Assembly (NCBI GenBank): GCA_001516055.1
Contig: LOEZ01000016.1
Coordinates: 62,001 to 126,000 of the forward strand
Source of the DNA: Gracilibacter sp. BRH_c7a
GTDB taxonomy: Bacteria; Bacillota; Desulfitobacteriia; Desulfitobacteriales; Syntrophobotulaceae
Length of the DNA stretch: 64,000 bases
Reading direction: 5' to 3'
The notes under the pieces are model-generated. The model saw only the letters and a program-made list of their open reading frames with translations. It was not told where the DNA came from and did no database searches. Of the stretch, positions 1-64,000 are shown one piece after another. How positions within the stretch are numbered: position 1 is the stretch's first letter; each line of letters starts with the position of its first letter. Position numbers and translations under genes: made by a program.

Positions 1-760
1 CCGTATTTTGGATTACGATGGATTGTTCCCGTTCCTGACAAATAAGATTTTTGATCTCAATCGGGTCAGGGTCTTTAATTCCTTCCAATTCATTCCCTGA
101 TTCCGATACTCTGAAAGCCACATAATCCCCATATATACCATAACCGACTTCACTGTGGTATTCCATCAAGGATTGAACATTAGCTTTCCAGTTCTTATGC
201 TCAAACTCTTCTATTAAGCTTGCCCTCTTCTGCTTCAGCCATTGGACAGCGGAGATTTTTTCCGCACTATGTTTGGTATCAATGTCAGTTTCAGAAGCCG
301 ATAAGGAATTTTCCCAGACAGGCCATTGGCTAGGGGATAAATCAGTCTCAAAAATAGTTTGCTGTTCAGAAGAAATTTCCGAAAAGATACTCGCAGATAT
401 TAAATCAATAATATCTTGTGCTTGAACTGCAGACAACTGTTCAATAGTAGCTAAATCTCTCTGGACATTATCAATTAGACGTTGTTTAAGTCCTGTTTTA
501 TCTTCTAACAAATTCGTAAATGCCAGTTTATTCTCAGATCTAATAATAAGGTCTATAAGATGTTCTTTCCAATTGAAACCTATCATTGCTTTATAGAATT
601 TAAAGTATTCTCGGTAAATTCTCTCACAATCAACTTCTGGAGAAGACAGAGTATCCAGAAGCTCTTTAAATGTTTTTACTATATTATCATTCAAAATATC
701 ATCATAGATAGTCAAACTATCGAGAGATAGTCTTAGTTTTTTTAAATCAATTTTTTGCAT
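1..760 (-). CDS. DUF815-type AAA+ ATPase, N-terminal part (runs off the left edge)
   Basis: An open frame reads from ATG at 760 (preceded by a GAAGGAA ribosome-binding site) to the window edge, giving about 253 residues without a stop. The N-terminal half is poorly conserved and helical. Near the left edge the residues LEGIKDPDPIEIKNLI followed by an EREQ..VIQNT stretch match the segment that precedes the Walker A loop in DUF815 proteins (family pattern: L.GI.nPDPI.L.dLiGYe.q...l..NT). The ATP-binding core itself lies outside the window, so ATPase activity is inferred from the family, whose cellular role is not established. lepB follows downstream. Confident about the reading frame, moderately confident about the family. 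Confidence 0.72.
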   Translation of the reverse strand, partial: MQKIDLKKLRLSLDSLTIYDDILNDNIVKTFKELLDTLSSPEVDCERIYREYFKFYKAMIGFNWKEHLIDLIIRSENKLAFTNLLEDKTGLKQRLIDNVQRDLATIEQLSAVQAQDIIDLISASIFSEISSEQQTIFETDLSPSQWPVWENSLSASETDIDTKHSAEKISAVQWLKQKRASLIEEFEHKNWKANVQSLMEYHSEVGYGIYGDYVAFRVSESGNELEGIKDPDPIEIKNLICQEREQSIVIQNT

Positions 761-790
761 AATATATTCCTTCAAATAATAGTTTTTTAT

Positions 791-1354
791 TTATTTCTTA
801 TCAGCAAAATAAACTTCCGGTGCTTTGACTAGATGTCCAAATCCTTCTAACGGCCAATATCTGATTAGCACTCTTCCCAAAATATTATCAGAAGGCACAA
901 AACCCCAGACATGACTATCTTTACTATATCTTCTATTATCCCCTAACATAAAATAGGAATCTTCCGGGATTTCGACAGGTCCATAATCATAATCTGCTGG
1001 TTCCACAACATAGGGTTCATTCAGCATCTTATCATTGATATATACAATCCCTTGTTTAACCTCTAGCTTTTCTCCAGGAAGACCTATTGCCCTTTTTACC
1101 AAATCTAAATCTTCATCAGCGGCCTCTGGGGCTTTAAATACTATAATATCTCCACGCTCAATTGTATCATATTTATAGAAAGCCCTATCAACTATTAACC
1201 TATCCTGTAACTGGATAGTAGGTAACATCGAACCACTTGGGACTATCCTCGTATCAATTAGATAGTTCCTTATGACTATAGATAATACAAAGGCAATGGC
1301 AATAATAATAATCCATTCAGATAATCCCTTCAAAATGCTTTTCAGAGCAATCAC
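791..1354 (-). CDS. lepB: Signal peptidase I
   Basis: Membrane-bound serine peptidase that removes Sec and Tat signal peptides on the outer face of the cytoplasmic membrane. The 187-residue protein has one N-terminal membrane segment (about residues 12-31). The nucleophile motif PSGSMLPTI has catalytic Ser42, the general-base lysine is in LVKRAIGLPGE (Lys87), and the C-terminal box GDNRRYSKDSHVWGFVP is present. Length and motif order are normal for a Gram-positive type I peptidase. It follows sod by about 150 bp, and a terminator lies between them, so it is probably transcribed alone. The start fits the membrane topology. Confidence 0.95.
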   Translation of the reverse strand: MIALKSILKGLSEWIIIIAIAFVLSIVIRNYLIDTRIVPSGSMLPTIQLQDRLIVDRAFYKYDTIERGDIIVFKAPEAADEDLDLVKRAIGLPGEKLEVKQGIVYINDKMLNEPYVVEPADYDYGPVEIPEDSYFMLGDNRRYSKDSHVWGFVPSDNILGRVLIRYWPLEGFGHLVKAPEVYFADKK

Positions 1355-1452
1355 CTTCCTTAACTTCTACAATTGCAAATTACAATCATCTTTACCTGAA
1401 TTTTATTTCTCTGTTAAACTATATAACTCACTGCCAAAAATAGCAAGAAAAA

Positions 1453-1492
1453 ATGGTGCTTTCCAATTTAAGGGAAAACACCATATTTCTTT
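1453..1492 (-). terminator. Intrinsic terminator after sod
   Basis: A hairpin with arms ATGGTGcTTTCC and GGgAAAaCACCAT is followed on the minus strand by a run of T. It sits 10-50 bp beyond the sod stop codon. Confidence 0.7.
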
Positions 1493-1502
1493 GAAAAAAC
1501 CT

Positions 1503-2102
1503 TTAAGGCCTTAGGGCAAATGAATAATGATTATTCACATCTTTCCAATTAACTAGATTCCACCAGCCCTTAACCCATTCTGCTCTTTTGTTCTGATATT
1601 TCAAATAATAGGCATGTTCCCAGACGTCAAGAATGAGCAGAGGGAATGAACCCCATACACTTAAATTTTGATGTTTCTCTACCTGTACTATTTCTAGTTT
1701 TCTCAGGAAAGGATTCCATACCAGTACAGCCCAACCCGATCCTTCCACTGCAATTGCTGCCGCACTAAATTGGCTTTTAAAATTATCGAAAGAGCCGAAG
1801 TCCAGCTTGATATGTTGAGCTATAGGTCCAAATGCTTCTCCTCCGCCATTAGGAATCATATTTGTCCAGAAAAGATTATGCAATATATACCCTGAACCAT
1901 GAAAAGCTAATTCTCTCTCCCAATGTTTAAGTAACCCAAAATCGCCGTTATCTCTAGCCTCGGCAATCTTTTTGATAGCATTGTTTAAGCCATCAACATA
2001 ACCCTTGTGATGCAGATCATGGTGAATTCTCACTGTTTCAGCATCATACCAGGGCTCTAAAGCGTTTACTGGATAAGGAAGTTCAGGTAGTTGATAAATC
2101 AT
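1503..2102 (-). CDS. sod: Superoxide dismutase, Fe/Mn family
   Basis: Converts superoxide to peroxide and oxygen in the cytoplasm. The 199-residue protein carries the four metal ligands in the usual places: His27 (TVRIHHDLHH), His75 (ILHNLFW), Asp159 and His163 (LDVWEHAYYLKY). The Gly-rich HGSGYILHNLFW context and the late Gln145 resemble the Mn or cambialistic subgroup more than strict Fe enzymes, but metal choice cannot be settled from sequence alone. It stands alone between lepB and the glycerate operon, with its own downstream terminator. In an anaerobe it would serve transient oxygen exposure. Confidence 0.93.
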   Translation of the reverse strand: MIYQLPELPYPVNALEPWYDAETVRIHHDLHHKGYVDGLNNAIKKIAEARDNGDFGLLKHWERELAFHGSGYILHNLFWTNMIPNGGGEAFGPIAQHIKLDFGSFDNFKSQFSAAAIAVEGSGWAVLVWNPFLRKLEIVQVEKHQNLSVWGSFPLLILDVWEHAYYLKYQNKRAEWVKGWWNLVNWKDVNNHYSFALRP

Positions 2103-2139
2103 TCAACCCAACCCCTTTCTAATATTTGAATCATACCAA

Positions 2140-3282
2140 TTATACCTCAGAAACCAATTGAATGTAAATCAGTCGAAAAGTTCTCTCAGCAGCCTGAACA
2201 ATCAAGTCGTAAGCATCCTTAACTGCTTCATCCAAATCCATAGGTTTATTCGTGATAGGCACAATAGCAGTAATTCCGTGTTCATAGAGAAGTTCTGCTC
2301 CCTCTCCTATAGAACCGACGATAGCAACTACGGGTTTTCCCTGTTTCTGTGCTCGTATCCCAACACCCATAGGCACTTTACCGTAGGCAGATTGAGCATC
2401 TATCTTTCCTTCGCCAGTTATAACAATATCATATTCTGACAATATCTCATCGAATTTAATAGTATTTAGGACTGCTTCAGTACCTGATTTCAACTCTGCC
2501 TCAGTAAAAGCTAATAATCCACCACCCAGGCCTCCAGCTGCTCCGGCTCCTGGTATGTCTAGGATACTCGTGCCTAACTGTTCTGCAATTATTTTTGCGT
2601 AGTGAGCTAAAGCTTCATCAAGGAAAGAGACCATTTCAGGTGTAGCACCTTTCTGAGGGCCATAGACTGCAGAAGCACCCCGTTCGCCACATAAAGGATT
2701 ATCAACATCACAGATTACATCAATCTTTACCTTGTTTAACCGCTTGTCTAAATCGCTAGTATCAATGTAATGAAGATTGATTAAGGAAGCACCACCTGGA
2801 GGAAGCTCTTGACCTTTTGCGTCTAGAAACTTTACTCCAAGTGCTTGGGCCATACCCGCGCCCCCATCATTGGTAGCACTTCCACCTATCCCTATGAGAA
2901 TTCGTTGCGCACCTTCATCCAAGGCATACTTAATCAGTTCACCTGTACCTTTGGTTGTGGCAATAAGTGGATTTCTTTGATCAGAAGGTACTAAAGGTAA
3001 TCCTGAAGCAGCAGCCATCTCTATAACAGCAGTCTTATCTGGCAGCATGCCCATGAAGGCCTCAATTTTATCTCCTAAGGGTGCGGTTACCGTTCTGTAA
3101 AGATATTCTCCACCCCCAGAGTATATTAGAGCTTGTACTGTCCCTTCTCCTCCATCAGCGATAGGGATTATCCTTACCAGTGCTTCTGGAAACACTCTTT
3201 TTACTCCATCTAAAACTGCTTCCCCTACTTTGAGGCTGCTCAAGCTACCTTTATAGGAATCCGAAGCAACTAGTACCCTCAT
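2140..3282 (-). CDS. glxK: Glycerate kinase (GlxK/GarK family)
   Basis: Phosphorylates D-glycerate, by family usually to 2-phosphoglycerate, feeding lower glycolysis. The 380-residue product starts MRVLVASDSYKGSLSS, the typical N-terminus of this family. It has the signatures IADGGEGTVQAL, GIGGSATNDGGAGMAQALG and ITGEGKIDAQSAYGKVP. The open frame extends 19 codons further upstream, but ATG 3282 has an AGGAGG site at ideal distance and gives the family N-terminus. It is the last gene of hyi-garR-glxK, 19 bp after garR, so it completes a route from hydroxypyruvate or tartronate semialdehyde to phosphoglycerate. Confidence 0.93.
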   Translation of the reverse strand: MRVLVASDSYKGSLSSLKVGEAVLDGVKRVFPEALVRIIPIADGGEGTVQALIYSGGGEYLYRTVTAPLGDKIEAFMGMLPDKTAVIEMAAASGLPLVPSDQRNPLIATTKGTGELIKYALDEGAQRILIGIGGSATNDGGAGMAQALGVKFLDAKGQELPPGGASLINLHYIDTSDLDKRLNKVKIDVICDVDNPLCGERGASAVYGPQKGATPEMVSFLDEALAHYAKIIAEQLGTSILDIPGAGAAGGLGGGLLAFTEAELKSGTEAVLNTIKFDEILSEYDIVITGEGKIDAQSAYGKVPMGVGIRAQKQGKPVVAIVGSIGEGAELLYEHGITAIVPITNKPMDLDEAVKDAYDLIVQAAERTFRLIYIQLVSEV

Positions 3283-3301
3283 AAAGTTATCCTCCTGTAC
3301 A

Positions 3302-4192
3302 TTATCCTTTTTGAACGATAGCATTAGCCAATTTTTCATAGAATAATACTAGACTTCCATGATCCTTATCTCCATGACCATCAACCTTAAGGGCTTGCAT
3401 CATTTCCATGACTGAAGCACTTAGAGGCAGAGGGGCACCAACTTCATGACCAGTTTCCATAATATTGTTTAGATCTTTAATATGAAGGTTAATACGGAAG
3501 CCTGGATCAAATTTACGATCCATAACAAGTGGTGCCTTAGCATCGAGAACTGTGCTACCTGCAAGACCTCCTCTGATAGCCTTATAGACACTCTCCGGAT
3601 CAACACCAGCTTTAGTTGCTAGAACCAGAGCCTCCGACATTGCCGCAATGTTCACTGCAACAATAATCTGGTTGGCTAATTTAGTCACATTACCTGCGCC
3701 TACATCACCACAAAGAACAGCTGAAGCACCCATACATTTAAGAACTGGAAGGCTTTCTTCAAAGTCTGCTTCTTTACCGCCTACCATTATGGAAAGTGTT
3801 CCGTCTACAGCCTTTGGCTGACCTCCACTTACTGGAGCATCAAGGAATCTAATCCCTTTAGCTGCTAACTCTTCTCCAACCTCTCTACTTACCAAGGGAG
3901 CTATGGAACTCATGTCTATTACTAATGCGTCTTGTTTGGCTCCATGTATAACTCCATCTTCTCCCAGTACAACTTCCTTAACTTGGGGAGAGTTTGGTAA
4001 CATTGTGATGATAACTTCAGCCTTAGAGGCAACATCTTTAATAGAATCCCCTTTTTCTGCTCCGGCTTCAACCAGTTCAGTAACTGCTTGTTCGTTGATA
4101 TCATAGACTACCAATTGATATCCTGCTTTAAGAAGATTTTTGCTCATGGGTTTTCCCATAATACCTAATCCTATAAAACCAATCTTTTTCAT
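3302..4192 (-). CDS. garR: 2-hydroxy-3-oxopropionate (tartronate semialdehyde) reductase
   Basis: NAD(P)H-dependent reductase of the beta-hydroxyacid dehydrogenase family; with these neighbours the likely reaction is tartronate semialdehyde to D-glycerate. The 296-residue protein opens with the Rossmann motif GFIGLGIMGKPM. It has the substrate-binding stretch DAPVSGGQPKA, the catalytic-lysine region GAGNVTKLANQI, and KDLNNIMETG near the C-terminus. It lies between hydroxypyruvate isomerase and glycerate kinase in one operon. A 3-hydroxyisobutyrate dehydrogenase is the main alternative by homology; the neighbours favour GarR. Confidence 0.88.
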   Translation of the reverse strand: MKKIGFIGLGIMGKPMSKNLLKAGYQLVVYDINEQAVTELVEAGAEKGDSIKDVASKAEVIITMLPNSPQVKEVVLGEDGVIHGAKQDALVIDMSSIAPLVSREVGEELAAKGIRFLDAPVSGGQPKAVDGTLSIMVGGKEADFEESLPVLKCMGASAVLCGDVGAGNVTKLANQIIVAVNIAAMSEALVLATKAGVDPESVYKAIRGGLAGSTVLDAKAPLVMDRKFDPGFRINLHIKDLNNIMETGHEVGAPLPLSASVMEMMQALKVDGHGDKDHGSLVLFYEKLANAIVQKG

Positions 4193-4228
4193 TATACTTC
4201 CTCCTAAAAGATAAATTAATCTTAATAA

Positions 4229-5014
4229 TTAAAGTTCATAGCCATATGTGGCTACCCAATTTAGTGATTCTACAGTCTCACCAGTTGGTTTATACTCAAA
4301 ACCGATATAACCTTTATAGCCAACCTCTATAAGCTTGCCAAATAAGTCTTTGACTGCTATGACTCCAGTACCAGGTTGATTGCGCCCAGGGTTATCTGCT
4401 ACCTGTACATGTGCAATCTTTTCAACATACTTTTCTATTACTTGGTTGTGATCTTCCCCTTCTCTCTCCGCATGATAAATATCATACTGTAGAAAGATAT
4501 TAGGTTTGTTCAGTTTATTAATAATCTCTATAACCTGCTCCGTAGTGTTCAAATAGAAACCAGGTATATCAAAATGATTGATTGGCTCTATCAATAAATC
4601 AAGTCCAACCTTTTGAAACTCATCTGCAGCGAAGCTGAGGTTATCGAGAAGGTTCGCCATAATTTCTGTATCTGCATAATCTCCAGAAACTTTACCTACC
4701 AAACAATTAACTCTGTTTACCCCAAATAACTTAGCTGCCGCGATAGCCTCAGCCACTCCATTCTTGAACTCTTCCTTACGAGCAGGATCTGCAGCTGTTC
4801 CTCTATCACCCTCACCCCAGTTTCCTGCGGGCAGGTTAAATAGCACAAGCTTAAGATTATTCTCTTGCAACTGCTTTTTGACCTCATTCTGATTGAAATC
4901 ATAAGGGAACATGAATTCTACATTTTTAAATCCAGCTTTAGCAGCAGCGGAGAATCTCTCCATAAAAGGAACTTCGTTAAAAAGGAAATTAAGATTAGCA
5001 CTAAACATGGACAT
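4229..5014 (-). CDS. hyi: Hydroxypyruvate isomerase-like TIM-barrel protein
   Basis: Sugar-phosphate-isomerase/AP-endonuclease-fold enzyme expected to interconvert hydroxypyruvate and tartronate semialdehyde. The 261-residue product starts MSMFSANLNFLF and contains family motifs NVEFMFPYDF, LLIEPINHFDIPGFYL, QYDIYHAEREGEDH and GYIGFEYKP; the conserved Glu, His and Asp residues are the metal and catalytic positions of this fold. The start at 5014 is preceded by GGAGGG; a longer TTG-initiated frame has no well-spaced site. First gene of the glycerate operon, 143 bp downstream of the GntR gene. No glyoxylate carboligase is in the window. Confidence 0.87.
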   Translation of the reverse strand: MSMFSANLNFLFNEVPFMERFSAAAKAGFKNVEFMFPYDFNQNEVKKQLQENNLKLVLFNLPAGNWGEGDRGTAADPARKEEFKNGVAEAIAAAKLFGVNRVNCLVGKVSGDYADTEIMANLLDNLSFAADEFQKVGLDLLIEPINHFDIPGFYLNTTEQVIEIINKLNKPNIFLQYDIYHAEREGEDHNQVIEKYVEKIAHVQVADNPGRNQPGTGVIAVKDLFGKLIEVGYKGYIGFEYKPTGETVESLNWVATYGYEL

Positions 5015-5156
5015 AAATACCCCTCCAAACACATATTTCTTTAAGGTTATGACACTAAGAATCAATTCTACAGTTTTGTTTTTTCACCTCCTTTAATACT
5101 CAAAAACACTCTAGCTTTTCCTTAGCCATGTATTCTTATCACTTTCTCAAATTAAT

Positions 5157-5804
5157 TCAGAAATCATCTAAGCCAAGGTTGGCTTTCATTGTCCTAATAT
5201 TAGTTCTGATCGCTTTACTTGCCTCTTCCTTATCTCGGTTTCCGATAGATTTCATGATTGCTTTATGTTCAGCCAATGTTAATTCATTTTTCAATTTCGG
5301 CTGATTCTTCTTTTCTATTGTTCTAGCGATAATCATGAAATCCTCGATTTCCATCAAAAAATCGATTAACTTTTTATTGTTTGATATCATAGCAATCTCC
5401 ATATGGAATCTACTATCTAGACTATTACATTTCTTAAAATTATCCTTGGCCAAAGCTGCTTCAAATTCTTCAAGAATACTATTAAGATTCTTAATTTGTG
5501 TCTGGGAGGCTTTATCAATACAGTTTTCTACGGCGAGTGTTTCAAGGGCTTCTCTGATATCCAAGAGATGACTTATCTCTTCAGAGGTAAGCTGTACAAC
5601 AAATATTCCTTTCCTGGGAACATTGGTGACCAGTCCTTCGGCGGTTAATTGGTTGATCGCTTCTCTTACCGGGGTACGACTCATGGATATCTCCTGAGCT
5701 AATAAGTCTTCCCTAATTCTACTTCCTGGCTCGAATTCTAAGTTTAACAACTTCTCTTTGATAATCTTATAGGCACTTTCCTTCAAGCTTAAATGTTCCA
5801 TCAC
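5157..5804 (-). CDS. GntR-family regulator with FCD domain
   Basis: Transcription factor of 215 residues. The N-terminal winged helix has the GntR signature EPGSRIREDLLAQEISMSRTP..EAINQL, and the C-terminal all-helical FCD ligand-binding domain has conserved His/Asp residues (LDSRFHMEIA, LAEHKAIMKSI) that usually bind a metal and a small organic acid. It lies immediately upstream of hyi-garR-glxK on the same strand, so local control of that operon in response to an acid intermediate such as glycerate or hydroxypyruvate is likely. The effector is inferred, not seen. Confidence 0.88.
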   Translation of the reverse strand: MMEHLSLKESAYKIIKEKLLNLEFEPGSRIREDLLAQEISMSRTPVREAINQLTAEGLVTNVPRKGIFVVQLTSEEISHLLDIREALETLAVENCIDKASQTQIKNLNSILEEFEAALAKDNFKKCNSLDSRFHMEIAMISNNKKLIDFLMEIEDFMIIARTIEKKNQPKLKNELTLAEHKAIMKSIGNRDKEEASKAIRTNIRTMKANLGLDDF

Positions 5805-5882
5805 TATTTACCTCACATTATGTACAATCTTTATAGATTCATGTTTCAAACGCCATCAATAAATGTTGGTACTTTCTAACCC

Positions 5883-5910
5883 TTTATAATTTATAATTTA
5901 TAATTTATAA
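5883..5910. repeat. Four direct repeats of TTTATAA
   Basis: Four uninterrupted copies of the 7-mer TTTATAA, flanked by CC on the left and AGG on the right. They lie in the promoter region of the GntR gene, upstream of the tRNA-Leu promoter. Possibly an easily melted or slippage-prone promoter element. Confidence 0.8.
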
Positions 5911-5965
5911 AGGATATGTTTAGTTTATCTCTTTTAGCACTCGAAATCAAGAGAAAAAATGTCAG

Positions 5966-5994
5966 TTGACAACTAAATTAGCGTCCAATATAAT
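5966..5994 (+). promoter_or_regulatory. Consensus sigma-A promoter of tRNA-Leu
   Basis: TTGACA at 5966-5971 and TATAAT at 5989-5994 with exactly 17 bp between them, a perfect match to the housekeeping promoter. The predicted start is only a few bases before the tRNA at 6008. Confidence 0.92.
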
Positions 5995-6007
5995 ATTAAA
6001 GTAATAT

Positions 6008-6094
6008 GCGGTCGTGGCGGAACTGGCAGACGCGCTAGATTCAGGTTCTAGTGCTCGCAAGGGCATGGAGGTTCAAGTCCTCTCGACCGCACCA
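6008..6094 (+). tRNA. tRNA-Leu, anticodon CAG, CCA encoded
   Basis: The acceptor stem pairs GCGGTCG with CGACCGC, followed by A and an encoded CCA. The anticodon stem CTAGA/TCTAG encloses loop TTCAGGT, giving anticodon CAG, which reads CUG. A long variable arm (TGCTCGCAAGGGCA region) identifies a class II leucine tRNA. The T arm has the standard GGTTCAAGTCC. The strong promoter upstream and terminator downstream show a single-gene transcription unit. Confidence 0.95.
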
Positions 6095-6112
6095 GAATCT
6101 GAGTATAAACAG

Positions 6113-6146
6113 GCTCACAGATTTTTTCATCTGTGAGCTTTTTGTT
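6113..6146 (+). terminator. Terminator of tRNA-Leu
   Basis: Ten-base arms GCTCACAGAT and ATCTGTGAGC around a T-rich loop, followed by TTTTTG. It lies about 20 bp after the tRNA. Confidence 0.85.
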
Positions 6147-6280
6147 TGCCACAATACATATCGTTATACACCGATGAAGAGCACAGAAAAAAAAATATGA
6201 GATATCATTTTAAAAAGCAGGATTTACCATGTTTATCATGAATTTACAGTTTATGGTTTAATATAAGGAGGATCGACTAT

Positions 6281-7048
6281 ATGTTAATATCCGGAAATAT
6301 CATTTTAATCACCGGTGGTGCCTCAGGAATTGGGTTTTGCTTGGCAGAACAACTAGTTGCTTTAGGTAATGAAGTCATTATCTGTGACAGAAGAGAAGAT
6401 AAGCTAACTGAAGCTAAAACTAAAATTCCCAAGCTGACAACCCGAGTTTGCGACGTTTCTAAAGAAGAAGAACGTATTGCTCTATTTGAATGGGTTACGA
6501 AAGAATTTATAAACCTTAATGTTCTTTTTAATAATGCTGGTATTCAACGTGATATTAATCTTCTTAACATGGATCGTGATTGGAGTTATTATACTGAAGA
6601 AATCAAAATAAATTTCGAAGCCCCACTTCATCTGTCCTCACTTTTTATTCCACATTTGCAGCAGCAGAAAAACCCTGCCATCATTAATATATCTTCAGAC
6701 TTAGGCTTTGCTCCTCTGTCCGTCTTTCCAATTTATTGTGCCACCAAATCAGCTATTCACTCTCTGTCCCTGACAATGAGATTTCAACTAAGAAAAACCG
6801 GAATTGAAATATATGAAGTAATACCGCCAAAAGTAATCAGTGAATTGAACTACGAAAGCAGATTAAGAACGAATACCTTACATATTGGACAATCGACTGC
6901 AGAATTTGCTGCTATCATCATTAAAGGTTTGGAACGTGGCGACTTAGAGATTTCCTATGGCTTAGCAGAGAAACGACGCACAGCTTCGCGGACAGAATTA
7001 GACGAGATGTTCAATAGTATGAACGACAATGTTAAAGATTTTGTATAA
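6281..7048 (+). CDS. Short-chain dehydrogenase/reductase (DltE-like)
   Basis: NAD(P)-dependent oxidoreductase of 255 residues with a classical SDR layout: nucleotide-binding TGGASGIG (residues 11-18), NNAG, the catalytic serine in NISSDLG and the catalytic YCATK tetrad motif. The start has AAGGAGG at good spacing. The sequence resembles proteins annotated DltE, but no dlt genes are near, so the substrate is unknown. It is a single plus-strand gene between tRNA-Leu and ldh, followed by its own terminator. Confidence 0.85.
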   Translation: MLISGNIILITGGASGIGFCLAEQLVALGNEVIICDRREDKLTEAKTKIPKLTTRVCDVSKEEERIALFEWVTKEFINLNVLFNNAGIQRDINLLNMDRDWSYYTEEIKINFEAPLHLSSLFIPHLQQQKNPAIINISSDLGFAPLSVFPIYCATKSAIHSLSLTMRFQLRKTGIEIYEVIPPKVISELNYESRLRTNTLHIGQSTAEFAAIIIKGLERGDLEISYGLAEKRRTASRTELDEMFNSMNDNVKDFV

Positions 7049-7151
7049 ATGTAACATGAACAATCTCAGGGCTATTGCCCATTCATATTCAAAATCAGAT
7101 CTGGTTTAAAGGGTTTTGAGCATTCCAGGTACCATAGATTAAAAGAAAAGC

Positions 7152-7197
7152 AACCAATGTCATTACAAAAGAAGTAACGGCTATTGGTTTTTTTTTG
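7152..7197 (+). terminator. Terminator after the SDR gene
   Basis: AACCAAT and ATTGGTT arms with an inner GTCATTAC/GTAAC pairing, followed by nine T. It separates the SDR gene from ldh. Confidence 0.75.
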
Positions 7198-7309
7198 TAC
7201 TCTTATTCTACTAGGAACGAATCCTAAGCGTTATCCCATAATTTGCAAACTGTTTAAATATATTCTAAAATCTATTTAAGAAAAATTTGAAAGAAAGGTG
7301 ATCCATTAT

Positions 7310-8254
7310 ATGTCCATTATTAAACCTACTAAGGTTTCTATTATAGGAACAGGTTTCGTAGGCTCCACAACTGCTTATACTCTTCTCTTAAGCGGCCTGG
7401 TTTCAGAGTTGGTGCTGGTAGATAAAAACAAACGTAAGGCTGAAGGGGAAGCTATGGACTTAAATCATGGTGTCCCTTTCATTCGACCGGTTAAGGTTAT
7501 TGCTGGAGACTATAAAGATTGTGAGGGGTCTAACATTGTAGTTATAGCCGCCGGGGTAAATCAAAAACCTGGTGAAACTAGAGTGGATCTCGTCAAGAAT
7601 AACACTGCAGTATTCCGATCCATCATACCTGAGCTAAAAAAATACTGCAGTGATTCAATCCTGCTCGTAGTCACCAATCCTGTAGATATTCTAACTTATG
7701 TCACTTATAAGATTTCCGGTTTTGATAAGAGTAAGGTTATCGGTTCAGGAACAGTACTGGATACTGCTCGCTTTAAGGCTCTCTTAGGAGAACATGTTGG
7801 AGTTGATGCTAGAAATGTACATACCTATGTTCTGGGAGAACACGGAGATACTGAAGTAGCTGCTTGGAGTATCACCAGTATTGCCGGAATGAGCATGGAT
7901 TCTTATTGTAAGAGGTGTAATACTTGTAAAGGAGAATCTAAAAGAGCTATCTTCGAAGATGTCAGAAAGGCTGCCTATAATATTATCGAGAGAAAAGAAG
8001 CTACTTATTACGCAGTAGGATTAACTGTTAAAAGAATCGTGGAAGCAATCCTGCGCGATGAGAACTCTATCCTGACTGTTTCCAGCCTTGTAGAAGGTCT
8101 TTATGGGCTTGAGGATGTCTGTCTGTCTCTACCTACCATTGTTAACTCTGATGGAATAAAACATGTTCTAGAGGTTGATCTTAGCGAAACAGAAAAGCAA
8201 GCTCTCATCGACTCAGGTAAATCTCTTCAGGAAATAATAAAAGATATTTTTTAG
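7310..8254 (+). CDS. ldh: L-lactate dehydrogenase (NAD-dependent)
   Basis: Interconverts pyruvate and L-lactate with NAD(H) in the cytoplasm. The 314-residue protein has nucleotide-binding GTGFVGST, the substrate-specificity loop AAGVNQKPGETR (the Gln marks lactate dehydrogenase; malate dehydrogenases have Arg), VLDTARF, and the catalytic histidine in GEHGDTE. The ATG at 7310 is preceded by AAAGGTGATC; a GTG four codons earlier lies inside that site and is rejected. Residues MDSYCKRCNTCKGESKR hold a cluster of three Cys close together. A small basic protein gene follows 41 bp later. With three lactate permeases in the window, lactate metabolism is a clear theme. Confidence 0.95.
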   Translation: MSIIKPTKVSIIGTGFVGSTTAYTLLLSGLVSELVLVDKNKRKAEGEAMDLNHGVPFIRPVKVIAGDYKDCEGSNIVVIAAGVNQKPGETRVDLVKNNTAVFRSIIPELKKYCSDSILLVVTNPVDILTYVTYKISGFDKSKVIGSGTVLDTARFKALLGEHVGVDARNVHTYVLGEHGDTEVAAWSITSIAGMSMDSYCKRCNTCKGESKRAIFEDVRKAAYNIIERKEATYYAVGLTVKRIVEAILRDENSILTVSSLVEGLYGLEDVCLSLPTIVNSDGIKHVLEVDLSETEKQALIDSGKSLQEIIKDIF

Positions 8255-8295
8255 AGAAGCTATATGCAACGATAAATACCAAAGGAGTTAATCCT

Positions 8296-8424
8296 ATGAG
8301 TCCTGAATTCAAAAAATATCAAATCACAATTCCAACTCGTAAAGGATGGAGACGCTTAAGTTTTTCCATGCACCTAGAATCTAACCTGTATATCGGTAAC
8401 CCAAAGAAGCCTGAACAACACTAA
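8296..8424 (+). CDS. Small basic protein following ldh (unrecognised)
   Basis: A 42-codon frame begins MSPEFKKYQITIPTRKG and ends NPKKPEQH. It has a good AAAGGAG site eight bases before ATG 8296 and lies 41 bp after ldh, so it may be co-transcribed. The product is basic, with a WRR cluster near its centre and no membrane segment. I do not recognise a family. The well-placed ribosome-binding site argues for translation. Confidence 0.5.
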   Translation: MSPEFKKYQITIPTRKGWRRLSFSMHLESNLYIGNPKKPEQH

Positions 8425-8468
8425 CCATTATTAGTGGTTACTACATAAGAGCATCGGGATAGACTCTA

Positions 8469-9080
8469 CTATAATGGTTTGATAAACATCTGGGTCCAGG
8501 TAATATTACCTTTACTATCCTTGGCTGCCCCGACTCCTATTTGATAAAAAGATTGGCTCAAAATGTTATTTCTATGGCCTGGTGAATTCATCCAACTATT
8601 CAGTACCTCTTGAGGAGTCTTTTGTCCCTGAGCAATATTCTCAGCAGCAGCAGAAAACTTAATCCCAAAAGATTCTATCATTTTAAAAGGCGAGCCATAA
8701 GTTGGTGAAGTATGAGCGAAATATCCTTTGTCAATCATATCTTGAGACTTATATCTAGCTACCCTTGATAATTCCCAATCCTGCTGAAGTGTTTGCAGTC
8801 CTCTCTTTGATCTTTCAATATTCACAAGTCGGATTACTTCTGTTTCCAATTCCTTAATACTATCAATATTGGGTATCGTTATGTTTTGACCTGGATAGAT
8901 TAGAGCAAGATTCTTAATTTGAGGATTTGCTTTAGCCAATTCACTCAAACCTATCTCATGCTTCACAGCTATTTTCCACATGCTGTCTCCTGATCTAACA
9001 GTGTAGATACCTGCTTGAGCATATAACGCTGTTGAGATAATAAACAAGAATAGAAAAGAACTTAATATAATGCGTTTCAT
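8469..9080 (-). CDS. Secreted LysM-CAP (YkwD/SafA-like) protein
   Basis: Exported 203-residue protein: N-terminal signal peptide (about residues 1-23, ending AQA), one LysM domain (YTVRSGDSMWKIAVKHEI to GQNITIP, about 25-71) that binds peptidoglycan, then a CAP/SCP domain (about 82-203) with HTSPTYGSPFKMI, AENIAQGQ and SPGHRNNIL. CAP domains of this bacterial YkwD type often occur in spore-coat or cell-wall proteins; their biochemical activity is not well defined. A single gene, transcribed convergently with ldh. Confidence 0.9.
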   Translation of the reverse strand: MKRIILSSFLFLFIISTALYAQAGIYTVRSGDSMWKIAVKHEIGLSELAKANPQIKNLALIYPGQNITIPNIDSIKELETEVIRLVNIERSKRGLQTLQQDWELSRVARYKSQDMIDKGYFAHTSPTYGSPFKMIESFGIKFSAAAENIAQGQKTPQEVLNSWMNSPGHRNNILSQSFYQIGVGAAKDSKGNITWTQMFIKPL

Positions 9081-9197
9081 CTTTCAATCCTCCCCATTTT
9101 ATACTTTCAAGTATAAATAGGTTAGACATTTTAGATAAAAACTATTTAGGCAGATTAATCTAATAATGAAAATAATTGATGATTACAGGAGAATAAT

Positions 9198-9731
9198 ATG
9201 GTTAAGGATAAACTATTGCTGCACGCATGTTGTGCTCCTTGTGCCGGATATGTCATCGAAAAACTTAGGCAAGATTATGATTTGGCAATATATTACTATA
9301 ATCCTAATATTTACCCCAAGGAAGAATATTATCGCCGTCGAAATGAACTAATAAACTATTGCAGTAAATTGAACCTCCCTTTTTTTGAAGAACCTTATAA
9401 CTACTTAGAATGGGAGAATAGTATTAAAGGTTTGGAACAAGAACCTGAAAGGGGTAGGCGCTGTAACCAATGTTTTAGACTACGCTTAGAAAGGGCAGCC
9501 AATTATGCGGAGTCCAATGGTTATGATTGCCTTACCACCACCTTAACCATCAGCCCACATAAAATAAGCTCCAATATTATTGCGATTGGCAAAGAAGCAA
9601 GTTCGAAGTATAATATTAAATTCCTCTCTGAAGATTTCAAGAAGAGAGATGGTTATCAACTGTCTACATCAATCTCGAAAAGAGAGAATTTTTTTAGACA
9701 GACATACTGTGGGTGTCATTATTCTATGTAA
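9198..9731 (+). CDS. queH: Epoxyqueuosine reductase QueH (DUF208)
   Basis: Catalyses the last step of queuosine tRNA modification, reducing epoxyqueuosine, and replaces QueG in many anaerobes. The 177-residue protein has the family's cysteine pattern: HACCAPC near the N-terminus, RRCNQCFRLRL in the middle and YCGCHYS at the end, which in the family hold a [4Fe-4S] cluster and a second metal site. The TTLTISPHK and FKKRDGYQLS segments are also typical. ATG 9198 follows an AGGAG site. No other queuosine gene is adjacent. Confidence 0.93.
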   Translation: MVKDKLLLHACCAPCAGYVIEKLRQDYDLAIYYYNPNIYPKEEYYRRRNELINYCSKLNLPFFEEPYNYLEWENSIKGLEQEPERGRRCNQCFRLRLERAANYAESNGYDCLTTTLTISPHKISSNIIAIGKEASSKYNIKFLSEDFKKRDGYQLSTSISKRENFFRQTYCGCHYSM

Positions 9732-10089
9732 TTAAAAACGTATTTTTACAGAAAATATATCTTGTCTTCTAAAGCACTATTTACGCGATTTTCTTAGATA
9801 CTTCAACATATTTTGATAATACCCAAAAGTTAACTTAGATTTTTAAGGATATAATCGTTGACTTTAAGGCTTTTCCATGGTAATTTTTTATTGAAGAGTC
9901 TCTAGATAATTGAAGTCTAGGTTATACAATCTAGTTGCAGTTGTCTTTTGGCTTTGCGCAAAGAAGTCCCCGGACGCGGGGACTTCTCTATTTTATTAAT
10001 AGAGTATTTCTAAGCGACACAAAACTATGACTACATACATATATTACATTGTATTCCAGATTATTCCAATTAGGAGGTGTCTCAATACT
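9732..10089. other. 358-bp gene-free stretch with a candidate small RNA
   Basis: No plausible protein-coding frame. It holds an A+T-rich first half, a promoter-like TTGACT-17 bp-TAATTT at 9858-9886 with a TATAAT just upstream, and a GC-rich hairpin terminator at 9962-9996. Confidence 0.6.
9893..9996 (+). ncRNA. Candidate small RNA
   Basis: About 100 nt between a promoter-like element (TTGACT at 9858, 17-bp spacer, TAATTT at 9881) and a strong intrinsic terminator (AGAAGTCCCC / GGGGACTTCT, 9962-9987, then T-rich). The segment has no start codon with a ribosome-binding site. Repeated TCTAG/CTAGA and TCTAGG pieces suggest internal folding. I do not recognise a known family. It could instead be an independent terminator or a leader unit upstream of the small membrane protein genes. 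Confidence 0.35.
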
Positions 10090-10215
10090 ATGGCTTATGA
10101 AGGTGCAGTTGGTGTAGGTGGCGTTGGTGGCTGCTGCTGTACTCCAAGTTTATGCGGGATTGCTGTGGTTACAGTTATAATTCTGCTTCTGATTGCTATG
10201 GGTATCTTATTCTAA
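10090..10215 (+). CDS. Gly/Cys-rich small membrane protein, YjcZ-like
   Basis: A 41-residue product: a glycine/valine-rich N-terminus, a CCC triplet, then one hydrophobic segment (IAVVTVIILLLIAMGILF) to the C-terminus. This layout resembles the YjcZ/SscA-type tiny proteins found in spore-formers. ATG 10090 is preceded by AGGAGGTG, which excludes the longer upstream frame. A homologous gene follows 87 bp later. Probably spore- or membrane-associated; exact role unknown. Confidence 0.72.
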   Translation: MAYEGAVGVGGVGGCCCTPSLCGIAVVTVIILLLIAMGILF

Positions 10216-10302
10216 TTCTAAATTGTATCTAGTGGTTTTATCTGAAGATTAGTTGCTGTGCAGATCGTAATAAAAGAAAAGAGAAAAGGAGTGATTGATA
10301 GT

Positions 10303-10437
10303 ATGTTTGGTTACGGTGGATGTTGTTGCAGACCTGTTGCACCCGTCGTTGCTCCAGCCCCTGTTTATGGTGGTGTTGGTGTGGGAATAATAGCAATTGC
10401 TATTCTTATCCTTATCGCTCTCGGCGTTATCTTCTAA
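10303..10437 (+). CDS. Second Gly/Cys-rich small membrane protein, YjcZ-like
   Basis: A 44-residue product starting MFGYGGCCCRPVAPVV and ending in a hydrophobic segment IIAIAILILIALGVIF. It has an AAAAGGAGTGA ribosome-binding site ten bases before ATG 10303. The same plan as the upstream 41-residue protein (Gly-rich, CCC, terminal membrane segment, final IF) shows tandem duplication and divergence. A terminator follows directly, so the two genes probably form one transcript. Confidence 0.7.
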   Translation: MFGYGGCCCRPVAPVVAPAPVYGGVGVGIIAIAILILIALGVIF

Positions 10438-10453
10438 ATAGTAGCGGTATTAA

Positions 10454-10500
10454 ATAACAGAGGATGTCTTCCAGGAGACTTCCTCTGTTATCCATTTTTT
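10454..10500 (+). terminator. Terminator after the small membrane protein pair
   Basis: ATAACAGAGGA pairs with TCCTCTGTTAT, with inner pairing of GTCT and AGAC, followed by CCATTTTTT. Confidence 0.85.
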
Positions 10501-10585
10501 CTGTCGTTATTTATCATTTATATTGACTTTTATATATAAGACTGCTTATAATTCTGTTGATATAAAGATAACAAGAGGGATAATT

Positions 10586-11005
10586 ATGAATGTTGCATTT
10601 TTTCTAATACCAAAAAAAGATATTGTTTATCTTAAGGTCAACTCAACAATGCGTCAAGCTCTTGAGCGCATGGAATATCATGGTTATGCTGCTGTTCCCC
10701 TAATAGATTCTCAAGGTTGTTACGCTGGAACACTAACCGAAGGAGATCTTCTTTGGAAACTTAAGAATACTCCTGACCTCTCTTTTAATAATACTGAAAA
10801 TGTCCGCATAGACGAGATAGAACAACGAACTCAGAATACTCCAGTAACAATAGATGCCCAAATAACTGACCTTATCTCAAGAGCTATCCATCAGAATTTT
10901 GTGCCTGTTACTGACGATCAGGGTATTTTTATTGGAATTGTACGTCGCCGAGAAATAATAGAATACTGCTATAAAATACTTAATGATAATATTAGACAGC
11001 AGTAA
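10586..11005 (+). CDS. CBS-domain pair protein
   Basis: A 139-residue cytoplasmic protein made of two CBS motifs (MRQALERMEYHGYAAVPLID and ISRAIHQNFVPVTDDQG), the second ending GIVRRREIIEY. CBS pairs bind adenine nucleotides or related ligands and often act as sensors. The start is set at ATG 10586 because AAGAGGG lies at the right distance and the extra 21 upstream codons do not look like a CBS protein. A stand-alone gene with terminators on both sides; ligand unknown. Confidence 0.85.
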   Translation: MNVAFFLIPKKDIVYLKVNSTMRQALERMEYHGYAAVPLIDSQGCYAGTLTEGDLLWKLKNTPDLSFNNTENVRIDEIEQRTQNTPVTIDAQITDLISRAIHQNFVPVTDDQGIFIGIVRRREIIEYCYKILNDNIRQQ

Positions 11006-11048
11006 AGAATGAACAATAGTCTATCTAATAGCAAACAAGCAAAAAAAG

Positions 11049-11094
11049 TAACCGGTGTTGACCGCAAATAAAGTATTAACACCGGTTATTTTAT
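11049..11094. terminator. Bidirectional terminator between the CBS gene and the SDR gene
   Basis: TAACCGGTGTT and AACACCGGTTA arms with a long A-rich loop. T-rich sequence follows on both strands. It serves the convergent genes ending at 11005 and 11124. Confidence 0.75.
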
Positions 11095-11123
11095 ATGCTA
11101 TTGATTTTAAAATAGAAGATTGT

Positions 11124-11861
11124 TTAGATAAAAGCTCCTCCATCAACTACAACCGTCTGACCAGTAACAAAACCAGCGTGGGCAATCATCCCATAAACTA
11201 GTTCAGCCACATCTTCTGGGACAGCTACTCTTTGCATAGGCGTGTTTCCAGCAAGATGTTTTATATGTTCTTCCTGCCCTTTTATCCATCTGGTAAGGAC
11301 AACCCCAGGAGCGACGCTATTCACTCGGACATCAGGGGCTAGTACCCTTGCTAAAGATTTAGTTACACTTATGGCAGCAGCTTTGGAAGCAGAATAAGCT
11401 ATAGAGCTCCCTAATCCTGTTAAACCTGCAATCGAGGCAATATTGATGATGACTCCCTTTGTTTTCTTAAGCTCAGGAGCAGCAGCACGACAGCAGAAGA
11501 AAAGACCTTTTACATTAACTGCCCAAATATCATCCCAAAACTCTTCCTTCATACCTTCCAAATCATCGTGGCTTACGAAATGAGTCATGCCGGCGTTATT
11601 AACCAAAATATCTAGCCCACCGAAATCCTGTGTAACTTTACTTATCATATTTTTTATCTCTTCATCGGATGATACATTGGCTTTATATATCTCACACTTA
11701 ACGCCATGAGCCTCTACTTCTTTTTTTGTTTCCTGGGCATCCTCTTCAGAACGAGAATAATTGATTGCAATATTCACTTTTTCCATAGCTAATCTTAAGG
11801 CAGTAGCTCTTCCTATCCCTGTCCCACCACCAGTTATTAATGCAGTTTTTCCTTCTAACAT
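11124..11861 (-). CDS. FabG-type short-chain dehydrogenase
   Basis: A 245-residue NAD(P)H-dependent reductase with all classical SDR signatures: TGGGTGIGRATALRLA, NNAG, NIASIAG, YSASKAA and the C-terminal GFVTGQTVVVDGG. The last element is typical of 3-oxoacyl-ACP reductases and sugar or alcohol dehydrogenases. No fatty-acid synthesis genes adjoin it, so it is probably an accessory paralogue. It sits downstream of tatA behind a terminator, so it is probably transcribed separately. Confidence 0.85.
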   Translation of the reverse strand: MLEGKTALITGGGTGIGRATALRLAMEKVNIAINYSRSEEDAQETKKEVEAHGVKCEIYKANVSSDEEIKNMISKVTQDFGGLDILVNNAGMTHFVSHDDLEGMKEEFWDDIWAVNVKGLFFCCRAAAPELKKTKGVIINIASIAGLTGLGSSIAYSASKAAAISVTKSLARVLAPDVRVNSVAPGVVLTRWIKGQEEHIKHLAGNTPMQRVAVPEDVAELVYGMIAHAGFVTGQTVVVDGGAFI

Positions 11862-11914
11862 GATTATCCTCCTTGTATGTATAATATTATATTCGGTTAC
11901 CGTTTCTGTAAAAC

Positions 11915-11937
11915 AAAGGACGTTCTTAACGTCCTTT
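11915..11937 (-). terminator. Terminator of tatA
   Basis: AAAGGACGTT and AACGTCCTTT arms around a three-base loop, followed by GTTTT on the minus strand, 11 bp beyond the tatA stop. Confidence 0.8.
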
Positions 11938-11947
11938 GAAATGGTAT

Positions 11948-12151
11948 CTATTCAGACTTGGGTTTATCCTCAGTCTTTGGATCCTCTTGTACTTTCTTTT
12001 CTTCTTCATCTGACGCCGACTTGAATTCTTTTATTCCTCTGCCTAAACTCTTTCCTAATTCAGGAAGTTTTCCAGGACCAAAGATAATTAGAGCAATAAC
12101 TAAAACAACAACTGCCACTGTGGGTGTTAACATTCCAAGAATCGGTTCCAT
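11948..12151 (-). CDS. tatA: Twin-arginine translocase subunit TatA
   Basis: Pore-forming component of the Tat pathway, which exports folded, often cofactor-containing proteins. The 67-residue protein has one N-terminal membrane helix ([14 protein letters not shown]), the [21 protein letters not shown] hinge and amphipathic helix, and an acidic/lysine-rich tail. The start is ATG 12151; the GTG three codons earlier lies within the GGGGAGGTG ribosome-binding site. A second TatA/B-like gene and tatC lie about 2 kb upstream on the same strand. Confidence 0.93.
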
Positions 12152-12214
12152 CAGAGTCACCTCCCCTATTACACATATTTCCCATGCTATTTGCTAATTA
12201 AACCTTGTTCAGAA

Positions 12215-13060
12215 TTATCCTAACGTAGAAAGAGAAAAATTGCAACAATTTTCGCCAGATAGTATTGTCTGGTATAAGAGGTATAATTCCCAAATAACAT
12301 CCCATAGCTCTCCTACTGCTTCAGTGACACATAGACCCATTTCTTTTGCTTCCTGACGACCAATAGGGTAGCCGTGTGAGAAATATCCATTAGTAAGAGA
12401 CTGTGTCACTAAGGCAATCTTCTCCCGATCATTTTTAAGCATATATTTAGATAAGAGAGATTCTGCATACTGTTTGGAAGCTTTTAGGGCTTTCTCATAA
12501 TCACCAATCAACCAAGGATCTAATTTTGAAAGAACCGAGCTCATAATTGTTTCAGCAACATCAGGATTAGAACTATTATTGATCATCTCTTCTATATATT
12601 CGAAACAGCATCTTAAAGCTTGTACAGGAATCCAGAAATCTTTGTAGGAAGGATGCTTAACTAAAGGGTCTATCGGCCCTAGCTCGGATATCGGCCCCAT
12701 CACAACTTCATCTGCACCCAACACTATCATGGAAGCAGCTGACTTAGCAGAAAAAGGTACAATTACTGAAAATTTCTCACAGAATTCACGGATAAGCATC
12801 ACCACTTTATAGGGAGTATCAACTGCTCCCCCATAACTATGAAGAAACAAATCTATTTTTTCTGTCTTGCCTATATTCGCTAATTCTTGGTATAAGGGAA
12901 CTAGTATCCTATCGTCAAGTGGAGTATAAGAAAAATAAACGATTACTTTGGATCCTCTAATGATTTCTAGCTTTTCTAATAAACCTTTCCTTTTTTGTTC
13001 ATCCAAATAAAGCAACTCCTTAAAAAGAAAATATTGTAATATTATTCTATTTTTTTCCAA
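12215..13060 (-). CDS. SDH-family Clp-fold serine proteinase
   Basis: A 281-residue protein of the serine dehydrogenase proteinase family (ClpP/crotonase fold). Visible family features are VIVYFSYTPLDDRILVPLYQEL, the LFLHSYGGAVDTPYKVVMLIRE segment, and SAKSAASMIVLGADEVVMGPISELGPIDP, whose serine in the SAKSAAS region is the expected nucleophile. There is no signal peptide, so it is probably cytoplasmic. The natural substrate is not known for most members. It lies between the polyprenyl synthase gene and tatA, behind a strong terminator. Confidence 0.85.
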   Translation of the reverse strand: MEKNRIILQYFLFKELLYLDEQKRKGLLEKLEIIRGSKVIVYFSYTPLDDRILVPLYQELANIGKTEKIDLFLHSYGGAVDTPYKVVMLIREFCEKFSVIVPFSAKSAASMIVLGADEVVMGPISELGPIDPLVKHPSYKDFWIPVQALRCCFEYIEEMINNSSNPDVAETIMSSVLSKLDPWLIGDYEKALKASKQYAESLLSKYMLKNDREKIALVTQSLTNGYFSHGYPIGRQEAKEMGLCVTEAVGELWDVIWELYLLYQTILSGENCCNFSLSTLG

Positions 13061-13100
13061 TTGGTAATGTGTGCTTTATTTGCATATTTGGTATAAAGAT

Positions 13101-13135
13101 AAGAAATAAAGTCGCTCATAGCGACTTTATTTCTT
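13101..13135. terminator. Strong hairpin terminator between hepT and the protease gene
   Basis: A 16-bp perfect stem (AAGAAATAAAGTCGCT / AGCGACTTTATTTCTT) with a three-base CAT loop. Its A/T-rich flanks allow it to work on either strand. It ends the tatC-tatB-hepT transcript. Confidence 0.82.
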
Positions 13136-13154
13136 ATAATGGTTTTTAAATATT

Positions 13155-14123
13155 CTAGTAACCTCTTTCTCCTACGAATTCAGCTAATTCGATTAATGCT
13201 CCGCGGGATCCAATATCAGGAAGCTCATAAAGGTGTCTAATAGCCTTCTCTATATATAGGGTAACTACTTCTCGGGATTTTTCAATTCCACCAGATTCTT
13301 TTATTAATTCTACTGCCTCTTGTGTTTCCTCCTCAGATTTTACTCTTTTGCTTAAGAGTGTTTTTAGCCTCTCTGAAGATTGAGTATCCTGAAGAGCATA
13401 AATCATGGGCAGCGTAATGATACCCTGGCGGATATCCCCTCCGACAGGTTTTCCTAATACTTTAGGATTCGCCGTTATATCAAGGATATCATCTACTATT
13501 TGAAAGGCAATCCCTAGACAGTGTCCATATGTACTCATTAACCATACTTGTCTGCTGTCAGCGTTAGACATGATGGCTCCTAGTTTGCAACTCAATCCCA
13601 AAAGAAGAGCGGTCTTCCTTCTAATACGATAATAGTATTCTTTAGGGGATTGGTTAATATCATAAGAACATTTAATCTGTTGAATTTCTCCCTGACACAT
13701 CTCAATACTAACATCGGCTAATATTCGAGATACTTTGGGATCATCAATTTTAACAATAAGTTCTAAAGCTTTAGCAAAAAGATAGTCTCCAGTTGCAATG
13801 GAAACTGTATTCCCCCAGCTGGCAGCAAGAGTAGGGCGCCCTCTTCTAGTTAGGGATGCATCAACTACATCATCATGAACAAGAGTGGCCATATGAATAA
13901 GTTCAATAGCCATAGCTACCGGCAGAAGTTTTTCAAACTTATATTGAAAGAACTTCCCAGAAAGTAAAGTAAAACCAGGACGCATTCTTTTACCACCGGC
14001 TTGAAGTAAGTATACACATGTTTGAGATAGTACTGGGTCACTTACTTTTAAAAACTTGTCTAACTCTTTTTCTACTTTTTTTAAGTCATTAGCAATTTCT
14101 AAGAATAGCTTTTGGTGTTTCAA
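13155..14123 (-). CDS. hepT: Polyprenyl (heptaprenyl-type) diphosphate synthase
   Basis: Chain-elongating trans-prenyltransferase that makes the long isoprenoid tail of menaquinone or a related lipid. The 322-residue protein has both aspartate-rich Mg-binding motifs: DDVVD at 84-88 and DDILD at 211-215, plus the GKRMRPG and RRGRPT substrate-binding stretches. It starts three bases after tatB, so the three genes form one transcript. Chain length cannot be assigned. A related protein lacking both Asp motifs is encoded about 1.4 kb upstream of this gene. Confidence 0.9.
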   Translation of the reverse strand: MKHQKLFLEIANDLKKVEKELDKFLKVSDPVLSQTCVYLLQAGGKRMRPGFTLLSGKFFQYKFEKLLPVAMAIELIHMATLVHDDVVDASLTRRGRPTLAASWGNTVSIATGDYLFAKALELIVKIDDPKVSRILADVSIEMCQGEIQQIKCSYDINQSPKEYYYRIRRKTALLLGLSCKLGAIMSNADSRQVWLMSTYGHCLGIAFQIVDDILDITANPKVLGKPVGGDIRQGIITLPMIYALQDTQSSERLKTLLSKRVKSEEETQEAVELIKESGGIEKSREVVTLYIEKAIRHLYELPDIGSRGALIELAEFVGERGY

Positions 14124-14126
14124 ATA

Positions 14127-14537
14127 TCACTCACCTGCTTGTTTATCTTTTGGATATGTTACGACATCTGCAGGAAGATCTGATAGAGGATTGGAATAAT
14201 TAGACTCTGTATCTATTGTCTTTGGCTTCTCTTCTAGTTTATTGTCTTCATAAGTAAGTAATTCTTCTCTATCATCACTTTCCTTCTCTGATGGAGATTT
14301 TTCTTCAGAAAATGATTTTTCTTTGGTTATCTTCTCTTTGTTAGGTTCCTTCAAGACATCATTAACCATATTAGTAGGTGTATCTATTACATCTTTAAAC
14401 TCTTTTGTTATTTCGTTAGCAAATTTCCTTATGTTATATACCGTTTTCCCAAGGGCCCTAGCAAAAACAGGTAAATCTTCTGGGCCAAAAAGGATAAGGG
14501 CTATGATCATAATGATTGCAATTTGCATTAAACTCAT
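14127..14537 (-). CDS. tatB: TatA/TatB-family translocase subunit with long acidic tail
   Basis: A 136-residue protein with an N-terminal helix (AIIMIIALILFGPEDLPVFARALGK), followed by an amphipathic helix and a long charged tail rich in Glu, Lys and Ser. FGPEDLP with an acidic residue in the hinge and the longer tail suggest the TatB role, which recruits substrates with TatC. It is four bases after tatC and three before hepT. Distinguishing TatA from TatB in Firmicutes by sequence is uncertain. Confidence 0.85.
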   Translation of the reverse strand: MSLMQIAIIMIIALILFGPEDLPVFARALGKTVYNIRKFANEITKEFKDVIDTPTNMVNDVLKEPNKEKITKEKSFSEEKSPSEKESDDREELLTYEDNKLEEKPKTIDTESNYSNPLSDLPADVVTYPKDKQAGE

Positions 14538-14541
14538 CTTC

Positions 14542-15303
14542 TTACCCTTCCCCCTTAACTTTTTCTTCAGTCAGTTTTTTCTTGCGGACAATTAAGAACC
14601 CAAGCCAAATACTAATCTCGTAAAGCATATACATGGGTCCAACCATTAATAACTGAGTCATAAGATCAGGCGTTGGAGAAATAATCACTGCAAGAACAAT
14701 AATTATAAAAAAAGCATATTTCCGGTATTTTGCTAATGTTTGAGGAGCTAAAATACCAAGTCTGATTAATAGTAAAAGCACTACTGGTAGTTGAAAAACA
14801 ATCCCAAAGCTCAATATAAAAGTCAATATAAATCCTAGATATGACGATTTTGTCACAAATGGGGTAGATTCTACTGCCCCACCTCCGACAAACATCAGAA
14901 AGTTAAGGCCAATAGGTAATACAAAGTAAAATGCAAACCCAGCACCACTTAGAAAAAGAATAATCGACGATGGAACGATAAAATATAAGTATTTCCTTTC
15001 GTTTTTTTGCAGAGCCGGCAAGACAAAACTCCAAATCTGCCAAAAGATAATCGGAAGTGCAACAATTATACCTGCAACTAGAGAGATTTTAAGTTTTACA
15101 AGTATAGGCTCCATCGGCGTAGTAGTGATAAAGCTAACTTCCTCAATTCCAACCATTGGCTGAGCCAAAAATCGATATAACATATCGCTAAATATCCAGC
15201 CGATTACAGTACCGAATGCTATAGCATAAGCTGAAATAAGCAGAACCTTGCGTAGTTCTTTAAAGTGATCTAGCAAAGGCATTTCTTTTTTTCTTCGTCG
15301 CAA
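14542..15303 (-). CDS. tatC: Twin-arginine translocase subunit TatC
   Basis: Signal-recognition component of the Tat translocase. The 253-residue protein has six hydrophobic helices and the family landmarks MPLLDHFKELRKVL at the N-terminus, PMEPILVKLKIS, FWQIWSFVLPAL..NERKY and AVISPTPDLMTQLLM. First gene of the tatC-tatB-hepT operon. Substrates of the system are not evident in the window. Confidence 0.96.
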   Translation of the reverse strand: MRRRKKEMPLLDHFKELRKVLLISAYAIAFGTVIGWIFSDMLYRFLAQPMVGIEEVSFITTTPMEPILVKLKISLVAGIIVALPIIFWQIWSFVLPALQKNERKYLYFIVPSSIILFLSGAGFAFYFVLPIGLNFLMFVGGGAVESTPFVTKSSYLGFILTFILSFGIVFQLPVVLLLLIRLGILAPQTLAKYRKYAFFIIIVLAVIISPTPDLMTQLLMVGPMYMLYEISIWLGFLIVRKKKLTEEKVKGEG

Positions 15304-15544
15304 AGGTTACACTTCCTCCCCTTTTACCTCTAAATCCTTATAATTTTACCATGTTATAATGAGAAAACCAAATTAAAAACTCAATATATTAATAGTATAT
15401 ATTAATAATCAACAGTAAAAAGTAAAAAAGAAGCCCCCACAAATTCAGGTAACTTCCTTTACGAGAGTTGTTAAATCAATACCTATAATTTCTGCGTAGA
15501 ACCCAATCAAGTTATTATGTAGACATTGTGGGAGTAGAATGAAA

Positions 15545-16297
15545 TTAACTACTAGCTAATTCTGAATTAATACGAATCTTGTCATTGAAAAACTCAAAGA
15601 CTTCCTGCAATGGTTTTGTAGAGTATTGATCCCGTAACTCATTTATTATAACTTTCGCTTTACTCAGATACTCTCGAACAATTGGCATACCAAGAGGTTC
15701 CTCCCAAGCTGCCCAAGCCATACCAATCAGATAGCCAAAATCCTCAAGTTTCTTAGCATTAGGCCCTTCGATTCCAGATACTTTGGCCCCAAGTCTCCCC
15801 ACAAGAGCCGTTAAAGATCCTCTTTCCTTACCAAGTATTTCGCGATAGTCTTTTGAGGATATATTTTTATTCTTTAACCGCCATCGCATGAGCACTCCTT
15901 CATTCATTTCCTCAATTATTCTAATGAAGTCATTAGAATAATTGAAAAGATCACCCTCACATAGTTTAGAAAAAGCTTGCCCCAACATGAAATCTCCTAC
16001 TAGTACCGGATACTGTCGTTCATGTTCAGTCATAGGTTCGTCTTTAACTAACCGATGAATCTGATTAGCAATAAAAATATACTGAAATATTGTGGCAAAA
16101 TTAATTAAATTATTATTGCTCTTTTGGCTTTTTAGAGTAGTCACAGCAAAAAACAAAGCTGGACACAATTTGTTATCCAAACTAGTCTTGGGCAAATCTA
16201 TAAGTTCTTCCAATGTCACAGATTTGAAAGAAATATCCTTATTCATCTGCGTTTCAACTAACTTTAGTTCCGTCTGAAAGCTTTTCAGCATGAACAC
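15545..16297 (-). CDS. Degenerate isoprenyl-synthase-like protein lacking Asp-rich motifs
   Basis: A 250-residue protein whose middle aligns with trans-prenyltransferases: FIANQIHRLVKDEPMTEHER stands where HepT has the HDDVVD helix, VLVGDFMLGQAFSKL matches the GDYLFAKAL helix, and IGMAWAAWEEPLG replaces the second DDILD helix. Both Mg-binding aspartate clusters are gone, so the classical reaction is unlikely. It may be a non-catalytic partner subunit of a two-component synthase, or it may have a new function. It lies upstream of tatC on the same strand, about 240 bp away. Confidence 0.6.
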   Translation of the reverse strand: MFMLKSFQTELKLVETQMNKDISFKSVTLEELIDLPKTSLDNKLCPALFFAVTTLKSQKSNNNLINFATIFQYIFIANQIHRLVKDEPMTEHERQYPVLVGDFMLGQAFSKLCEGDLFNYSNDFIRIIEEMNEGVLMRWRLKNKNISSKDYREILGKERGSLTALVGRLGAKVSGIEGPNAKKLEDFGYLIGMAWAAWEEPLGMPIVREYLSKAKVIINELRDQYSTKPLQEVFEFFNDKIRINSELASS

Positions 16298-16403
16298 CTG
16301 CTTTCCAAAGAAGATCAGTCTAATATATATTTTACATTATTCGGTACAAACAAAAAAATTCCTTCCATGTATTCCTGCTTATTATTCAAAATACGACAGA
16401 TTT

Positions 16404-16751
16404 CTATACAAGTTCAGTTTCATAGTCTTCTCTGACTAAAAAGTGGGCCTTAAGTAATATCGCAGCAAGTTCTTCAATAGGAGTAGTTGCAACTTCCCTA
16501 TATTTTCTTCTGGTATAGAGGTGGTGGAAGTTAGGGAATTCATGTTTGATACTTCTTCGGAGCTTTTGACCTGCTTCATCAGCATCTACCAAAATGAAGA
16601 CTTCATCATACTCTTCTTCATCAATAAGTTTCTCTAGTTTATCGCTACTAATGGTTCCATAAGTGCAAATGATATCTACATCTTCATCAAGAATTCCCAA
16701 TAATCTTTCACGATCGGTTTTTCCTTCTACAATTATTGCTTTGCTCATCAT
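16404..16751 (-). CDS. Small toprim-domain protein
   Basis: About 116 residues forming a single toprim fold: the catalytic Glu in AIIVEGKTDRERLL near the N-terminus and the DxD pair in VFILVDADEAGQKLRR. Toprim domains occur in primases, topoisomerases, RNase M5 and OLD nucleases; stand-alone proteins of this size may be M5-like or accessory. The ribosome-binding site is weak (GAAAGTTGAG), and two adjacent ATG codons (16751, 16748) or an upstream TTG are possible starts. The frameshifted kinase lies just upstream. Confidence 0.75.
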   Translation of the reverse strand: MMSKAIIVEGKTDRERLLGILDEDVDIICTYGTISSDKLEKLIDEEEYDEVFILVDADEAGQKLRRSIKHEFPNFHHLYTRRKYREVATTPIEELAAILLKAHFLVREDYETELV

Positions 16752-16789
16752 TCTCAACTTTCATTACCACTTTTTTGTAAACTTTCTAT

Positions 16790-17916
16790 TTATCTATCAC
16801 CTGAATTAAATCTAACATAAAACGATGTGCCATTTAAACCTGTATCAATAGTAATTTTAGCATTATGTCTCTCCGCTATACTATAACATATTACCAAGCC
16901 CATCCCTGTACCACTTTCTTTGGTAGTAAAAAAAGGAGTACCAATTTCTTTAAGAATAGTTTCTTCAATCCCTTTCCCTTCATCCTTTATTTGTAGTACT
17001 ACTTCTTCATCCTCATAGTAGGTTTTGATTGTAACGGTACCGTTTAAAGGTGATGCTTCGATCGCATTACGAGTTAGGTTAATTAACAACTGTCTTAAGG
17101 CACTTTCATCCAAATCAATATCCGGAACATTCGATAATTCTAGTTTTATATCTTTACCATCATTATATGCTCCCGCATGTATCATAGGAAATATTCTATT
17201 TATACATGTGTTGATGTTATCTTTTTTTAGAATAAGAGCTTTATTTTTGGAAAGAGCCAGAAATTCAGTAATTATAGAGTCCGACCTATCTATTTCTTCT
17301 ATCATTATATCAAAGTATTCCTTAATTTGACTAAGTTCACTTCGACCACTTAACATTTGAATAAATCCTCTTACTGTTGTGATTGAATTCCTGAACTCAT
17401 GACTGATGCCTACACCCATTTGACCAATTAGTTTAAGTCTATCCAGTTTTGCCATCTCTTCTTCCATGGACTTTTGTTTCGTAACATCAGTTATATCTTC
17501 CAGGTAATACTTGACAGACCCAATCTCAACCTCACTCCTATTTAAGATTCCTATCCTTGGAGTGCCCCCTTTATTATTAAATGTAATCTCTAAATTATTT
17601 ATACATCCGGACAGAAGATTGTTTTCAATCTTTCCACAATACTATCATTCAGCCAAATATTAATGTCTCTTTCATTCTTACCGATGACTTCTTCTCTTGA
17701 GTAACCGGTGTTTAGCAGCCAGCTATCGTTAACATTAACAATTCTGCCGCTGAAAGTTTTAATTGACATCATACTTGTACCGGTATTGAACATTTTCATA
17801 AATAATTCATCAGAATTATAATCTTTTTTCATACTATTCAAGACATAGACTTTCTTAAGCTCTTTAGGTGCAAGCCTGCAATTCAAAATAGAATCTACCT
17901 TCCTCATCAGTAACAA
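16790..17916 (-). pseudogene. PAS-domain sensor histidine kinase broken by a frameshift
   Basis: Two minus-strand frames together make one kinase. 17916-17599 encodes a PAS domain (GRIVNVNDSWLLNTGYSREEVIGK) that stops at CPDV. A second frame continues without a start through GCINNLEITFNNKG and YYLEDITDVTKQ (the end of a PAS fold). It then enters the HisKA box GISHEFRNSITTVRGF, the N box LLINLTRNAIEAS and the G boxes DEGKGIEE and GTGMGLVIC. The shift lies near 17600-17640. No response regulator is adjacent. A sequencing error is the alternative to true decay. Confidence 0.75.
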
Positions 17917-18256
17917 ATCATGTTCATATATATATATAATTATATATTATTCTACATTTTCCTCCATTATTTTTAAATAAGTTTCTAAAATAATATTTTT
18001 CTGGTATACTGCCTCACACAGTACTCCGCTCAAAAAAAAGAACCAATCTGTTAGACTGTTTCTTTTTATCAGGTTTCTATTTTTAATAACTGGTCGGAGC
18101 GACACGACTTGAACGTAGTTATTGGCCTGGTGACTCCCTTAGCCCATATATTAAGCATTATATTGTAGTTTATTATTCTTATTTATGTTAGAAATATACC
18201 TATTATTATATATAGACTACAGCTAAAGCATACACCCAAAAAACAAGCTTAAAAAT
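17917..18256. other. Gene-free stretch containing a partial tRNA-Pro repeat
   Basis: A 340-bp stretch without a supported gene. It contains an imperfect hairpin around 18039-18066 and the 30-bp copy of the tRNA-Pro 3' end at 18087-18116. The rest is A+T-rich. This is the left junction of the proposed island. Confidence 0.7.
18087..18116 (-). repeat. Direct repeat of the tRNA-Pro 3' end (att-like site, left)
   Basis: Thirty bases identical to 30188-30217 and in the same orientation. Twenty-six of them are the 3' end of tRNA-Pro, from the T loop through the encoded CCA. The match ends abruptly on both sides (A for T on the left, A for G on the right), and the sequence beyond cannot fold as a tRNA. 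This is the arrangement left when a tyrosine recombinase inserts DNA at a tRNA 3' end. Confidence 0.8.
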
Positions 18257-18706
18257 TCAATCAATAAATCTTAGTCTTTGGTATTTCTCTTTAAGTGTTT
18301 TGTCTTCAGAAATTTTACGGACGACATTATTTTTTATATCTACCTCAAAAGAATATAGATCCCATCCATTACAATAGTTATAATCGCTATCAAATGCAAA
18401 ACTGACAAAATAGAATTGTGGATCTACTCTTAGAGCACTCCAGCCATAGATTCTAACAATACCTTCATCTTTTAATATCCATCGTTTAAGTGTTTCATCT
18501 GTAGTTTCCTGACTAGTATATAGTGTAGAATTTTGCACAATTTTTATTGCTTTCTTATTATTACAATAACTATAAAAAGCCGAAGATATTGATAAAGCAA
18601 TTATAGTGATAACTATTGAAACAATGATTCTTTCCCTATATTGGTGTTTATTATTTGCATTTGCTCTAATACTTTCAGGATTACTATGTTTAGTATCAGT
18701 TGCCAT
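18257..18706 (-). CDS. Single-pass membrane protein of unknown function
   Basis: A 149-residue product starting at ATG 18706 after AAGGAGGT; the longer TTG frame overlaps that site. Residues about 27-50 (IIVSIVITIIALSISSAFYSYC) form one membrane helix. The rest is an outer domain with aromatic-rich strands (IYGWSALRVDPQFYFVSFAF, YCNGWDLYSFEVD). I do not recognise the family. It lies 62 bp after flxA on the same strand, so it may be the last gene of the cluster. Otherwise it is an unrelated island gene. Confidence 0.6.
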   Translation of the reverse strand: MATDTKHSNPESIRANANNKHQYRERIIVSIVITIIALSISSAFYSYCNNKKAIKIVQNSTLYTSQETTDETLKRWILKDEGIVRIYGWSALRVDPQFYFVSFAFDSDYNYCNGWDLYSFEVDIKNNVVRKISEDKTLKEKYQRLRFID

Positions 18707-18768
18707 ATTAACTACCTCCTTCAAACTAATAGAGTTTAGCTCTATCAGTTTTGAATACCATCAACATC

Positions 18769-19608
18769 CTAGTATTCCGCAGGTAATCTTTCTAATTCCG
18801 CCAGACTAAAAACAGGACCATCTTTACATACATACTTATCCCCGATGTTGCAGCGTCCGCAGTGGCCAATGCCGCATTTCATCTTCATTTCCAAGGAGGT
18901 ATATATTGTGTTGCTTTCAAAACCCAATTGTTTTAGAACCGGCATAGTAAACTTGATCATAACAGGCGGGCCACAGACTATTGCGACTGCGTTTACAGAT
19001 GCTTTTATCACCTGCTCAGTAATTTGGGGAACAAATCCAACGTAATGCTGCCACCCTTCAACTGCTCTATCTATAGTTAAATACAGGTTTAGGTCATTTA
19101 TTTCCGCCCATCTTGACATTTCTTCTTTATAAAGCATTTGACCAGGATTTCTATTTCCATAGACTACATCCAATTTTCCAAATTTTTGACGATTTTCAGG
19201 TTCGATAATATACCTGACCAGTGATCTTAAGGTGGTAAAAGCAAAGCCGCCTCCGATTATCACAAGATCTTTTCCTTTTAGTTTTCCCATTGGCCAGCCA
19301 TTACCCAATGGTCCTCTTATGCCGATAATATCCCCCTCTTCAGCCTCATGTAAGCGGCATGTCAAGAGTCCGACTTTTTTTATAGAAAAACGAATTAGAT
19401 TTGGTTCACATGGCGCTGAAGCTATCCCGAAAGGGGCTTCTCCTATTCCGGCCACACTAACCTCGGCAAACTGTCCAGGTGTATAGCTGAAGCTTTCAGC
19501 AATGTCTGAATCTATAAATGAAAGGTCTATGGTCTTCAAGTCTCTTTCAGGGCTTTCATCTACCACCTTTACTACCCTCATTTGATAAGGAACATAAGGA
19601 TTGTTCAT
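18769..19608 (-). CDS. flxA: FlxA: FAD/NAD(P)H-binding subunit of the Flx oxidoreductase
   Basis: Electron-input subunit that takes electrons from NADH. The 279-residue protein is a ferredoxin-reductase-type flavoprotein: FAD-binding SYTPGQFAEVSV, NAD-binding VIIGGGFAFTTLRSLVRYI and VCGPPVMIKFTMPVL, and a C-terminal [2Fe-2S] site CGIGHCGRCNIGDKYVC. It resembles AsrB/PyrK-type subunits and matches FlxA of the FlxABCD-HdrABC NADH dehydrogenase/heterodisulfide reductase described in Desulfovibrio vulgaris. Its start overlaps the flxB stop by four bases (ATGA), implying translational coupling. Confidence 0.85.
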   Translation of the reverse strand: MNNPYVPYQMRVVKVVDESPERDLKTIDLSFIDSDIAESFSYTPGQFAEVSVAGIGEAPFGIASAPCEPNLIRFSIKKVGLLTCRLHEAEEGDIIGIRGPLGNGWPMGKLKGKDLVIIGGGFAFTTLRSLVRYIIEPENRQKFGKLDVVYGNRNPGQMLYKEEMSRWAEINDLNLYLTIDRAVEGWQHYVGFVPQITEQVIKASVNAVAIVCGPPVMIKFTMPVLKQLGFESNTIYTSLEMKMKCGIGHCGRCNIGDKYVCKDGPVFSLAELERLPAEY

Positions 19609-20630
19609 GGCTGCTTCACCCCTTTTATTGATTCTAGAAATTCCCTGATATCAAAATTTACTGGACATTTTTGGACACAACGGCCACAGCCCACACAAGC
19701 AACACTGCCGTACTTATCCGGGAAATAGGAGAATTTATGCATTATCCTCTGCCTGATCCTTTCTTTACCAGTAGGGCGAGGGTTATGCCCCGAACCATGT
19801 TTAGTAAATGATGAGAACATACAGGAATCCCAGCTGCGGATTATCTTACCTTTCTTATCATCGGTAATATCAAAACAATGACATGTAGGACATAGAAAAG
19901 TGCAGATCCCACAGTTCAGACATTTTTCCTGAATTTCTTCCCAGATTGAACTTGTAAACATTCCGGATAACTTTGCGATATCTTCTTGCCTGACTACCTC
20001 CTGGTAATCTGGGCAAAATATAGAACTGCTTTCCTCATTTCTAATCGTCAGGTAATCCTCAAAAATCTCCCGGCCTTTTTCGGTTCTAATATCCACCAGA
20101 TAGTCGTCTGCGACTCTCACCAGCAAAGCATCTGCACCTCTGGCTGACATAGGATTCTGGCAGAAACATACTTCAGACTGTGTTTGACAGGCCAGGCTAA
20201 TGATAGTGGTGTTCGAGCGTCTAGATTGATAATAAGGGTCTTGATATTCCTGTCCAATAAATACGTGGTCAAGTAATTCCAGACTTGCTGCATCACATGG
20301 CCGTATCCCGAAGATTACACGTTTTTCCTTTGAGATGTCCGGCTCATTGATCACTGGTCTTTCTCCTTTATTCTTCTGGTATTTTAATAGCATTTCGTAT
20401 TGAGGGAAAAACAAGTCTTTGGGAGGCTTAATAGTATTAACGTAATCTGTCCCCGGCAGGATTTTACCCGCTAAATCTTCTGAGTTTTCATCCCCGTCGA
20501 TCAAGTGTTCATCAAACGTTGAGAAGCTATAATATTCTCCTGTCTTTACTGGAACGTAAACTGTACTTTGTTTGCTTATATCTCTAAGGCAGGTGATCAA
20601 CCTCTCCGGTGAAATATAGTAATTAGCCAT
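19605..20630 (-). CDS. flxB: FlxB: AsrA-like iron-sulfur subunit
   Basis: A 341-residue electron-transfer subunit related to anaerobic sulfite reductase subunit A. The N-terminal domain includes VIFGIRPCDAASLELLDHVF; the C-terminal part has two [4Fe-4S] motifs, CLNCGICTFLCP and CVGCGRCVQKCP. It would pass electrons between FlxA and the other iron-sulfur subunits. Start ATG 20630 follows GGAGGTGG; the TTG five codons upstream lies in that site. It overlaps flxC by eight bases and flxA by four. Confidence 0.83.
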   Translation of the reverse strand: MANYYISPERLITCLRDISKQSTVYVPVKTGEYYSFSTFDEHLIDGDENSEDLAGKILPGTDYVNTIKPPKDLFFPQYEMLLKYQKNKGERPVINEPDISKEKRVIFGIRPCDAASLELLDHVFIGQEYQDPYYQSRRSNTTIISLACQTQSEVCFCQNPMSARGADALLVRVADDYLVDIRTEKGREIFEDYLTIRNEESSSIFCPDYQEVVRQEDIAKLSGMFTSSIWEEIQEKCLNCGICTFLCPTCHCFDITDDKKGKIIRSWDSCMFSSFTKHGSGHNPRPTGKERIRQRIMHKFSYFPDKYGSVACVGCGRCVQKCPVNFDIREFLESIKGVKQP

Positions 20631-21516
20631 CTTTTCCACCTCCAATCAGGAAGGGCTGGGGATCATCTTGCCTGAATTCATTTAATGCCAGTTCTTCTTT
20701 AAGGTCCATGCCGGTTTCCAAGGAAAAATAGACCTTAACATCTTTAGCCAGTTTTCTATTTAAAATAGAAAGGTTTACCCCGGCAGGACAAGCTCTGGTA
20801 CAGGCTCCACAGTCTACACATCTTCCAGCCAAATGGATTGCCCGGGTCAGATGAAAAATCATATTATCAGCGATCCCAGTAGTTTTTCCTAGCCAACCAG
20901 GCAGGTTTTCTTCAACGAAGCACTCTTTACAATAACAAGCCGGACAAACATTCCTACAGGCATAACACCTTATGCATTTAGATACTTCTTGGTAGATATA
21001 GTCCTTTCTCTGTTCTCTGGGGATAGCACTGAAGGCTTCAATATCCGGATAGTCGATCTTTTGATCCGTAGAAAATTCTTTATTCAAAGAGTTCTCATTA
21101 TTAACATTAAAAGAATCTTTTTCTATTTCTTCTGACTTTTGACTTATTAAGATATCGGCTATTACCGGATCAGGGTAATGACAATGAGGGCAACCTTCCG
21201 TACTTGGACAATAGGCACCAATAATAACTATTTCCTCTCTGGCTATCTGTTTTTCTTTGATCAGATTAATGATAGATCTGGAATCACAACCCTTTACGAT
21301 AATTGCAGCCTTTTTTTTCGTCTTTAATAAATACTTGGCAAGGTTTAGGTTACAGCCAGATTCCCAGACCAGATTGTTAATATCCTGACTTGTTCTTGCA
21401 AAGAAGGGGGTGCATTTGTTGGAGAGGGTTCCTTTGGTGAATCCCAGAATCACCTCTGCCTTATTTTCCTTTAAAACTTCTCTGGCCGCTGACTTGATAC
21501 CGTCCAATACATTCAC
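20623..21516 (-). CDS. flxC: FlxC: iron-sulfur subunit with FrhB/FdhB-like N-terminus
   Basis: About 297 residues. The first half resembles the N-terminus of F420-hydrogenase/formate-dehydrogenase beta subunits (IIVKGCDSRSIINLIKE, IIGAYCPSTEGCPHCH). A charged linker follows. The second half has Cys motifs CIRCYACRNVCPACYCKECF and CVDCGACTRACP for two [4Fe-4S] clusters. It matches FlxC in gene position and content. GTG 21516 is preferred because it forms a GTGA overlap with the flxD stop; ATG 21531 in the same frame is the alternative. Confidence 0.8.
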   Translation of the reverse strand: MNVLDGIKSAAREVLKENKAEVILGFTKGTLSNKCTPFFARTSQDINNLVWESGCNLNLAKYLLKTKKKAAIIVKGCDSRSIINLIKEKQIAREEIVIIGAYCPSTEGCPHCHYPDPVIADILISQKSEEIEKDSFNVNNENSLNKEFSTDQKIDYPDIEAFSAIPREQRKDYIYQEVSKCIRCYACRNVCPACYCKECFVEENLPGWLGKTTGIADNMIFHLTRAIHLAGRCVDCGACTRACPAGVNLSILNRKLAKDVKVYFSLETGMDLKEELALNEFRQDDPQPFLIGGGKDG

Positions 21517-21923
21517 CTGCTCCACCCCCATCTATCCCATTTCTCCAGTTTGTTGACATCATTGGCTACCTTTGTTGCTGTTACGGCAAAATCTTTGCCT
21601 TCAGCAGCAGAAATCCAATCAAATTGAACTCTTTCTTCTTCTAATCCAATGAATTTCAGCAGACTTTTGACCAGCGCAAACTTCCTTCTTGCCACATAGT
21701 TCCCGCTGGTATAGTGACAGTCGCCGGGATGACAACCAGCTACCAGAACGCCGTCTGCGTTCTTCAGAGCCTCAAAAATCATCAGAGGGTCAACACGGCC
21801 GGAGCAAGGAACTCTTATAATTCTCAGGTTAGGAGGATATTGAAAGCGGCTTATCCCTGCCAGGTCCGCCCCGGCATAACTGCACCAGTTGCAAAGGAAG
21901 GCGATAATTTTTCTATCATCCAT
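21513..21923 (-). CDS. flxD: FlxD: MvhD-type [2Fe-2S] subunit
   Basis: A 136-residue MvhD-family protein that docks electron-input modules on HdrA. The conserved cysteines are C11 and C14 (FLCNWCSYAGAD), C40 (RVPCSGR), and C64/C69 (AGCHPGDCHY), the expected pattern for the [2Fe-2S] site. The gene starts three bases after hdrA, with its ribosome-binding site inside the hdrA end, and overlaps flxC. In methanogens and Flx systems this subunit hands electrons to the HdrA flavin. Confidence 0.92.
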   Translation of the reverse strand: MDDRKIIAFLCNWCSYAGADLAGISRFQYPPNLRIIRVPCSGRVDPLMIFEALKNADGVLVAGCHPGDCHYTSGNYVARRKFALVKSLLKFIGLEEERVQFDWISAAEGKDFAVTATKVANDVNKLEKWDRWGWSR

Positions 21924-21926
21924 AAT

Positions 21927-24900
21927 TCACACCACCTTATTCAAATCTTCCAGCATGGCCATAATCTGCGAATTGCTGAAACCTTTTAAATCAGCCGCAT
22001 GTGACCTGCAGGATGCAACACATGCACCGCAACCCTTACAGAGAGCTTCATTTACCCTGGCGGTATGCTTTTCTTCGTCAAGTTCTACTGCTTTGGCAGG
22101 ACATACTGTGACACATGTTCCGCACCCGCTGCATTTCTCGCTATTTATCTCTGCCGTCATGCCGCCTGCCATGATTTCTTTCTTGTTGAGAACTGTACAT
22201 GTTCTGGCTGCTGCAGCTTTCCCCTGGATGATCGCTTCTGACATCGGTTTTGGTCCGTGAGCCAAACCACACAAGTAAACACCGTCCGTACTGAAGTCTA
22301 CCGGCCTTAGTTTCATGTGGGCTTCCAAGAAAAAGCCATCCTCGTTAATGGGAACTTTTAATAATTTAGCCAGACGCTCATTGTCCGGATTAGCTACTGT
22401 AGCAGCTCCTAATCCTAAGATATCGGCTGGGATTATTAAATCCCTGTTCAGGATGGTATCTTTGATTTTTACCTGTAGGATACTATTATCTACTGTTACT
22501 TCGGGAGGAAGATCTTCCTCATAGGAGACGAATATGACCCCTTTTCTTCTGGCCTCCAAATAATAATCTTCAGTAAAACCGTAAGTTCTTATATCTCGAT
22601 ACAGCACAAAGATATTCAGATAAGGATTTATCTCTTTGGCTTTTAAGGAGAGCTGAACTGACTGATTACAGCAAACTTTACTGCAGTAAGAATGATTTTT
22701 ATTTCTGGAACCCACACAGTTGACAAGAACCAGGTTTTTAATGCTTTTTATCACTTCCGGTTTCGTTAAAATAGTTTCCTCAAGTTCCAGATAAGTTTTG
22801 ACAGCTTGGTTAGTTCCATAGAAATACTCCTTTGGTCTATACTCTTTGGCTCCGGTAGCCAGGACTACCACTCCATGCTCCAGCCTGACGCCACTGGCTA
22901 AAGTTGTTTCATAATTGCCTATATATCCTTTGATAGCTGATATTTCTTCCTGCAGATACACACTGATATCAGGATTTTGTCTTACTTTATATTTTAATTC
23001 TTGCACAAATTCTTCAACAGCATTTCCGTACTGATTGAAAACCACCCTGTTAGCCATGCCGCCAAGTTCCTGCGTTTTTTCAATGAGATATACCTGGTAT
23101 CCCTGAGCCGCTATGCTTAAAGCTGATATCATCCCGCTTACCCCACCGCCAATAACAAGAGCACTCGGCGTAACTTTTACAGTTTTAGTCTGAATAGGAG
23201 TCAGATATCTGGCCTTAGCTACTGCCATCAGGATCAGATCCTTAGCCTTACTGGTAGCAGCCAGTGGTTCATTCATATGAACCCAGGAACATTGATCCCG
23301 AATATTGGCCATTTCAAAAAGAAATGGATTCAGTCCGGCCTCTCTGATTGTTTCTTTGAATAAAGGTTCATGGGTTCTGGGGCTGCAGGAGGCGACTACT
23401 ACCCTGTTAAGTCTGTGTTCTTTGATTTTTTCTTTTATTCTCAGCTGAGTATCCTGGGAGCAGGTATACATATTATCTTCTACATAGACCACGTTATCTA
23501 ATTCTTGCGTGTACTTAACAACCTCCGGGATGTTAACAATACCTCCGATATTAATGCCGCAATGGCAGATAAAGACTCCGATCCGGGGCTTATAGCCAAC
23601 TACATCAACTTCTTGAGGGTAGCTTTTAACTTGTATCAAGCTGTTTTTTGCTCTCACCAGATAGCTGGCAGCTTCGGCTGCTGCCGCACTGGCCTCAGTC
23701 ACTGTCTCAGGAATATCTTTTGGTCCGCTGTATACTCCTGCTGCCAAGATACCTTTTTGGGAAGTTTGAATAGATTTTAGGTCATTAGTTTGAACAAAGC
23801 CGTACTTATTAGCTTTCAGATCGAAGGTTTTGAGCAATTCTATAGACTCTGCCGGTGGGTTCAAACCAACAGACAGCACAACCATCTCAAATTCATCTGT
23901 TCTTAGACATCCATCTTGTTCTGCATACCTGATCAGCAGGTTGCCATTATCACCTTTGACAACCTCAAAAATTCTAGAACGTGTAAATTTTACTCCCTGC
24001 TCTTTGGCTCTCTGATAATATTTTTCAAAATCTTTACCATGGCAGCGCATATCCATATAGAAGATGGTGGTTTCTAATGGCTGTCTACTGTGTTCTTTGG
24101 CAATGACAGCTTCTTTAATGGCATACATACAACAAACACTTGAACAGTAGCCGTTATCTTCCTTAACATTTCTGGAGCCAACACACTGTATCCAGGCAAT
24201 GCGTTTTGGTTCTTTTCCATCTGAAGGTCTGAGCAAATGACCGCCGTAGGGACCCGAAGCACTTAAAATCCGTTCGAATTGAGGACTGGTTACAACATTA
24301 GGAAAACTCTTATATCCATAATTACCTAGCTTTTCGGCAGGAAAGTCATTAAAGCCCGGTGTAAGAATGATAGCTCCAACTTCAATATCCAAATACTCTA
24401 CATTTTGGCTATAATCGATACAGCCAGCTTTGCATACTACCTGACATTGGCCGCATTCGCTACAGGGACCGCAGTCCAAACACCGCCCTGCCTCTGTCAA
24501 TGCTTCTTCCTCTGTTATCCCCAAGACAACCTCGGCAAAATTGTTTACCCTCTCTTCAACTGGAACTTCTCTTGGGTTTACTCTCGGGATAACCGGTAAA
24601 GTCTCGGTAATCTTCGGCTTTGGAGCAACTTTCTGTGTAATTATTCTGCCGTCTTTCAGGTTTCTGCCTTCCAGATAACGGATGATCGATTCTGCAGCTT
24701 CTTTACCTTCTCTTACAGCTTGAATGGCTATACCTGAACCTGTTCTGACTTCACCACCTGCAAATACCCAGGGAATAGTCGTCTCCAGGGTTAATTCATC
24801 ACAGGCAATCGCACCCCAAGCAGTGGTCTTAATACTGTCCGGCAAACAATCGATGCTGGGTTTTTGTCCTACTGCCGAGATGATCGTATCGATCGATTCA

Positions 24901-26330
24901 ATGATTTCAGAACCTGGAATCTGTACCGGACGTCTTCTGCCGGAATCATCAGGATCTCCGAGTTCCATAGCTGCGAATTCAATTGCAGTAACCTTTCCGT
25001 TCACATCTATAATTCTTGTCGGGGCCATTTTGTATTTTATTTTGATTCCTTCTGCCATGGCAGCTTCAATCTCTTCTGCGCGCGCCGGCATCTCCTGTCG
25101 GGAACGACGATAATAAATTGTTACTTCTTCAGCACCTAGACGCAGAGCACTTCTGGCGGCATCTATGGCAACATCCCCGCCGCCTATAACAGCTGCTTTA
25201 CGTCCTATTTCTGTCGACTCCTGAAGATTAACTCTTCTTAAAAACTCCACTCCGGATAAGACTTGAGGCAGGTCTTCACCAGGTATCTTTAATCTGCTGT
25301 CCTGATGAGCACCTGTAGCCAGAAAGACGGCTTTGTATCCCTCCTCTTTCAGCTCTTCCAAAGTGATATCTTCACCGAATTTTGTATTGAGGGCTATTTT
25401 CACTCCATGGGATACCAAATAGTTAATTTCTTTGGTCAGAATAGCTAGCGGAAGTCTATAATCAGGAATACCGACAGCCAGCATCCCACCAGCAACAGGT
25501 AATTTCTCAAAAATTTTTGCTTTATAACCCTGCTTTAAGAGTTCGTAGGCACAGGTTAAGCCCGCAGGCCCCGAACCTATAATAGCGACCTTATCATCTT
25601 TAGACTCAGATAGATTAAGTTCGGGCCGTAGCTGAGTCTCTGCTAGAAATCGTTTAACTGCCGCTATCGATAGTGCTCCTTCAGCTTGACTGCGACTGCA
25701 TTCGTTCTCACAGGGATGAGGGCAGATTCTGCCTAGAGTGGCCGGAAGTAAAAGATCGTTATATATTATATCTGCCGCTTCTTTGAACTTCCCTGCTCTG
25801 GTTAAGGCTATATATCCATGGGCATTTACCCCCGCTGGGCAGGCTGCTTTACATGGGGAAATCCCTTTTTTCTTAATGGCATAAGCATTTGGATAGGCCT
25901 GAGCATATAGTTTGTAGATGGCTTTAGAATCTGACAGATTCTTTTCAAATTCGTTATTTGCTTGAACCGGACAAGCCTCTGCGCAATCTCCGCACCCAGT
26001 GCATTTTTCTTCATCAATATACCTCGGTTCTTGTTTCAGTATGATTGTGAAGTTGCCATGAGACCCCTTAACTCCTACAACCTCACTATTTGTATAGGTC
26101 TTAATATTTAAATGACGACCACATTCCACAAGTTTTGGAGAAAGAATACACATTGAACAGTCGTTAGTAGGGAAGGTTTTATCTAAAGCAGGCATTGTTC
26201 CGCCAATTGCAGATGATTTTTCAACCAGATATACCTTATATCCCATCTCTGCAAGATCTAGGGAAGCCTGGATACCGGCAATTCCTCCGCCCACCACCAG
26301 AACAGCACCGATGACATTACATTCATCCAT
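21927..26330 (-). CDS. hdrA: Giant HdrA with inserted GltD/NfnB-like module and second HdrA half
   Basis: FAD iron-sulfur core expected to carry out electron bifurcation. The 1467 residues divide as follows: HdrA FAD domain (VVGGGIAGI, 12-20) and a CTGCGDCAEACP cluster (110-121); a GltD/NfnB-like module (about 156-615: PCKAACPAGVNAHGYI, IGSGPAGL at 251-258, IGGGDVAID at 382-390, FAGGEVRTGSG); a Cys-rich return at 617-637; the rest of the first HdrA to about 893; then a second HdrA half (CHCG at 922, GGGVSGM at 1061) ending in two [4Fe-4S] motifs (C1400-C1410, C1431-C1441). Simple HdrAs are near 650 residues. ATG 26330 is chosen because the upstream GTG overlaps AGAGGTGGG. Confidence 0.88.
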   Translation of the reverse strand: MDECNVIGAVLVVGGGIAGIQASLDLAEMGYKVYLVEKSSAIGGTMPALDKTFPTNDCSMCILSPKLVECGRHLNIKTYTNSEVVGVKGSHGNFTIILKQEPRYIDEEKCTGCGDCAEACPVQANNEFEKNLSDSKAIYKLYAQAYPNAYAIKKKGISPCKAACPAGVNAHGYIALTRAGKFKEAADIIYNDLLLPATLGRICPHPCENECSRSQAEGALSIAAVKRFLAETQLRPELNLSESKDDKVAIIGSGPAGLTCAYELLKQGYKAKIFEKLPVAGGMLAVGIPDYRLPLAILTKEINYLVSHGVKIALNTKFGEDITLEELKEEGYKAVFLATGAHQDSRLKIPGEDLPQVLSGVEFLRRVNLQESTEIGRKAAVIGGGDVAIDAARSALRLGAEEVTIYYRRSRQEMPARAEEIEAAMAEGIKIKYKMAPTRIIDVNGKVTAIEFAAMELGDPDDSGRRRPVQIPGSEIIESIDTIISAVGQKPSIDCLPDSIKTTAWGAIACDELTLETTIPWVFAGGEVRTGSGIAIQAVREGKEAAESIIRYLEGRNLKDGRIITQKVAPKPKITETLPVIPRVNPREVPVEERVNNFAEVVLGITEEEALTEAGRCLDCGPCSECGQCQVVCKAGCIDYSQNVEYLDIEVGAIILTPGFNDFPAEKLGNYGYKSFPNVVTSPQFERILSASGPYGGHLLRPSDGKEPKRIAWIQCVGSRNVKEDNGYCSSVCCMYAIKEAVIAKEHSRQPLETTIFYMDMRCHGKDFEKYYQRAKEQGVKFTRSRIFEVVKGDNGNLLIRYAEQDGCLRTDEFEMVVLSVGLNPPAESIELLKTFDLKANKYGFVQTNDLKSIQTSQKGILAAGVYSGPKDIPETVTEASAAAAEAASYLVRAKNSLIQVKSYPQEVDVVGYKPRIGVFICHCGINIGGIVNIPEVVKYTQELDNVVYVEDNMYTCSQDTQLRIKEKIKEHRLNRVVVASCSPRTHEPLFKETIREAGLNPFLFEMANIRDQCSWVHMNEPLAATSKAKDLILMAVAKARYLTPIQTKTVKVTPSALVIGGGVSGMISALSIAAQGYQVYLIEKTQELGGMANRVVFNQYGNAVEEFVQELKYKVRQNPDISVYLQEEISAIKGYIGNYETTLASGVRLEHGVVVLATGAKEYRPKEYFYGTNQAVKTYLELEETILTKPEVIKSIKNLVLVNCVGSRNKNHSYCSKVCCNQSVQLSLKAKEINPYLNIFVLYRDIRTYGFTEDYYLEARRKGVIFVSYEEDLPPEVTVDNSILQVKIKDTILNRDLIIPADILGLGAATVANPDNERLAKLLKVPINEDGFFLEAHMKLRPVDFSTDGVYLCGLAHGPKPMSEAIIQGKAAAARTCTVLNKKEIMAGGMTAEINSEKCSGCGTCVTVCPAKAVELDEEKHTARVNEALCKGCGACVASCRSHAADLKGFSNSQIMAMLEDLNKVV

Positions 26331-26357
26331 CTTTTTCCCACCTCTCTTCACTTGGAA

Positions 26358-27584
26358 TTAAAAGACCAGAGCATTACTGACCATATGGTGAACATGTTTA
26401 ACTTTAGCATCCAGCTTATAATGTTTGATGATATCACTGAGCTGATCAGCACAGTTATGACAAGGAGTTATCACGATTTTGGCTCCGGTTTGTTTGATCT
26501 GGTCTGCTTTTAATTTTCCATTGGCGATTCGATAAGGATGAATCTCTTTACCCATGGCCAGAAGGCCGCCCCCGCCGCCGCAGCAATAATTGTATTCCCT
26601 GTTAGGCCACATTTCCCTGAATTCCACAACAGACTTGTTCAAACAATAGCGAGGTTCTTCCACAACTCCTTCTTTTCTGACCATATTGCAGGGATCATGA
26701 AAAGTAACTGGTTCAGGATTGCGGCTGGGGTCTAGCCTGATAATGCCTTTGGCGATCCATTCTGCTTGTTTCTCTACAAGACTAAACACAGGGTAATTCC
26801 CTTCATTCGCATCTAACCAAACCTTTCTACCCCAGCGTTGTGCACGGGTGGCGTGACCACATTCTGTTACAACCACGTATTTTACATTTAACCTCTTAAC
26901 CTGCTGAGCTGTTCTTTGGAGCATGATTCTGGAAGACTTGTCATCACCGTTAAAATAAGCGTAGTGGGTCGCATCCCAACATTCACTGCTGCAAGTCCAA
27001 TTTGCCCCGGCTGCGTACATGATTTTAGCTATACTTTGAATATCCTGGGGGTAATACTTAATTTCCCGGGGGTCCCATAGAAAAACAAAATCAGCACCAA
27101 GTTTATCTACTGGAATCTTAGCATCTGTGGTTCCGACTTCCTCCTGCAGCTCTTCTTCCATCCACTCCAGAGTATCCAGGTAATCTTCTGCACTAATCTC
27201 CATCTGGTTACCGGTTTCTATCTGAGAGACAACTACGTCATCTAAAAAACCTGGTGACTTAAGACCGAAATTACCTCTGATGGTTCGTACTAATCCAGCT
27301 ATATCTACATTCATAGGGCAAAGCATGGTACACCTTCCACACATGGTGCATTTCCAGATAAAACTGCTTTGCAGCACTTCATCTTTTAAACCTAAGAGAC
27401 ACATCCGAATGAATTTACGAGGATCGAAATCTGGATGAAGATCTGTGAAGGGACAACCCGCAGTGCAGATTCCGCAGGTAAGACAGTTACTAAAGTCCCC
27501 TTTATCCTGAAGGGTAGTGAATCTATCAGATATTTCTCTTCCGAATTCAGGCCTGAGATTATCAGTTAGGATTGAATTATTCAC
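26358..27584 (-). CDS. HdrC-HdrB fusion of the DsrK/HdrD type
   Basis: Catalytic disulfide-reductase candidate, 408 residues. Two N-terminal [4Fe-4S] motifs (C34-C44, C79-C89) form the HdrC-like part. The HdrB-like part has a degenerate first cysteine site (NWTCSSECWDATHY) and one complete CCG domain (HDPCNMVR, YCCGGGGGLL, CHNC) for the noncubane cluster that cleaves disulfides. The single complete CCG domain and wording resemble DsrK, the partner of DsrC in sulfate reducers. GTG 27584 follows GAGGAGG. It lies between the two dsrC-like genes and hdrA, which fits a role in reducing them. Confidence 0.87.
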   Translation of the reverse strand: MNNSILTDNLRPEFGREISDRFTTLQDKGDFSNCLTCGICTAGCPFTDLHPDFDPRKFIRMCLLGLKDEVLQSSFIWKCTMCGRCTMLCPMNVDIAGLVRTIRGNFGLKSPGFLDDVVVSQIETGNQMEISAEDYLDTLEWMEEELQEEVGTTDAKIPVDKLGADFVFLWDPREIKYYPQDIQSIAKIMYAAGANWTCSSECWDATHYAYFNGDDKSSRIMLQRTAQQVKRLNVKYVVVTECGHATRAQRWGRKVWLDANEGNYPVFSLVEKQAEWIAKGIIRLDPSRNPEPVTFHDPCNMVRKEGVVEEPRYCLNKSVVEFREMWPNREYNYCCGGGGGLLAMGKEIHPYRIANGKLKADQIKQTGAKIVITPCHNCADQLSDIIKHYKLDAKVKHVHHMVSNALVF

Positions 27585-27598
27585 TATTCCCGCCTCCT

Positions 27599-27934
27599 CT
27601 ATATTTCAAAATTCCAATAAGGAAGACCCAGAACTGTGCAAACAATACAGTCAAGATTAAACAATGTGTGAGGCCAATCTGGAAATAAAGCAAAAAATTC
27701 AGCCATCGAAAAACCTGTTAGGGTACAAATTTCTTTCACAGAAGGGGCACGGTTCTTTTTCAGATAATATTCACGAACATATCTCATAACCAAGTAGTGT
27801 TGATCTGTAACTGGACTGATTTTTTCTAATTTAGTCAGGACTTTGTAGACCATCTGCTTCCAAATATGCTCGTCTGTGATACAAGAAGTTCCCTTAGCCA
27901 AAAACTTCCTTCTGATAGAACTTGAGGGCAGCAT
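27599..27934 (-). CDS. DsrC/TusE-like protein 2 (CxxC at the CysB position, no CysA)
   Basis: A 111-residue DsrC-family protein. The core ISPVTDQHYLVMRYVREYY, KEICTLTGFSMAEFFALFP aligns with DsrC. In DsrC the C-terminal arm has two redox cysteines, CysB before (K/M)AGLP and a penultimate CysA. Here CysB is kept as Cys99 (CTVLGLP), preceded by Cys96 to give CIVC, after a short insertion. The arm ends PYWNFEI with no CysA. ATG 27934 follows AAGGAGG at normal spacing. It is adjacent to the DsrK-like reductase gene. Confidence 0.72.
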   Translation of the reverse strand: MLPSSSIRRKFLAKGTSCITDEHIWKQMVYKVLTKLEKISPVTDQHYLVMRYVREYYLKKNRAPSVKEICTLTGFSMAEFFALFPDWPHTLFNLDCIVCTVLGLPYWNFEI

Positions 27935-27952
27935 TTTTAACACCTCCTTAAA

Positions 27953-28264
27953 TCAGGGATTATCTAATACCGGGGGACCAGTGCAGAACGAACTTGGTAC
28001 TCCAGCAATTCTGGCGGCACTTCTGACAGGACCTCTAGGAAATAATCTGCAAATATCTATTGTTGTCAAACCTGTTGCCCCACAAATCTTAAAAATGGAC
28101 GGTATGCGTTTAAAGTCATGAAAATAGTCACGAATAAAGAATATTATCTGCCATTGCTGTTCGGATAAAATATAAATGTTATCATATTCAGCTAACAATT
28201 TGGCAATTTCTCTATTCCAGGCTCCGAAATCTAACAGGTAACCTTCCTTAACTAAAATTGTCAT
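27953..28264 (-). CDS. DsrC/TusE-like protein 1 (CysA kept, CysB replaced by Ala)
   Basis: First gene of the cluster, 103 residues. The N-terminal GYLLDFGAWN and the helices LSEQQWQIIFFIRDYF and FKICGATGLTTIDICRLFP align well with DsrC/TusE. The C-terminal arm reads GPVRSAARIAGVPSSFCTGPP: the DsrC CysB position is Ala84, while a CysA-like Cys94 remains, one residue closer than usual and followed by a nine-residue tail. Single-cysteine members such as TusE transfer sulfur; here it probably serves as thiol carrier or partner. ATG 28264 has GGAGGGGG and lies about 38 bp after the sigma-54 -12 element. Confidence 0.78.
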   Translation of the reverse strand: MTILVKEGYLLDFGAWNREIAKLLAEYDNIYILSEQQWQIIFFIRDYFHDFKRIPSIFKICGATGLTTIDICRLFPRGPVRSAARIAGVPSSFCTGPPVLDNP

Positions 28265-28302
28265 TATTCCCCCTCCTCCAACTCTATTTGCTTATATTTA
28301 AG

Positions 28303-28318
28303 AGCAATTACCGTGCCA
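28303..28318 (-). promoter_or_regulatory. Perfect sigma-54 promoter of the dsrC-hdr-flx operon
   Basis: Read on the minus strand the sequence is TGGCACGGTAATTGCT, an exact match to the sigma-54 consensus TGGCACGNNNNTTGCW with the GG and GC elements correctly spaced. Transcription should start near 28292, about 28 bp before the first dsrC-like start codon. The sigma-54 activator gene upstream supports the assignment. Confidence 0.93.
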
Positions 28319-28321
28319 AAT

Positions 28322-28369
28322 AAAAAACTCCTCAAAGCCTTGTTTTTTCAAGGACATTTGAGGAGTTTT
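28322..28369 (-). terminator. Terminator insulating the activator gene from the operon
   Basis: CTCCTCAAA and TTTGAGGAG arms (with inner CCTTG/CAAGG pairing), followed on the minus strand by TTTTTTA. It ends the activator transcript a few bases before the sigma-54 promoter. Confidence 0.85.
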
Positions 28370-28393
28370 CAGAATTAGTCTGCAAATCGTGTG

Positions 28394-28421
28394 TAAGGTT
28401 TACCCAACTGGCGTTACCTTA
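28394..28421. promoter_or_regulatory. Candidate upstream activator site
   Basis: Inverted repeat TAAGGT-N16-ACCTTA, about 80-110 bp upstream of the sigma-54 promoter on the operon strand. Sigma-54 activators usually bind paired palindromes at about this distance. Only one dyad is clear, so this is tentative. Confidence 0.3.
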
Positions 28422-28444
28422 TTACTCATTGATAGCACAAGTGT

Positions 28445-29761
28445 TCACAAATTATATTTCTTAATTTTATTATAGAGGGTTTTACGTGTTATACCTAAGA
28501 GCCTGGCGGTATCTTCTTTATTGCCTTCAGTCTGATTTAATATCTTTTGGATATGATATTTTTCTATATCACCTAAGTTGGTAAAATGGTTGTTTGCCGC
28601 ATCCGGCCATATCATATTAGGAGGTAAATCTTCGAACATAATAAAAGTACCTTTACCTTTAATAAAAGCATACTCTATGGCATTTTCCAGCTCACGTACA
28701 TTACCGGGGTAATTGTACGTGAGCAAAAATTTCAGAGCGTCCCGAGAAACTCCCTTTTTGGATTTTTTGAAGTAAGAATTAAACTTTTGGATAAAGAACT
28801 CTATTAACAAAGAAATGTCGTCAGTTCTCTCTCTAAGAGAAGGTAAATTTATAGGAAAGACATTGAGCCTATAAAAAAGATCCTGCCTAAAGTTACCCTT
28901 CTTAACTTCATCCGGAAGATTTTTATTGGTAGCAGCAACGACCCGAACATCAGGCTTCAAAGTTTTACTGCCGCCAACTCTTTCAAATTCGCCTTCTTGT
29001 AATACTCTTAACAGTTTTGCTTGTAACGATAAAGGTATCTCGGCAATCTCATCCAGAAAAATAGTGCCTTTTTCAGCTCTTTCAAATCTACCTTTGTGCG
29101 TAAAGGTCGCTCCTGTAAAGGCACCTTTCTCATGGCCAAAAAACTCTGATTCTAAAAGAGTGTCAGACAAAGCAGCACAGTTAACCTTGATAAAAGGCTT
29201 ATAACGTCGGTCACTTAGAAAATGGATAGCCTTAGCTACTAATTCTTTGCCTGTACCACTTTCCCCTACCACCAGTACACTAGTTCGATAAGGTGCAACC
29301 GCTTGAATCATTTCATATATTTCCTGCATCTTTTTGTTTTTGCCTATTATATCCTGAAAACTATAGCTTTTCTTTAGCTGCTGATATAAACTAAGAATCT
29401 TACTTTGATCAGAGAATATCTCTACTCCGCCTATGATGCTTCCCTGCTCGTTGAAAAATGGCATGACTGAAATCTCTACAGGTATCAATTTTCCCTCCTT
29501 GGAATTGATGACTACATTTGTAGAGTAACCTTTATCACCTTCGCTTACAGCCAGATGAACCAAACAACTTTCAGAACCACAATGGGAACCTTTGAGTACA
29601 TCGTAGCATTTCTTCCCAAGTACTTCCTCTCTTTTAAAGCCGGTCATATTCTCAGCAGCAGCGTTGAATGTAGTGATATTAAACTGCTTGTCTACAGTAA
29701 ATACACCTTCAGATATACTATTTATGACAAACTCAAAATCTATTTGGGTATTTTCTGTCAT
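28445..29761 (-). CDS. Sigma-54-dependent activator: PAS, AAA+, Fis-type HTH
   Basis: A 438-residue bacterial enhancer-binding protein. An N-terminal PAS domain ([21 protein letters not shown], about 15-120) contains a CGSESC cysteine pair that could sense redox state or metal. The AAA+ domain has Walker A GESGTGKE, the sigma-54 contact loop GAFTGA and Walker [14 protein letters not shown] Fis-type helix-turn-helix ([22 protein letters not shown]) ends the protein. ATG 29761 has AAAGGA at eight bases. It directly precedes the dsrC-hdr-flx operon, which has a perfect sigma-54 promoter, so it is the probable activator. Confidence 0.93.
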
Positions 29762-29959
29762 CTTAGACATCCTTTAAATATTTGTATATTCCATCTACTA
29801 GCTTACAAGGATTATGTTTTATATCATAGTTCTAGTAAAATATAACAAAATCCTTTTCCATTATGTATCTAAACAATAAATTGAAACAATAATTCCAAAA
29901 TAGAGTAATAGTAATCTTGTTCCTATAAGAATACTATTTATATAGAAGATTTTTAAAAT

Positions 29960-29990
29960 CAGTCTGAGGTTGTTACAGCTCAGGCTGATT
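29960..29990. terminator. Hairpin terminator
   Basis: CAGTCTGAG and CTCAGGCTG arms around a ten-base loop, followed by ATTTTG on the plus strand and ATTTTAAAAAT on the minus strand. Confidence 0.6.
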
Positions 29991-30036
29991 TTGTTCCTTA
30001 ACTCTCCCGAAACTTATACCGTTCCTTTAGACAAAT

Positions 30037-30075
30037 AAAATGCCAGCTCCCTATCAAACGGGAACTGGCATTTTA
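30037..30075 (-). terminator. Terminator downstream of tRNA-Pro
   Basis: AAAATGCCAG(C/T)TCCC arms, one wobble pair, loop of about eight bases, followed by a T-rich run on the minus strand. About 115 bp past the tRNA 3' end. Confidence 0.75.
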
Positions 30076-30187
30076 TATATACTCTAAAAACCTATTAAAT
30101 TAATTTTCAGAATTATGTTACTAAAAGAAGTGTTTTAGCAGAAGCAATCCCTTGCTACAAGCAGATTTGCGGGTTGAGTAAATTTTT

Positions 30188-30217
30188 TAACTGGTCGGAG
30201 CGACACGACTTGAACGT
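30188..30217 (-). repeat. Direct repeat at the tRNA-Pro 3' end (att-like site, right)
   Basis: Thirty bases identical to 18087-18116. Here 26 of them form the 3' part of the intact tRNA-Pro. See the left copy for the interpretation. Confidence 0.8.
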
Positions 30218-30269
30218 GCGGCCTCTACCACCCCAAGGTAGCGCTCTACCAAGCTGAGCTACGCCCCGA
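30192..30269 (-). tRNA. tRNA-Pro, anticodon TGG, CCA encoded
   Basis: Read on the minus strand: acceptor arms TCGGGGC and GCTCCGA (one G-T pair), D arm GTAGCTCAGCTTGGTAGAGC, anticodon loop CTTGGGG giving anticodon TGG, T arm CGTTCAAGTCG, then ACCA. All arms pair normally. Its 3' part is the target of the duplicated att-like repeat. Confidence 0.95.
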
Positions 30270-30375
30270 TAATTGAACTGTGCCCTAGAAGCACTTATAT
30301 AATTTATCATACAGAATTCAAAAAATCAAGCAAATAAATTAAAGGTAAGCTCATTACATATTTTACTTATACTTA

Positions 30376-30822
30376 TTAGCTTTTTGCAATTAATTCTATT
30401 TTGCGCACACCTTCAAGTTCTTTTATACTCGAAAGTAAGCTCTCAACTGATTCTGCCATCTTCTCCGTTTCTATAGAAATAGAAACATTAGCAATCCCTT
30501 GCAGTGGTATCCCCTGATTTATCGTCAGAATATTCCCTTCAGCTGAAGCTATATAATTCAATACATTGGATAAGACGCCTGCTCTATCCACCAATAACAA
30601 AGATAAAGTGATAATTTTTTCCTTGCTTGCTTCATAGAAAGGGAAAACTCCATCTTTATACTTATAGAAGGCACTTCTACTCATTTCGACTCTTTCACAT
30701 GCTTCATTAACAGTGAGAACATCAAATTTTGCCAGCAGTTCCTTAGCCTGAGCTGTTTTAATAATTGCATCAGGCAAGATAGTTTTACTAACTAAGAGAA
30801 AATCTTTCTTATGCTTGGTCAC
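30376..30822 (-). CDS. ACT-domain protein (UPF0735/PheB-like)
   Basis: A 148-residue regulator-like protein: an N-terminal helical part with a short HTH-like stretch (LTVNEACERVEMSRSAFYKYKDGVFPF) and a C-terminal ACT domain (ITLSLLLVDRAGVLSNVLNYIA..GNILTINQ), a fold that usually binds amino acids. The frame opens further upstream, but GTG 30822 has GGGAG eight bases before it, gives the family N-terminus (MTKHKKDFLLVSKTILPDA) and the usual length. The longer frame would run into the spoIVA terminator. Confidence 0.85.
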   Translation of the reverse strand: MTKHKKDFLLVSKTILPDAIIKTAQAKELLAKFDVLTVNEACERVEMSRSAFYKYKDGVFPFYEASKEKIITLSLLLVDRAGVLSNVLNYIASAEGNILTINQGIPLQGIANVSISIETEKMAESVESLLSSIKELEGVRKIELIAKS

Positions 30823-30911
30823 ATTCTTCGCTCCCAACATCCCATTATTATCCCTATTAATATCATTAATCAAGGATATTGACAACCTATATCTTCTTGA
30901 TTTCAAAAGAA

Positions 30912-30943
30912 AAAATGCCTCATTATTTCGAGGCATCTTTTTT
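30912..30943 (-). terminator. Terminator of spoIVA
   Basis: ATGCCTC and GAGGCAT arms, extended by A/T pairs, with a T-run on either strand. About 30 bp beyond the spoIVA stop. Confidence 0.8.
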
Positions 30944-30973
30944 AACTAGTTTAGTAGTTAATATCATTAATGT

Positions 30974-32461
30974 TTAGATTATTATGCAAACAAGACCACC
31001 GTGACCGTCATTCACTATCCTTTGAAGAGTATCTTGTAGTTTGATTTGGACATTATCCGGCATTTTATAAAGCTTGTTTTGAATACCTTCTCTAACCAAA
31101 TCATGCAGGGATTTGCCAAAAATATTTGAATCCCATACTTTCTTAGGATCAGATTCGAATTCATCGAGAATGTATTTTACTAACTCCTCTGCTTGTTTTT
31201 CCGTGCCGATTAATGGAGTAATCTCAGTAGTAACATCAGCTCTTATAATATGAAGGGATGGAGCACTAGCCTTCAGTTTAATTCCATAATGTCCACCTGA
31301 TTTCACCAATTCTGGTTCCTCTAAGAACATCTCATCTAGTTGGGGAGTAACAACGCCGTAACCTGTAGTACGTACATCTTCAAAAGCTTTAGCAAGTTTA
31401 TCCCATTCTTTTTTAGCCTTACTGTAGTCAAGTATCATTCTGAGTAGAGTGTGATCTCCTTCTATCTCAGTACCGGTTAACTGTTCAAGAACTTCCTTAA
31501 AGAGATCTTTCTCCGTTGTAACTTCGATCTCCGCTCGTCCCGTTCCAAGATTGGTCTCCTTCAGAATTACATCCTTGGCATACTGGCATTCAGCCAAAAT
31601 ATCAAGGGCGCTGTCGATATCTCTTATCCGTTTGATATCACTGACAGACTTTTGAATGATATTCTCAAACTCTGCCCTAATCGGGTGAATCAGATCAAGT
31701 TCTTCAACCCACTTAGGAAGTTCAATATTCACTTCTGCAACTGGGAACTCAAAAAGCAGTTCCTCAATTATCTGAGAGATATCATTAATATTCATCTCTA
31801 AGCAGTCCACAGGAACAACGGGAACTTGATAAGCTTCTTCTAATGAGCGTCCGAGTTCCAAAGAGTTCTCTGCATAAGGTCTAGTTGTATTAAGCACTAT
31901 GATGAAAGGTTTACCCATCTCTTTTAACTCATTGACAACTCTCTGCTCTGCTTCAATATAGGCTTCTCTAGGAATATCAGAAATTGAACCATCAGTAGTG
32001 ACAACGATACCTAAAGTAGAATGATCTGTGATAACTTTTCTTGTTCCTATTTCCGCAGCTTCCTGGAATGGAATAGGTTCTTCATTCCAAGGAGTATGAA
32101 CCATGCGAGGTTCTGCTCCTTCCTCTTCTCCTTCATAACCCAAAGCTCCATCTACTGAATAACCGACACAGTCAACTAGCCTGACATTCATATGGATAGT
32201 ATCTTTGATTATTACCTCCACTGCTTCTGAAGGAATAAACTTTGGTTCGGTCGTTGTTATTCTTCGACCTGCTCCGCTTTGAGGAAGTTCATCTCTGGCT
32301 CTTTCTCTCTCAAATACATTGGAAATGTTGGGTAGAACTAATAGTTCCATAAAGCGTTTAATAAATGTAGATTTTCCAGTCCTTACAGGACCGACAACAC
32401 CAAAATAGATATCCCCTCCTGTTCGTTCAGCAATATCGCTGAAAATATCATAGTTTTGCAT
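30974..32461 (-). CDS. spoIVA: Stage IV sporulation protein A (spore coat morphogenetic ATPase)
   Basis: Coat-basement ATPase that polymerises on the forespore surface and is essential for endospore coat assembly. The 495-residue protein has the N-terminal Walker A GPVRTGKSTFIKRF, the TRAFAC-like GRRITTTEPKFIPSEAVEV and RLVDCVGYSVDGALG segments, and the conserved hydrophobic C-terminus GLVCIII. Length is standard. This is one of the best markers that the organism forms endospores. A 16-bp palindrome lies in its 5' region. Confidence 0.97.
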   Translation of the reverse strand: MQNYDIFSDIAERTGGDIYFGVVGPVRTGKSTFIKRFMELLVLPNISNVFERERARDELPQSGAGRRITTTEPKFIPSEAVEVIIKDTIHMNVRLVDCVGYSVDGALGYEGEEEGAEPRMVHTPWNEEPIPFQEAAEIGTRKVITDHSTLGIVVTTDGSISDIPREAYIEAEQRVVNELKEMGKPFIIVLNTTRPYAENSLELGRSLEEAYQVPVVPVDCLEMNINDISQIIEELLFEFPVAEVNIELPKWVEELDLIHPIRAEFENIIQKSVSDIKRIRDIDSALDILAECQYAKDVILKETNLGTGRAEIEVTTEKDLFKEVLEQLTGTEIEGDHTLLRMILDYSKAKKEWDKLAKAFEDVRTTGYGVVTPQLDEMFLEEPELVKSGGHYGIKLKASAPSLHIIRADVTTEITPLIGTEKQAEELVKYILDEFESDPKKVWDSNIFGKSLHDLVREGIQNKLYKMPDNVQIKLQDTLQRIVNDGHGGLVCIII

Positions 32462-32489
32462 AGAATATTTCCCTCCCTTTTAATGTGCT

Positions 32490-32505
32490 GTCCTTACGTA
32501 AGGAC
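32490..32505. promoter_or_regulatory. Perfect palindrome upstream of spoIVA
   Basis: GTCCTTACGTAAGGAC, a 16-bp perfect dyad 29-44 bp upstream of the spoIVA start codon, between a promoter-like TTGACG and the ribosome-binding site. It could be an operator or a leader hairpin. No known regulator assigned. Confidence 0.4.
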
Positions 32506-32631
32506 TCCCATCTACCTTTTTAAACAGCGTTGCTTTATTAAAAATAATTACAGGACTAGCACGTCAAGCACTATATTTATATTGTAAAAAAACCCTTTTT
32601 ATGTCTAAATAATTAAGTTGTTAATCACAAA

Positions 32632-32662
32632 AAAATGACATCTTTTAAGGGATGTCATTTTC
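32632..32662 (-). terminator. Terminator of the der-plsY-gpsA operon
   Basis: AAAATGACATC and GATGTCATTTT arms with an eight-base loop, followed by T-rich sequence on the minus strand, about 50 bp after gpsA. Confidence 0.82.
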
Positions 32663-32711
32663 AACTAGTTTATATAGTACGCATAGCATTAAATTTTTTT
32701 AATTTTTTTCT

Positions 32712-33737
32712 CTAAACTAATTTTGTTGGATCGATAGAGAGAATTAAATCCTCGGTTTCATGCTTTTTGCCCCTCATCATGAGATTAACTAAAGCTTCAT
32801 TAGGTGTCATACCTTCAAATAAGACTTTATAAGCGTGTTCCGTAATGGGCATGGATATATTTAATCTTTGACTTAATTCAAACGCTACTTTAGTCGTTCT
32901 AACTCCTTCCACAACCATTCCGACTTCATTTAAGACCTCAGCCAGAGGTTTTCCTGTACCTAAAGCTTTTCCAGCCCTAAAGTTACGACTATGGATGCTT
33001 GTACAAGTTACAATAAGATCACCGATTCCTGTAAGACCTGAAAAAGTCTGAGCCTTGGCTCCCAAAGCTACGCCAAGCCTTGTTATTTCAGCTAAACCTC
33101 TTGTTATGAGAGCAGCTTTCGTATTATCTCTAGGGTTCATCCCTTCAAGTACTCCTGTACATAAAGCAATTATATTTTTCAGGGATCCTCCCATCTCCAC
33201 CCCGATTATATCCAGATTAGTATAAACCCTGAAATAGGGTGTCATGATTAAATCTTGCACAGCCTCTGCGGTAGCGATGTCTCTAGCAGCTGCCACAACA
33301 GTAGTAGGTACATCCTTACCTACTTCTTCAGCATGACTCGGACCGGATAATACTGAGATCGGATGATTCGGTAATTCTTGGGCAAGTACCTGAGAAAGCC
33401 TAAGATGTGTATTCTCTTCGAGCCCTTTTGCTGTATTAACGATAATACAACCTGGTTTAAGATATGGTTTTAATAAACGTGCACTTTCCCTAACAGCATG
33501 AGATGGGACACTCAGAAAAACTGCGTCTGAATAAGCTTGGTTAAGATCTGTAGTAGGGAAAATTTCTTCAGGCAAAGATACGCCAGGAAGATACTTAACA
33601 TTTTCTTTATTTTTAATTATCGCCTCTATCTCATCTGGAAAAATTCCAATAAGTGAGACTTTATGTCCTGCTTGAGCTAAAACACGGGCAATCGCTGTCC
33701 CCCAACTTCCTGAACCAAAAACAGCAATCCTTTTCAA
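32712..33737 (-). CDS. gpsA: NAD(P)-dependent glycerol-3-phosphate dehydrogenase
   Basis: Makes sn-glycerol-3-phosphate from dihydroxyacetone phosphate for phospholipid synthesis. The 341-residue protein has the nucleotide-binding GSGSWGTAIARVLA, NTAKGLE, LSGPSHAEEV, the catalytic-lysine region GGSLKNIIALC and GLTGIGDLIVTC. It lies six bases after plsY. The acyltransferase that consumes its product is PlsY, encoded directly upstream, so the two steps are co-transcribed. Confidence 0.96.
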   Translation of the reverse strand: MKRIAVFGSGSWGTAIARVLAQAGHKVSLIGIFPDEIEAIIKNKENVKYLPGVSLPEEIFPTTDLNQAYSDAVFLSVPSHAVRESARLLKPYLKPGCIIVNTAKGLEENTHLRLSQVLAQELPNHPISVLSGPSHAEEVGKDVPTTVVAAARDIATAEAVQDLIMTPYFRVYTNLDIIGVEMGGSLKNIIALCTGVLEGMNPRDNTKAALITRGLAEITRLGVALGAKAQTFSGLTGIGDLIVTCTSIHSRNFRAGKALGTGKPLAEVLNEVGMVVEGVRTTKVAFELSQRLNISMPITEHAYKVLFEGMTPNEALVNLMMRGKKHETEDLILSIDPTKLV

Positions 33738-33743
33738 AAAATA

Positions 33744-34340
33744 TCACCCTTCCTTATTTTTCTCCCCAAATTTATTTTCTGTCTTATTCACTATTCTTTG
33801 CAGGTTAGTTCTATGTCTTACTACAACCATAGATACACCAATCAAAGCGAATATCTTATAAGCTAAAGGCTCCGAGAAGACAAAAACCATTATCATTACA
33901 GTTAATGCTGCTAAAACTGACCCTAAAGAAACGTATTTGCTTACACCCACAACTAGAGCGAATATTACAATTGCCACAATCATCACCTTTGGCATTAGCA
34001 CAGTTATTATACCAAGTCCAGAAGCAACACCTTTACCACTAGGTTTAAACCCGAAGTAGGGATTAAAGCTATGCCCTAACATTGCTAAGAGTCCTCCAAC
34101 CACACCACCCCAAGGTCCAAAGTAGATAAGGCCAATATATGCTGCAGCACCTCCTTTGATTGCATCTGCTATTAGTACTGTAATTCCCCAATTTTTACCT
34201 AGCAGTCGGTAAACATTGGTGGCCCCCATATTTCCGCTTCCCTGATTACGAATATCAATCTTTTTTATTACTCCTGCTAAATAAGCCATTGGGATTGTCC
34301 CCAGCAAATAGGCTACTAAGAATACCAGATACTCAGACAT
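33744..34340 (-). CDS. plsY: Acyl-phosphate:glycerol-3-phosphate acyltransferase
   Basis: Membrane enzyme that starts phospholipid synthesis by acylating glycerol-3-phosphate. The 198-residue protein has several hydrophobic helices and the three PlsY motifs: [12 protein letters not shown], a [18 protein letters not shown] block and the late RHRTNLQRI. It lies two bases after der and six before gpsA. Confidence 0.95.
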
Positions 34341-34342
34341 CC

Positions 34343-35674
34343 CTAATCAATCTCCTTATCTCGTTTTCTAGTTATAATTCTAATAGGAGATCCCTCGAAA
34401 CCAAAACTCTTTCTTATCTGATTCTCTAAATATCTTTTATAAGAAAAATGCATTAATTCAGGATCATTGACGAAAAAGATAAACATAGGTGGTTGGACAC
34501 TCTTCTGAGTAACATAAAGAACCTTCAAGCGTTTTCCTTTATCCGAAGGCGGTGGATTCAAATGTACCCATTCACGGAGCATATCATTAAGTGTACTGGT
34601 CTGAATACGCGTACTAGTTTGTTCTGCAACAAATTCAACCAGTTCCATAATCTTATGCACTCTTTGTCCTGTTTTAGCAGAAATAAATTGAGTAGGTGCA
34701 TATTGGATAAACGGTAGTTCTTCCCTTATCTTCTTTTCAAACTTATTCAGAGTTTTATCATCTTTTTCAACAAGATCCCATTTATTAATCACTAATATTA
34801 TCCCTTTTCCTACTTCGTGAGCATAACCAACTATCCTTTTATCTTGGTCTGTAACTCCTTCGATAGGGTCTAATAACATAAGAACAACATCTGCTCTCTC
34901 AACAGCCCGGAATGAACGAATAACACTATAGTTTTCCGTCAGTTCTGCTATTTTCTTTTTACGTCTAATCCCTGCTGTATCTATCAGAATATAACTCTTT
35001 TCTTCAAACACAAACGGCGTATCTATGGCATCTCTTGTAGTCCCCGGGATATCACTCACTATTACTCTTTCTTCACCCAAGAGCATATTAACAAGAGAAG
35101 ATTTCCCAACATTTGGTCTTCCTATAACAGCAATTTTAACAATATCGGGGTCATAATCTTCAACTATTTCATCTGGTAATCTTGAGACTACGGTATCAAG
35201 AAGGTCACCAACATTGAGTCCATGTACTGCTGAGACAGGAATAGGATCCCCGCAACCTAAAGTTAGAAACTCATGAGCTTCCATTGGAAAACTCGTAAAA
35301 TTCTCTACTTTATTGGCAACTAAAAGAATAGGTTTTCCAGCTTTCCTTATATATTTAGCGATTTGTTCATCGTCAGGAGTTACTTTCGTTTTTCCATCTA
35401 CAATGAAAACCACGACATCAGCTTCTTCGATTGCCATTTCTGCTTGTTTCTTCATTTGGGTAGATAGAGGGGTTGTCTCATCCTTAAACTCTATTCCCCC
35501 AGTATCAATAAGGGTAAATTTTCTTCCTAGCCATTCGGCATCGAAATATAATCTGTCTCGTGTAACACCTGGTGTATCCTCTACAATCGCCACCAATCCA
35601 CCGACTATTCTATTAAATAAAGTTGACTTGCCAACATTGGGACGCCCAACTATTGCTACTACCGGTTTACTCAT
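34343..35674 (-). CDS. der: Ribosome-assembly GTPase Der (EngA)
   Basis: Essential GTPase for 50S subunit maturation. The 443-residue protein has two tandem G domains, each with its P-loop ([13 protein letters not shown] near residue 9; [13 protein letters not shown] near 183), [19 protein letters not shown] and NKWD, followed by the KH-like C-terminal domain. Its ATG overlaps the stop codon of the DUF512 gene (ATGA), so translation is coupled. Confidence 0.97.
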
Positions 35675-36999
35675 AATAGTGTACCTCCAGCCAAGTTTCT
35701 ACCTATAAGACCTTCGAGAAAAGCTATTCCATTATTATCAATTATAACTGCCCTACCATTTACCTGTTCTTCCAGCCAAGAAATATTATAACCATCTAGA
35801 AATATATCTTCATCTGCCTTGAGCATCACTCTAGGGATTAAAAATTCTTCCCCTCCCAAATCGCCTAGTTGTTTAGCGATATCTTGTGCGGTTAAAAGTC
35901 CGGCAACTGTAACTGTCTGGCCGAAATAATCGTTTAAGATTTCATGAACTGTTATTGTTAGTCCTTTTATGAAACTTAGCCCTCGAACACAACTTCGAAA
36001 TAAATCTGAAGCAGATACCCCTGTCACGAGATGTATCCTCCTCTGAGGAATATCTTTAGGTAACAATGGTATATACTCATGAACTTCATCTAGAAAAAGA
36101 CTTGCCATCCCTATTCCATTTTCTAATTGGGGAAAATCATCGTATTCTTCTGGCTTCGGAAAATCAATACCTGCCAGAACATAGAATTCGTCCGAAAAAT
36201 AAACAAGGTTTTTTCTAGTTCTACTTTTATATTTTTCCTGCCAAAGCCTACCCCTATCCAAGATTTTTTGAGCTTCTGTTTTGTTCACAGTTCTAAGCTT
36301 TGGCAAGTCGTTTCGATACTTTGTTAAACCGACCGGTACTATCCCAATGGATTGCACAGAAGGGAATAATTCCGCTAGATTCTCAACAGTCTCTTCCAAA
36401 ACCTCATTATCATTATAACCTGGTACTAAGACCACTTGAGTATGGAGGGTTATCCCCGCATCTGTCAGACTTTTTATTTTGTCTTGAAGTTGTCCTGCTT
36501 TACGGTTCCTCATTAACTTATATCTAACATCAGAATTCCAAGCATGTACAGAAATATATAATGGGTTAATATGTAAATCTATTATCCTTTGAAAATCTTC
36601 CTTTTTAAGATTAGATAAAGTAATATAACTTCCTTGGGTCACAGATAAACGATAATCATCATCTCTATCATAAAGAGATTCTCTCATACCAGGAGGCATC
36701 TGCTGGACAAAACAAAACACGCAGTTATTAGAACATTTCTTAAGTCCATCCACACTTACAGTATCTACTTCAATCCCAATTAATTCTCCAGGTTCCTTTT
36801 CTATCTCAATTTCCCATATATCATTATTCTCTTTCTTGATAAACATCTTGAATTCATCTGTAGATGTATAATACTGTAAATCTATTATATCTGTCACATC
36901 ATTTGCGCCAACCTTCATGATTATATCACCCGGCTCAATCTCCATTTCAGCCGCGATACTATCCTTAATTACTTTAGAAACCACCAATCCTTTGTGCAT
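35671..36999 (-). CDS. DUF512 / PDZ-radical-SAM-like iron-sulfur protein
   Basis: A 442-residue protein of the family often found next to der in Clostridia and cyanobacteria. An N-terminal PDZ-like domain (SKVIKDSIAAEMEIEPGDIIMKVG) is followed by a radical-SAM-type core with cysteines in KKCSNNCVFCFVQQMP, and then the DUF512 C-terminal domain (YFSDEFYVLAG, TGVSASDLFR). CxxxCxxC binding of a [4Fe-4S] cluster is expected (C-SNN-C-VF-C). The reaction is not established. First gene of the DUF512-der-plsY-gpsA operon. Confidence 0.88.
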   Translation of the reverse strand: MHKGLVVSKVIKDSIAAEMEIEPGDIIMKVGANDVTDIIDLQYYTSTDEFKMFIKKENNDIWEIEIEKEPGELIGIEVDTVSVDGLKKCSNNCVFCFVQQMPPGMRESLYDRDDDYRLSVTQGSYITLSNLKKEDFQRIIDLHINPLYISVHAWNSDVRYKLMRNRKAGQLQDKIKSLTDAGITLHTQVVLVPGYNDNEVLEETVENLAELFPSVQSIGIVPVGLTKYRNDLPKLRTVNKTEAQKILDRGRLWQEKYKSRTRKNLVYFSDEFYVLAGIDFPKPEEYDDFPQLENGIGMASLFLDEVHEYIPLLPKDIPQRRIHLVTGVSASDLFRSCVRGLSFIKGLTITVHEILNDYFGQTVTVAGLLTAQDIAKQLGDLGGEEFLIPRVMLKADEDIFLDGYNISWLEEQVNGRAVIIDNNGIAFLEGLIGRNLAGGTLL

Positions 37000-37060
37000 T
37001 CATCCCATCCCAATCTTTATTGCTTCTTTTATAAATTATTGCCGATTATCCCATCTTCAT

Positions 37061-38167
37061 TCAGACTTTACTCTCCCTATAACGAGAAATATTTAACAAG
37101 ATGCCTATTTGAATCATTGTTATTACAAGTGAACTACCGCCATAAGAAACAAGAGGTAGGGTAATCCCTGTAACCGGTGTTAACCCAGTAACTACACAAA
37201 GATTGACAGCTATTTGAATTCCAAGCAGGGAAGTAATACCAAACCCTAACAACCTCCCAAAACGATCTGGACATTGCCTAGAAATATAATAACCCCTAGC
37301 TATTAAGATAACAAAACAGACTAAAACTACCGAAGTCCCAAAGAAACCAAATTCTTCACCTATAACAGCAAAAATAGTATCTGTATAACTTTCGGGTAAA
37401 TAACCATAACTCTCTGTACTTCGCCCTATACCTATTCCAAATAATCCCCCTGTCCCGAAAGCTATCTCAGCGTTTACTATCTGATAACCATGTGATGTAG
37501 CATACTCCCAAGGATTGAGCCATCCCAATATCCTGTTCCACTGGTATTCGTTATTCTTGATAAGGTGATATCCAGATATTCCAATCAGTGGAATTGCTAT
37601 CAAAAAGTACCCTATAGATAGTTCAGTCATCAATAGCATAACGCCACAGGTAATCATTATCACTACAGCTGTACCCAAATCCGGCTGTTCATATATTAGA
37701 TAGAGTATAGGAATCATAACCATAACGGGCAAGATAATATCTCTAAACCTTTTTACCTGATATCGAGTAAGAGTATACGCAAAAAATACAATCAGAGAGA
37801 GTTTAGCTATTTCGGACGGTTGAATGTTAAATCCGGCAATATCAAGCCATCGTGCAGATCCTTTAACCGTCACCGAGAGATCAGTATATTCAACCAACAA
37901 AAGCAGTATGATAGTAATGATAATACCTATTCCAGAAAGTTTCTTCCATTTTTTATATGGAAATAGCACAGCTATATAACCGAAAATAAGGCCTATGATT
38001 GCCCACTGTAACTGTTTGTAAAATAAATGATAATAACTATCGTTGTTCTGATAAGAAAATAACGAACTTGAACTTAACACCATTATTAACCCCGCCGAAA
38101 GGATAAAACCTGCTACAAATAAGAGAACAAAATCTGGCTTTTGAGGTTTAATCTTACGAGCAAGCAC
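37061..38167 (-). CDS. ftsW: SEDS glycan polymerase, FtsW/SpoVE type
   Basis: Integral membrane lipid-II polymerase acting with a class B penicillin-binding protein. The 368-residue protein has about ten hydrophobic segments and the SEDS signatures GSARWLDIAGFNIQPSEIAKLSLI, YEQPDLGTAVVI, GIGIGRSTESYGYLPESYTDTIFAVIGEE and TGITLPLVSYGGSSL. GTG 38167 has AGGAGG eight bases upstream; the longer frame begins within poor context. FtsW, RodA and SpoVE are hard to separate by sequence; the spore-former background makes SpoVE possible. Confidence 0.88.
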   Translation of the reverse strand: MLARKIKPQKPDFVLLFVAGFILSAGLIMVLSSSSLFSYQNNDSYYHLFYKQLQWAIIGLIFGYIAVLFPYKKWKKLSGIGIIITIILLLLVEYTDLSVTVKGSARWLDIAGFNIQPSEIAKLSLIVFFAYTLTRYQVKRFRDIILPVMVMIPILYLIYEQPDLGTAVVIMITCGVMLLMTELSIGYFLIAIPLIGISGYHLIKNNEYQWNRILGWLNPWEYATSHGYQIVNAEIAFGTGGLFGIGIGRSTESYGYLPESYTDTIFAVIGEEFGFFGTSVVLVCFVILIARGYYISRQCPDRFGRLLGFGITSLLGIQIAVNLCVVTGLTPVTGITLPLVSYGGSSLVITMIQIGILLNISRYRESKV

Positions 38168-38231
38168 TCTCTTGCCCTCCTGTTCGTTAATAATAAGCAC
38201 TTAGGCCATCCGGGCCGTTCACTGCTCCTGT

Positions 38232-38268
38232 TAGAAAAAGACTTCTTGCCCCATTAAAGCAAGAAGCC
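38232..38268 (-). terminator. Terminator of ispH-rpsA
   Basis: CTTCTTGC and GCAAGAAG arms around a nine-base loop, followed by TCTTTTTC on the minus strand. Confidence 0.8.
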
Positions 38269-38296
38269 ATTACATTCAAGTTTTAAGAATAACTGA

Positions 38297-40351
38297 TTAT
38301 TCATTATCACTCTGGTTAATATCACCAACAACATCACCGATAGTTACCTCTGATACTTCTTGCTGACTTTCCAGAGCTTCTTGTTCTTCAGCTTTCTGAG
38401 AATCTACGAGCGTTTCTTTGATACTCAAGCTTATCCTTTTCTCCTCAGGTTTACACTCGATTACTTTAGCAGAAACCTCATCACCAACTTTAACTATATC
38501 TTCAACTCTATTCACTCTCTGGTTAGCAAGTTGAGAAATATGGACCAGAGCATCCACTCCATCTTCCAATTGAACGAAAGCACCGAAGGGGGCGATACGA
38601 ACAACTTTTCCTTTAACAATAGATCCTTCAGGATATTTCTCATTAATATTTGACCAAGGATTATTCCTCATTTGTTTAAGACCCAGAGATATCTTAGCTT
38701 TTTCCCTATCAATATTTAAAACCTGAACATCAACTTCATCATCGACGTTCACAACCTCTGATGGATGATTTATCCGAGAGAAAGCCATATCTGAAACATG
38801 CAGAAGTCCATCGATTCCCCCGATATCCACAAAAGCTCCAAAGGTGGCTAGCCGACGAACCGTTCCTTTTACTACATCCCCTTCTTTAAGGGTCTCAAAA
38901 AGTTTCTCTCTCTTTTCTTTTTGCTCTTCAGCAAGGATTGCCTTTTGAGAAAGTACTAGTTTCCTTTTAGATGCATCGAATTCAATGATACGTAATCTTA
39001 AAGTCTGTCCTACATATTTGCTTAAATCATCTACATAGCCCACATCTACCTGAGAAGCGGGTACAAATCCCCTCATCCCAAGATCTACGAGCAAACCGCC
39101 TTTAATCACTTCGGTAACTTTGGCTTGAACTTCTTCTTTAGTTTGAGCAAGTTCAGCTAATTTTTCCCTTGCTTCTATTTCACTGGCACGACGACGGGAA
39201 AGCATAGTATAACCTTCATTATTCTCCACCCTTGTTACCATAACCGTTACAGTATCGCCTACTTTAACAATATCATTAATGTCTGTGACTTTGGTGGAAG
39301 AAAGCTCCTCGATAGGTATAACACCTTCCGATTTCCAAGAAATATCAACAAAAACCTCATCACCGCTTATTTTGACGACTGTACCTTTGACAATAGCTCC
39401 GCCATAAATCTTTGGAAACTCACTATCAAAGTTACTCATCATGTTTTCATCATTGTTACCCTCAGCAGACGTCTCCACGAGCTTCTCTACTGTTGGATCA
39501 TCTTCTAAAGCCTCATTTGTTTTTTCTATAATATCAGACATTTTTGTATATACCTCCTCGATAATCCAATCCGGTGTAGAAGCTCCAGCTGTCAGACCGA
39601 CACTTGTTGCATTCCTAAACCAGATTTCCTGTAATTCATCAACTGTTTCTATTAAATATGTTTTTGTTTTTTGGCAACAGATATCCCTAAGTTTACGGGT
39701 ATTTGAGCTCGTACGTCCACCTACAACAATCATAACATCGACTTTTTCTGAAAGCTTGTGTGCAGAAGCTTGCCGCTCTTCAGTGGCTCTACAAATGGTA
39801 TTGTGAACCAATAGGTTATTAGTGTGTAACCGAAGCTCTTCTGTGATATCTGTAAAAGTATTCATGGGCAAAGTAGTTTGGGCTAAAACAGCAATACTCG
39901 GATAAAAAGGAAGGCTTCTTGCTTCATCAATAGTCTCGATTGCTTGAGAATTATCACCAGCCCAACCTAAAAGACCTATGACTTCTGGATGATTCTTATC
40001 TCCTATGACTATGACGTGAGTCTCTCTCGACGATTTTGCAGCCAGCCCTTGAGCTTTTTGTACATAAGGACAGGTGGCATCAACAATTTTAATCCCCTTT
40101 TTCTCTGCTTCACTATAAATTCTTGGGGGTACACCGTGTGACCTTATAATAAGCTGTTGCCCTGTTTTTAACTGATCTAGCGAATCGGTAACTTCAATTC
40201 CTTTTCCCTTAAGATAATCTACTACTTGTTGATTATGAATGAGCGGTCCCAAAGACGCGGCACTGTCGTTAGCTATTGCCTTTTCAGCCATATCTATGGC
40301 TCTCTTGACGCCAAAACAGAATCCCGCCTTTTCCGCTCGGATAATTCTCAA
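38297..40351 (-). CDS. ispH: IspH fused to ribosomal protein S1
   Basis: A 684-residue fusion typical of many Clostridia. Residues 1 to about 280 are IspH, the [4Fe-4S] enzyme that makes IPP/DMAPP in the MEP pathway (AGFCFGVKRAID, RSHGVPP, DATCPYV, TAGASTPDWII, with Cys ligands in those motifs). After an acidic linker come four S1 RNA-binding repeats (for example GAFVDIGGIDGLLHVSD and GAFVQLEDGVDALVHIS). TTG at 40351 starts the frame after AGGAGGGC. The fusion is known in the group; why isoprenoid and translation functions are joined is unclear. Confidence 0.95.
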   Translation of the reverse strand: MRIIRAEKAGFCFGVKRAIDMAEKAIANDSAASLGPLIHNQQVVDYLKGKGIEVTDSLDQLKTGQQLIIRSHGVPPRIYSEAEKKGIKIVDATCPYVQKAQGLAAKSSRETHVIVIGDKNHPEVIGLLGWAGDNSQAIETIDEARSLPFYPSIAVLAQTTLPMNTFTDITEELRLHTNNLLVHNTICRATEERQASAHKLSEKVDVMIVVGGRTSSNTRKLRDICCQKTKTYLIETVDELQEIWFRNATSVGLTAGASTPDWIIEEVYTKMSDIIEKTNEALEDDPTVEKLVETSAEGNNDENMMSNFDSEFPKIYGGAIVKGTVVKISGDEVFVDISWKSEGVIPIEELSSTKVTDINDIVKVGDTVTVMVTRVENNEGYTMLSRRRASEIEAREKLAELAQTKEEVQAKVTEVIKGGLLVDLGMRGFVPASQVDVGYVDDLSKYVGQTLRLRIIEFDASKRKLVLSQKAILAEEQKEKREKLFETLKEGDVVKGTVRRLATFGAFVDIGGIDGLLHVSDMAFSRINHPSEVVNVDDEVDVQVLNIDREKAKISLGLKQMRNNPWSNINEKYPEGSIVKGKVVRIAPFGAFVQLEDGVDALVHISQLANQRVNRVEDIVKVGDEVSAKVIECKPEEKRISLSIKETLVDSQKAEEQEALESQQEVSEVTIGDVVGDINQSDNE

Positions 40352-40533
40352 TTTTAAAACTGCCCTCCTTTATAGTATAACAAATAGTTTCGCTGAAAAA
40401 GACAAAATTCCTTCTTATTATATATTATTTGGCATTGTCCTCATTTAGATAATTCCTATGTTATCGATAATTAATTATTATTTTTCTTATGGTTTCCTCT
40501 TTTTCATCGAAGTAGTCTCATTTCCAAAAACTT

Positions 40534-41211
40534 TCAGGAAGACGATATTAAAGATACTATTTTTTCTGCTACTTCATCAACGGCTAATGTAGTTGTATCG
40601 ATAATTATTGCATCTTCAGCAGGTCTTAGAGGAGAATGTTGTCTTTGGGAATCCATACTATCTCTGTTTTCTATATCGTCTAGTACTTGCTGGTAAGTCA
40701 TGTTAATTCCCGTAGCCTGAATCTCTTGGAGTCTCCTTGCAGCACGTTCCTCTGTTGAAGCAGTTAAAAATATTTTTATATCGGCCTCTGGAAGTACAAA
40801 GGTACCAATATCTCTACCATCCATAACTACATTACCTTTAGCGGCTTCTACTCGTTGTATCTTCACAAGCCTTTCTCTTACTCCAGCATAAGCAGCAACA
40901 ATAGAAACTGTCCTGTTTACTTCAGGACTTCTAATCTGAGAAGTTACTATCTCTCCATCACAGAGAACAACATCTCGATCTCTATGGTCAAAAGTTATTT
41001 CAGTCTCCTGGGCAATTCTTGTTACCGCCAGCTCATCCTCTGGCAAAATACCATTTTTCAGTACTTTATAAGAGATAACTCTATACATGGCACCAGTATC
41101 CAAATAAAACATCCCTAATTCATGAGCAACCATGCGAGCCACAGTGCTCTTTCCAGCTCCCGCCGGCCCGTCTATTGCAATTTGTAAGTTCTTCCTGAGA
41201 TTCTTAGACAT
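40534..41211 (-). CDS. cmk: Cytidylate kinase
   Basis: Phosphorylates CMP and dCMP. The 225-residue protein has the P-loop AIDGPAGAGKSTVAR, LDTGAMYR, the CMP-binding insert, VVMDGRDIGTFVLPEADIKIFLTAS and the RQHSPLRPAEDAIIIDTT segment. It lies directly upstream of ispH-rpsA on the same strand, the usual clostridial order. Confidence 0.96.
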   Translation of the reverse strand: MSKNLRKNLQIAIDGPAGAGKSTVARMVAHELGMFYLDTGAMYRVISYKVLKNGILPEDELAVTRIAQETEITFDHRDRDVVLCDGEIVTSQIRSPEVNRTVSIVAAYAGVRERLVKIQRVEAAKGNVVMDGRDIGTFVLPEADIKIFLTASTEERAARRLQEIQATGINMTYQQVLDDIENRDSMDSQRQHSPLRPAEDAIIIDTTTLAVDEVAEKIVSLISSS

Positions 41212-41270
41212 TTAACAACTCCATCTTCCATAATTCTCATCAATTATATCATAAAAAAATCTTTTCCATA

Positions 41271-42041
41271 TCATACAGCTGACAGAATCAAGACTGCGAT
41301 AAGGTTATTGAGACTATGTAAGCCCATGGCTGGATAAATAGAACCACTTTTAGCATAGAGATGTCCAAGACCTATTCCCAAAGCAAATCTAGGAACAAAC
41401 CCTACTAATTCAAAATGAAGAGCTGAAAAGATAGCTGCACTAATGATAATAGCAGTCCACATACCAAAATAATTCCTTAACCCAGCAAATAAAAGTCCTC
41501 TAAATAATGTTTCTTCAATAATAGGCGCAATGACAGCGATTAAGAAAATATTTGCTAATAGTAATAATAGATTCGGTTTCTCTAATAGTTCTGCCAAGGC
41601 ATTCTCTGGAGGAGTGATACCCATAGCAAATATAATAATCATATAGATTATATGGGCTAGCCAAATAATTCCCCAAACTTTTAAGATAGCTCTAAACGAC
41701 TGTAGGAACTTTATTTTATTCCAGCCTAGATTAGACCAAGATAGTTTCTTTCCAATTTTTATTACAATAATGACCATAAGAAACAGAAAGTTTGATACCA
41801 ATATTGACAAATAATAACCGGTTTTAATCTCCGTAGTATAACGAAATATGTATCCGTTAATTATCATGGTCAGTCCGAATACTCCAATTATTCCTAAAAA
41901 TACATATAATAATACTTTTGCACTTAGTAAAGGCTGTTCCGAGTTCGTACCTTCTGTCTGTTCCGTCTGTTCCGTCTGTTCTGGCTGTATTATATTCTGG
42001 CTCCCAGACTCTTCAAAGCTTCTTTTATCATCATTTGTCAT
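41271..42041 (-). CDS. CPBP-family intramembrane metalloprotease
   Basis: A 256-residue integral membrane protein of the CAAX protease/bacteriocin-processing family. Motif 1 (EETLFRGLLFAGLRNYFG) and motif 2 (ALHFELVGFVPRFALGIGLGHLYAKSG) supply the metal-binding Glu and His residues. Seven or eight hydrophobic stretches are visible. The N-terminus is hydrophilic and contains EQTEQTEQTEG, encoded by a short 9-bp tandem repeat. Substrate unknown. Start ATG 42041 is preceded by GAGGGTGG. Confidence 0.9.
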   Translation of the reverse strand: MTNDDKRSFEESGSQNIIQPEQTEQTEQTEGTNSEQPLLSAKVLLYVFLGIIGVFGLTMIINGYIFRYTTEIKTGYYLSILVSNFLFLMVIIVIKIGKKLSWSNLGWNKIKFLQSFRAILKVWGIIWLAHIIYMIIIFAMGITPPENALAELLEKPNLLLLLANIFLIAVIAPIIEETLFRGLLFAGLRNYFGMWTAIIISAAIFSALHFELVGFVPRFALGIGLGHLYAKSGSIYPAMGLHSLNNLIAVLILSAV

Positions 42042-42185
42042 TTTCCACCCTCATTTTTGAAAAATTATCCTTGTTTATTTTTTGTCTATCCATAACATAA
42101 TAAACATGACAATACCTAACAATTAGAAATTCTTAAACCAACTATTATTAACAATAACCGCTAGTAAAGGAGGCGTTTACTAAAA

Positions 42186-42368
42186 ATGTTCCATTCGAAA
42201 AAACCGGAAACGAATTGGATTCTGCTCAGTACAGCCATGCTAGGAGGATTTGCCCTAGGTTTATCGTACAAAAAATACGGGTCCAATCTTCATACACAGA
42301 TTGGCAAGCTAACTAAAAGAGATCTAGAATATGAAGATTACACATCCTCTCATGAACCTGATGCTTGA
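42186..42368 (+). CDS. Small membrane-anchored protein, YtxH-like
   Basis: A 60-residue product with one hydrophobic segment (WILLSTAMLGGFALGLSYKKY, about residues 11-31) followed by a charged tail. AAAGGAGG lies at a workable distance before ATG 42186, and a hairpin terminator follows. Size and layout recall YtxH-type stress proteins, but the similarity is only in general form. Encoded divergently from the CPBP protease. Confidence 0.65.
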   Translation: MFHSKKPETNWILLSTAMLGGFALGLSYKKYGSNLHTQIGKLTKRDLEYEDYTSSHEPDA

Positions 42369-42421
42369 TTTCAAAGATACTTCCACTTAAGAATCTATCC
42401 TATAAATAGTGAAGTTTCCAT

Positions 42422-42453
42422 AATATAAGCTCCCACCAGAGCTTATATTATTT
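42422..42453. terminator. Bidirectional terminator between the small gene and azlD
   Basis: AATATAAGCTC and GAGCTTATATT arms, six-base loop, then ATTTTG on the plus strand. It overlaps the last codons of azlD. Confidence 0.7.
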
Positions 42454-42760
42454 TGTCTACCCCCCAAAAGACAAGCATGCCAAACAAAACAGAATAAAAC
42501 AAATTTGGAACCTTTCTGGCAAAAATAAAAGTACTTATCCCGGCAATTAAGAATGGGTTTAGCAAGCCTATTTTGTTTTCTGGTGAAATCAGAAGCTCAG
42601 GTATAACCAAAGCAGCTAATAAAGCAACAGGCACAAGTGAAATAAAGGACTTCCAGAAGCCTCCTAGGGACATGTTCCGTAAAAGGATAAATGGTATGAC
42701 TCTCGCTCCATAGGTTACAGCAGTCATGAACAAAATAGTAAGTACAATTTCTTTACTCAT
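42443..42760 (-). CDS. azlD: Branched-chain amino acid exporter subunit AzlD
   Basis: Small membrane partner of AzlC, 105 residues with about four hydrophobic helices (VLTILFMTAVTYGARVIPFILL, LVPVALLAALVIPELL, PFLIAGISTFIFARKV, VLFGMLVFWG). The start is ATG 42760 with TTGGAG before it, overlapping the azlC stop by eight bases. AzlCD-type pairs export branched-chain amino acids or related compounds. Confidence 0.9.
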   Translation of the reverse strand: MSKEIVLTILFMTAVTYGARVIPFILLRNMSLGGFWKSFISLVPVALLAALVIPELLISPENKIGLLNPFLIAGISTFIFARKVPNLFYSVLFGMLVFWGVDKII

Positions 42761-43466
42761 GCTTAATCTCCAAATTCTCTTGAGATCCACGGTAATATTC
42801 TATCAAAGCACCAGCAGTTGCGGCAATACCGACACTTAAAAGTAAATATACCTTTCCAGGAATAAGTATTTTTAAGATTACAGCTATAATTCCAGCGAAT
42901 AAATAAGTAAAGATATTACTCCGGTTGACTATCCCTACTGTTAAAACAATAAAAAGTGCTAAGAGAGCAAAATTAAAACCTGAAAATGTAATAGCCATCT
43001 GTTTACCTAGCCAAGCTCCAACAAAGGTGAAGATAACCCAAGAAAGGAAAGCTCCAATATTCACCCCTAAAGCTACCCTACTTCGTTCTTCCGGTGTCCC
43101 AATATCTTCCAATAGTTTGGAATTCAGAACAAAGGATTCATCCGTTAATCCTTGGGCTAAAAGAGATAACCTCCCTAAAGAAATACCTGGAAAAAACCTT
43201 ATCATAGAAAAGCTCATCAGAACATGTCTAATATTAACTATAAGAGTGGTTAATCCAATAACCCAAATAGTAGCTCCTTGTGCAATCAGTTGGAGAGCGA
43301 TAAACTGAGCTGCACCTGCAAAAACAAATAAAGACATTAAGCCTGCTTCCCAAATTGTTAGACCGCTTTGTAAAGATAGAATCCCGAAAGTTATAGCGAC
43401 TGGGGCATATCCTATCCCAATTGTTATAGACTTTTGTAATCCATAACTAAATCCTTTTGTATCCAT
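42753..43466 (-). CDS. azlC: Branched-chain amino acid exporter subunit AzlC
   Basis: Main subunit of the AzlCD exporter. The 237-residue protein has the family pattern: GIGYAPVAITFGILS, LMSLFVFAGAAQFIALQLIAQGA, LIVNIRHVLMSFSM, LAQGLTDESFVLN and several further helices. ATG 43466 has AAAGGG at ten bases; earlier in-frame ATGs lack a site. It is transcribed with azlD and located downstream of the HutP-like gene. Confidence 0.92.
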   Translation of the reverse strand: MDTKGFSYGLQKSITIGIGYAPVAITFGILSLQSGLTIWEAGLMSLFVFAGAAQFIALQLIAQGATIWVIGLTTLIVNIRHVLMSFSMIRFFPGISLGRLSLLAQGLTDESFVLNSKLLEDIGTPEERSRVALGVNIGAFLSWVIFTFVGAWLGKQMAITFSGFNFALLALFIVLTVGIVNRSNIFTYLFAGIIAVILKILIPGKVYLLLSVGIAATAGALIEYYRGSQENLEIKHE

Positions 43467-43508
43467 ATTATTTATACCCTTTTTCATTAATATCAAATAT
43501 TAAAATAA

Positions 43509-43526
43509 AAAGACACTCTAAGAGTG
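43509..43526 (-). terminator. Short terminator of the HutP-like gene
   Basis: CACTC and GAGTG arms with a small loop, followed on the minus strand by TCTTTTTATTTT. The stem is short. Confidence 0.6.
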
Positions 43527-43565
43527 CATTATGTTCTATAGTTTTCTTCAGTCTCATGGTCTTTA

Positions 43566-43988
43566 TTAGGACCTTGGGGCTACCCTGTGACCTAAGCCTA
43601 CCGCTACCTCGTCTAGATGAAGTAAACCAACCCCGAAAAAGACTGCCACACTAAGATGCTCACCCTTATGAGCAATACCAATCTTGCCACCAATATTTAG
43701 ACCGGCAGCCTTAATCATAACTTGATTAAGAGCTTCTCTGGTTGCACCGGCAACTGCACCTTCATCTCCATGAGTATCCTTGATTACACCTTCACGTTTA
43801 GAAGCAACAATAGCCCTTTCAATCAACTTCTTGATAGATGCCAGATAATCTCCACCGTAATCTACAGCAACTGTTTTGATACCTTTTATTAGAAACTGCT
43901 GTTTTAAGGCACTTTCTTCTTCCCTCGACTCACTCATAGCCATCCTTAAGGCGGCTAAAGCAACCGTTTTACTTTCTGTCACCATCAT
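43566..43988 (-). CDS. HutP-family RNA-binding protein
   Basis: A 140-residue protein resembling the HutP antiterminator family. The C-terminal half (ASKREGVIKDTHGDEGAVAGATREAL, GGKIGIAHKGEHLSVAVFFGVGLLHLDEVAVGLGHR) is the conserved part. In Bacillus, HutP binds its target RNA with histidine and Mg. No hut genes are near, so the target may be elsewhere or a different amino acid may be sensed. ATG 43988 has TTGGAG at a good distance. The azlCD exporter genes follow downstream behind a short terminator. Confidence 0.75.
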   Translation of the reverse strand: MMVTESKTVALAALRMAMSESREEESALKQQFLIKGIKTVAVDYGGDYLASIKKLIERAIVASKREGVIKDTHGDEGAVAGATREALNQVMIKAAGLNIGGKIGIAHKGEHLSVAVFFGVGLLHLDEVAVGLGHRVAPRS

Positions 43989-44040
43989 AGTATCTCCAAT
44001 CATCTTTGTGAATTATATTCCTTGTGATAGCTACTGACTA

Positions 44041-44925
44041 TTAGACTTCTACTTCCAACCAAGTATTATAAATATCCGCGGTAAAGCTATTCAAATCAGC
44101 AATCAGTGGTATGTTTATTAGGTATGATTCTCTTTCTGATTCTCTATTATTGGGTCTAAAGCATAACAATCCTTTTTGCAGATTCTCGATATTAGGCTCA
44201 ATGTATTGATAATTATTATTAAATAAAGATGGTTCGAGCAAATAAGCAGCAGCTACAACATCCCAATTATAAAAGCCATTTATTTTGAACATGTTCATCA
44301 TATCCTCGAACCAGTAACTACACTTCCTTGTTATATATTTTGCTATAGGCTTACTATTTGCTATCAATATTTTCTCGAAATCATCTTGTGTAAAAAAAGC
44401 ATCAAGACAATTGTTCCCTGTTATCACAGAGACATTCTTTCCATTTTTTAATACGCAATCAGCAGCAACAGGGTCACAAGAAAAATTCAATTCATCAAGA
44501 ATTTCTCCGTTAATAATTAGTTCTTGGGAAATACCTCCCATAATAACTATCTGTTTAGTTTTCATTAGAATTGTGCTATCTATCAGGTAGGCTGCCAACA
44601 AATTGGTCAGAGATCCTGTTGCCAGGATGGAGATATTTCCTTTATTATCATTTATTGTTTTCACAAGGAATTCCGCTGCTTCACTATTCAATGATTCCTT
44701 GTCCGGACAACCTTTAAGTATAGGGATGTCAGATCTCCCAATCTCCTTCAGCATGGCAGCTGTACAAGCATAAACGGTTTCTATATCACTATTCCCATAT
44801 GTCGTTGTTATACCGCAGATTTTTAAACTTTTTTTTCCTAATAAGTATAACAAGGCCAGTCCATCATCCACATCACAGCCGTGGATTCCCATAGTATTAT
44901 CACAATCAAAAATGATTTTTTCCAT
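44041..44925 (-). CDS. Inosine/uridine-preferring nucleoside hydrolase
   Basis: Hydrolyses ribonucleosides to base and ribose. The 294-residue protein has the N-terminal calcium site DCDNTMGIHGCDVDDGLAL (the DxD...DD pattern), the TTTYGN substrate segment, and LATGSLTNLLAAYL, all family marks. The C-terminal catalytic-His region is less clear to me (NWDVVAAAYLLEP supplies the conserved Asp). A single gene between the HutP-like gene and a membrane protein gene. Confidence 0.87.
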   Translation of the reverse strand: MEKIIFDCDNTMGIHGCDVDDGLALLYLLGKKSLKICGITTTYGNSDIETVYACTAAMLKEIGRSDIPILKGCPDKESLNSEAAEFLVKTINDNKGNISILATGSLTNLLAAYLIDSTILMKTKQIVIMGGISQELIINGEILDELNFSCDPVAADCVLKNGKNVSVITGNNCLDAFFTQDDFEKILIANSKPIAKYITRKCSYWFEDMMNMFKINGFYNWDVVAAAYLLEPSLFNNNYQYIEPNIENLQKGLLCFRPNNRESERESYLINIPLIADLNSFTADIYNTWLEVEV

Positions 44926-45011
44926 TAAATCTACACCTTCATACTAACTGCCATCTATTACTACAATTCTCCAAATAATATCAAAATCCTCTTCTCGCCT
45001 TAAAAAACTGT

Positions 45012-45506
45012 TCACGAAGCAGCAGGAGACTTAAGATGTACATCAAAGCTTTTTCTATCCCCATCTAATTCAAGATGATATCGAGTTTGATTTAAGATTA
45101 TTTCGACGGTCACCGGATAAGGAATATCAGTCGCATCTAAAGAAACTGAGCCTGGTTGAATATCAAAGCCTTCGGTATCTTTGTTTATTATTCCTACTAG
45201 TTCGTCATCTTGCCAGACTTTAACCGGTGAGTTCTCCGGAATAGTTATGAAAGTCAGTTTAACTGACTCGATAATCTTACTATCCTCTTTAAAGCCTTCA
45301 TCGATGTAATACTGATACTTAAAGGCTGGAGCATCGATATCCCCACTAAATTTCAGGTAGAAATCCACAGGATTCATGACAGATTTCATTTGGAACACTG
45401 CCAATAATACTACGCCCAAAACCATAATTCTTATTATTCTACCTTCTAACCTTTGTAAGAAGGAGTGTTTCTGGGTAAAGGAACTTCTCTTATTCCAGCG
45501 CATCAT
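45012..45506 (-). CDS. Membrane-anchored protein of unknown function
   Basis: A 164-residue protein with a basic N-terminus, one hydrophobic helix (IIRIMVLGVVLLAVFQM, about 24-40) and an extracytoplasmic beta-rich domain (VKLTFITIPENSPVKVWQDDELVGII, VTVEIILNQTRYHLEL). I do not recognise a named family. It is encoded directly after the flavoprotein gene, 39 bp away, which suggests co-transcription. Two adjacent ATG codons (45506, 45503) follow TGAGGTG. Confidence 0.7.
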   Translation of the reverse strand: MMRWNKRSSFTQKHSFLQRLEGRIIRIMVLGVVLLAVFQMKSVMNPVDFYLKFSGDIDAPAFKYQYYIDEGFKEDSKIIESVKLTFITIPENSPVKVWQDDELVGIINKDTEGFDIQPGSVSLDATDIPYPVTVEIILNQTRYHLELDGDRKSFDVHLKSPAAS

Positions 45507-45544
45507 ATTTCACCTCAGTAATATGTATGCACGTGAAATATTTG

Positions 45545-46807
45545 TCAGACCGTTGTCAACACATATTCCGCAGCCCTTCTTCCAGCTTTATAACCAGTAG
45601 AGAATGCTGCTTGTAAGTTATAACCGCCTGTAACCCCATCGATATCTATAACTTCTCCAGCCCAAAATAGTCCTTTGACGATTCGTGACTCCATAGTTGC
45701 CGGATTGATCTGTTTGACATCTACTCCACCAGAAGTAACAATAGCTACGCCCATCCCTAGAGTTGAAGTAATGGTCATATCAAGTTCCTGTAAGAGAGCA
45801 ATAAGTCTTTTTCTTTCTTCTTTTTTTATTTGATTAACAGGCTTTTCCGGATTTATTTCCGATAACTTAATAATAACGGGGATCATACTTTTAGGAAGAA
45901 GATCATCTAAGGAATTATGGAGCTGTTTGTTCTTATATTTATTGAAATCCCTCTGAAGCCGTAGATCCAATTGTTCTCTAGTAAGAGCAGGTTTAAGATT
46001 AATCTTTATTTTAATTTTATGTTTATCTCGGAGTGCAAAGGAAGCAATCCTGCTCAATGTCAGGATAATCGGACCGGAAACCCCAAAATGAGTAAACAAC
46101 ATTTCCCCAAACTCTTCTCCTTTTTTCCGTCCATTTACCCAGACCGAAGCAGTTACGTTACGCAGATTCAGCCCTTGAAGTGTCTTGGGCCATTCTTCCA
46201 TAGTGCGCAAGGGTACGAGTGCAGGTAACGGTTCTATAACCTTGTGGCCCACCTGCTTAGCAAACAAATATCCGTCTCCTGTTGACCCTGTTCCTGGATA
46301 AGATGAGCCTCCCGTTGCTACAATCACCGAATTGGCTTTAATTATCTCTCCTGAACCTTCTAGTTGGATACCATAAACACTTTGATTTTTTACGATTACT
46401 TGTTTTACTGCTTGACCATAAATAATATTAACTCCTGAATCGATTAGATATTTCTTTAACGCCTTCACAATTACTTCCGAATCATCAGCTTCCGGAAATA
46501 CCCTTCCGCCACGCTCTATTTTTGTTGTAACATTGTATTTTTCAAAAAACTGAATAAGTGCATAATTATCAAGCTCTTTCAAAGAAGCAAACAGAAATTT
46601 ACCATTCCCAGGATAGTAATTTACAAAGTTTGCAATATCTCCGGCATTCGTCAGATTACATCTTCCTTTACCCGAAATAGCTATCTTACTTCCTAACCTG
46701 TTCTTCTTCTCAATTAACACCACTTCTATACCTTTAGATGCTGCTTGCCCGGCAGCCATCATTCCGGCTGCTCCTCCACCAACAACAATTATCTTCTTCA
46801 CAGACAT
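45545..46807 (-). CDS. HI0933/YhiN-family FAD-dependent oxidoreductase
   Basis: A 420-residue flavoprotein with the Rossmann motif VVGGGAAGMMAAGQAA at the N-terminus, KIAISGKGRCNLTN, ATGGSSYPGTGSTGDGY, and the C-terminal FAD motif LFWAGEVIDIDGVTGGYNLQAAFSTG. This family is widespread and binds FAD; its physiological substrate has not been settled. Two genes, this one and the 164-residue membrane protein gene, appear to form an operon. Confidence 0.9.
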   Translation of the reverse strand: MSVKKIIVVGGGAAGMMAAGQAASKGIEVVLIEKKNRLGSKIAISGKGRCNLTNAGDIANFVNYYPGNGKFLFASLKELDNYALIQFFEKYNVTTKIERGGRVFPEADDSEVIVKALKKYLIDSGVNIIYGQAVKQVIVKNQSVYGIQLEGSGEIIKANSVIVATGGSSYPGTGSTGDGYLFAKQVGHKVIEPLPALVPLRTMEEWPKTLQGLNLRNVTASVWVNGRKKGEEFGEMLFTHFGVSGPIILTLSRIASFALRDKHKIKIKINLKPALTREQLDLRLQRDFNKYKNKQLHNSLDDLLPKSMIPVIIKLSEINPEKPVNQIKKEERKRLIALLQELDMTITSTLGMGVAIVTSGGVDVKQINPATMESRIVKGLFWAGEVIDIDGVTGGYNLQAAFSTGYKAGRRAAEYVLTTV

Positions 46808-46900
46808 TATTTACCTTCTTACTCCCTTATGCAAAACTATTTAGCTTTATTATTCTTCCGATTACTTTTAAATCTAATTCATCATATTTAATTTGAGTAA

Positions 46901-47938
46901 CTAGTAGAGAATACCTTTTAGGCCAGGATCCTTAGCTGCACAAGCCATACATAAAGCAGGTTCAAGTTTGTGGAATATCTGTTTCCCACATTTATCACAA
47001 TACCTAGCCTTGGTCTCACAGAGCAGGATCTTTCCATTAATATATCTGGATGATAATGCTGCATACGTTATTTTCATTGCTTCAGGGCCACAGATATTAA
47101 CACATCTACCACACTGGACACATTTAATTGGTTCAAATATCAAAAGAATCTTATTATCTTTTTCTATCTGCTGTAACGCATTTTGAGGGCAAATTTTAGA
47201 ACATACCCCACAACCCGTACAATTATTTTCATCTACTTTTACAGTTTTATATGGGATTTTTAATTCTTGAAAAGATTTAAGAGCTTCCGTAATCCACTCA
47301 CGTGTTTTTGGTATGGTATAAGCCTCTTCAGCCATAATATTCGGAAATAAATCTTTAACCTTCTTTTTTCCTTGTTCCTTTAAGTTAATTCTTTTTTTGG
47401 TTATACTTCTTTGATTATTCACAGTTTTATTAACTAACTGGCCATCATCTTTATTGGGAACAACCTTTATCTCCACACGCGGATGCTCCAACCATGCTTC
47501 ATGAATCTCCTTAAAGAAACCAACACTAACTGCACAAGCTTCTCTATCTGCACAAGCTCCACAATCACCTGTCAATACCTTAACTTCTTTATTAATTGCA
47601 AGAATCATCAACACCGTCCAGGCATCTTTATCCAACATTCCCAGACAAGAAATCTCATATCCTTGCGCCTCGGCTAAAGGACAATTCAGGATAACTTGTT
47701 CGCTATCAAAAAGATATTCTCTTAGGTTATCCATATCTTTATCTGCAAATCCATCGCTCGGACAAACAGACATGCATACTCCACATTCCGTACATTTTTC
47801 TTGGATAATGTTTTTATTTTCACTAATCGCCTCATGGGGACAGGATTGGATACATTCTCTACATTCCTTGGGATAAGGTTTTTTTATATTCAGACAGTTC
47901 TTTGAACGAAAAATCATCTGTTTCCTATTAAACATCAT
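46901..47938 (-). CDS. Polyferredoxin with C-terminal CxxC zinc-ribbon-like module
   Basis: A 345-residue cytoplasmic protein with four ferredoxin-type cysteine motifs: CRECIQSCP and CTECGVCMSVCP near the N-terminus, CTGCGVCSKICP and CVQCGRCVNICG later. The middle has further Cys (NCPLAEAQGYEISC, GDCGACADREACAV). The C-terminus has CDKCGKQ and CMACA, resembling a rubredoxin-like or zinc-ribbon knuckle. It probably transfers electrons to an unknown partner. Monocistronic. I do not recognise a specific named family. Confidence 0.75.
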   Translation of the reverse strand: MMFNRKQMIFRSKNCLNIKKPYPKECRECIQSCPHEAISENKNIIQEKCTECGVCMSVCPSDGFADKDMDNLREYLFDSEQVILNCPLAEAQGYEISCLGMLDKDAWTVLMILAINKEVKVLTGDCGACADREACAVSVGFFKEIHEAWLEHPRVEIKVVPNKDDGQLVNKTVNNQRSITKKRINLKEQGKKKVKDLFPNIMAEEAYTIPKTREWITEALKSFQELKIPYKTVKVDENNCTGCGVCSKICPQNALQQIEKDNKILLIFEPIKCVQCGRCVNICGPEAMKITYAALSSRYINGKILLCETKARYCDKCGKQIFHKLEPALCMACAAKDPGLKGILY

Positions 47939-48253
47939 CTTTCAACCCCAATCATATACATTTAAATCATATATATAAAAAATGAACTAAATACTTCATT
48001 TTTCGGTAATCTAATTAAAAATAATTAAATCTATTTTAATTATAACATAATATTATAATAATACTTCATAATTATCTCTATTTTTTAATCTAAAAAAGAT
48101 ATTTAAAACAAGTCAAACTAATATATTTTCATTTGCTCTTATAGTTTCAAAACTCAAGTTTTTAATTCTATATAATTTTACCACAATTGATATCTATATC
48201 AACAATTAATCGATATTTCTCATAAGCTATTCTAGAACACATCACTATATTAC

Positions 48254-48284
48254 AATAAAAAATACAGCCTAATCAAACTGTATT
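48254..48284 (-). terminator. Second hairpin downstream of lactate permease 1
   Basis: AATACAG and CTGTATT arms around ten bases; on the minus strand the hairpin is followed by TTTTTATTG. It may be a back-up terminator. Confidence 0.5.
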
Positions 48285-48358
48285 AGTTTTGCTCTGTTAT
48301 GAATCATTATTATGAAGTATACAAATATAAAGATAATTTTCTTGGTTACATAATGATT

Positions 48359-48390
48359 AACGGGAAAGAGCATCAATACTCTTTCCCGTT
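48359..48390 (-). terminator. Terminator of lactate permease 1
   Basis: AACGGGAAAGAG and CTCTTTCCCGTT arms with an eight-base loop. It lies about 40 bp beyond the stop codon. Confidence 0.82.
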
Positions 48391-48427
48391 ATAATTATTC
48401 TCTATTATTCTAATTGGCTAAGTTATT

Positions 48428-50269
48428 TTACAGTTGTCCGTTTAATTTCTTAAGTCTAGCTTTATTAGTGGCTAGTACGTAGATAACTGCAGCATAGAAG
48501 GCAACAAGAATTATAGTTCCTAAGTTGAACGCACCTTGGGACTGCCAGTAGAGGTAGGCATATCCGAAAGCACCAGGAATGAGTGCGTAGTACAGGAATA
48601 CCATGAAGGTTCTGCGGATAACATCTCCTTCTCTACCTACGAAACCAACCACTGCGGAAGCTGCAACAACGTTGTGGATACAGATAACGTTACCGGCAGC
48701 ACCACCGATAGCTTGAAGAGCAACAATCCATACAGGCCATACATTTGCCATTGGAGCTAAGGCAGAATTGTTTTCTACAATGATTTGAGCTGTTTTGAAT
48801 TGGAAGAGAGAGAATGTCATGTTACTAACTGTATTGGAACCAGCAACGAACGCTCCCAATCCACCAATGATTGGAGCAAATAACGGCCATAGTCCACCGG
48901 TCAGGGCAAAAGTAGCTTCCGCTAAAGCGTAAGGCATTTTCAGTAAGCCAGCTGACCCGCCACCGGAGTTGATGAACACCTGAACCATAGGCACGGTGAA
49001 GATAAGAGCAGTACTTGCGGTAACAATAGTTCTTCCAGCTGTTTTCCAAGCTTTGGCATACGCATCTGTCTTCATGCCATGAACAAAGAAGGTTAGCAGG
49101 GAAACTACAATGAAGATACTTCCAGGGGAATAAGCAAATCCAAACTTAGGAGTGATTCCTCCAACTGTTGGAAAGGATATTACGATGCTATTAAGCCATG
49201 CTTTAACAGGAGGTACGAGACGAGTAAAGAGGATAAAGGCTGCAACACCCAGGTAAGGAGTCCAAGCCATTAAAGTACTCATACCACCTGGCTTCTCGAC
49301 ATAATGAATATCGATAGATCCGTTCCAAGATGGATCCCAGTCTTTCTTATCCATGAAGTCCCATTCTTCTTTAGGCATTAGGAAACCATTCTTAGCTGCT
49401 ACAACAACGATAAGAAGACCAGTAAGACCACCAATCATTGAAGTAAGCTCATAGGCAATACTATTTACAATCATATAAGGAATTGTCATTGCAAAAGCTG
49501 CAAATATTGCAAAAGGCCAGATTGCAAGACCTTCGGAGTAAGACTTGTTCTTACCAAAGAGACGAGTTAAGAAGGCAACAAGAATAAGAGGAATGAAAAT
49601 CCCTCCGACAAAGTGCAACAGGGCTGTTTTTTGAGCAAAAACAGCTACGAAATTATCAAAATAAGCAACTTGATCAAGCGTATCACCATTCATGTAACCC
49701 ATGCCAATAGCTTCAGCAAATTGATTAACGCTTGTGTCTGTTCCTGCACCAAGACCATTAGCAACACCCGTACGCATCGGAGTACCAATTGCTCCGAAGG
49801 AAACAGGCGTACTTTGGATGATCATAGTGGAGATAACAGCAGCGAAGGCTGGGAATCCCAGACCTAACAATAAAGGAGCTGCAACTGCTGCAGGAGTACC
49901 GAAGCCTGAAGCTCCTTCGATGAAGGAACCAAATAACCAAGCAACGATGATAACCTGAACACGTCTGTCTCCAGTAATACCAGTTAAACTATTTCTAATC
50001 TGGTGAAGACCACCACTCTCCATAACGGTATAAAGAAGAAGAATAGATCCAAAGATAATATAGAGCAGACTAACAGCTACTATAATACCATTGAAAGTTC
50101 CTCCAGCGATCTGGGCAGGTGATAATCCCCAGACGAAGTAAGCGACAATAACAACAGTAATGTAAGATAATGGCATAGCCTTACTGGCAGGCCATCTTAG
50201 ACCAACTAGGAAAACAGCAACTACGATAATAGGAAGTAAAGCTAAAAACCCTTGCATTCCAATACTCAT
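48428..50269 (-). CDS. lldP: L-lactate permease (LctP/LldP family), copy 1
   Basis: Membrane symporter for lactate and related 2-hydroxy acids. The 613-residue protein has about twelve to fourteen hydrophobic helices and family landmarks [73 protein letters not shown] and [16 protein letters not shown]. Start ATG 50269 follows AAAGGAGG. Nearly identical to copy 2 over most of its length, so the pair arose by recent duplication or is kept similar by gene conversion. Preceded by its own GntR gene and a long leader. Confidence 0.95.
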
Positions 50270-50494
50270 GTATGTTCCTCCTTTAAAAATAATACTTAAA
50301 AATCAAAATAATTTCGAAAATGAATGATTAATTTAGTGATATTATATTATAGGTAAAAACTTAAAATTTTATAATATAGAAAAGTTAAATAATGAATAGC
50401 TCATAGAAATCACTAAATTAATTCAACTAACTGAATTTACATCCCCCCTTTGCGATTTAAAATAACCTACCACCTCCTATTTGAATAATACTAC

Positions 50495-50505
50495 TGGTCT
50501 GGCCA
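50495..50505. promoter_or_regulatory. Operator-like dyad of permease 1
   Basis: Read on the minus strand TGGCCAGACCA, one mismatch from the FadR-subfamily GntR half-site pattern TGGTNNNACCA. It sits just downstream of an A+T-rich -10-like region and about 225 bp before the permease start, a position matched in the other two units. Confidence 0.5.
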
Positions 50506-50732
50506 CATTAATATAATATAAGTTTACCAGTTGTACTATATTCTATACTAATTATTTAGAATATTACAATAGTCTAAATTTTAGATACTTTTTACAAAAT
50601 ATAAAATATTTGATAAGTTTCAGTTAATTACGACAATTACCAACATATATTTTTACACCTTTCGCAATTCGTAATATTTTTAAGCTATCTTTTTTATTAA
50701 TGCATAATAAAACCAAGGCTCTCACTTCCCTA

Positions 50733-50778
50733 TACATAAGGAACAAGCAAATCTTAAGATTTGCTTGTTCCTTATGTA
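50733..50778. repeat. 46-bp perfect palindrome
   Basis: Arms of 23 bases with no spacer; the centre reads AAATCTTAAGATTT and the outer part ACATAAGGAACAAGC. It is not followed by a T-run on either strand, so it is not an ordinary terminator. It lies between the GntR 1 terminator and the permease 1 promoter. Confidence 0.85.
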
Positions 50779-50804
50779 ACAAATAATTTGCTATATTATT
50801 CACT

Positions 50805-50848
50805 AAAATGTCGTTAAAAAAACATAATTATTTTTTTAACGACATTTT
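50805..50848 (-). terminator. Terminator of GntR 1
   Basis: An 18-bp stem, AAAATGTCGTTAAAAAAA with its complement, around an eight-base loop, 15 bp beyond the stop codon. Confidence 0.82.
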
Positions 50849-50862
50849 ATGCATTCTCAAAT

Positions 50863-51579
50863 TTATAAACATTTTGAAATCTCTTTTTCCACTCCATTAA
50901 GATGTTCAAGCATTTGGAACCTTGCTTCATCACTATCTCTGTATTTAATTGCTATATAAATTTTTTCATGTTCCTTATATAATAATTCTGGAGTATATTT
51001 TCCTTCATAAAGCTTAGGCCGGGTTGCATGAATTAAATGTTGAAGATTGTCGGATATTGCATCCATTAGCCTAATGGTTATTTTATTATGAGTAGCAACG
51101 GCAATCGTATAGTGAAACATCATATCGGCCTTCTCACTGACAGTCCCCATATTGCTGAAATTATTCTTCATCTTTTCTAATGCTTGAGTAAGCTGGTATA
51201 TTTCCTTATCTGTCGCTCTCTCGGCTGCATAGCCAACTGCCTGAACTTCGATCATTTTTCTAACTTCAAGCATCTCCAGGATAGATCCCTTATCCAGATA
51301 AAGCGACCAAGCCAGAGATGCCATCATGGATTCCGGCTGAATATGTTTTATAAAAGTTCCTTCTCCCGTGCGTACTTCCAGAACACCCATCATCTCTAAC
51401 GCACTGAGGGCTTCTCTGATAGATGATCTGCTTACTTTAAAACTCTCCACAAGCTCGCGTTCTGACGGAAGTTTATCACCGGGCTTTATATAACCATCTA
51501 TCAGTAATTGTCTAATTTGATCTATTATTTCTTCATAGATTTTTTTCGTTTTTATTGGTTTGAGCTCTACATGCACCAA
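50863..51579 (-). CDS. FadR-type GntR regulator 1 (lactate-responsive, LldR-like)
   Basis: A 238-residue GntR/FCD transcription factor. The winged-helix part has KPGDKLPSERELVESFKVSR and SIREALSALEMMGVLEVRTGEGTFI; the C-terminal FCD domain has the conserved His/Asp pattern (FHYTIAVATHNKI, EHEKIYIAI). It is followed by lactate permease 1 on the same strand, so it most likely controls uptake in response to lactate, as LldR does in other bacteria. Its paralogues precede the other two permeases. Confidence 0.88.
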   Translation of the reverse strand: MVHVELKPIKTKKIYEEIIDQIRQLLIDGYIKPGDKLPSERELVESFKVSRSSIREALSALEMMGVLEVRTGEGTFIKHIQPESMMASLAWSLYLDKGSILEMLEVRKMIEVQAVGYAAERATDKEIYQLTQALEKMKNNFSNMGTVSEKADMMFHYTIAVATHNKITIRLMDAISDNLQHLIHATRPKLYEGKYTPELLYKEHEKIYIAIKYRDSDEARFQMLEHLNGVEKEISKCL

Positions 51580-51722
51580 ACGGACCTCCCTGAGATATAT
51601 TCTTTTATATTATAGATACCTTCAACTATATCATAGACGATTAAATTATCATAGATGATGGCTTACATCAATAGCACTTATAATAATCTATTTTCTAGAT
51701 CCACCATATAATTATAAATTAA

Positions 51723-51752
51723 TGACGGGAAAGGGTTAACCCTTTCCCGTCA
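51723..51752 (-). terminator. Hairpin terminator of lactate permease 2
   Basis: A 30-bp perfect palindrome: TGACGGGAAAGGG with its complement around TTAA, followed by a T-rich stretch on the minus strand. The sequence core is shared with the permease 1 terminator. Confidence 0.8.
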
Positions 51753-51779
51753 CTTACACTGCAGATAGTATTTTACAAC

Positions 51780-53630
51780 TTACTTGGCTGATATCGAGCC
51801 ATTCAGCTTCGCCAACCTGCTCTTATTGGTAGCAATAATATAGATTACTGCTGCATAGAAGAGAACAAGAAGTATGGTTCCCAAGTTGAATGCACCTTGA
51901 GACTGCCAGTAGAGATAAGCATAACCGAAGGATCCAGGAACTAGTGCGTAGTATAGGAAAACCATGAATGTTCTGCGGATAACATCTCCTTCTCTACCAA
52001 CGAAGCCAACCACCGCGGAAGCTGCAACAACGTTATGAATACAGATAACGTTACCGGCAGCACCACCGATAGCTTGAAGAGCAACAATCCATACAGGCCA
52101 TACAGTTGCCATTGGAGCTAAGGCAGAATTGTTTTCTACAATAATCTGGGCTGTCTTGAACTGGAAGAGAGAGAATGTCATGTTACTAACTGTATTGGAA
52201 CCGGCAACGAATGCTCCCAATCCACCAATGATTGGAGCAAATATTGGCCATAATCCGCCAGTAAGGGCGAAAGTAGCTTCCGCTAGAGCGTAAGGCATTT
52301 TCAGTAAACCAGCTGAACCGCCACCGGAATTGATGAACACCTGAACCATCGGCACGGTGAAGATAAGAGCTGTACTAGCGGTAAGGATAGTTCTGCCGGC
52401 TGTTTTCCAAGCTTTGGCATAAGCATCGCTCTTCATTCCATGAACCAAGAAGGTCAGCAAGGAAACTACGATAAAGATGGTTCCGGGAGAATATCCAATA
52501 CCAAATTTAGGAGTGATTCCTCCAATAGTCGGGAAGGTAATGGTTATACTATTTAACCATGCTTTAACAGGAGGTACAAGACGGGTGAAGAGAATGAGGC
52601 CAGCAACGCCGACATAAGGAATCCAAGCCATTAAAGTACTCATACCGCCTGGCTTTTCGACATATTCGACTTCGAGGGAACCTGTCCAAGATGGATCCCA
52701 GTCTTTCTTATCCATGAAGTCCCATTCTTCTTTAGGCATTAGGAAACCATTCTTAGCTGCTACAACAACGATAAGCAGACCTGTAAGACCACCAAGCATT
52801 GAAGTAAGCTCATAGGCAATACTATTGACGATCATATAAGGTACTGTCATTGCAAAAGCTGCAAATAGAGCAAAAGGCCAGATTGCTATACCTTCGGAGT
52901 AAGACTTGTTCTTACCGAACAGTCGGGTTAAGAAAGAAACAAGAATAAGAGGAATCAGTATTCCTCCAACAAAGTGCAACAGGGCTGTTTTCTGAGCAAA
53001 TATGGCTACAAAATTGTCAAAATAAGCAATTTGGTCAACCGTATCACCATTCATATAGCCCATACCAATTGCTTCAGCAAATTGGTTAACACTAGTGTCT
53101 GTTCCAACTCCAAGACCATTAGCAACTCCAGTACGCATCGGAGTACCAACTGCTCCGAAGGAAACAGGAGTACTTTGGATAATCATTCCGGAGATAACCG
53201 CTGCAAAAGCAGGGAAGCCGAGACCCAACAGTAAAGGACACGCAACTGCTGCAGGAGTACCGAAGCCTGAAGCACCTTCGATGAAGGAACCAAATAACCA
53301 AGCAACGATGATAACCTGAACACGTCTGTCTCCAGTAATACCAGTTAAACTATTTCTAATCTGATGAAGTCCACCGCTCTCCATAACGGTATATAAAACA
53401 AGAATGGATCCAAAGATGATATATAGAAGACTAATGGCAACTATAATACCATTAAAAGATCCACCGGCGATTTGGGCAGGTGATAATCCCCAAACGAAAT
53501 AAGCAATAATTACAACAGTAATATAAGATAATGGCATCGCCTTACTGGCAGGCCATCTTAAACCAACTAGGAAAATAGCAACTACGATAATTGGCAGTAA
53601 CGCCAAAAATCCTTGCATACCTATACTCAT
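51780..53630 (-). CDS. lldP: L-lactate permease (LctP/LldP family), copy 2
   Basis: A 616-residue lactate symporter, almost identical to copy 1 in protein sequence and with long identical DNA stretches (compare 48720-48840 with 52079-52199). Differences concentrate at the C-terminus ([13 protein letters not shown] here) and in the loop after the DWDPSW segment. Landmarks [24 protein letters not shown] and [14 protein letters not shown] are intact. ATG 53630 follows AAGGAGG. Served by GntR 2 upstream and its own leader. Confidence 0.95.
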
Positions 53631-53853
53631 GTATCTTCCTCCTTAATATAAATATAAATGTAAGAAAGTAACAAGTCCAAAATATTGGGTCCCTGAAAAA
53701 AAATATAATAATGTCATAAGCTTCAGACTAAGTTCTGTCTATAATGTTATAGTCTAAACACGGGTACCCAAAAACTAAAAAATACTGATACATCCCCCCT
53801 CCTAAAAAAGTATCAACATCTTTTAGCGACCACCCCCTATTAACTCTCTTTGC

Positions 53854-53864
53854 TGGTCTTACCA
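53854..53864. promoter_or_regulatory. Operator-like dyad of permease 2
   Basis: TGGTCTTACCA, a perfect TGGTNNNACCA dyad of the kind bound by FadR-subfamily GntR repressors. It is 224 bp upstream of the permease start codon, the same position as in unit 1. Confidence 0.6.
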
Positions 53865-54089
53865 AATCACTATTCTTAGAATAATCAGAATAGCACCTAA
53901 AAACCAACAACATAATATTAATTGAAAATTATGAATTTTTCAAGGTTTTAAGAAAAATTTGGAAATTCGAAATATAATTTTTTATTATTAATTTTGATAA
54001 AAATTGACAAATATTTCAAATTTATTTTATATGTTAAAAATTATTTAATTCAAATGGAAACTGTAAAAATAAGAAAGGTAAGGCATTTT

Positions 54090-54127
54090 TAGTTTCTATA
54101 ATTAATTATATTTAATTATAGAAACTA
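54090..54127. repeat. 38-bp inverted repeat in the permease 2 upstream region
   Basis: Sixteen-base arms (TAGTTTCTATAATTAA and complement) around six bases. No T-run follows on either strand. It lies about 226 bp upstream of the operator-like dyad, nearly the same spacing as the palindrome in unit 1. Confidence 0.75.
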
Positions 54128-54218
54128 TAAGAAAATTTCAAGTTTAATTTATTTCCACGTAATTATTTGTCGAGTAAAATTTCTATATAATAGCAAAACG
54201 ACTCATTAATCCAATTAA

Positions 54219-54260
54219 CATAAAGCTAACCATCGATGAGAATCGATGGTTAGCTTTATG
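54219..54260 (-). terminator. Hairpin after GntR 2
   Basis: A 19-bp stem (CATAAAGCTAACCATCGAT with its complement) around a four-base loop, 25 bp beyond the stop codon. The T-run is weak, but the position and strength suggest termination. Confidence 0.65.
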
Positions 54261-54284
54261 ATCTTATTCATGGGCATGAATGAA

Positions 54285-54998
54285 TTAGAAGCTAGCTAGT
54301 ATTACTTCTTCCACTCCTAATAGGTGTTTGAGCATATTCTCCTTTGCTTTTTGAAGATCTCTTCCCTTTATAGCTTCATATATATCAGCATGTTCCTGAT
54401 ACAGTAATTCAGGAGTATATTTGTCTTCATATAATTTAGGCCTACTTATCCTTATTAGATGTTGAAGGTGATCAGCTATAGTATCCATTAAACGTATTGT
54501 AATCTTATTATGAGTCGCTTTAGCAATAGAATAGTGAAAAAGATGATCTGCTTGTTCCCATATTGGCCCTTGATTATTAGAGTCGAATCTCATTGTGCTG
54601 AGAATTTTCTCTAATTGTTCTAGCTCTTCGTTTGTTATTCTCTCGGTTGCATATCTTACAGCTTGTACTTCAATCATTTTTCTGACTTCCAATAGTTCAA
54701 GCACCGATTCTCTTTCCAGGGAAAGTAACCAGTGGAAAGAAGTATTTAAGGAGTTGGCCTGTAATCTGCGGATATAGGCCCCTTCGCCAGTACGAACCTC
54801 AACAAGACCCATCATCTCTAAAGCACTAAGAGCTTCCCTAATGGAAGAACGACTCACCTTGAAACTATCAACTAAATTGCGTTCAGATGGTAGTTTATCC
54901 CCAGGCTTCAAATGACCGTCTAAAATAAGCTGCTTGATTTGTTCAATTATTTCTTCATATATTTTCTTCGTTTTGATAGGTCTGAGTTCTACACTCAT
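54285..54998 (-). CDS. FadR-type GntR regulator 2 (LldR-like)
   Basis: A 237-residue GntR/FCD regulator, paralogous to the 238- and 234-residue proteins of the neighbouring units. DNA-binding part KPGDKLPSERNLVDSFKVSR and SALEMMGLVEVRTGEGAYI; FCD metal-site region FHYSIAKATHNKITIRLMDTI and LLYQEHADIYEAI. It clearly differs from GntR 1 in the ligand domain, while permeases 1 and 2 are nearly identical, so the regulators have diverged faster or the permeases are homogenised. Likely regulates permease 2. Confidence 0.88.
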   Translation of the reverse strand: MSVELRPIKTKKIYEEIIEQIKQLILDGHLKPGDKLPSERNLVDSFKVSRSSIREALSALEMMGLVEVRTGEGAYIRRLQANSLNTSFHWLLSLERESVLELLEVRKMIEVQAVRYATERITNEELEQLEKILSTMRFDSNNQGPIWEQADHLFHYSIAKATHNKITIRLMDTIADHLQHLIRISRPKLYEDKYTPELLYQEHADIYEAIKGRDLQKAKENMLKHLLGVEEVILASF

Positions 54999-55060
54999 AA
55001 AAAGTTCCCCTTAATTACATAGTAATACGTTAATGTCGCTTACTTCATAAAGAATGGAGT

Positions 55061-55083
55061 GGGAAGGGCCATAAGCCCTTCCC
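55061..55083 (-). terminator. Hairpin terminator of lactate permease 3
   Basis: GGGAAGGGC and GCCCTTCCC arms around five bases, about 35 bp beyond the stop codon of permease 3. Confidence 0.7.
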
Positions 55084-55117
55084 TTATACTTGAATACTAT
55101 ACAAATTTAAGCATTCT

Positions 55118-56980
55118 TTATTTTCCCGATATCGATCCATTTAGCTTGGCTAGTCTACTTTTATTCGTAACAAGCATATAGATTACAATAGCGTAAAAGA
55201 CAGCCAGGATTATGGATCCCAGGTTGAAAGGTCCATTGGCATCCCAATAGAGATAGGAATAACCAAAAGCACCAGGAATCAAGGCATAATAGAGGAAGAA
55301 CAAGAAAGTCTTACGGATAGTATCTCCTTCACGTCCTACAAAGCCAACGACAGCCGAAGCTGCAACTACGTTATGAATACAAATAACGTTTCCAGCTGCA
55401 CCACCAAGACCTTGGAGAGCAACAATCCAAATAGGCCACTCCATCCACATTCCTGTTAGTGCTGGATTACCTTCAACGATAAGTTGAGCTGTCTTGAACT
55501 GGAACAAGGAGAATGTCATGTTACTAACAGTGTTGGAACCCGCGACGAAAGCACCCAGTCCACCGATAATTGGAGCAAAGAGAGGCCACAAGCCGCCAGT
55601 TAATTGATACGTAGCTTCAGCTAAAGCATACGGCATTTTCATATAGCCAGCTGCGCCGCCACCGGAGTTGATGAGCACTTGAACCATGGGAACTGTGAAG
55701 ATAAGAGCTGTACTAGCACTGACAATAACTTTTCCAGCTGTTTTCCAAGCTTTGGCATAAGCGTCTGTCTTCATCCCATGAACAAGGAAGGTCAGTAAGG
55801 AGACCACGATAAAGATTGTTCCTGGGGAATATGCAATTCCCCAACTAGCAGTAATTCCGCCAATTGCAGGGAATTTAATAACAATCGTATTAAGCCATGC
55901 CTTAACAGGGAGTACAAGACGGGTGAAGAGAATAAGACCGGCTACAAATACATAAGGAAGCCAAGCCATAACTGTTGACATACCGCCGGGCTTCTGAACA
56001 TAGTGGACTTCCAGGCTGCCGGTCCAAGAGGGATCCCAGTCCTTCTTATCTAAGAAGTCCCAAGTATCTTCCTTTTTTGGAGTGAGGAAGTTGTTTTTAG
56101 CAGCAAAGACCACAATGAATAGACCTGTAAGGCCACCAAGCATAGAAGTTAATTCATAGTTAACAAAGTGGTTAATTAGAATATAGGGTATTGTCATAGC
56201 CAAAGCACTGAAAAGTGCAAATGGCCAGAGGGCGAAACCTTCAGACCAAGATTTATTCTTACCAAAGATGCGAGTAATAAAACCTAGTAGAAGAAGTGGG
56301 GTGAGGAATCCACCAACAAAGTGCAGAATCGCAACCTTATGAGCAAAGACTGCAATAAATTGATCGTAGTAAGCGATTTGATCTAAAGTACCGGTACCAT
56401 CAACGATTGGAATACCAATCTTAGCCGCAAATTCATTGACTAAAGGGTCATTTCCTGCACCAAGACCTGAACCGAATCCAGTACGCATCGGGGTACCTAC
56501 AGCACCGAAAGAAACAGGGGTACTCTGGATAATCATACCTGCGATAACTGAGGCGAATGCCGGAAATCCAAGGCCTAGCATCAAAGGACAAGCTACTGCC
56601 GCCGGTGTTCCGAATCCTGACGAACCTTCGATGAAGGAACCGAACAGCCAAGCTACGATAATAACCTGAACACGCCTGTCAGGAGATACATCGATAAGAC
56701 TTTGTCGAATCTGGTGTAAACCACCGCTCTCCATAACAGTATAAAGGACGAGAACGGAACCAAAGATTATATAGAGCAAACTGACAGCAACAACTATTCC
56801 ATTAAATGTTCCGCCGAGAATCTGAGCTACAGGTAATTTCCAAACAAAGTAAGCAATAATTACAACCGTAATGTAAGAAAGAGGCATCGCTTTAGATGCC
56901 GGCCATCTTAAGCCAACAAGGAAAATCGCCACTACCAAAATTGGTAGTAAAGCTAGAAAGCCTTGCATTAATATACTCAT
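55118..56980 (-). CDS. lldP: L-lactate permease (LctP/LldP family), copy 3
   Basis: A 620-residue lactate symporter, clearly homologous to copies 1 and 2 but more divergent. It has the same landmarks ([47 protein letters not shown]) with a longer loop after GSGLGAGNDPLVNEF and an extra Lys/Glu stretch near PKKEDTWDFL. ATG 56980 follows TAGGAGG. The sequence difference suggests this copy is older than the 1/2 duplication and may differ in affinity or substrate. Confidence 0.95.
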   Translation of the reverse strand: MSILMQGFLALLPILVVAIFLVGLRWPASKAMPLSYITVVIIAYFVWKLPVAQILGGTFNGIVVAVSLLYIIFGSVLVLYTVMESGGLHQIRQSLIDVSPDRRVQVIIVAWLFGSFIEGSSGFGTPAAVACPLMLGLGFPAFASVIAGMIIQSTPVSFGAVGTPMRTGFGSGLGAGNDPLVNEFAAKIGIPIVDGTGTLDQIAYYDQFIAVFAHKVAILHFVGGFLTPLLLLGFITRIFGKNKSWSEGFALWPFALFSALAMTIPYILINHFVNYELTSMLGGLTGLFIVVFAAKNNFLTPKKEDTWDFLDKKDWDPSWTGSLEVHYVQKPGGMSTVMAWLPYVFVAGLILFTRLVLPVKAWLNTIVIKFPAIGGITASWGIAYSPGTIFIVVSLLTFLVHGMKTDAYAKAWKTAGKVIVSASTALIFTVPMVQVLINSGGGAAGYMKMPYALAEATYQLTGGLWPLFAPIIGGLGAFVAGSNTVSNMTFSLFQFKTAQLIVEGNPALTGMWMEWPIWIVALQGLGGAAGNVICIHNVVAASAVVGFVGREGDTIRKTFLFFLYYALIPGAFGYSYLYWDANGPFNLGSIILAVFYAIVIYMLVTNKSRLAKLNGSISGK

Positions 56981-57196
56981 TAAGGTACCTCCTAATAAAA
57001 TCTGATAACATTTTTAAAGTTTTAGTTAAAACAAAAGAAACCCAAAAGATAATTGCTTAAATCATAAATAATAGCATTAACCACATTTCTTTACGGTTTC
57101 CTATCCCTCCCATCCTTTTATTTTTTATAAGTTAAATTTAAAAATATCACCCCCAAAAACAATTTTGCTAATTAGTTAAATATACGTTTTTTAAGC

Positions 57197-57208
57197 GGTT
57201 CCTTAACC
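57197..57208. promoter_or_regulatory. Operator-like dyad of permease 3 (weak)
   Basis: GGTTCCTTAACC; read on the minus strand TGGTTAAGGAACC. It departs from TGGTNNNACCA in spacing but occupies the same place relative to the gene and the promoter-like region as the dyads of units 1 and 2. Confidence 0.35.
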
Positions 57209-57480
57209 AACTGCTATAATTCTAAATAAGTTATCTGAATTTTACAACACCTGCCTCCCTTAATAATCCTGCGCATTTCTCTAAATTTTCGATAGGTTTT
57301 CATACTATGTGACACATTTCCAAAATGTAATTCGTAATAAGAAAAAAAACATCCTTGCTATTTAAGGCTATTTTTTAATTAAAATTTATTCCAATATTAA
57401 ATTCATTACTTTCATGTCGAAACTTAAATATAAATAATATATTTTTTTAGCAACTTATTACAAAGGTTAAAACTAAAACC

Positions 57481-57517
57481 AAAAAAACCGTTATAAGAAT
57501 GTAATTTATAACGGTTT
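57481..57517 (-). terminator. Terminator of GntR 3
   Basis: AAACCGTTATAA and TTATAACGGTTT arms around nine bases, followed by seven T on the minus strand. Confidence 0.85.
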
Positions 57518-57540
57518 CCAGCCATACGGTTTTTATGATG

Positions 57541-58245
57541 TTATAGATTTTTTAAATACTCTTTTTCAACACCCTCAAGATGTTTTAGCATAAACTTGCG
57601 AGCTTCATCCGGTATTTTAGATTCAATAGCTTTGAAAATATCCTCATGTTCTCTATATAAGCGTTCCGGTATCCCTTCACTCTCATATAGTTTAATTCTA
57701 CTAGCTGTAAGTGTTTGATACATCGTGTCAGAAATCGCATTCATGAGTCGTATGAGTATTTTATTACGTGTTCCTCGAGCTATAGCATAGTGAAAACTAT
57801 GATCTGAAGAATCCCCCAGCCTTCCTACTTGAAGATCCTTCTTCATTTCATCCAGGGCTTCTCTCATCTCCATTATTTCCTCAGGTTCTGCTCTCTCTGC
57901 CGCTAACATTACTGCTTGCGTTTCGAGAATCTTGCGGACCTCCAAAAGTTCGAGCACCATATCTTTTTCCATAGAAAGTACCCAAGCTAGAGGAGCCACC
58001 ACAGAATCAATATTTACTTGTTTGATATATGTACCTTCACCACTGCGTATTTCCAGAAGACCCATCATCTCCAGGGCACTTAAGGCTTCTCTCACCGAAG
58101 CCCTGCTAACCTGTAATCGCTCAGCAAGATCCCGCTCTGATGGTAGTCTGTCGCCAGCCTTAACATGTCCTTCAGCAACTAATAATCTTATTTGCTCGAC
58201 TATTTCCTCATAGATTCTTCGTGTTTTTACAGGTTTTAATTTCAT
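57541..58245 (-). CDS. FadR-type GntR regulator 3 (LldR-like)
   Basis: A 234-residue GntR/FCD regulator of the third permease unit. DNA-binding part KAGDRLPSERDLAERLQVSR and SALEMMGLLEIRSGEGTYI; FCD domain with FHYAIARGTRNKILIRLMNAI and LYREHEDIFKAI. It is the most divergent of the three, matching the divergence of permease 3. First gene of the whole tandem array in the direction of transcription. Confidence 0.88.
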   Translation of the reverse strand: MKLKPVKTRRIYEEIVEQIRLLVAEGHVKAGDRLPSERDLAERLQVSRASVREALSALEMMGLLEIRSGEGTYIKQVNIDSVVAPLAWVLSMEKDMVLELLEVRKILETQAVMLAAERAEPEEIMEMREALDEMKKDLQVGRLGDSSDHSFHYAIARGTRNKILIRLMNAISDTMYQTLTASRIKLYESEGIPERLYREHEDIFKAIESKIPDEARKFMLKHLEGVEKEYLKNL

Positions 58246-58302
58246 CTATTCTCACCAGCCATTTTCTATTGTTTAGTTTAAGGTTTATTACATAAAAAGT
58301 CT

Positions 58303-58752
58303 CTAATTATAACTATCAATTTTATCGCTAAAAAGTTTGAAAATAGAAAACATTAACCTTTCCATTTCTTGTTTGCTGATATTGATGCTCTCAGGTCCTA
58401 ATATTTCTATCTTTTTAAATTCTGGTCTAAGTAGGAAAGGAATCACGTCTTGAATATTATCGGCTTTTAGCGTTAGTATCAAAGGTGCATATGCCACTTC
58501 ACGGGTTCGTCTATTCTTTTCTTCAGTAATTACATAGACTTCCATACTACTATCAAAATCCTGCAGATCGATGCCCTGTAACGGAATATTCTTAAGAAGA
58601 TTTATCTGTTGTTCGCGGACAGTCTCAGCCATAGCTTGATTGGTTTTACTGCCGAATAGAAAGCGGCCACTTCTCTCTTCCGCTTTATAGTCAAGCCTTA
58701 TCTGCAAACGTAGTTTCTCTGTTACAATTTCATCATTAATTCTAATCTTCAT
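58303..58752 (-). CDS. Conserved-looking protein of unknown function
   Basis: A 149-residue soluble protein of mixed alpha/beta composition (KIRINDEIVTEKLRLQIRLDY, MEVYVITEEKNRRTREVAYAPLILTLKAD, IPFLLRPEFKKIEILGPESI). No membrane segment, cysteines or recognisable motif. ATG 58752 follows a GGAGAG site. It lies 23 bp after rluB, so it is probably co-transcribed with it. I cannot assign a family. Confidence 0.65.
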   Translation of the reverse strand: MKIRINDEIVTEKLRLQIRLDYKAEERSGRFLFGSKTNQAMAETVREQQINLLKNIPLQGIDLQDFDSSMEVYVITEEKNRRTREVAYAPLILTLKADNIQDVIPFLLRPEFKKIEILGPESINISKQEMERLMFSIFKLFSDKIDSYN

Positions 58753-58775
58753 TTTCTCTCTCCAGAATTTAAGTC

Positions 58776-59528
58776 TTAAAGCCCAACTTCTTTTTTCAGG
58801 GCAATAACCTCAGATTTCAACAAATTACGATAAGTCCCTGGTAATAACTTTTCATCAAGCTTGAGAGGTCCGAATGCAATTCTTTGAAGTTCAAGCACGG
58901 GATGTCCGACTTTAGCAAACATCCTTCTAACTTGTCTATTCTTTCCTTCATGGATAGTAACTTCTACACGAGTTAGTTCTTTTCCTTTTTTACCCACTTG
59001 ATCAATCATAATACTTGCTGGAGAGGTAATACCATCCTCAAGATAGACTCCATTGCGGAGAATATCTAAAGATTCCTGTGAAATGTGGCCATCAATCCAA
59101 ACTCTATACGTTTTTTCTACACCATAACTAGGATGGGTAAGACGATAAGTCAACTCGCCATCGTTAGTAAGAATTAGTAACCCTGATGTGTCATAATCCA
59201 GCCGACCAACCGGATATACCCTGGTATCAATTTGATCTTTAATTAGATCTATAACAGTTTTTCGTTTTTGAGGATCAGAGGCACTGGTGATTACACCTTT
59301 AGGTTTATTAAGAAGTACATAAGTCAAGACATCTGAATTTTGTATCTTCACCCCACTTACTTCAATAATATCTACGGGTGTTACTTTAATTCCCTGTTCA
59401 GTAACAGTAATACCATTTACCTTAACCATCCCTTGGCTGATAAGTTGCTCCGCTTGTCGCCGTGAAGCAATACCCTTACGAGAGATAACTTTTTGCAAAC
59501 GCTCTAGTACTTCCTTAGAATCACTCAT
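58776..59528 (-). CDS. rluB: 23S rRNA pseudouridine synthase (RluB/RsuA family)
   Basis: Modifies uridine in ribosomal RNA. The 250-residue protein has an N-terminal S4 RNA-binding domain (VISRKGIASRRQAEQLISQGMVKVNG) and the catalytic motif GRLDYDTSGLLILTNDGEL containing the active-site Asp, then EGKNRQVRRMF. ATG 59528 follows AAGGTGAG; the extra nine codons upstream are not family-like. It lies downstream of spmAB, a common neighbour in spore-formers. Confidence 0.92.
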   Translation of the reverse strand: MSDSKEVLERLQKVISRKGIASRRQAEQLISQGMVKVNGITVTEQGIKVTPVDIIEVSGVKIQNSDVLTYVLLNKPKGVITSASDPQKRKTVIDLIKDQIDTRVYPVGRLDYDTSGLLILTNDGELTYRLTHPSYGVEKTYRVWIDGHISQESLDILRNGVYLEDGITSPASIMIDQVGKKGKELTRVEVTIHEGKNRQVRRMFAKVGHPVLELQRIAFGPLKLDEKLLPGTYRNLLKSEVIALKKEVGL

Positions 59529-59657
59529 ACCAAATCTCACCTTATCAAAAAACAACTTACATTTGTTTTAATTGATTTACTTGCTTCGGATATAAACTAT
59601 TCTAACAGAATTAAGGAAGAAAGCAATTTTTACCACCAATAAGAATCCCTGTCTTCA

Positions 59658-60197
59658 TCATCCAAATATTTTAGAAACTATCCAAATAGAAGCAATAAGT
59701 CCAACAGCATCCGCTGTAAGACCAACCTTTAGAGCATATCGATACTTTTTAATCCCTACCGAACCAAAGTAGATTGCAAGTACAAAAAAGGTAGTATCGG
59801 TACTCCCTTGAAGTGTAGATGCTAGTCTTCCGATAAACGAATCCGGTCCATGCTGAAGAATAAGTTGAGTAGCAACACCTAATGAACCAGATCCACTTAA
59901 GGGCCTCATAATAGCTAAAGGAATTATCTCAAGAACATCAGGGTTCCAACCTACAGCTGTAAATAGCGGTCTGAAGAGATCTATCAATAATTCTAAAGCA
60001 CCTGAATCAACAAATATTCTTATGGACACCAACATTCCTATAAGAAAAGGTAGTATTTTTACTGCTGTCTTAAAACCATTTTCTGCACCCTCGACAAATG
60101 TTTCATAGACAGGGACTTTGCGCATATAAGCATATAAAGGAACAGTAAATAGGATAAGCGGAATTGCCCATCGTGCTAACTCGGTTATTATGGTCAT
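59658..60197 (-). CDS. spmB: Spore maturation protein B
   Basis: Membrane protein needed for proper dehydration of the spore core. The 179-residue protein has about five hydrophobic segments and the nucleoside-recognition (Gate) domain signature FVEGAENGFKTAVKILPFLIGMLVSI, plus MRPLSGSGSLGVATQ and STDTTFFVLAIYFGSVGIKKYRYAL. It overlaps spmA by four bases. Confidence 0.94.
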   Translation of the reverse strand: MTIITELARWAIPLILFTVPLYAYMRKVPVYETFVEGAENGFKTAVKILPFLIGMLVSIRIFVDSGALELLIDLFRPLFTAVGWNPDVLEIIPLAIMRPLSGSGSLGVATQLILQHGPDSFIGRLASTLQGSTDTTFFVLAIYFGSVGIKKYRYALKVGLTADAVGLIASIWIVSKIFG

Positions 60198-60775
60198 ATC
60201 CTATTCCTCTTTCTAAAAACATAATCGACTATAATAGCAGCAGTCATGGCACATCCTGTGGCAAATATTGTTGTGCCGATTATTTCTGTAGGATTTATGG
60301 ATCCGGCTTTCATCCTTACACCTATGATGGTAGCAGGGATAATCGTGATGCATGAAGTGTTTAAGGCAAGAAAGGTAATCATTGCCGGACTAGCAGTAGT
60401 TGGATCAGAATTTTCTTTCTGTAATTCCTCCATTGCTTTTAAGCCGAAAGGAGTAGCTGCATTACCTAAGCCAAGAATATTAGCACAAAGGTTCATAACT
60501 ATGGCTCCAAAAGCTGGACTTTCAGCTTTAAGCGAAGGGAATAGCACTCGTAAGACAGGAGAAAAAATTCTTGCAAGACCCTTTACTAAACCTGCTTTAT
60601 CAGCAATATTCATAAGGCCTAACCATAGACTCATAATACCCATTAAATAGATAGCAACTTCGATACCTACCTCAGCAGCTTGGAGGGCAGATGTTGTAAC
60701 TTGTTCAATGTTACCTTTTAGGGCAGCTACCAATATCCCACTTATCATCATGATAAGCCAGATTAAATTGACCAT
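60194..60775 (-). CDS. spmA: Spore maturation protein A
   Basis: Partner of SpmB in spore-core maturation. The 193-residue membrane protein has the Gate-domain pattern: MNLCANILGLGNAATPFGLKAMEELQ, FLALNTSCITIIPATIIGVR and a C-terminal helix. ATG 60775 begins the two-gene operon; its stop overlaps spmB. Confidence 0.94.
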   Translation of the reverse strand: MVNLIWLIMMISGILVAALKGNIEQVTTSALQAAEVGIEVAIYLMGIMSLWLGLMNIADKAGLVKGLARIFSPVLRVLFPSLKAESPAFGAIVMNLCANILGLGNAATPFGLKAMEELQKENSDPTTASPAMITFLALNTSCITIIPATIIGVRMKAGSINPTEIIGTTIFATGCAMTAAIIVDYVFRKRNRI

Positions 60776-60781
60776 AAGATA

Positions 60782-60820
60782 AATCCCCCTGCTTCCAATG
60801 TATGAAAGAAGCAGAGGGAT
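60782..60820. terminator. Hairpin between ytfJ and spmA
   Basis: ATCCCcCTGCTTC and GAAGCAGaGGGAT arms with a 13-base loop, directly upstream of spmA. It may end the DUF2953-ytfJ transcript or act as an attenuator. The T-run is weak. Confidence 0.5.
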
Positions 60821-60867
60821 TAGAAGAAATCAAAATACGTGCTGCCTGAATATTATACGAAGAGGAT

Positions 60868-61311
60868 TTAACTACGATCATCTAAAGAAACTTCTTTATG
60901 GACTTTCTTTTTATTAAACATATGAGAAAACTTATCAATAAGATTAGGCATCTCATCGAGGATTCTTTCGGCTAACATGTTACCTTCAACCGGAAGTAAT
61001 CTGATTTGATCCTGACTAACTACCAAGAAGCCTACCGGCTTGACTGATACACCACCACCGCTGCCACCACCAAATGGCATTTTGGGGCTCTCTCCGTCTT
61101 CACCACCAAGTCCTTTACTCTCTCCCTCACTATCTAAAGGCACAAACTCACTACCTCCTGCGGCAAAGCCGCAAGATACTCTAGATACAGGTATAATTAC
61201 TGAACCGGTAGGGGTTTCTACAGGATCCCCTATTACGGTATTGACATTAATCATCTTTTGGATGCTATCCATAGCAGTTTTCATCAAAGTTTCAATTGGG
61301 TGTTCATCCAT
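60868..61311 (-). CDS. ytfJ: Sporulation protein YtfJ/GerW
   Basis: A 147-residue protein of the YtfJ (GerW) family, found in spores and needed for normal germination in Bacillus. Family features: an N-terminal helix HPIETLMKTAMDSIQKMINVNTVIGDPV, IIPVSRVSCGFAAGGSEF, a Gly-rich stretch (PFGGGSGGGVSVKPVGFLVVS) and the QIRLLPVEG segment. Its start overlaps the DUF2953 gene by eight bases. Confidence 0.93.
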   Translation of the reverse strand: MDEHPIETLMKTAMDSIQKMINVNTVIGDPVETPTGSVIIPVSRVSCGFAAGGSEFVPLDSEGESKGLGGEDGESPKMPFGGGSGGGVSVKPVGFLVVSQDQIRLLPVEGNMLAERILDEMPNLIDKFSHMFNKKKVHKEVSLDDRS

Positions 61312-61990
61312 GATTTTCTATCCTCCTGATTTTGATTATTATTCCAAAAAACTTAAGTGCTGTAAAAATAATATGGCTGTTTTTAAGGCTTAATATGCAA
61401 TTCGTACTACATATTAGTATTTCTTCATCAAATCTAGGTTGAACAAAATACCTAATATTATCCTTTTTTACGGTTACATTACTATAGAACCTTGCTGTCA
61501 TGCGACCTAAGAGAGCCCAAATTACACCTACCAGTATTCCTGTTTCTCCCGCATCCCTTCCCCCTATTTCAATTTTCAGACTAATATTTTTAAGCTCTAT
61601 CTTTCTGTAAAACATCTTTTTAAGCTGCAGGATTTTATTTTTAAGCAACAAAAATTTTGACCAATTAGATAGATATTTGCGGAATACTTCTCCGGTTACA
61701 TGACGCAGGAACATATAACGTCTGCTTTTTGTTTCTTTTTCCTGTAGCTCTACTTCTTCAGTAGGTGAAGCATCTTTAATTAAATTATTTAAAATATTTT
61801 CTAATCCGGTGGAAAACATTTCCTGTGGTATAATTATTTCAATATGCAAGCTTGAAAACAAAATTCTAAGCTTTAAATTAATCTTGCTTTCCAACCTTTT
61901 ATAGCAATAATCTAAATTAATATGAATTCTCAGGAAAAGTAAAACAACCAACCATATTAAACCAGCCATCAAAAAAGCCAAATAAAACAT
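61304..61990 (-). CDS. DUF2953 membrane protein
   Basis: A 228-residue protein of the DUF2953 family usually paired with ytfJ in spore-formers. An N-terminal membrane helix (LAFLMAGLIWLVVLLFLRIHI) is followed by a cytoplasmic region with basic helices (LKKMFYRKIELKNISLKIEIGGRDAGETGILVGVIWALLG). The function is unknown; association with ytfJ suggests a sporulation role. Confidence 0.82.
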   Translation of the reverse strand: MFYLAFLMAGLIWLVVLLFLRIHINLDYCYKRLESKINLKLRILFSSLHIEIIIPQEMFSTGLENILNNLIKDASPTEEVELQEKETKSRRYMFLRHVTGEVFRKYLSNWSKFLLLKNKILQLKKMFYRKIELKNISLKIEIGGRDAGETGILVGVIWALLGRMTARFYSNVTVKKDNIRYFVQPRFDEEILICSTNCILSLKNSHIIFTALKFFGIIIKIRRIENHG

Positions 61991-62209
61991 ATAATAAATA
62001 ACCTCTACCTATTTGCTATTAGATCCATTAGTTATTAGACTATTATTCTGTTAGAATCACACTATCTAAACAATTCCCTGAAAATAACATTTTTATCCAA
62101 TAGTTTGCCTAACTAATGCTTCCACTTCTATACAAATAGCATTGCCTGTATCCAGACTTTCTGATATAAAAAGATTAAAGAAATATTTTAAATTGAGGGA
62201 AGGTTAATA

Positions 62210-63667
62210 ATGGACATATCCCTAGCTAGTTTCAGCTCAAATATAATTACAGCTCTCTATCTAGTGAATGTGTTATTTGCTTTTACAGTGATTTTCTTGG
62301 AGAGGAGAAATCCTACCTCCACCTTGGCCTGGATTCTTGTTCTTTTCTTATTACCTGCGATAGGGGCATTTTTTTATATCTTACTTTCGCAAAACCTTAC
62401 CCGCAAAAAAATGTTTCAGCTAAGTGCTCAGGAACAACAAAGGTATTCAGCTTTATTGCATAAAGACATGGAAGATTTACAATCAGGCAGGTTAGCTTTT
62501 GCAGACCCCATTTTTGAGAATTATAAAGATCTTATTCATTTACATAAAAAACAGAGCAAAGCTCTATTCTCACAGGATAACACTGTGGAAGTAATAACTG
62601 ATGGAACTGAAAAATTCAAAGAGCTTTTCAAATGTATTCTTAATGCCAAAAGCCATGTTCATATTCTTTACTTTATCGTGAAGCGAGACTCACTCGGCAA
62701 ACAGCTCTTAAGAATTCTTACTGAAAAGGCCAGGGAGGGCGTAGAAGTAAGATTTTTGATTGATGCCTTAGGTAATCAACTTAGCGCAAACGACCTCCAA
62801 CCACTTCGTGAGGCTGGAGGTAAAGTTGTCTTGTTTTTTCCCTCTTTCTTAAGTCTTATCAATCTGAAGATTAACTACCGAAATCATAGAAAACTTGTAA
62901 TCATTGATGGCAAAAAAGGCTTTATCGGAGGCTTTAATGTAGGCGATGAATATATAGGTCTTAAAAAAAGAATGGGATATTGGCGTGATACACACTTGAA
63001 AATATACGGTACAGCCGTACATGACATGCAGACTAGATTCTTGCTTGATTGGCGGGCAGCCTCTGGTGAAGAAATCTCTCAATCTCCGAAGTATTATCCT
63101 GAGCAAGATAATAAAGGAAGATGTGGGATACAGATTGTATCGTCTGGCCCTGATTCTCCCCAGGAAGAGATTAAACAAGGGTACATTAAGATGATAAATT
63201 CAGCTAAAAAAAGTGTCTATATCCAAACTCCTTATTTCATACCAGATGAAAGTATTCAAGAGGCTCTTAAGATTGCAGCTCTTTCAGGTGTAGATGTCCG
63301 GATAATGATTCCCAATAAACCTGATCATGTGTTTATATATTGGGCTACTTATTCGTTCATCGGGGACTTACTCAATGCGGGAGTAAAAGCCTACATTTAT
63401 AATAAGGGGTTTCTACACGCCAAGACAATTGTTGTGGATAAATTGATTTCTTCAGTTGGTACAGCAAACTTTGATATCAGAAGTTTTAAATTAAATTTCG
63501 AAGTCAATGCCTTTCTTTACGACAGGACAGTATCACAGAAGCTTTCCCAAGAATTTGAAAAAGATTTAGCTTTCTGTAATGAATTGACTTTCTACAAGTA
63601 TCTTCGAAGATCACGAACAATCAAGTTTAAAGAGTCAATATCTCGCTTACTTACCCCAGTATTATAA
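62210..63667 (+). CDS. cls: Cardiolipin synthase
   Basis: Phospholipase D-superfamily enzyme that joins two phosphatidylglycerols into cardiolipin at the membrane. The 485-residue protein has two N-terminal membrane helices (ITALYLVNVLFAFTVIFLERRN, TSTLAWILVLFLLPAIGAFFYILLS) and two HKD motifs: HRKLVIIDGKKGFIGGFN and HAKTIVVDKLISSVGTANFD. ATG 62210 follows GAGGGAAGG. Single plus-strand gene with a terminator behind it. Confidence 0.95.
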   Translation: MDISLASFSSNIITALYLVNVLFAFTVIFLERRNPTSTLAWILVLFLLPAIGAFFYILLSQNLTRKKMFQLSAQEQQRYSALLHKDMEDLQSGRLAFADPIFENYKDLIHLHKKQSKALFSQDNTVEVITDGTEKFKELFKCILNAKSHVHILYFIVKRDSLGKQLLRILTEKAREGVEVRFLIDALGNQLSANDLQPLREAGGKVVLFFPSFLSLINLKINYRNHRKLVIIDGKKGFIGGFNVGDEYIGLKKRMGYWRDTHLKIYGTAVHDMQTRFLLDWRAASGEEISQSPKYYPEQDNKGRCGIQIVSSGPDSPQEEIKQGYIKMINSAKKSVYIQTPYFIPDESIQEALKIAALSGVDVRIMIPNKPDHVFIYWATYSFIGDLLNAGVKAYIYNKGFLHAKTIVVDKLISSVGTANFDIRSFKLNFEVNAFLYDRTVSQKLSQEFEKDLAFCNELTFYKYLRRSRTIKFKESISRLLTPVL

Positions 63668-63696
63668 GACTAAGATAACATTTATATAATGAAAAC

Positions 63697-63722
63697 AAAG
63701 AGGCCACCGGCCTCTTTTATTG
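63697..63722 (+). terminator. Terminator of cls
   Basis: AAAGAGGCC and GGCCTCTTT arms around a three-base loop, followed by TATTG. Confidence 0.85.
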
Positions 63723-63802
63723 TTGTCTTCATATTCTAGATATCTTATTAAAGTTTTACTATTTATACCTTTAGCCTACAATACTGATTATACTTTTACT
63801 AT

Positions 63803-64000
63803 CTATACCAAGTCAGCATACTTAAACCCTGTTAGCAGAAGTAAATCACGCGGATTAATACTAACCTGTAACCCTATCTTTCCTGCACTGATGACGATGT
63901 ATTCATATTGGGAAGCGATTTCCTCAACGTATACAGGATAATCTTTCTTCATTCCAATTGGAGAACAGCCACCATGTATATAACCAGTCAATGGTAAGAG
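63803..64000 (-). CDS. ybaK: Cys-tRNA(Pro) deacylase YbaK/EbsC, C-terminal part (right edge)
   Basis: Trans-editing protein that hydrolyses Cys mischarged on tRNA-Pro. Only the last 65 or so residues are in the window: LPLTGYIHGGCSPIGMKKDYPVYVEEIA, then YIVISAGKIGLQVSINPRDLL, the conserved end of the family. The gene continues beyond position 64000. Confidence 0.88.
   Translation of the reverse strand, partial: LLPLTGYIHGGCSPIGMKKDYPVYVEEIASQYEYIVISAGKIGLQVSINPRDLLLLTGFKYADLV

Follow-up and report, generated by a model that had tools for sequence, protein, structure and literature searches.

The window (the whole stretch of DNA analysed, 64,000 nucleotides of Gracilibacter sp. BRH_c7a) carries on its minus strand an operon in the order P1, P2, HdrD/TmcB-like reductase, HdrA, FlxD/MvhD, FlxC, FlxB and FlxA, in which P1 and P2 are two short DsrC-fold genes, and a sigma-54 activator gene lies upstream. 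The features, in the order of transcription, are:

28448..29770, minus strand: sigma-54-dependent activator with N-terminal PAS domain and Fis-type HTH, the next gene upstream of the operon (Pfam Sigma54_activat, PAS, HTH_8)
28303..28318, minus strand: sigma-54 promoter TGGCAC-GGTAA-TTGCT (TGGCACggtaaTTGCT), exact match, ~39-54 nt upstream of the P1 start codon
27953..28264, minus strand: P1, DsrC-fold protein, 103 aa (PF04358, 71.0 bits; ribosome-binding site ggagggg)
27599..27934, minus strand: P2, divergent DsrC-fold protein, 111 aa (PF04358, 38.3 bits; start ATG; ribosome-binding site aggaggtg)
26358..27584, minus strand: HdrD/DsrK/TmcB/HmcF-like reductase (CCG, PF02754; two [4Fe-4S] motifs and one intact C-terminal CCG motif)
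21927..26351, minus strand: HdrA, 1474 aa, with a GltD/NfnB-like NAD(P)-binding insertion (HdrA2, 967 bits; PRK12771, 524 bits over residues 156-657)
21513..21923, minus strand: MvhD/FlxD (PF02662, 174 bits)
20623..21531, minus strand: FlxC-like ferredoxin-domain protein (4Fe-4S domains; operon position and homologues)
19605..20645, minus strand: FlxB-like protein, AsrA/sulfhydrogenase beta-like (ShyB 160 bits, AsrA 149 bits)
18769..19608, minus strand: FlxA-like flavin/NAD reductase subunit (open reading frame, with homologues at the same position in relatives)

The promoter is the sole exact sigma-54 match in the 64 kb window. The reductase scores 262 bits against HmcF, 258 against TmcB and 181 against DsrK, all under the equivalog cut-offs; these family profiles bear out the proposal, made in a sequence-only reading of the locus, that the two adjacent genes precede a DsrK-like reductase gene. 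The PAS domain of the activator contains a cysteine cluster, similar in L063, L147 and L160, which might serve as a redox or Fe-S sensor. HdrA proteins of about the same fused size as that of the window are present in L063, L104, L105, L146 and L149, and the HdrA of Desulfotomaculum reducens is described as enlarged, with putative domains for NADH binding (PMC4759654).

Both small proteins genuinely belong to the DsrC fold family. Each passes the curated PF04358 (DsrC fold family) cut-off of 24.9 bits with the Pfam score listed above, and against TIGR03342 (the TusE/DsrC/DsvC subfamily, cut-off 53.5) P1 scores 64.8 bits and P2 33.6 bits. The AF2 model of P1 (pLDDT 85, with a disordered tail) matches DsrC chains 2xsj_C and 2v4j_C, which represent DsrC in the DsrAB-DsrC crystal, with a TM score of 0.80 and an rmsd of 1.4-1.5 Å (E 2.3e-5 to 2xsj_C). 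The best PDB matches of the P2 model (AF2, pLDDT 91.8) are likewise DsrC chains, though with a TM score of just ~0.52 and E 0.03; in this model N-terminal helices 6-13 and 17-20 replace the DsrC hairpin, and a long helix, 87-102, occupies the region of the DsrC CysB helix and flexible arm. Chance similarity to DsrC is ruled out by the profile scores, the fold match and the existence of orthologues.

DsrK-type enzymes normally reduce DsrC, which is thought to act wholly via two arm cysteines. DsrC is marked by a CxxxgxpxpxxC arm with both cysteines (PMC8190135), and it is by the arm cysteines that DsrC and TusE are distinguished (PMC3397948, PMC8190135, PMC6129605); in TusE-type homologues CysB is replaced by Ala, Ser or Thr (PMC3397948). 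With the register of arm positions counted from the common xAG-(L/V)P / xLG-LP motif, alignments place Ala84 in the CysB column of P1 and Cys99, within C96-I-V-C99, in that of P2, which has no CysA; both assignments had been made in the sequence-only reading and are confirmed. That reading had also called P1 Cys94 CysA-like, and here the residue is present but its register is not that of CysA: it lies 10 residues past the CysB position as against 11 in DsrC, and it falls outside the CysA column. Because nine residues follow it, as a C-terminal extension of P1, Cys94 is neither penultimate nor a true CysA. The arm of DsrC sensu stricto (CysB plus a penultimate CysA, 11 residues apart) is found in neither P1 nor P2, nor in any P1 orthologue. 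The pair also departs from TusE, defined by a penultimate CysA without CysB in a tus context, as the single P1 cysteine is off the penultimate position, P2 lacks CysA and the neighbours are hdr and flx genes. What the proteins share with reductive DsrC (PF04358/TIGR03342) is the fold (most closely in P1), the LFPxGP-xAG-LP motif and an adjoining DsrK-type reductase gene, and they differ from it in lacking the two-cysteine arm and, for P2, in the N-terminal helix and the long C-terminal helix.

A search for the same gene pair beside dsrK-like or flx-hdr genes in other genomes, which the sequence-only reading had proposed as a check, was productive. Orthologous P1-P2 pairs occur in six other genomes: L144 (=L104, G201), L145 (=L161, G232), L146, L147 (UBA3933), L149 (Ca. 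Formimonas warabiya) and L160 (G166); in addition, Acididesulfobacillus acetoxydans (L148/L063) carries P2 twice and lacks P1. With L145 and L160, which are near copies, counted once, the independent lineages number seven for P2 and six for P1. Of 399 genomes sampled evenly across the phylum, four have the pair. In a maximum-likelihood tree the seven P1 sequences form one clade (96/91) and the nine P2 sequences another (100/100), both apart from canonical DsrC and TusE-like forms; the DsrC of G080, considered as a P2 relative, proved to be a canonical DsrC. In L145 and L160 the P1 stop and P2 start overlap by 4 nt. Few substitutions underlie the dN/dS ratios, which are ~0.06 (P1) and ~0.24 (P2) between L145 and L160 and 0.11 between the two L148 P2 copies. 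Fast sequence change and the loss of catalytic cysteines might suggest that P1 and P2 are TusE/DsrC paralogues in decay, no longer under selection for any function; this is highly improbable given purifying selection, intact open reading frames, good ribosome-binding sites, parallel clades and a position kept in phylogenetically separate genomes. Neither relatives of P1 nor a DNA match to P1-P2 was present in viral contigs and plasmids, and searches of the open-access literature turned up no account of a pair of this kind. In L160 (5337-8410; G166) two tyrosine recombinases and a small open reading frame separate the activator from P1-P2; they look like a recent insertion, since they are missing in the close relative L161 (G232).

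Comparison of the orthologues shows that the arm cysteines turn over. The P1 arm has no cysteine in L144, CysB only in L145/L160 and L147, and a penultimate CysA only in L146 and L149. This last state, with CysB replaced, is shared with TusE and TusE-like proteins, which differ from the pair in that no tus genes lie near it, the cysteine of the window P1 is not penultimate and the other P1 proteins are CysB-only or devoid of arm cysteines. RspA-type homologues are defined by a DsrC fold with neither cysteine. The P2 arm is equally varied: C96/C99 (CIVC) in L144, together with a Cys near the end at the residue-109 position, C99 only (FIVC) in L145/L160, S/S at 96/99 plus a last-residue Cys in L146, S/A (SIVA) in L147, S/S (SIVS) in L149 and G/S (GIVS) plus a terminal CC in L148. 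The pair thus has one arm cysteine in total in L147 and L149, B in both proteins in L145/L160, an A+A pattern in L146 and, in L144, all its arm cysteines in P2. The HdrD-like reductase at these loci keeps all 14 Fe-S cysteines, which are invariant in nine relatives.

These patterns bear directly on the central proposal of the sequence-only reading, a split DsrC in which P1 Cys94 (as CysA) and P2 Cys99 (as CysB) are joined by a disulfide between the two proteins, which the HdrD-like protein reduces. The window alone combines one P1 arm cysteine with a filled P2 CysB position, and the complementary A/B pattern is confined to it among the seven lineages; Cys94 is off-register, and the CIVC lies in a helix and is replaced elsewhere by S, A, G or F. 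On the orthologue cysteine patterns a P1-P2 disulfide is rejected, and a divided DsrC accordingly retains very little credence. L144, where P1 has no arm cysteine and P2 has CIVC and a near-terminal Cys, comes close to the case, named beforehand as counting against the split, of one pair member with both cysteines. The other suggestion, that the CIVC is a self-contained redox site, fares no better: the motif is present in two of the seven lineages, with FIVC, SIVS, SIVA or GIVS in the others, and it sits inside helix 87-102 at pLDDT ~95, so that a thioredoxin-like CxxC site, being both unconserved and helical, is rejected. Across orthologues position 99 is C, S or A and position 96 is C, S, G or F, whereas I97, V98, V101 and L102 are fixed. 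The variable cysteine positions, the fixed hydrophobic residues and the location of CIVC within the helix lead us to infer that helix 87-102 is a packing or docking helix and not a redox arm.

Two other cysteines of P2 behave differently. All eight P2 sequences compared keep Cys18 and Cys70, the sole invariant cysteines of P2, and Cys18 is specific to the P2 clade. On this account P2 might serve the reductase as its own thiol/disulfide carrier, the active site having moved so that Cys18 and Cys70, in place of the arm cysteines, act as a redox pair or hold a disulfide partner, with P1 as chaperone or dimer partner; a CCG enzyme does require a disulfide substrate. However, Cys70, which many canonical DsrC proteins have as well, may be structural, and such a carrier is considered unlikely, if worth keeping in mind.

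The electron-donor genes beside the pair vary. HdrD-HdrA-FlxDCBA lies beside it in the window, L144, L146 and L149, and beside P2 alone in L148; in L147 the pair is beside HdrA-HdrD-MvhD and a [NiFe] hydrogenase, and in L160 beside DsrM-DsrK. The contig ends after a DsrM-sized gene beside the pair in L145/L161. The constant neighbour is therefore a DsrK/HdrD-type CCG reductase while the donor varies (Flx, Mvh hydrogenase, DsrM), and no pair without a DsrK-type gene was seen at loci whose contig reaches that far. The L147 region (539-17614) as a whole contains a fused-HdrA-MvhD-FlxCBA cluster, an activator, P1, P2, a second HdrA-HdrD-MvhD set, and small and large subunits of a Vhu/Mvh-type hydrogenase.

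An activator similar to that of the window lies beside the pair in L145, L146, L147, L149 and L160, and beside the P2 copies in L148. Sigma-54 sites lie 50-52 nt upstream of P1 in L146, L147 and L149; in L148 each of the two P2 copies is preceded by one at 73-77 nt, and none was found in L144, L145 or L160. This association would fit a regulatory role, in which P1-P2, through the HTH-like core of the DsrC fold, tune the sigma-54 activator or promoter to the disulfide pool, and LexA and other HTH proteins do appear as weak structural matches. Those matches are not significant (E above 1), however, and L144 keeps the pair with neither activator nor promoter, whereas a DsrK-type gene is found at every locus where the contig continues; a regulatory function thus seems rather unlikely.

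The association with a DsrK-like enzyme and Hdr-Flx, proposed from the window, therefore generalises. The further claim that the system serves Hdr-Flx rather than sulfite reduction is not supported: the host genome has a canonical two-cysteine DsrC (AC-KVAGLMKPTG-CV) adjoining a DsrK-like gene and a true DsrA (562 bits), and so carries core sulfite reduction genes. Both dsrA and canonical dsrC are present in nearly all pair carriers, which leaves service to Hdr-Flx alone unsupported; the exception is the 1.9-Mb MAG G467, in which both genes were sought and neither was found. In the 399-genome sample 35 genomes have a close HdrD homologue, and DsrC occurs in 34 of these as against 25 of the 364 others, a difference that is confounded by kinship. 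The sole close-HdrD genome lacking DsrC, G211, has no DsrA above cut-off either, which indicates that the HdrD-HdrA reductase type can exist without DsrC; its locus L169 (4467-8916) holds an HdrD-like and HdrA pair.

Conservation of P1-P2 beside DsrK-type reductases suggests helper subunits rather than a DsrC split in two. The reading preferred here, held at close to even confidence, is that P1 and P2, two DsrC-fold proteins acting jointly, assist a DsrK/HdrD-type CCG reductase as accessory subunits for docking or as adaptors, independently of a CysA-CysB redox arm. It is favoured by the exchange of donor modules around a DsrK-type CCG subunit that stays, by retention of the pair without the activator in L144 and never, as far as contigs reach, without a DsrK-type gene, by the single clade formed by each protein, purifying selection and the overlapping genes of L145/L160, by the turnover of arm cysteines while the 14 Fe-S cysteines stay, by the confidently predicted helix 87-102, and, subject to the kinship noted, by the distribution of DsrC among close-HdrD genomes. 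It is weakened by G087, where the same HdrD-HdrA-Flx cluster (66% HdrD identity) lacks an adjacent DsrC-like gene and a canonical DsrC is encoded elsewhere in the genome, so that the enzyme does not need the pair in general; by the invariance of P2 Cys18 and Cys70, which a purely structural role leaves unexplained; and by the small number of lineages, seven. For P1-P2 and the reductase we infer a physical complex, a docking role and a substrate as follows. HdrA-FlxABCD would feed the reductase, with NADH in and ferredoxin and disulfide out; the reductase would probably serve the canonical DsrC disulfide/trisulfide of the cell or another disulfide; and P1 and P2, by virtue of their fold, would occupy the face that binds DsrC or give it its shape, with the long hydrophobic C-terminal helix of P2 contributing to that face and no CysA-CysB redox arm being used. 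In a bolder and more tentative form, the arm-free heteromeric P1-P2 may be a portable adaptor of CCG-type (DsrK/HdrD) reductases, passed along with the catalytic subunit among versions linked to NADH, H2 or quinol, and either gating the access of true DsrC or presenting another disulfide held by P2 Cys18.

A DsrC-fold pair that is kept beside DsrK-type reductases and yet is free to lose its arm cysteines would mean a non-catalytic role of the DsrC fold. The pair would also offer a small, expressible handle with which to pull out the soluble Flx-Hdr complex of Firmicutes and its disulfide substrate. A caution follows for annotation: arm cysteines alone cannot grade a DsrC homologue as functional or broken.

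An interaction of DsrC with FlxABCD-HdrABC (NADH dehydrogenase/heterodisulfide reductase) in Desulfovibrio vulgaris is attributed to Ferreira et al. 2023 in PMC10504309, and PMC4759654 also cites DsrC as the partner of this complex; for Desulfotomaculum reducens, DsrC has been proposed as the acceptor of similar clusters (PMC4759654). The window operon has homologues of HdrA, FlxD, FlxC, FlxB and FlxA in common with FlxABCD-HdrABC and differs in having a single HdrD/TmcB-like gene instead of hdrB and hdrC, a GltD-like insertion in HdrA and two DsrC-fold genes within the operon. With DsrMK, TmcB and HmcF it shares a reductase with one intact CCG and two [4Fe-4S] motifs, DsrC being the accepted substrate type; the window enzyme differs in being soluble and HdrA-Flx-linked and in scoring far under the HmcF, TmcB and DsrK equivalog cut-offs.

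Two further groups of DsrC homologues were encountered. A second short DsrC-like gene with a GLPxPxEC end (a terminal Cys, usually no CysB) is present at L162:5224-5667, L166:5927-6319, L163:6287-6559 and L164:5979-6407; in several genomes of families f16 and f36 such genes lie directly beside or within a few kb of canonical dsrC, and they form a separate DsrC paralogue pair. Single-cysteine DsrC homologues with a TusE-like arm (KATKIAGLSKPVSCV), from Clostridia-type genomes, make up a well-supported clade (L065, L068, L069, L070, L072, L165 and L171).
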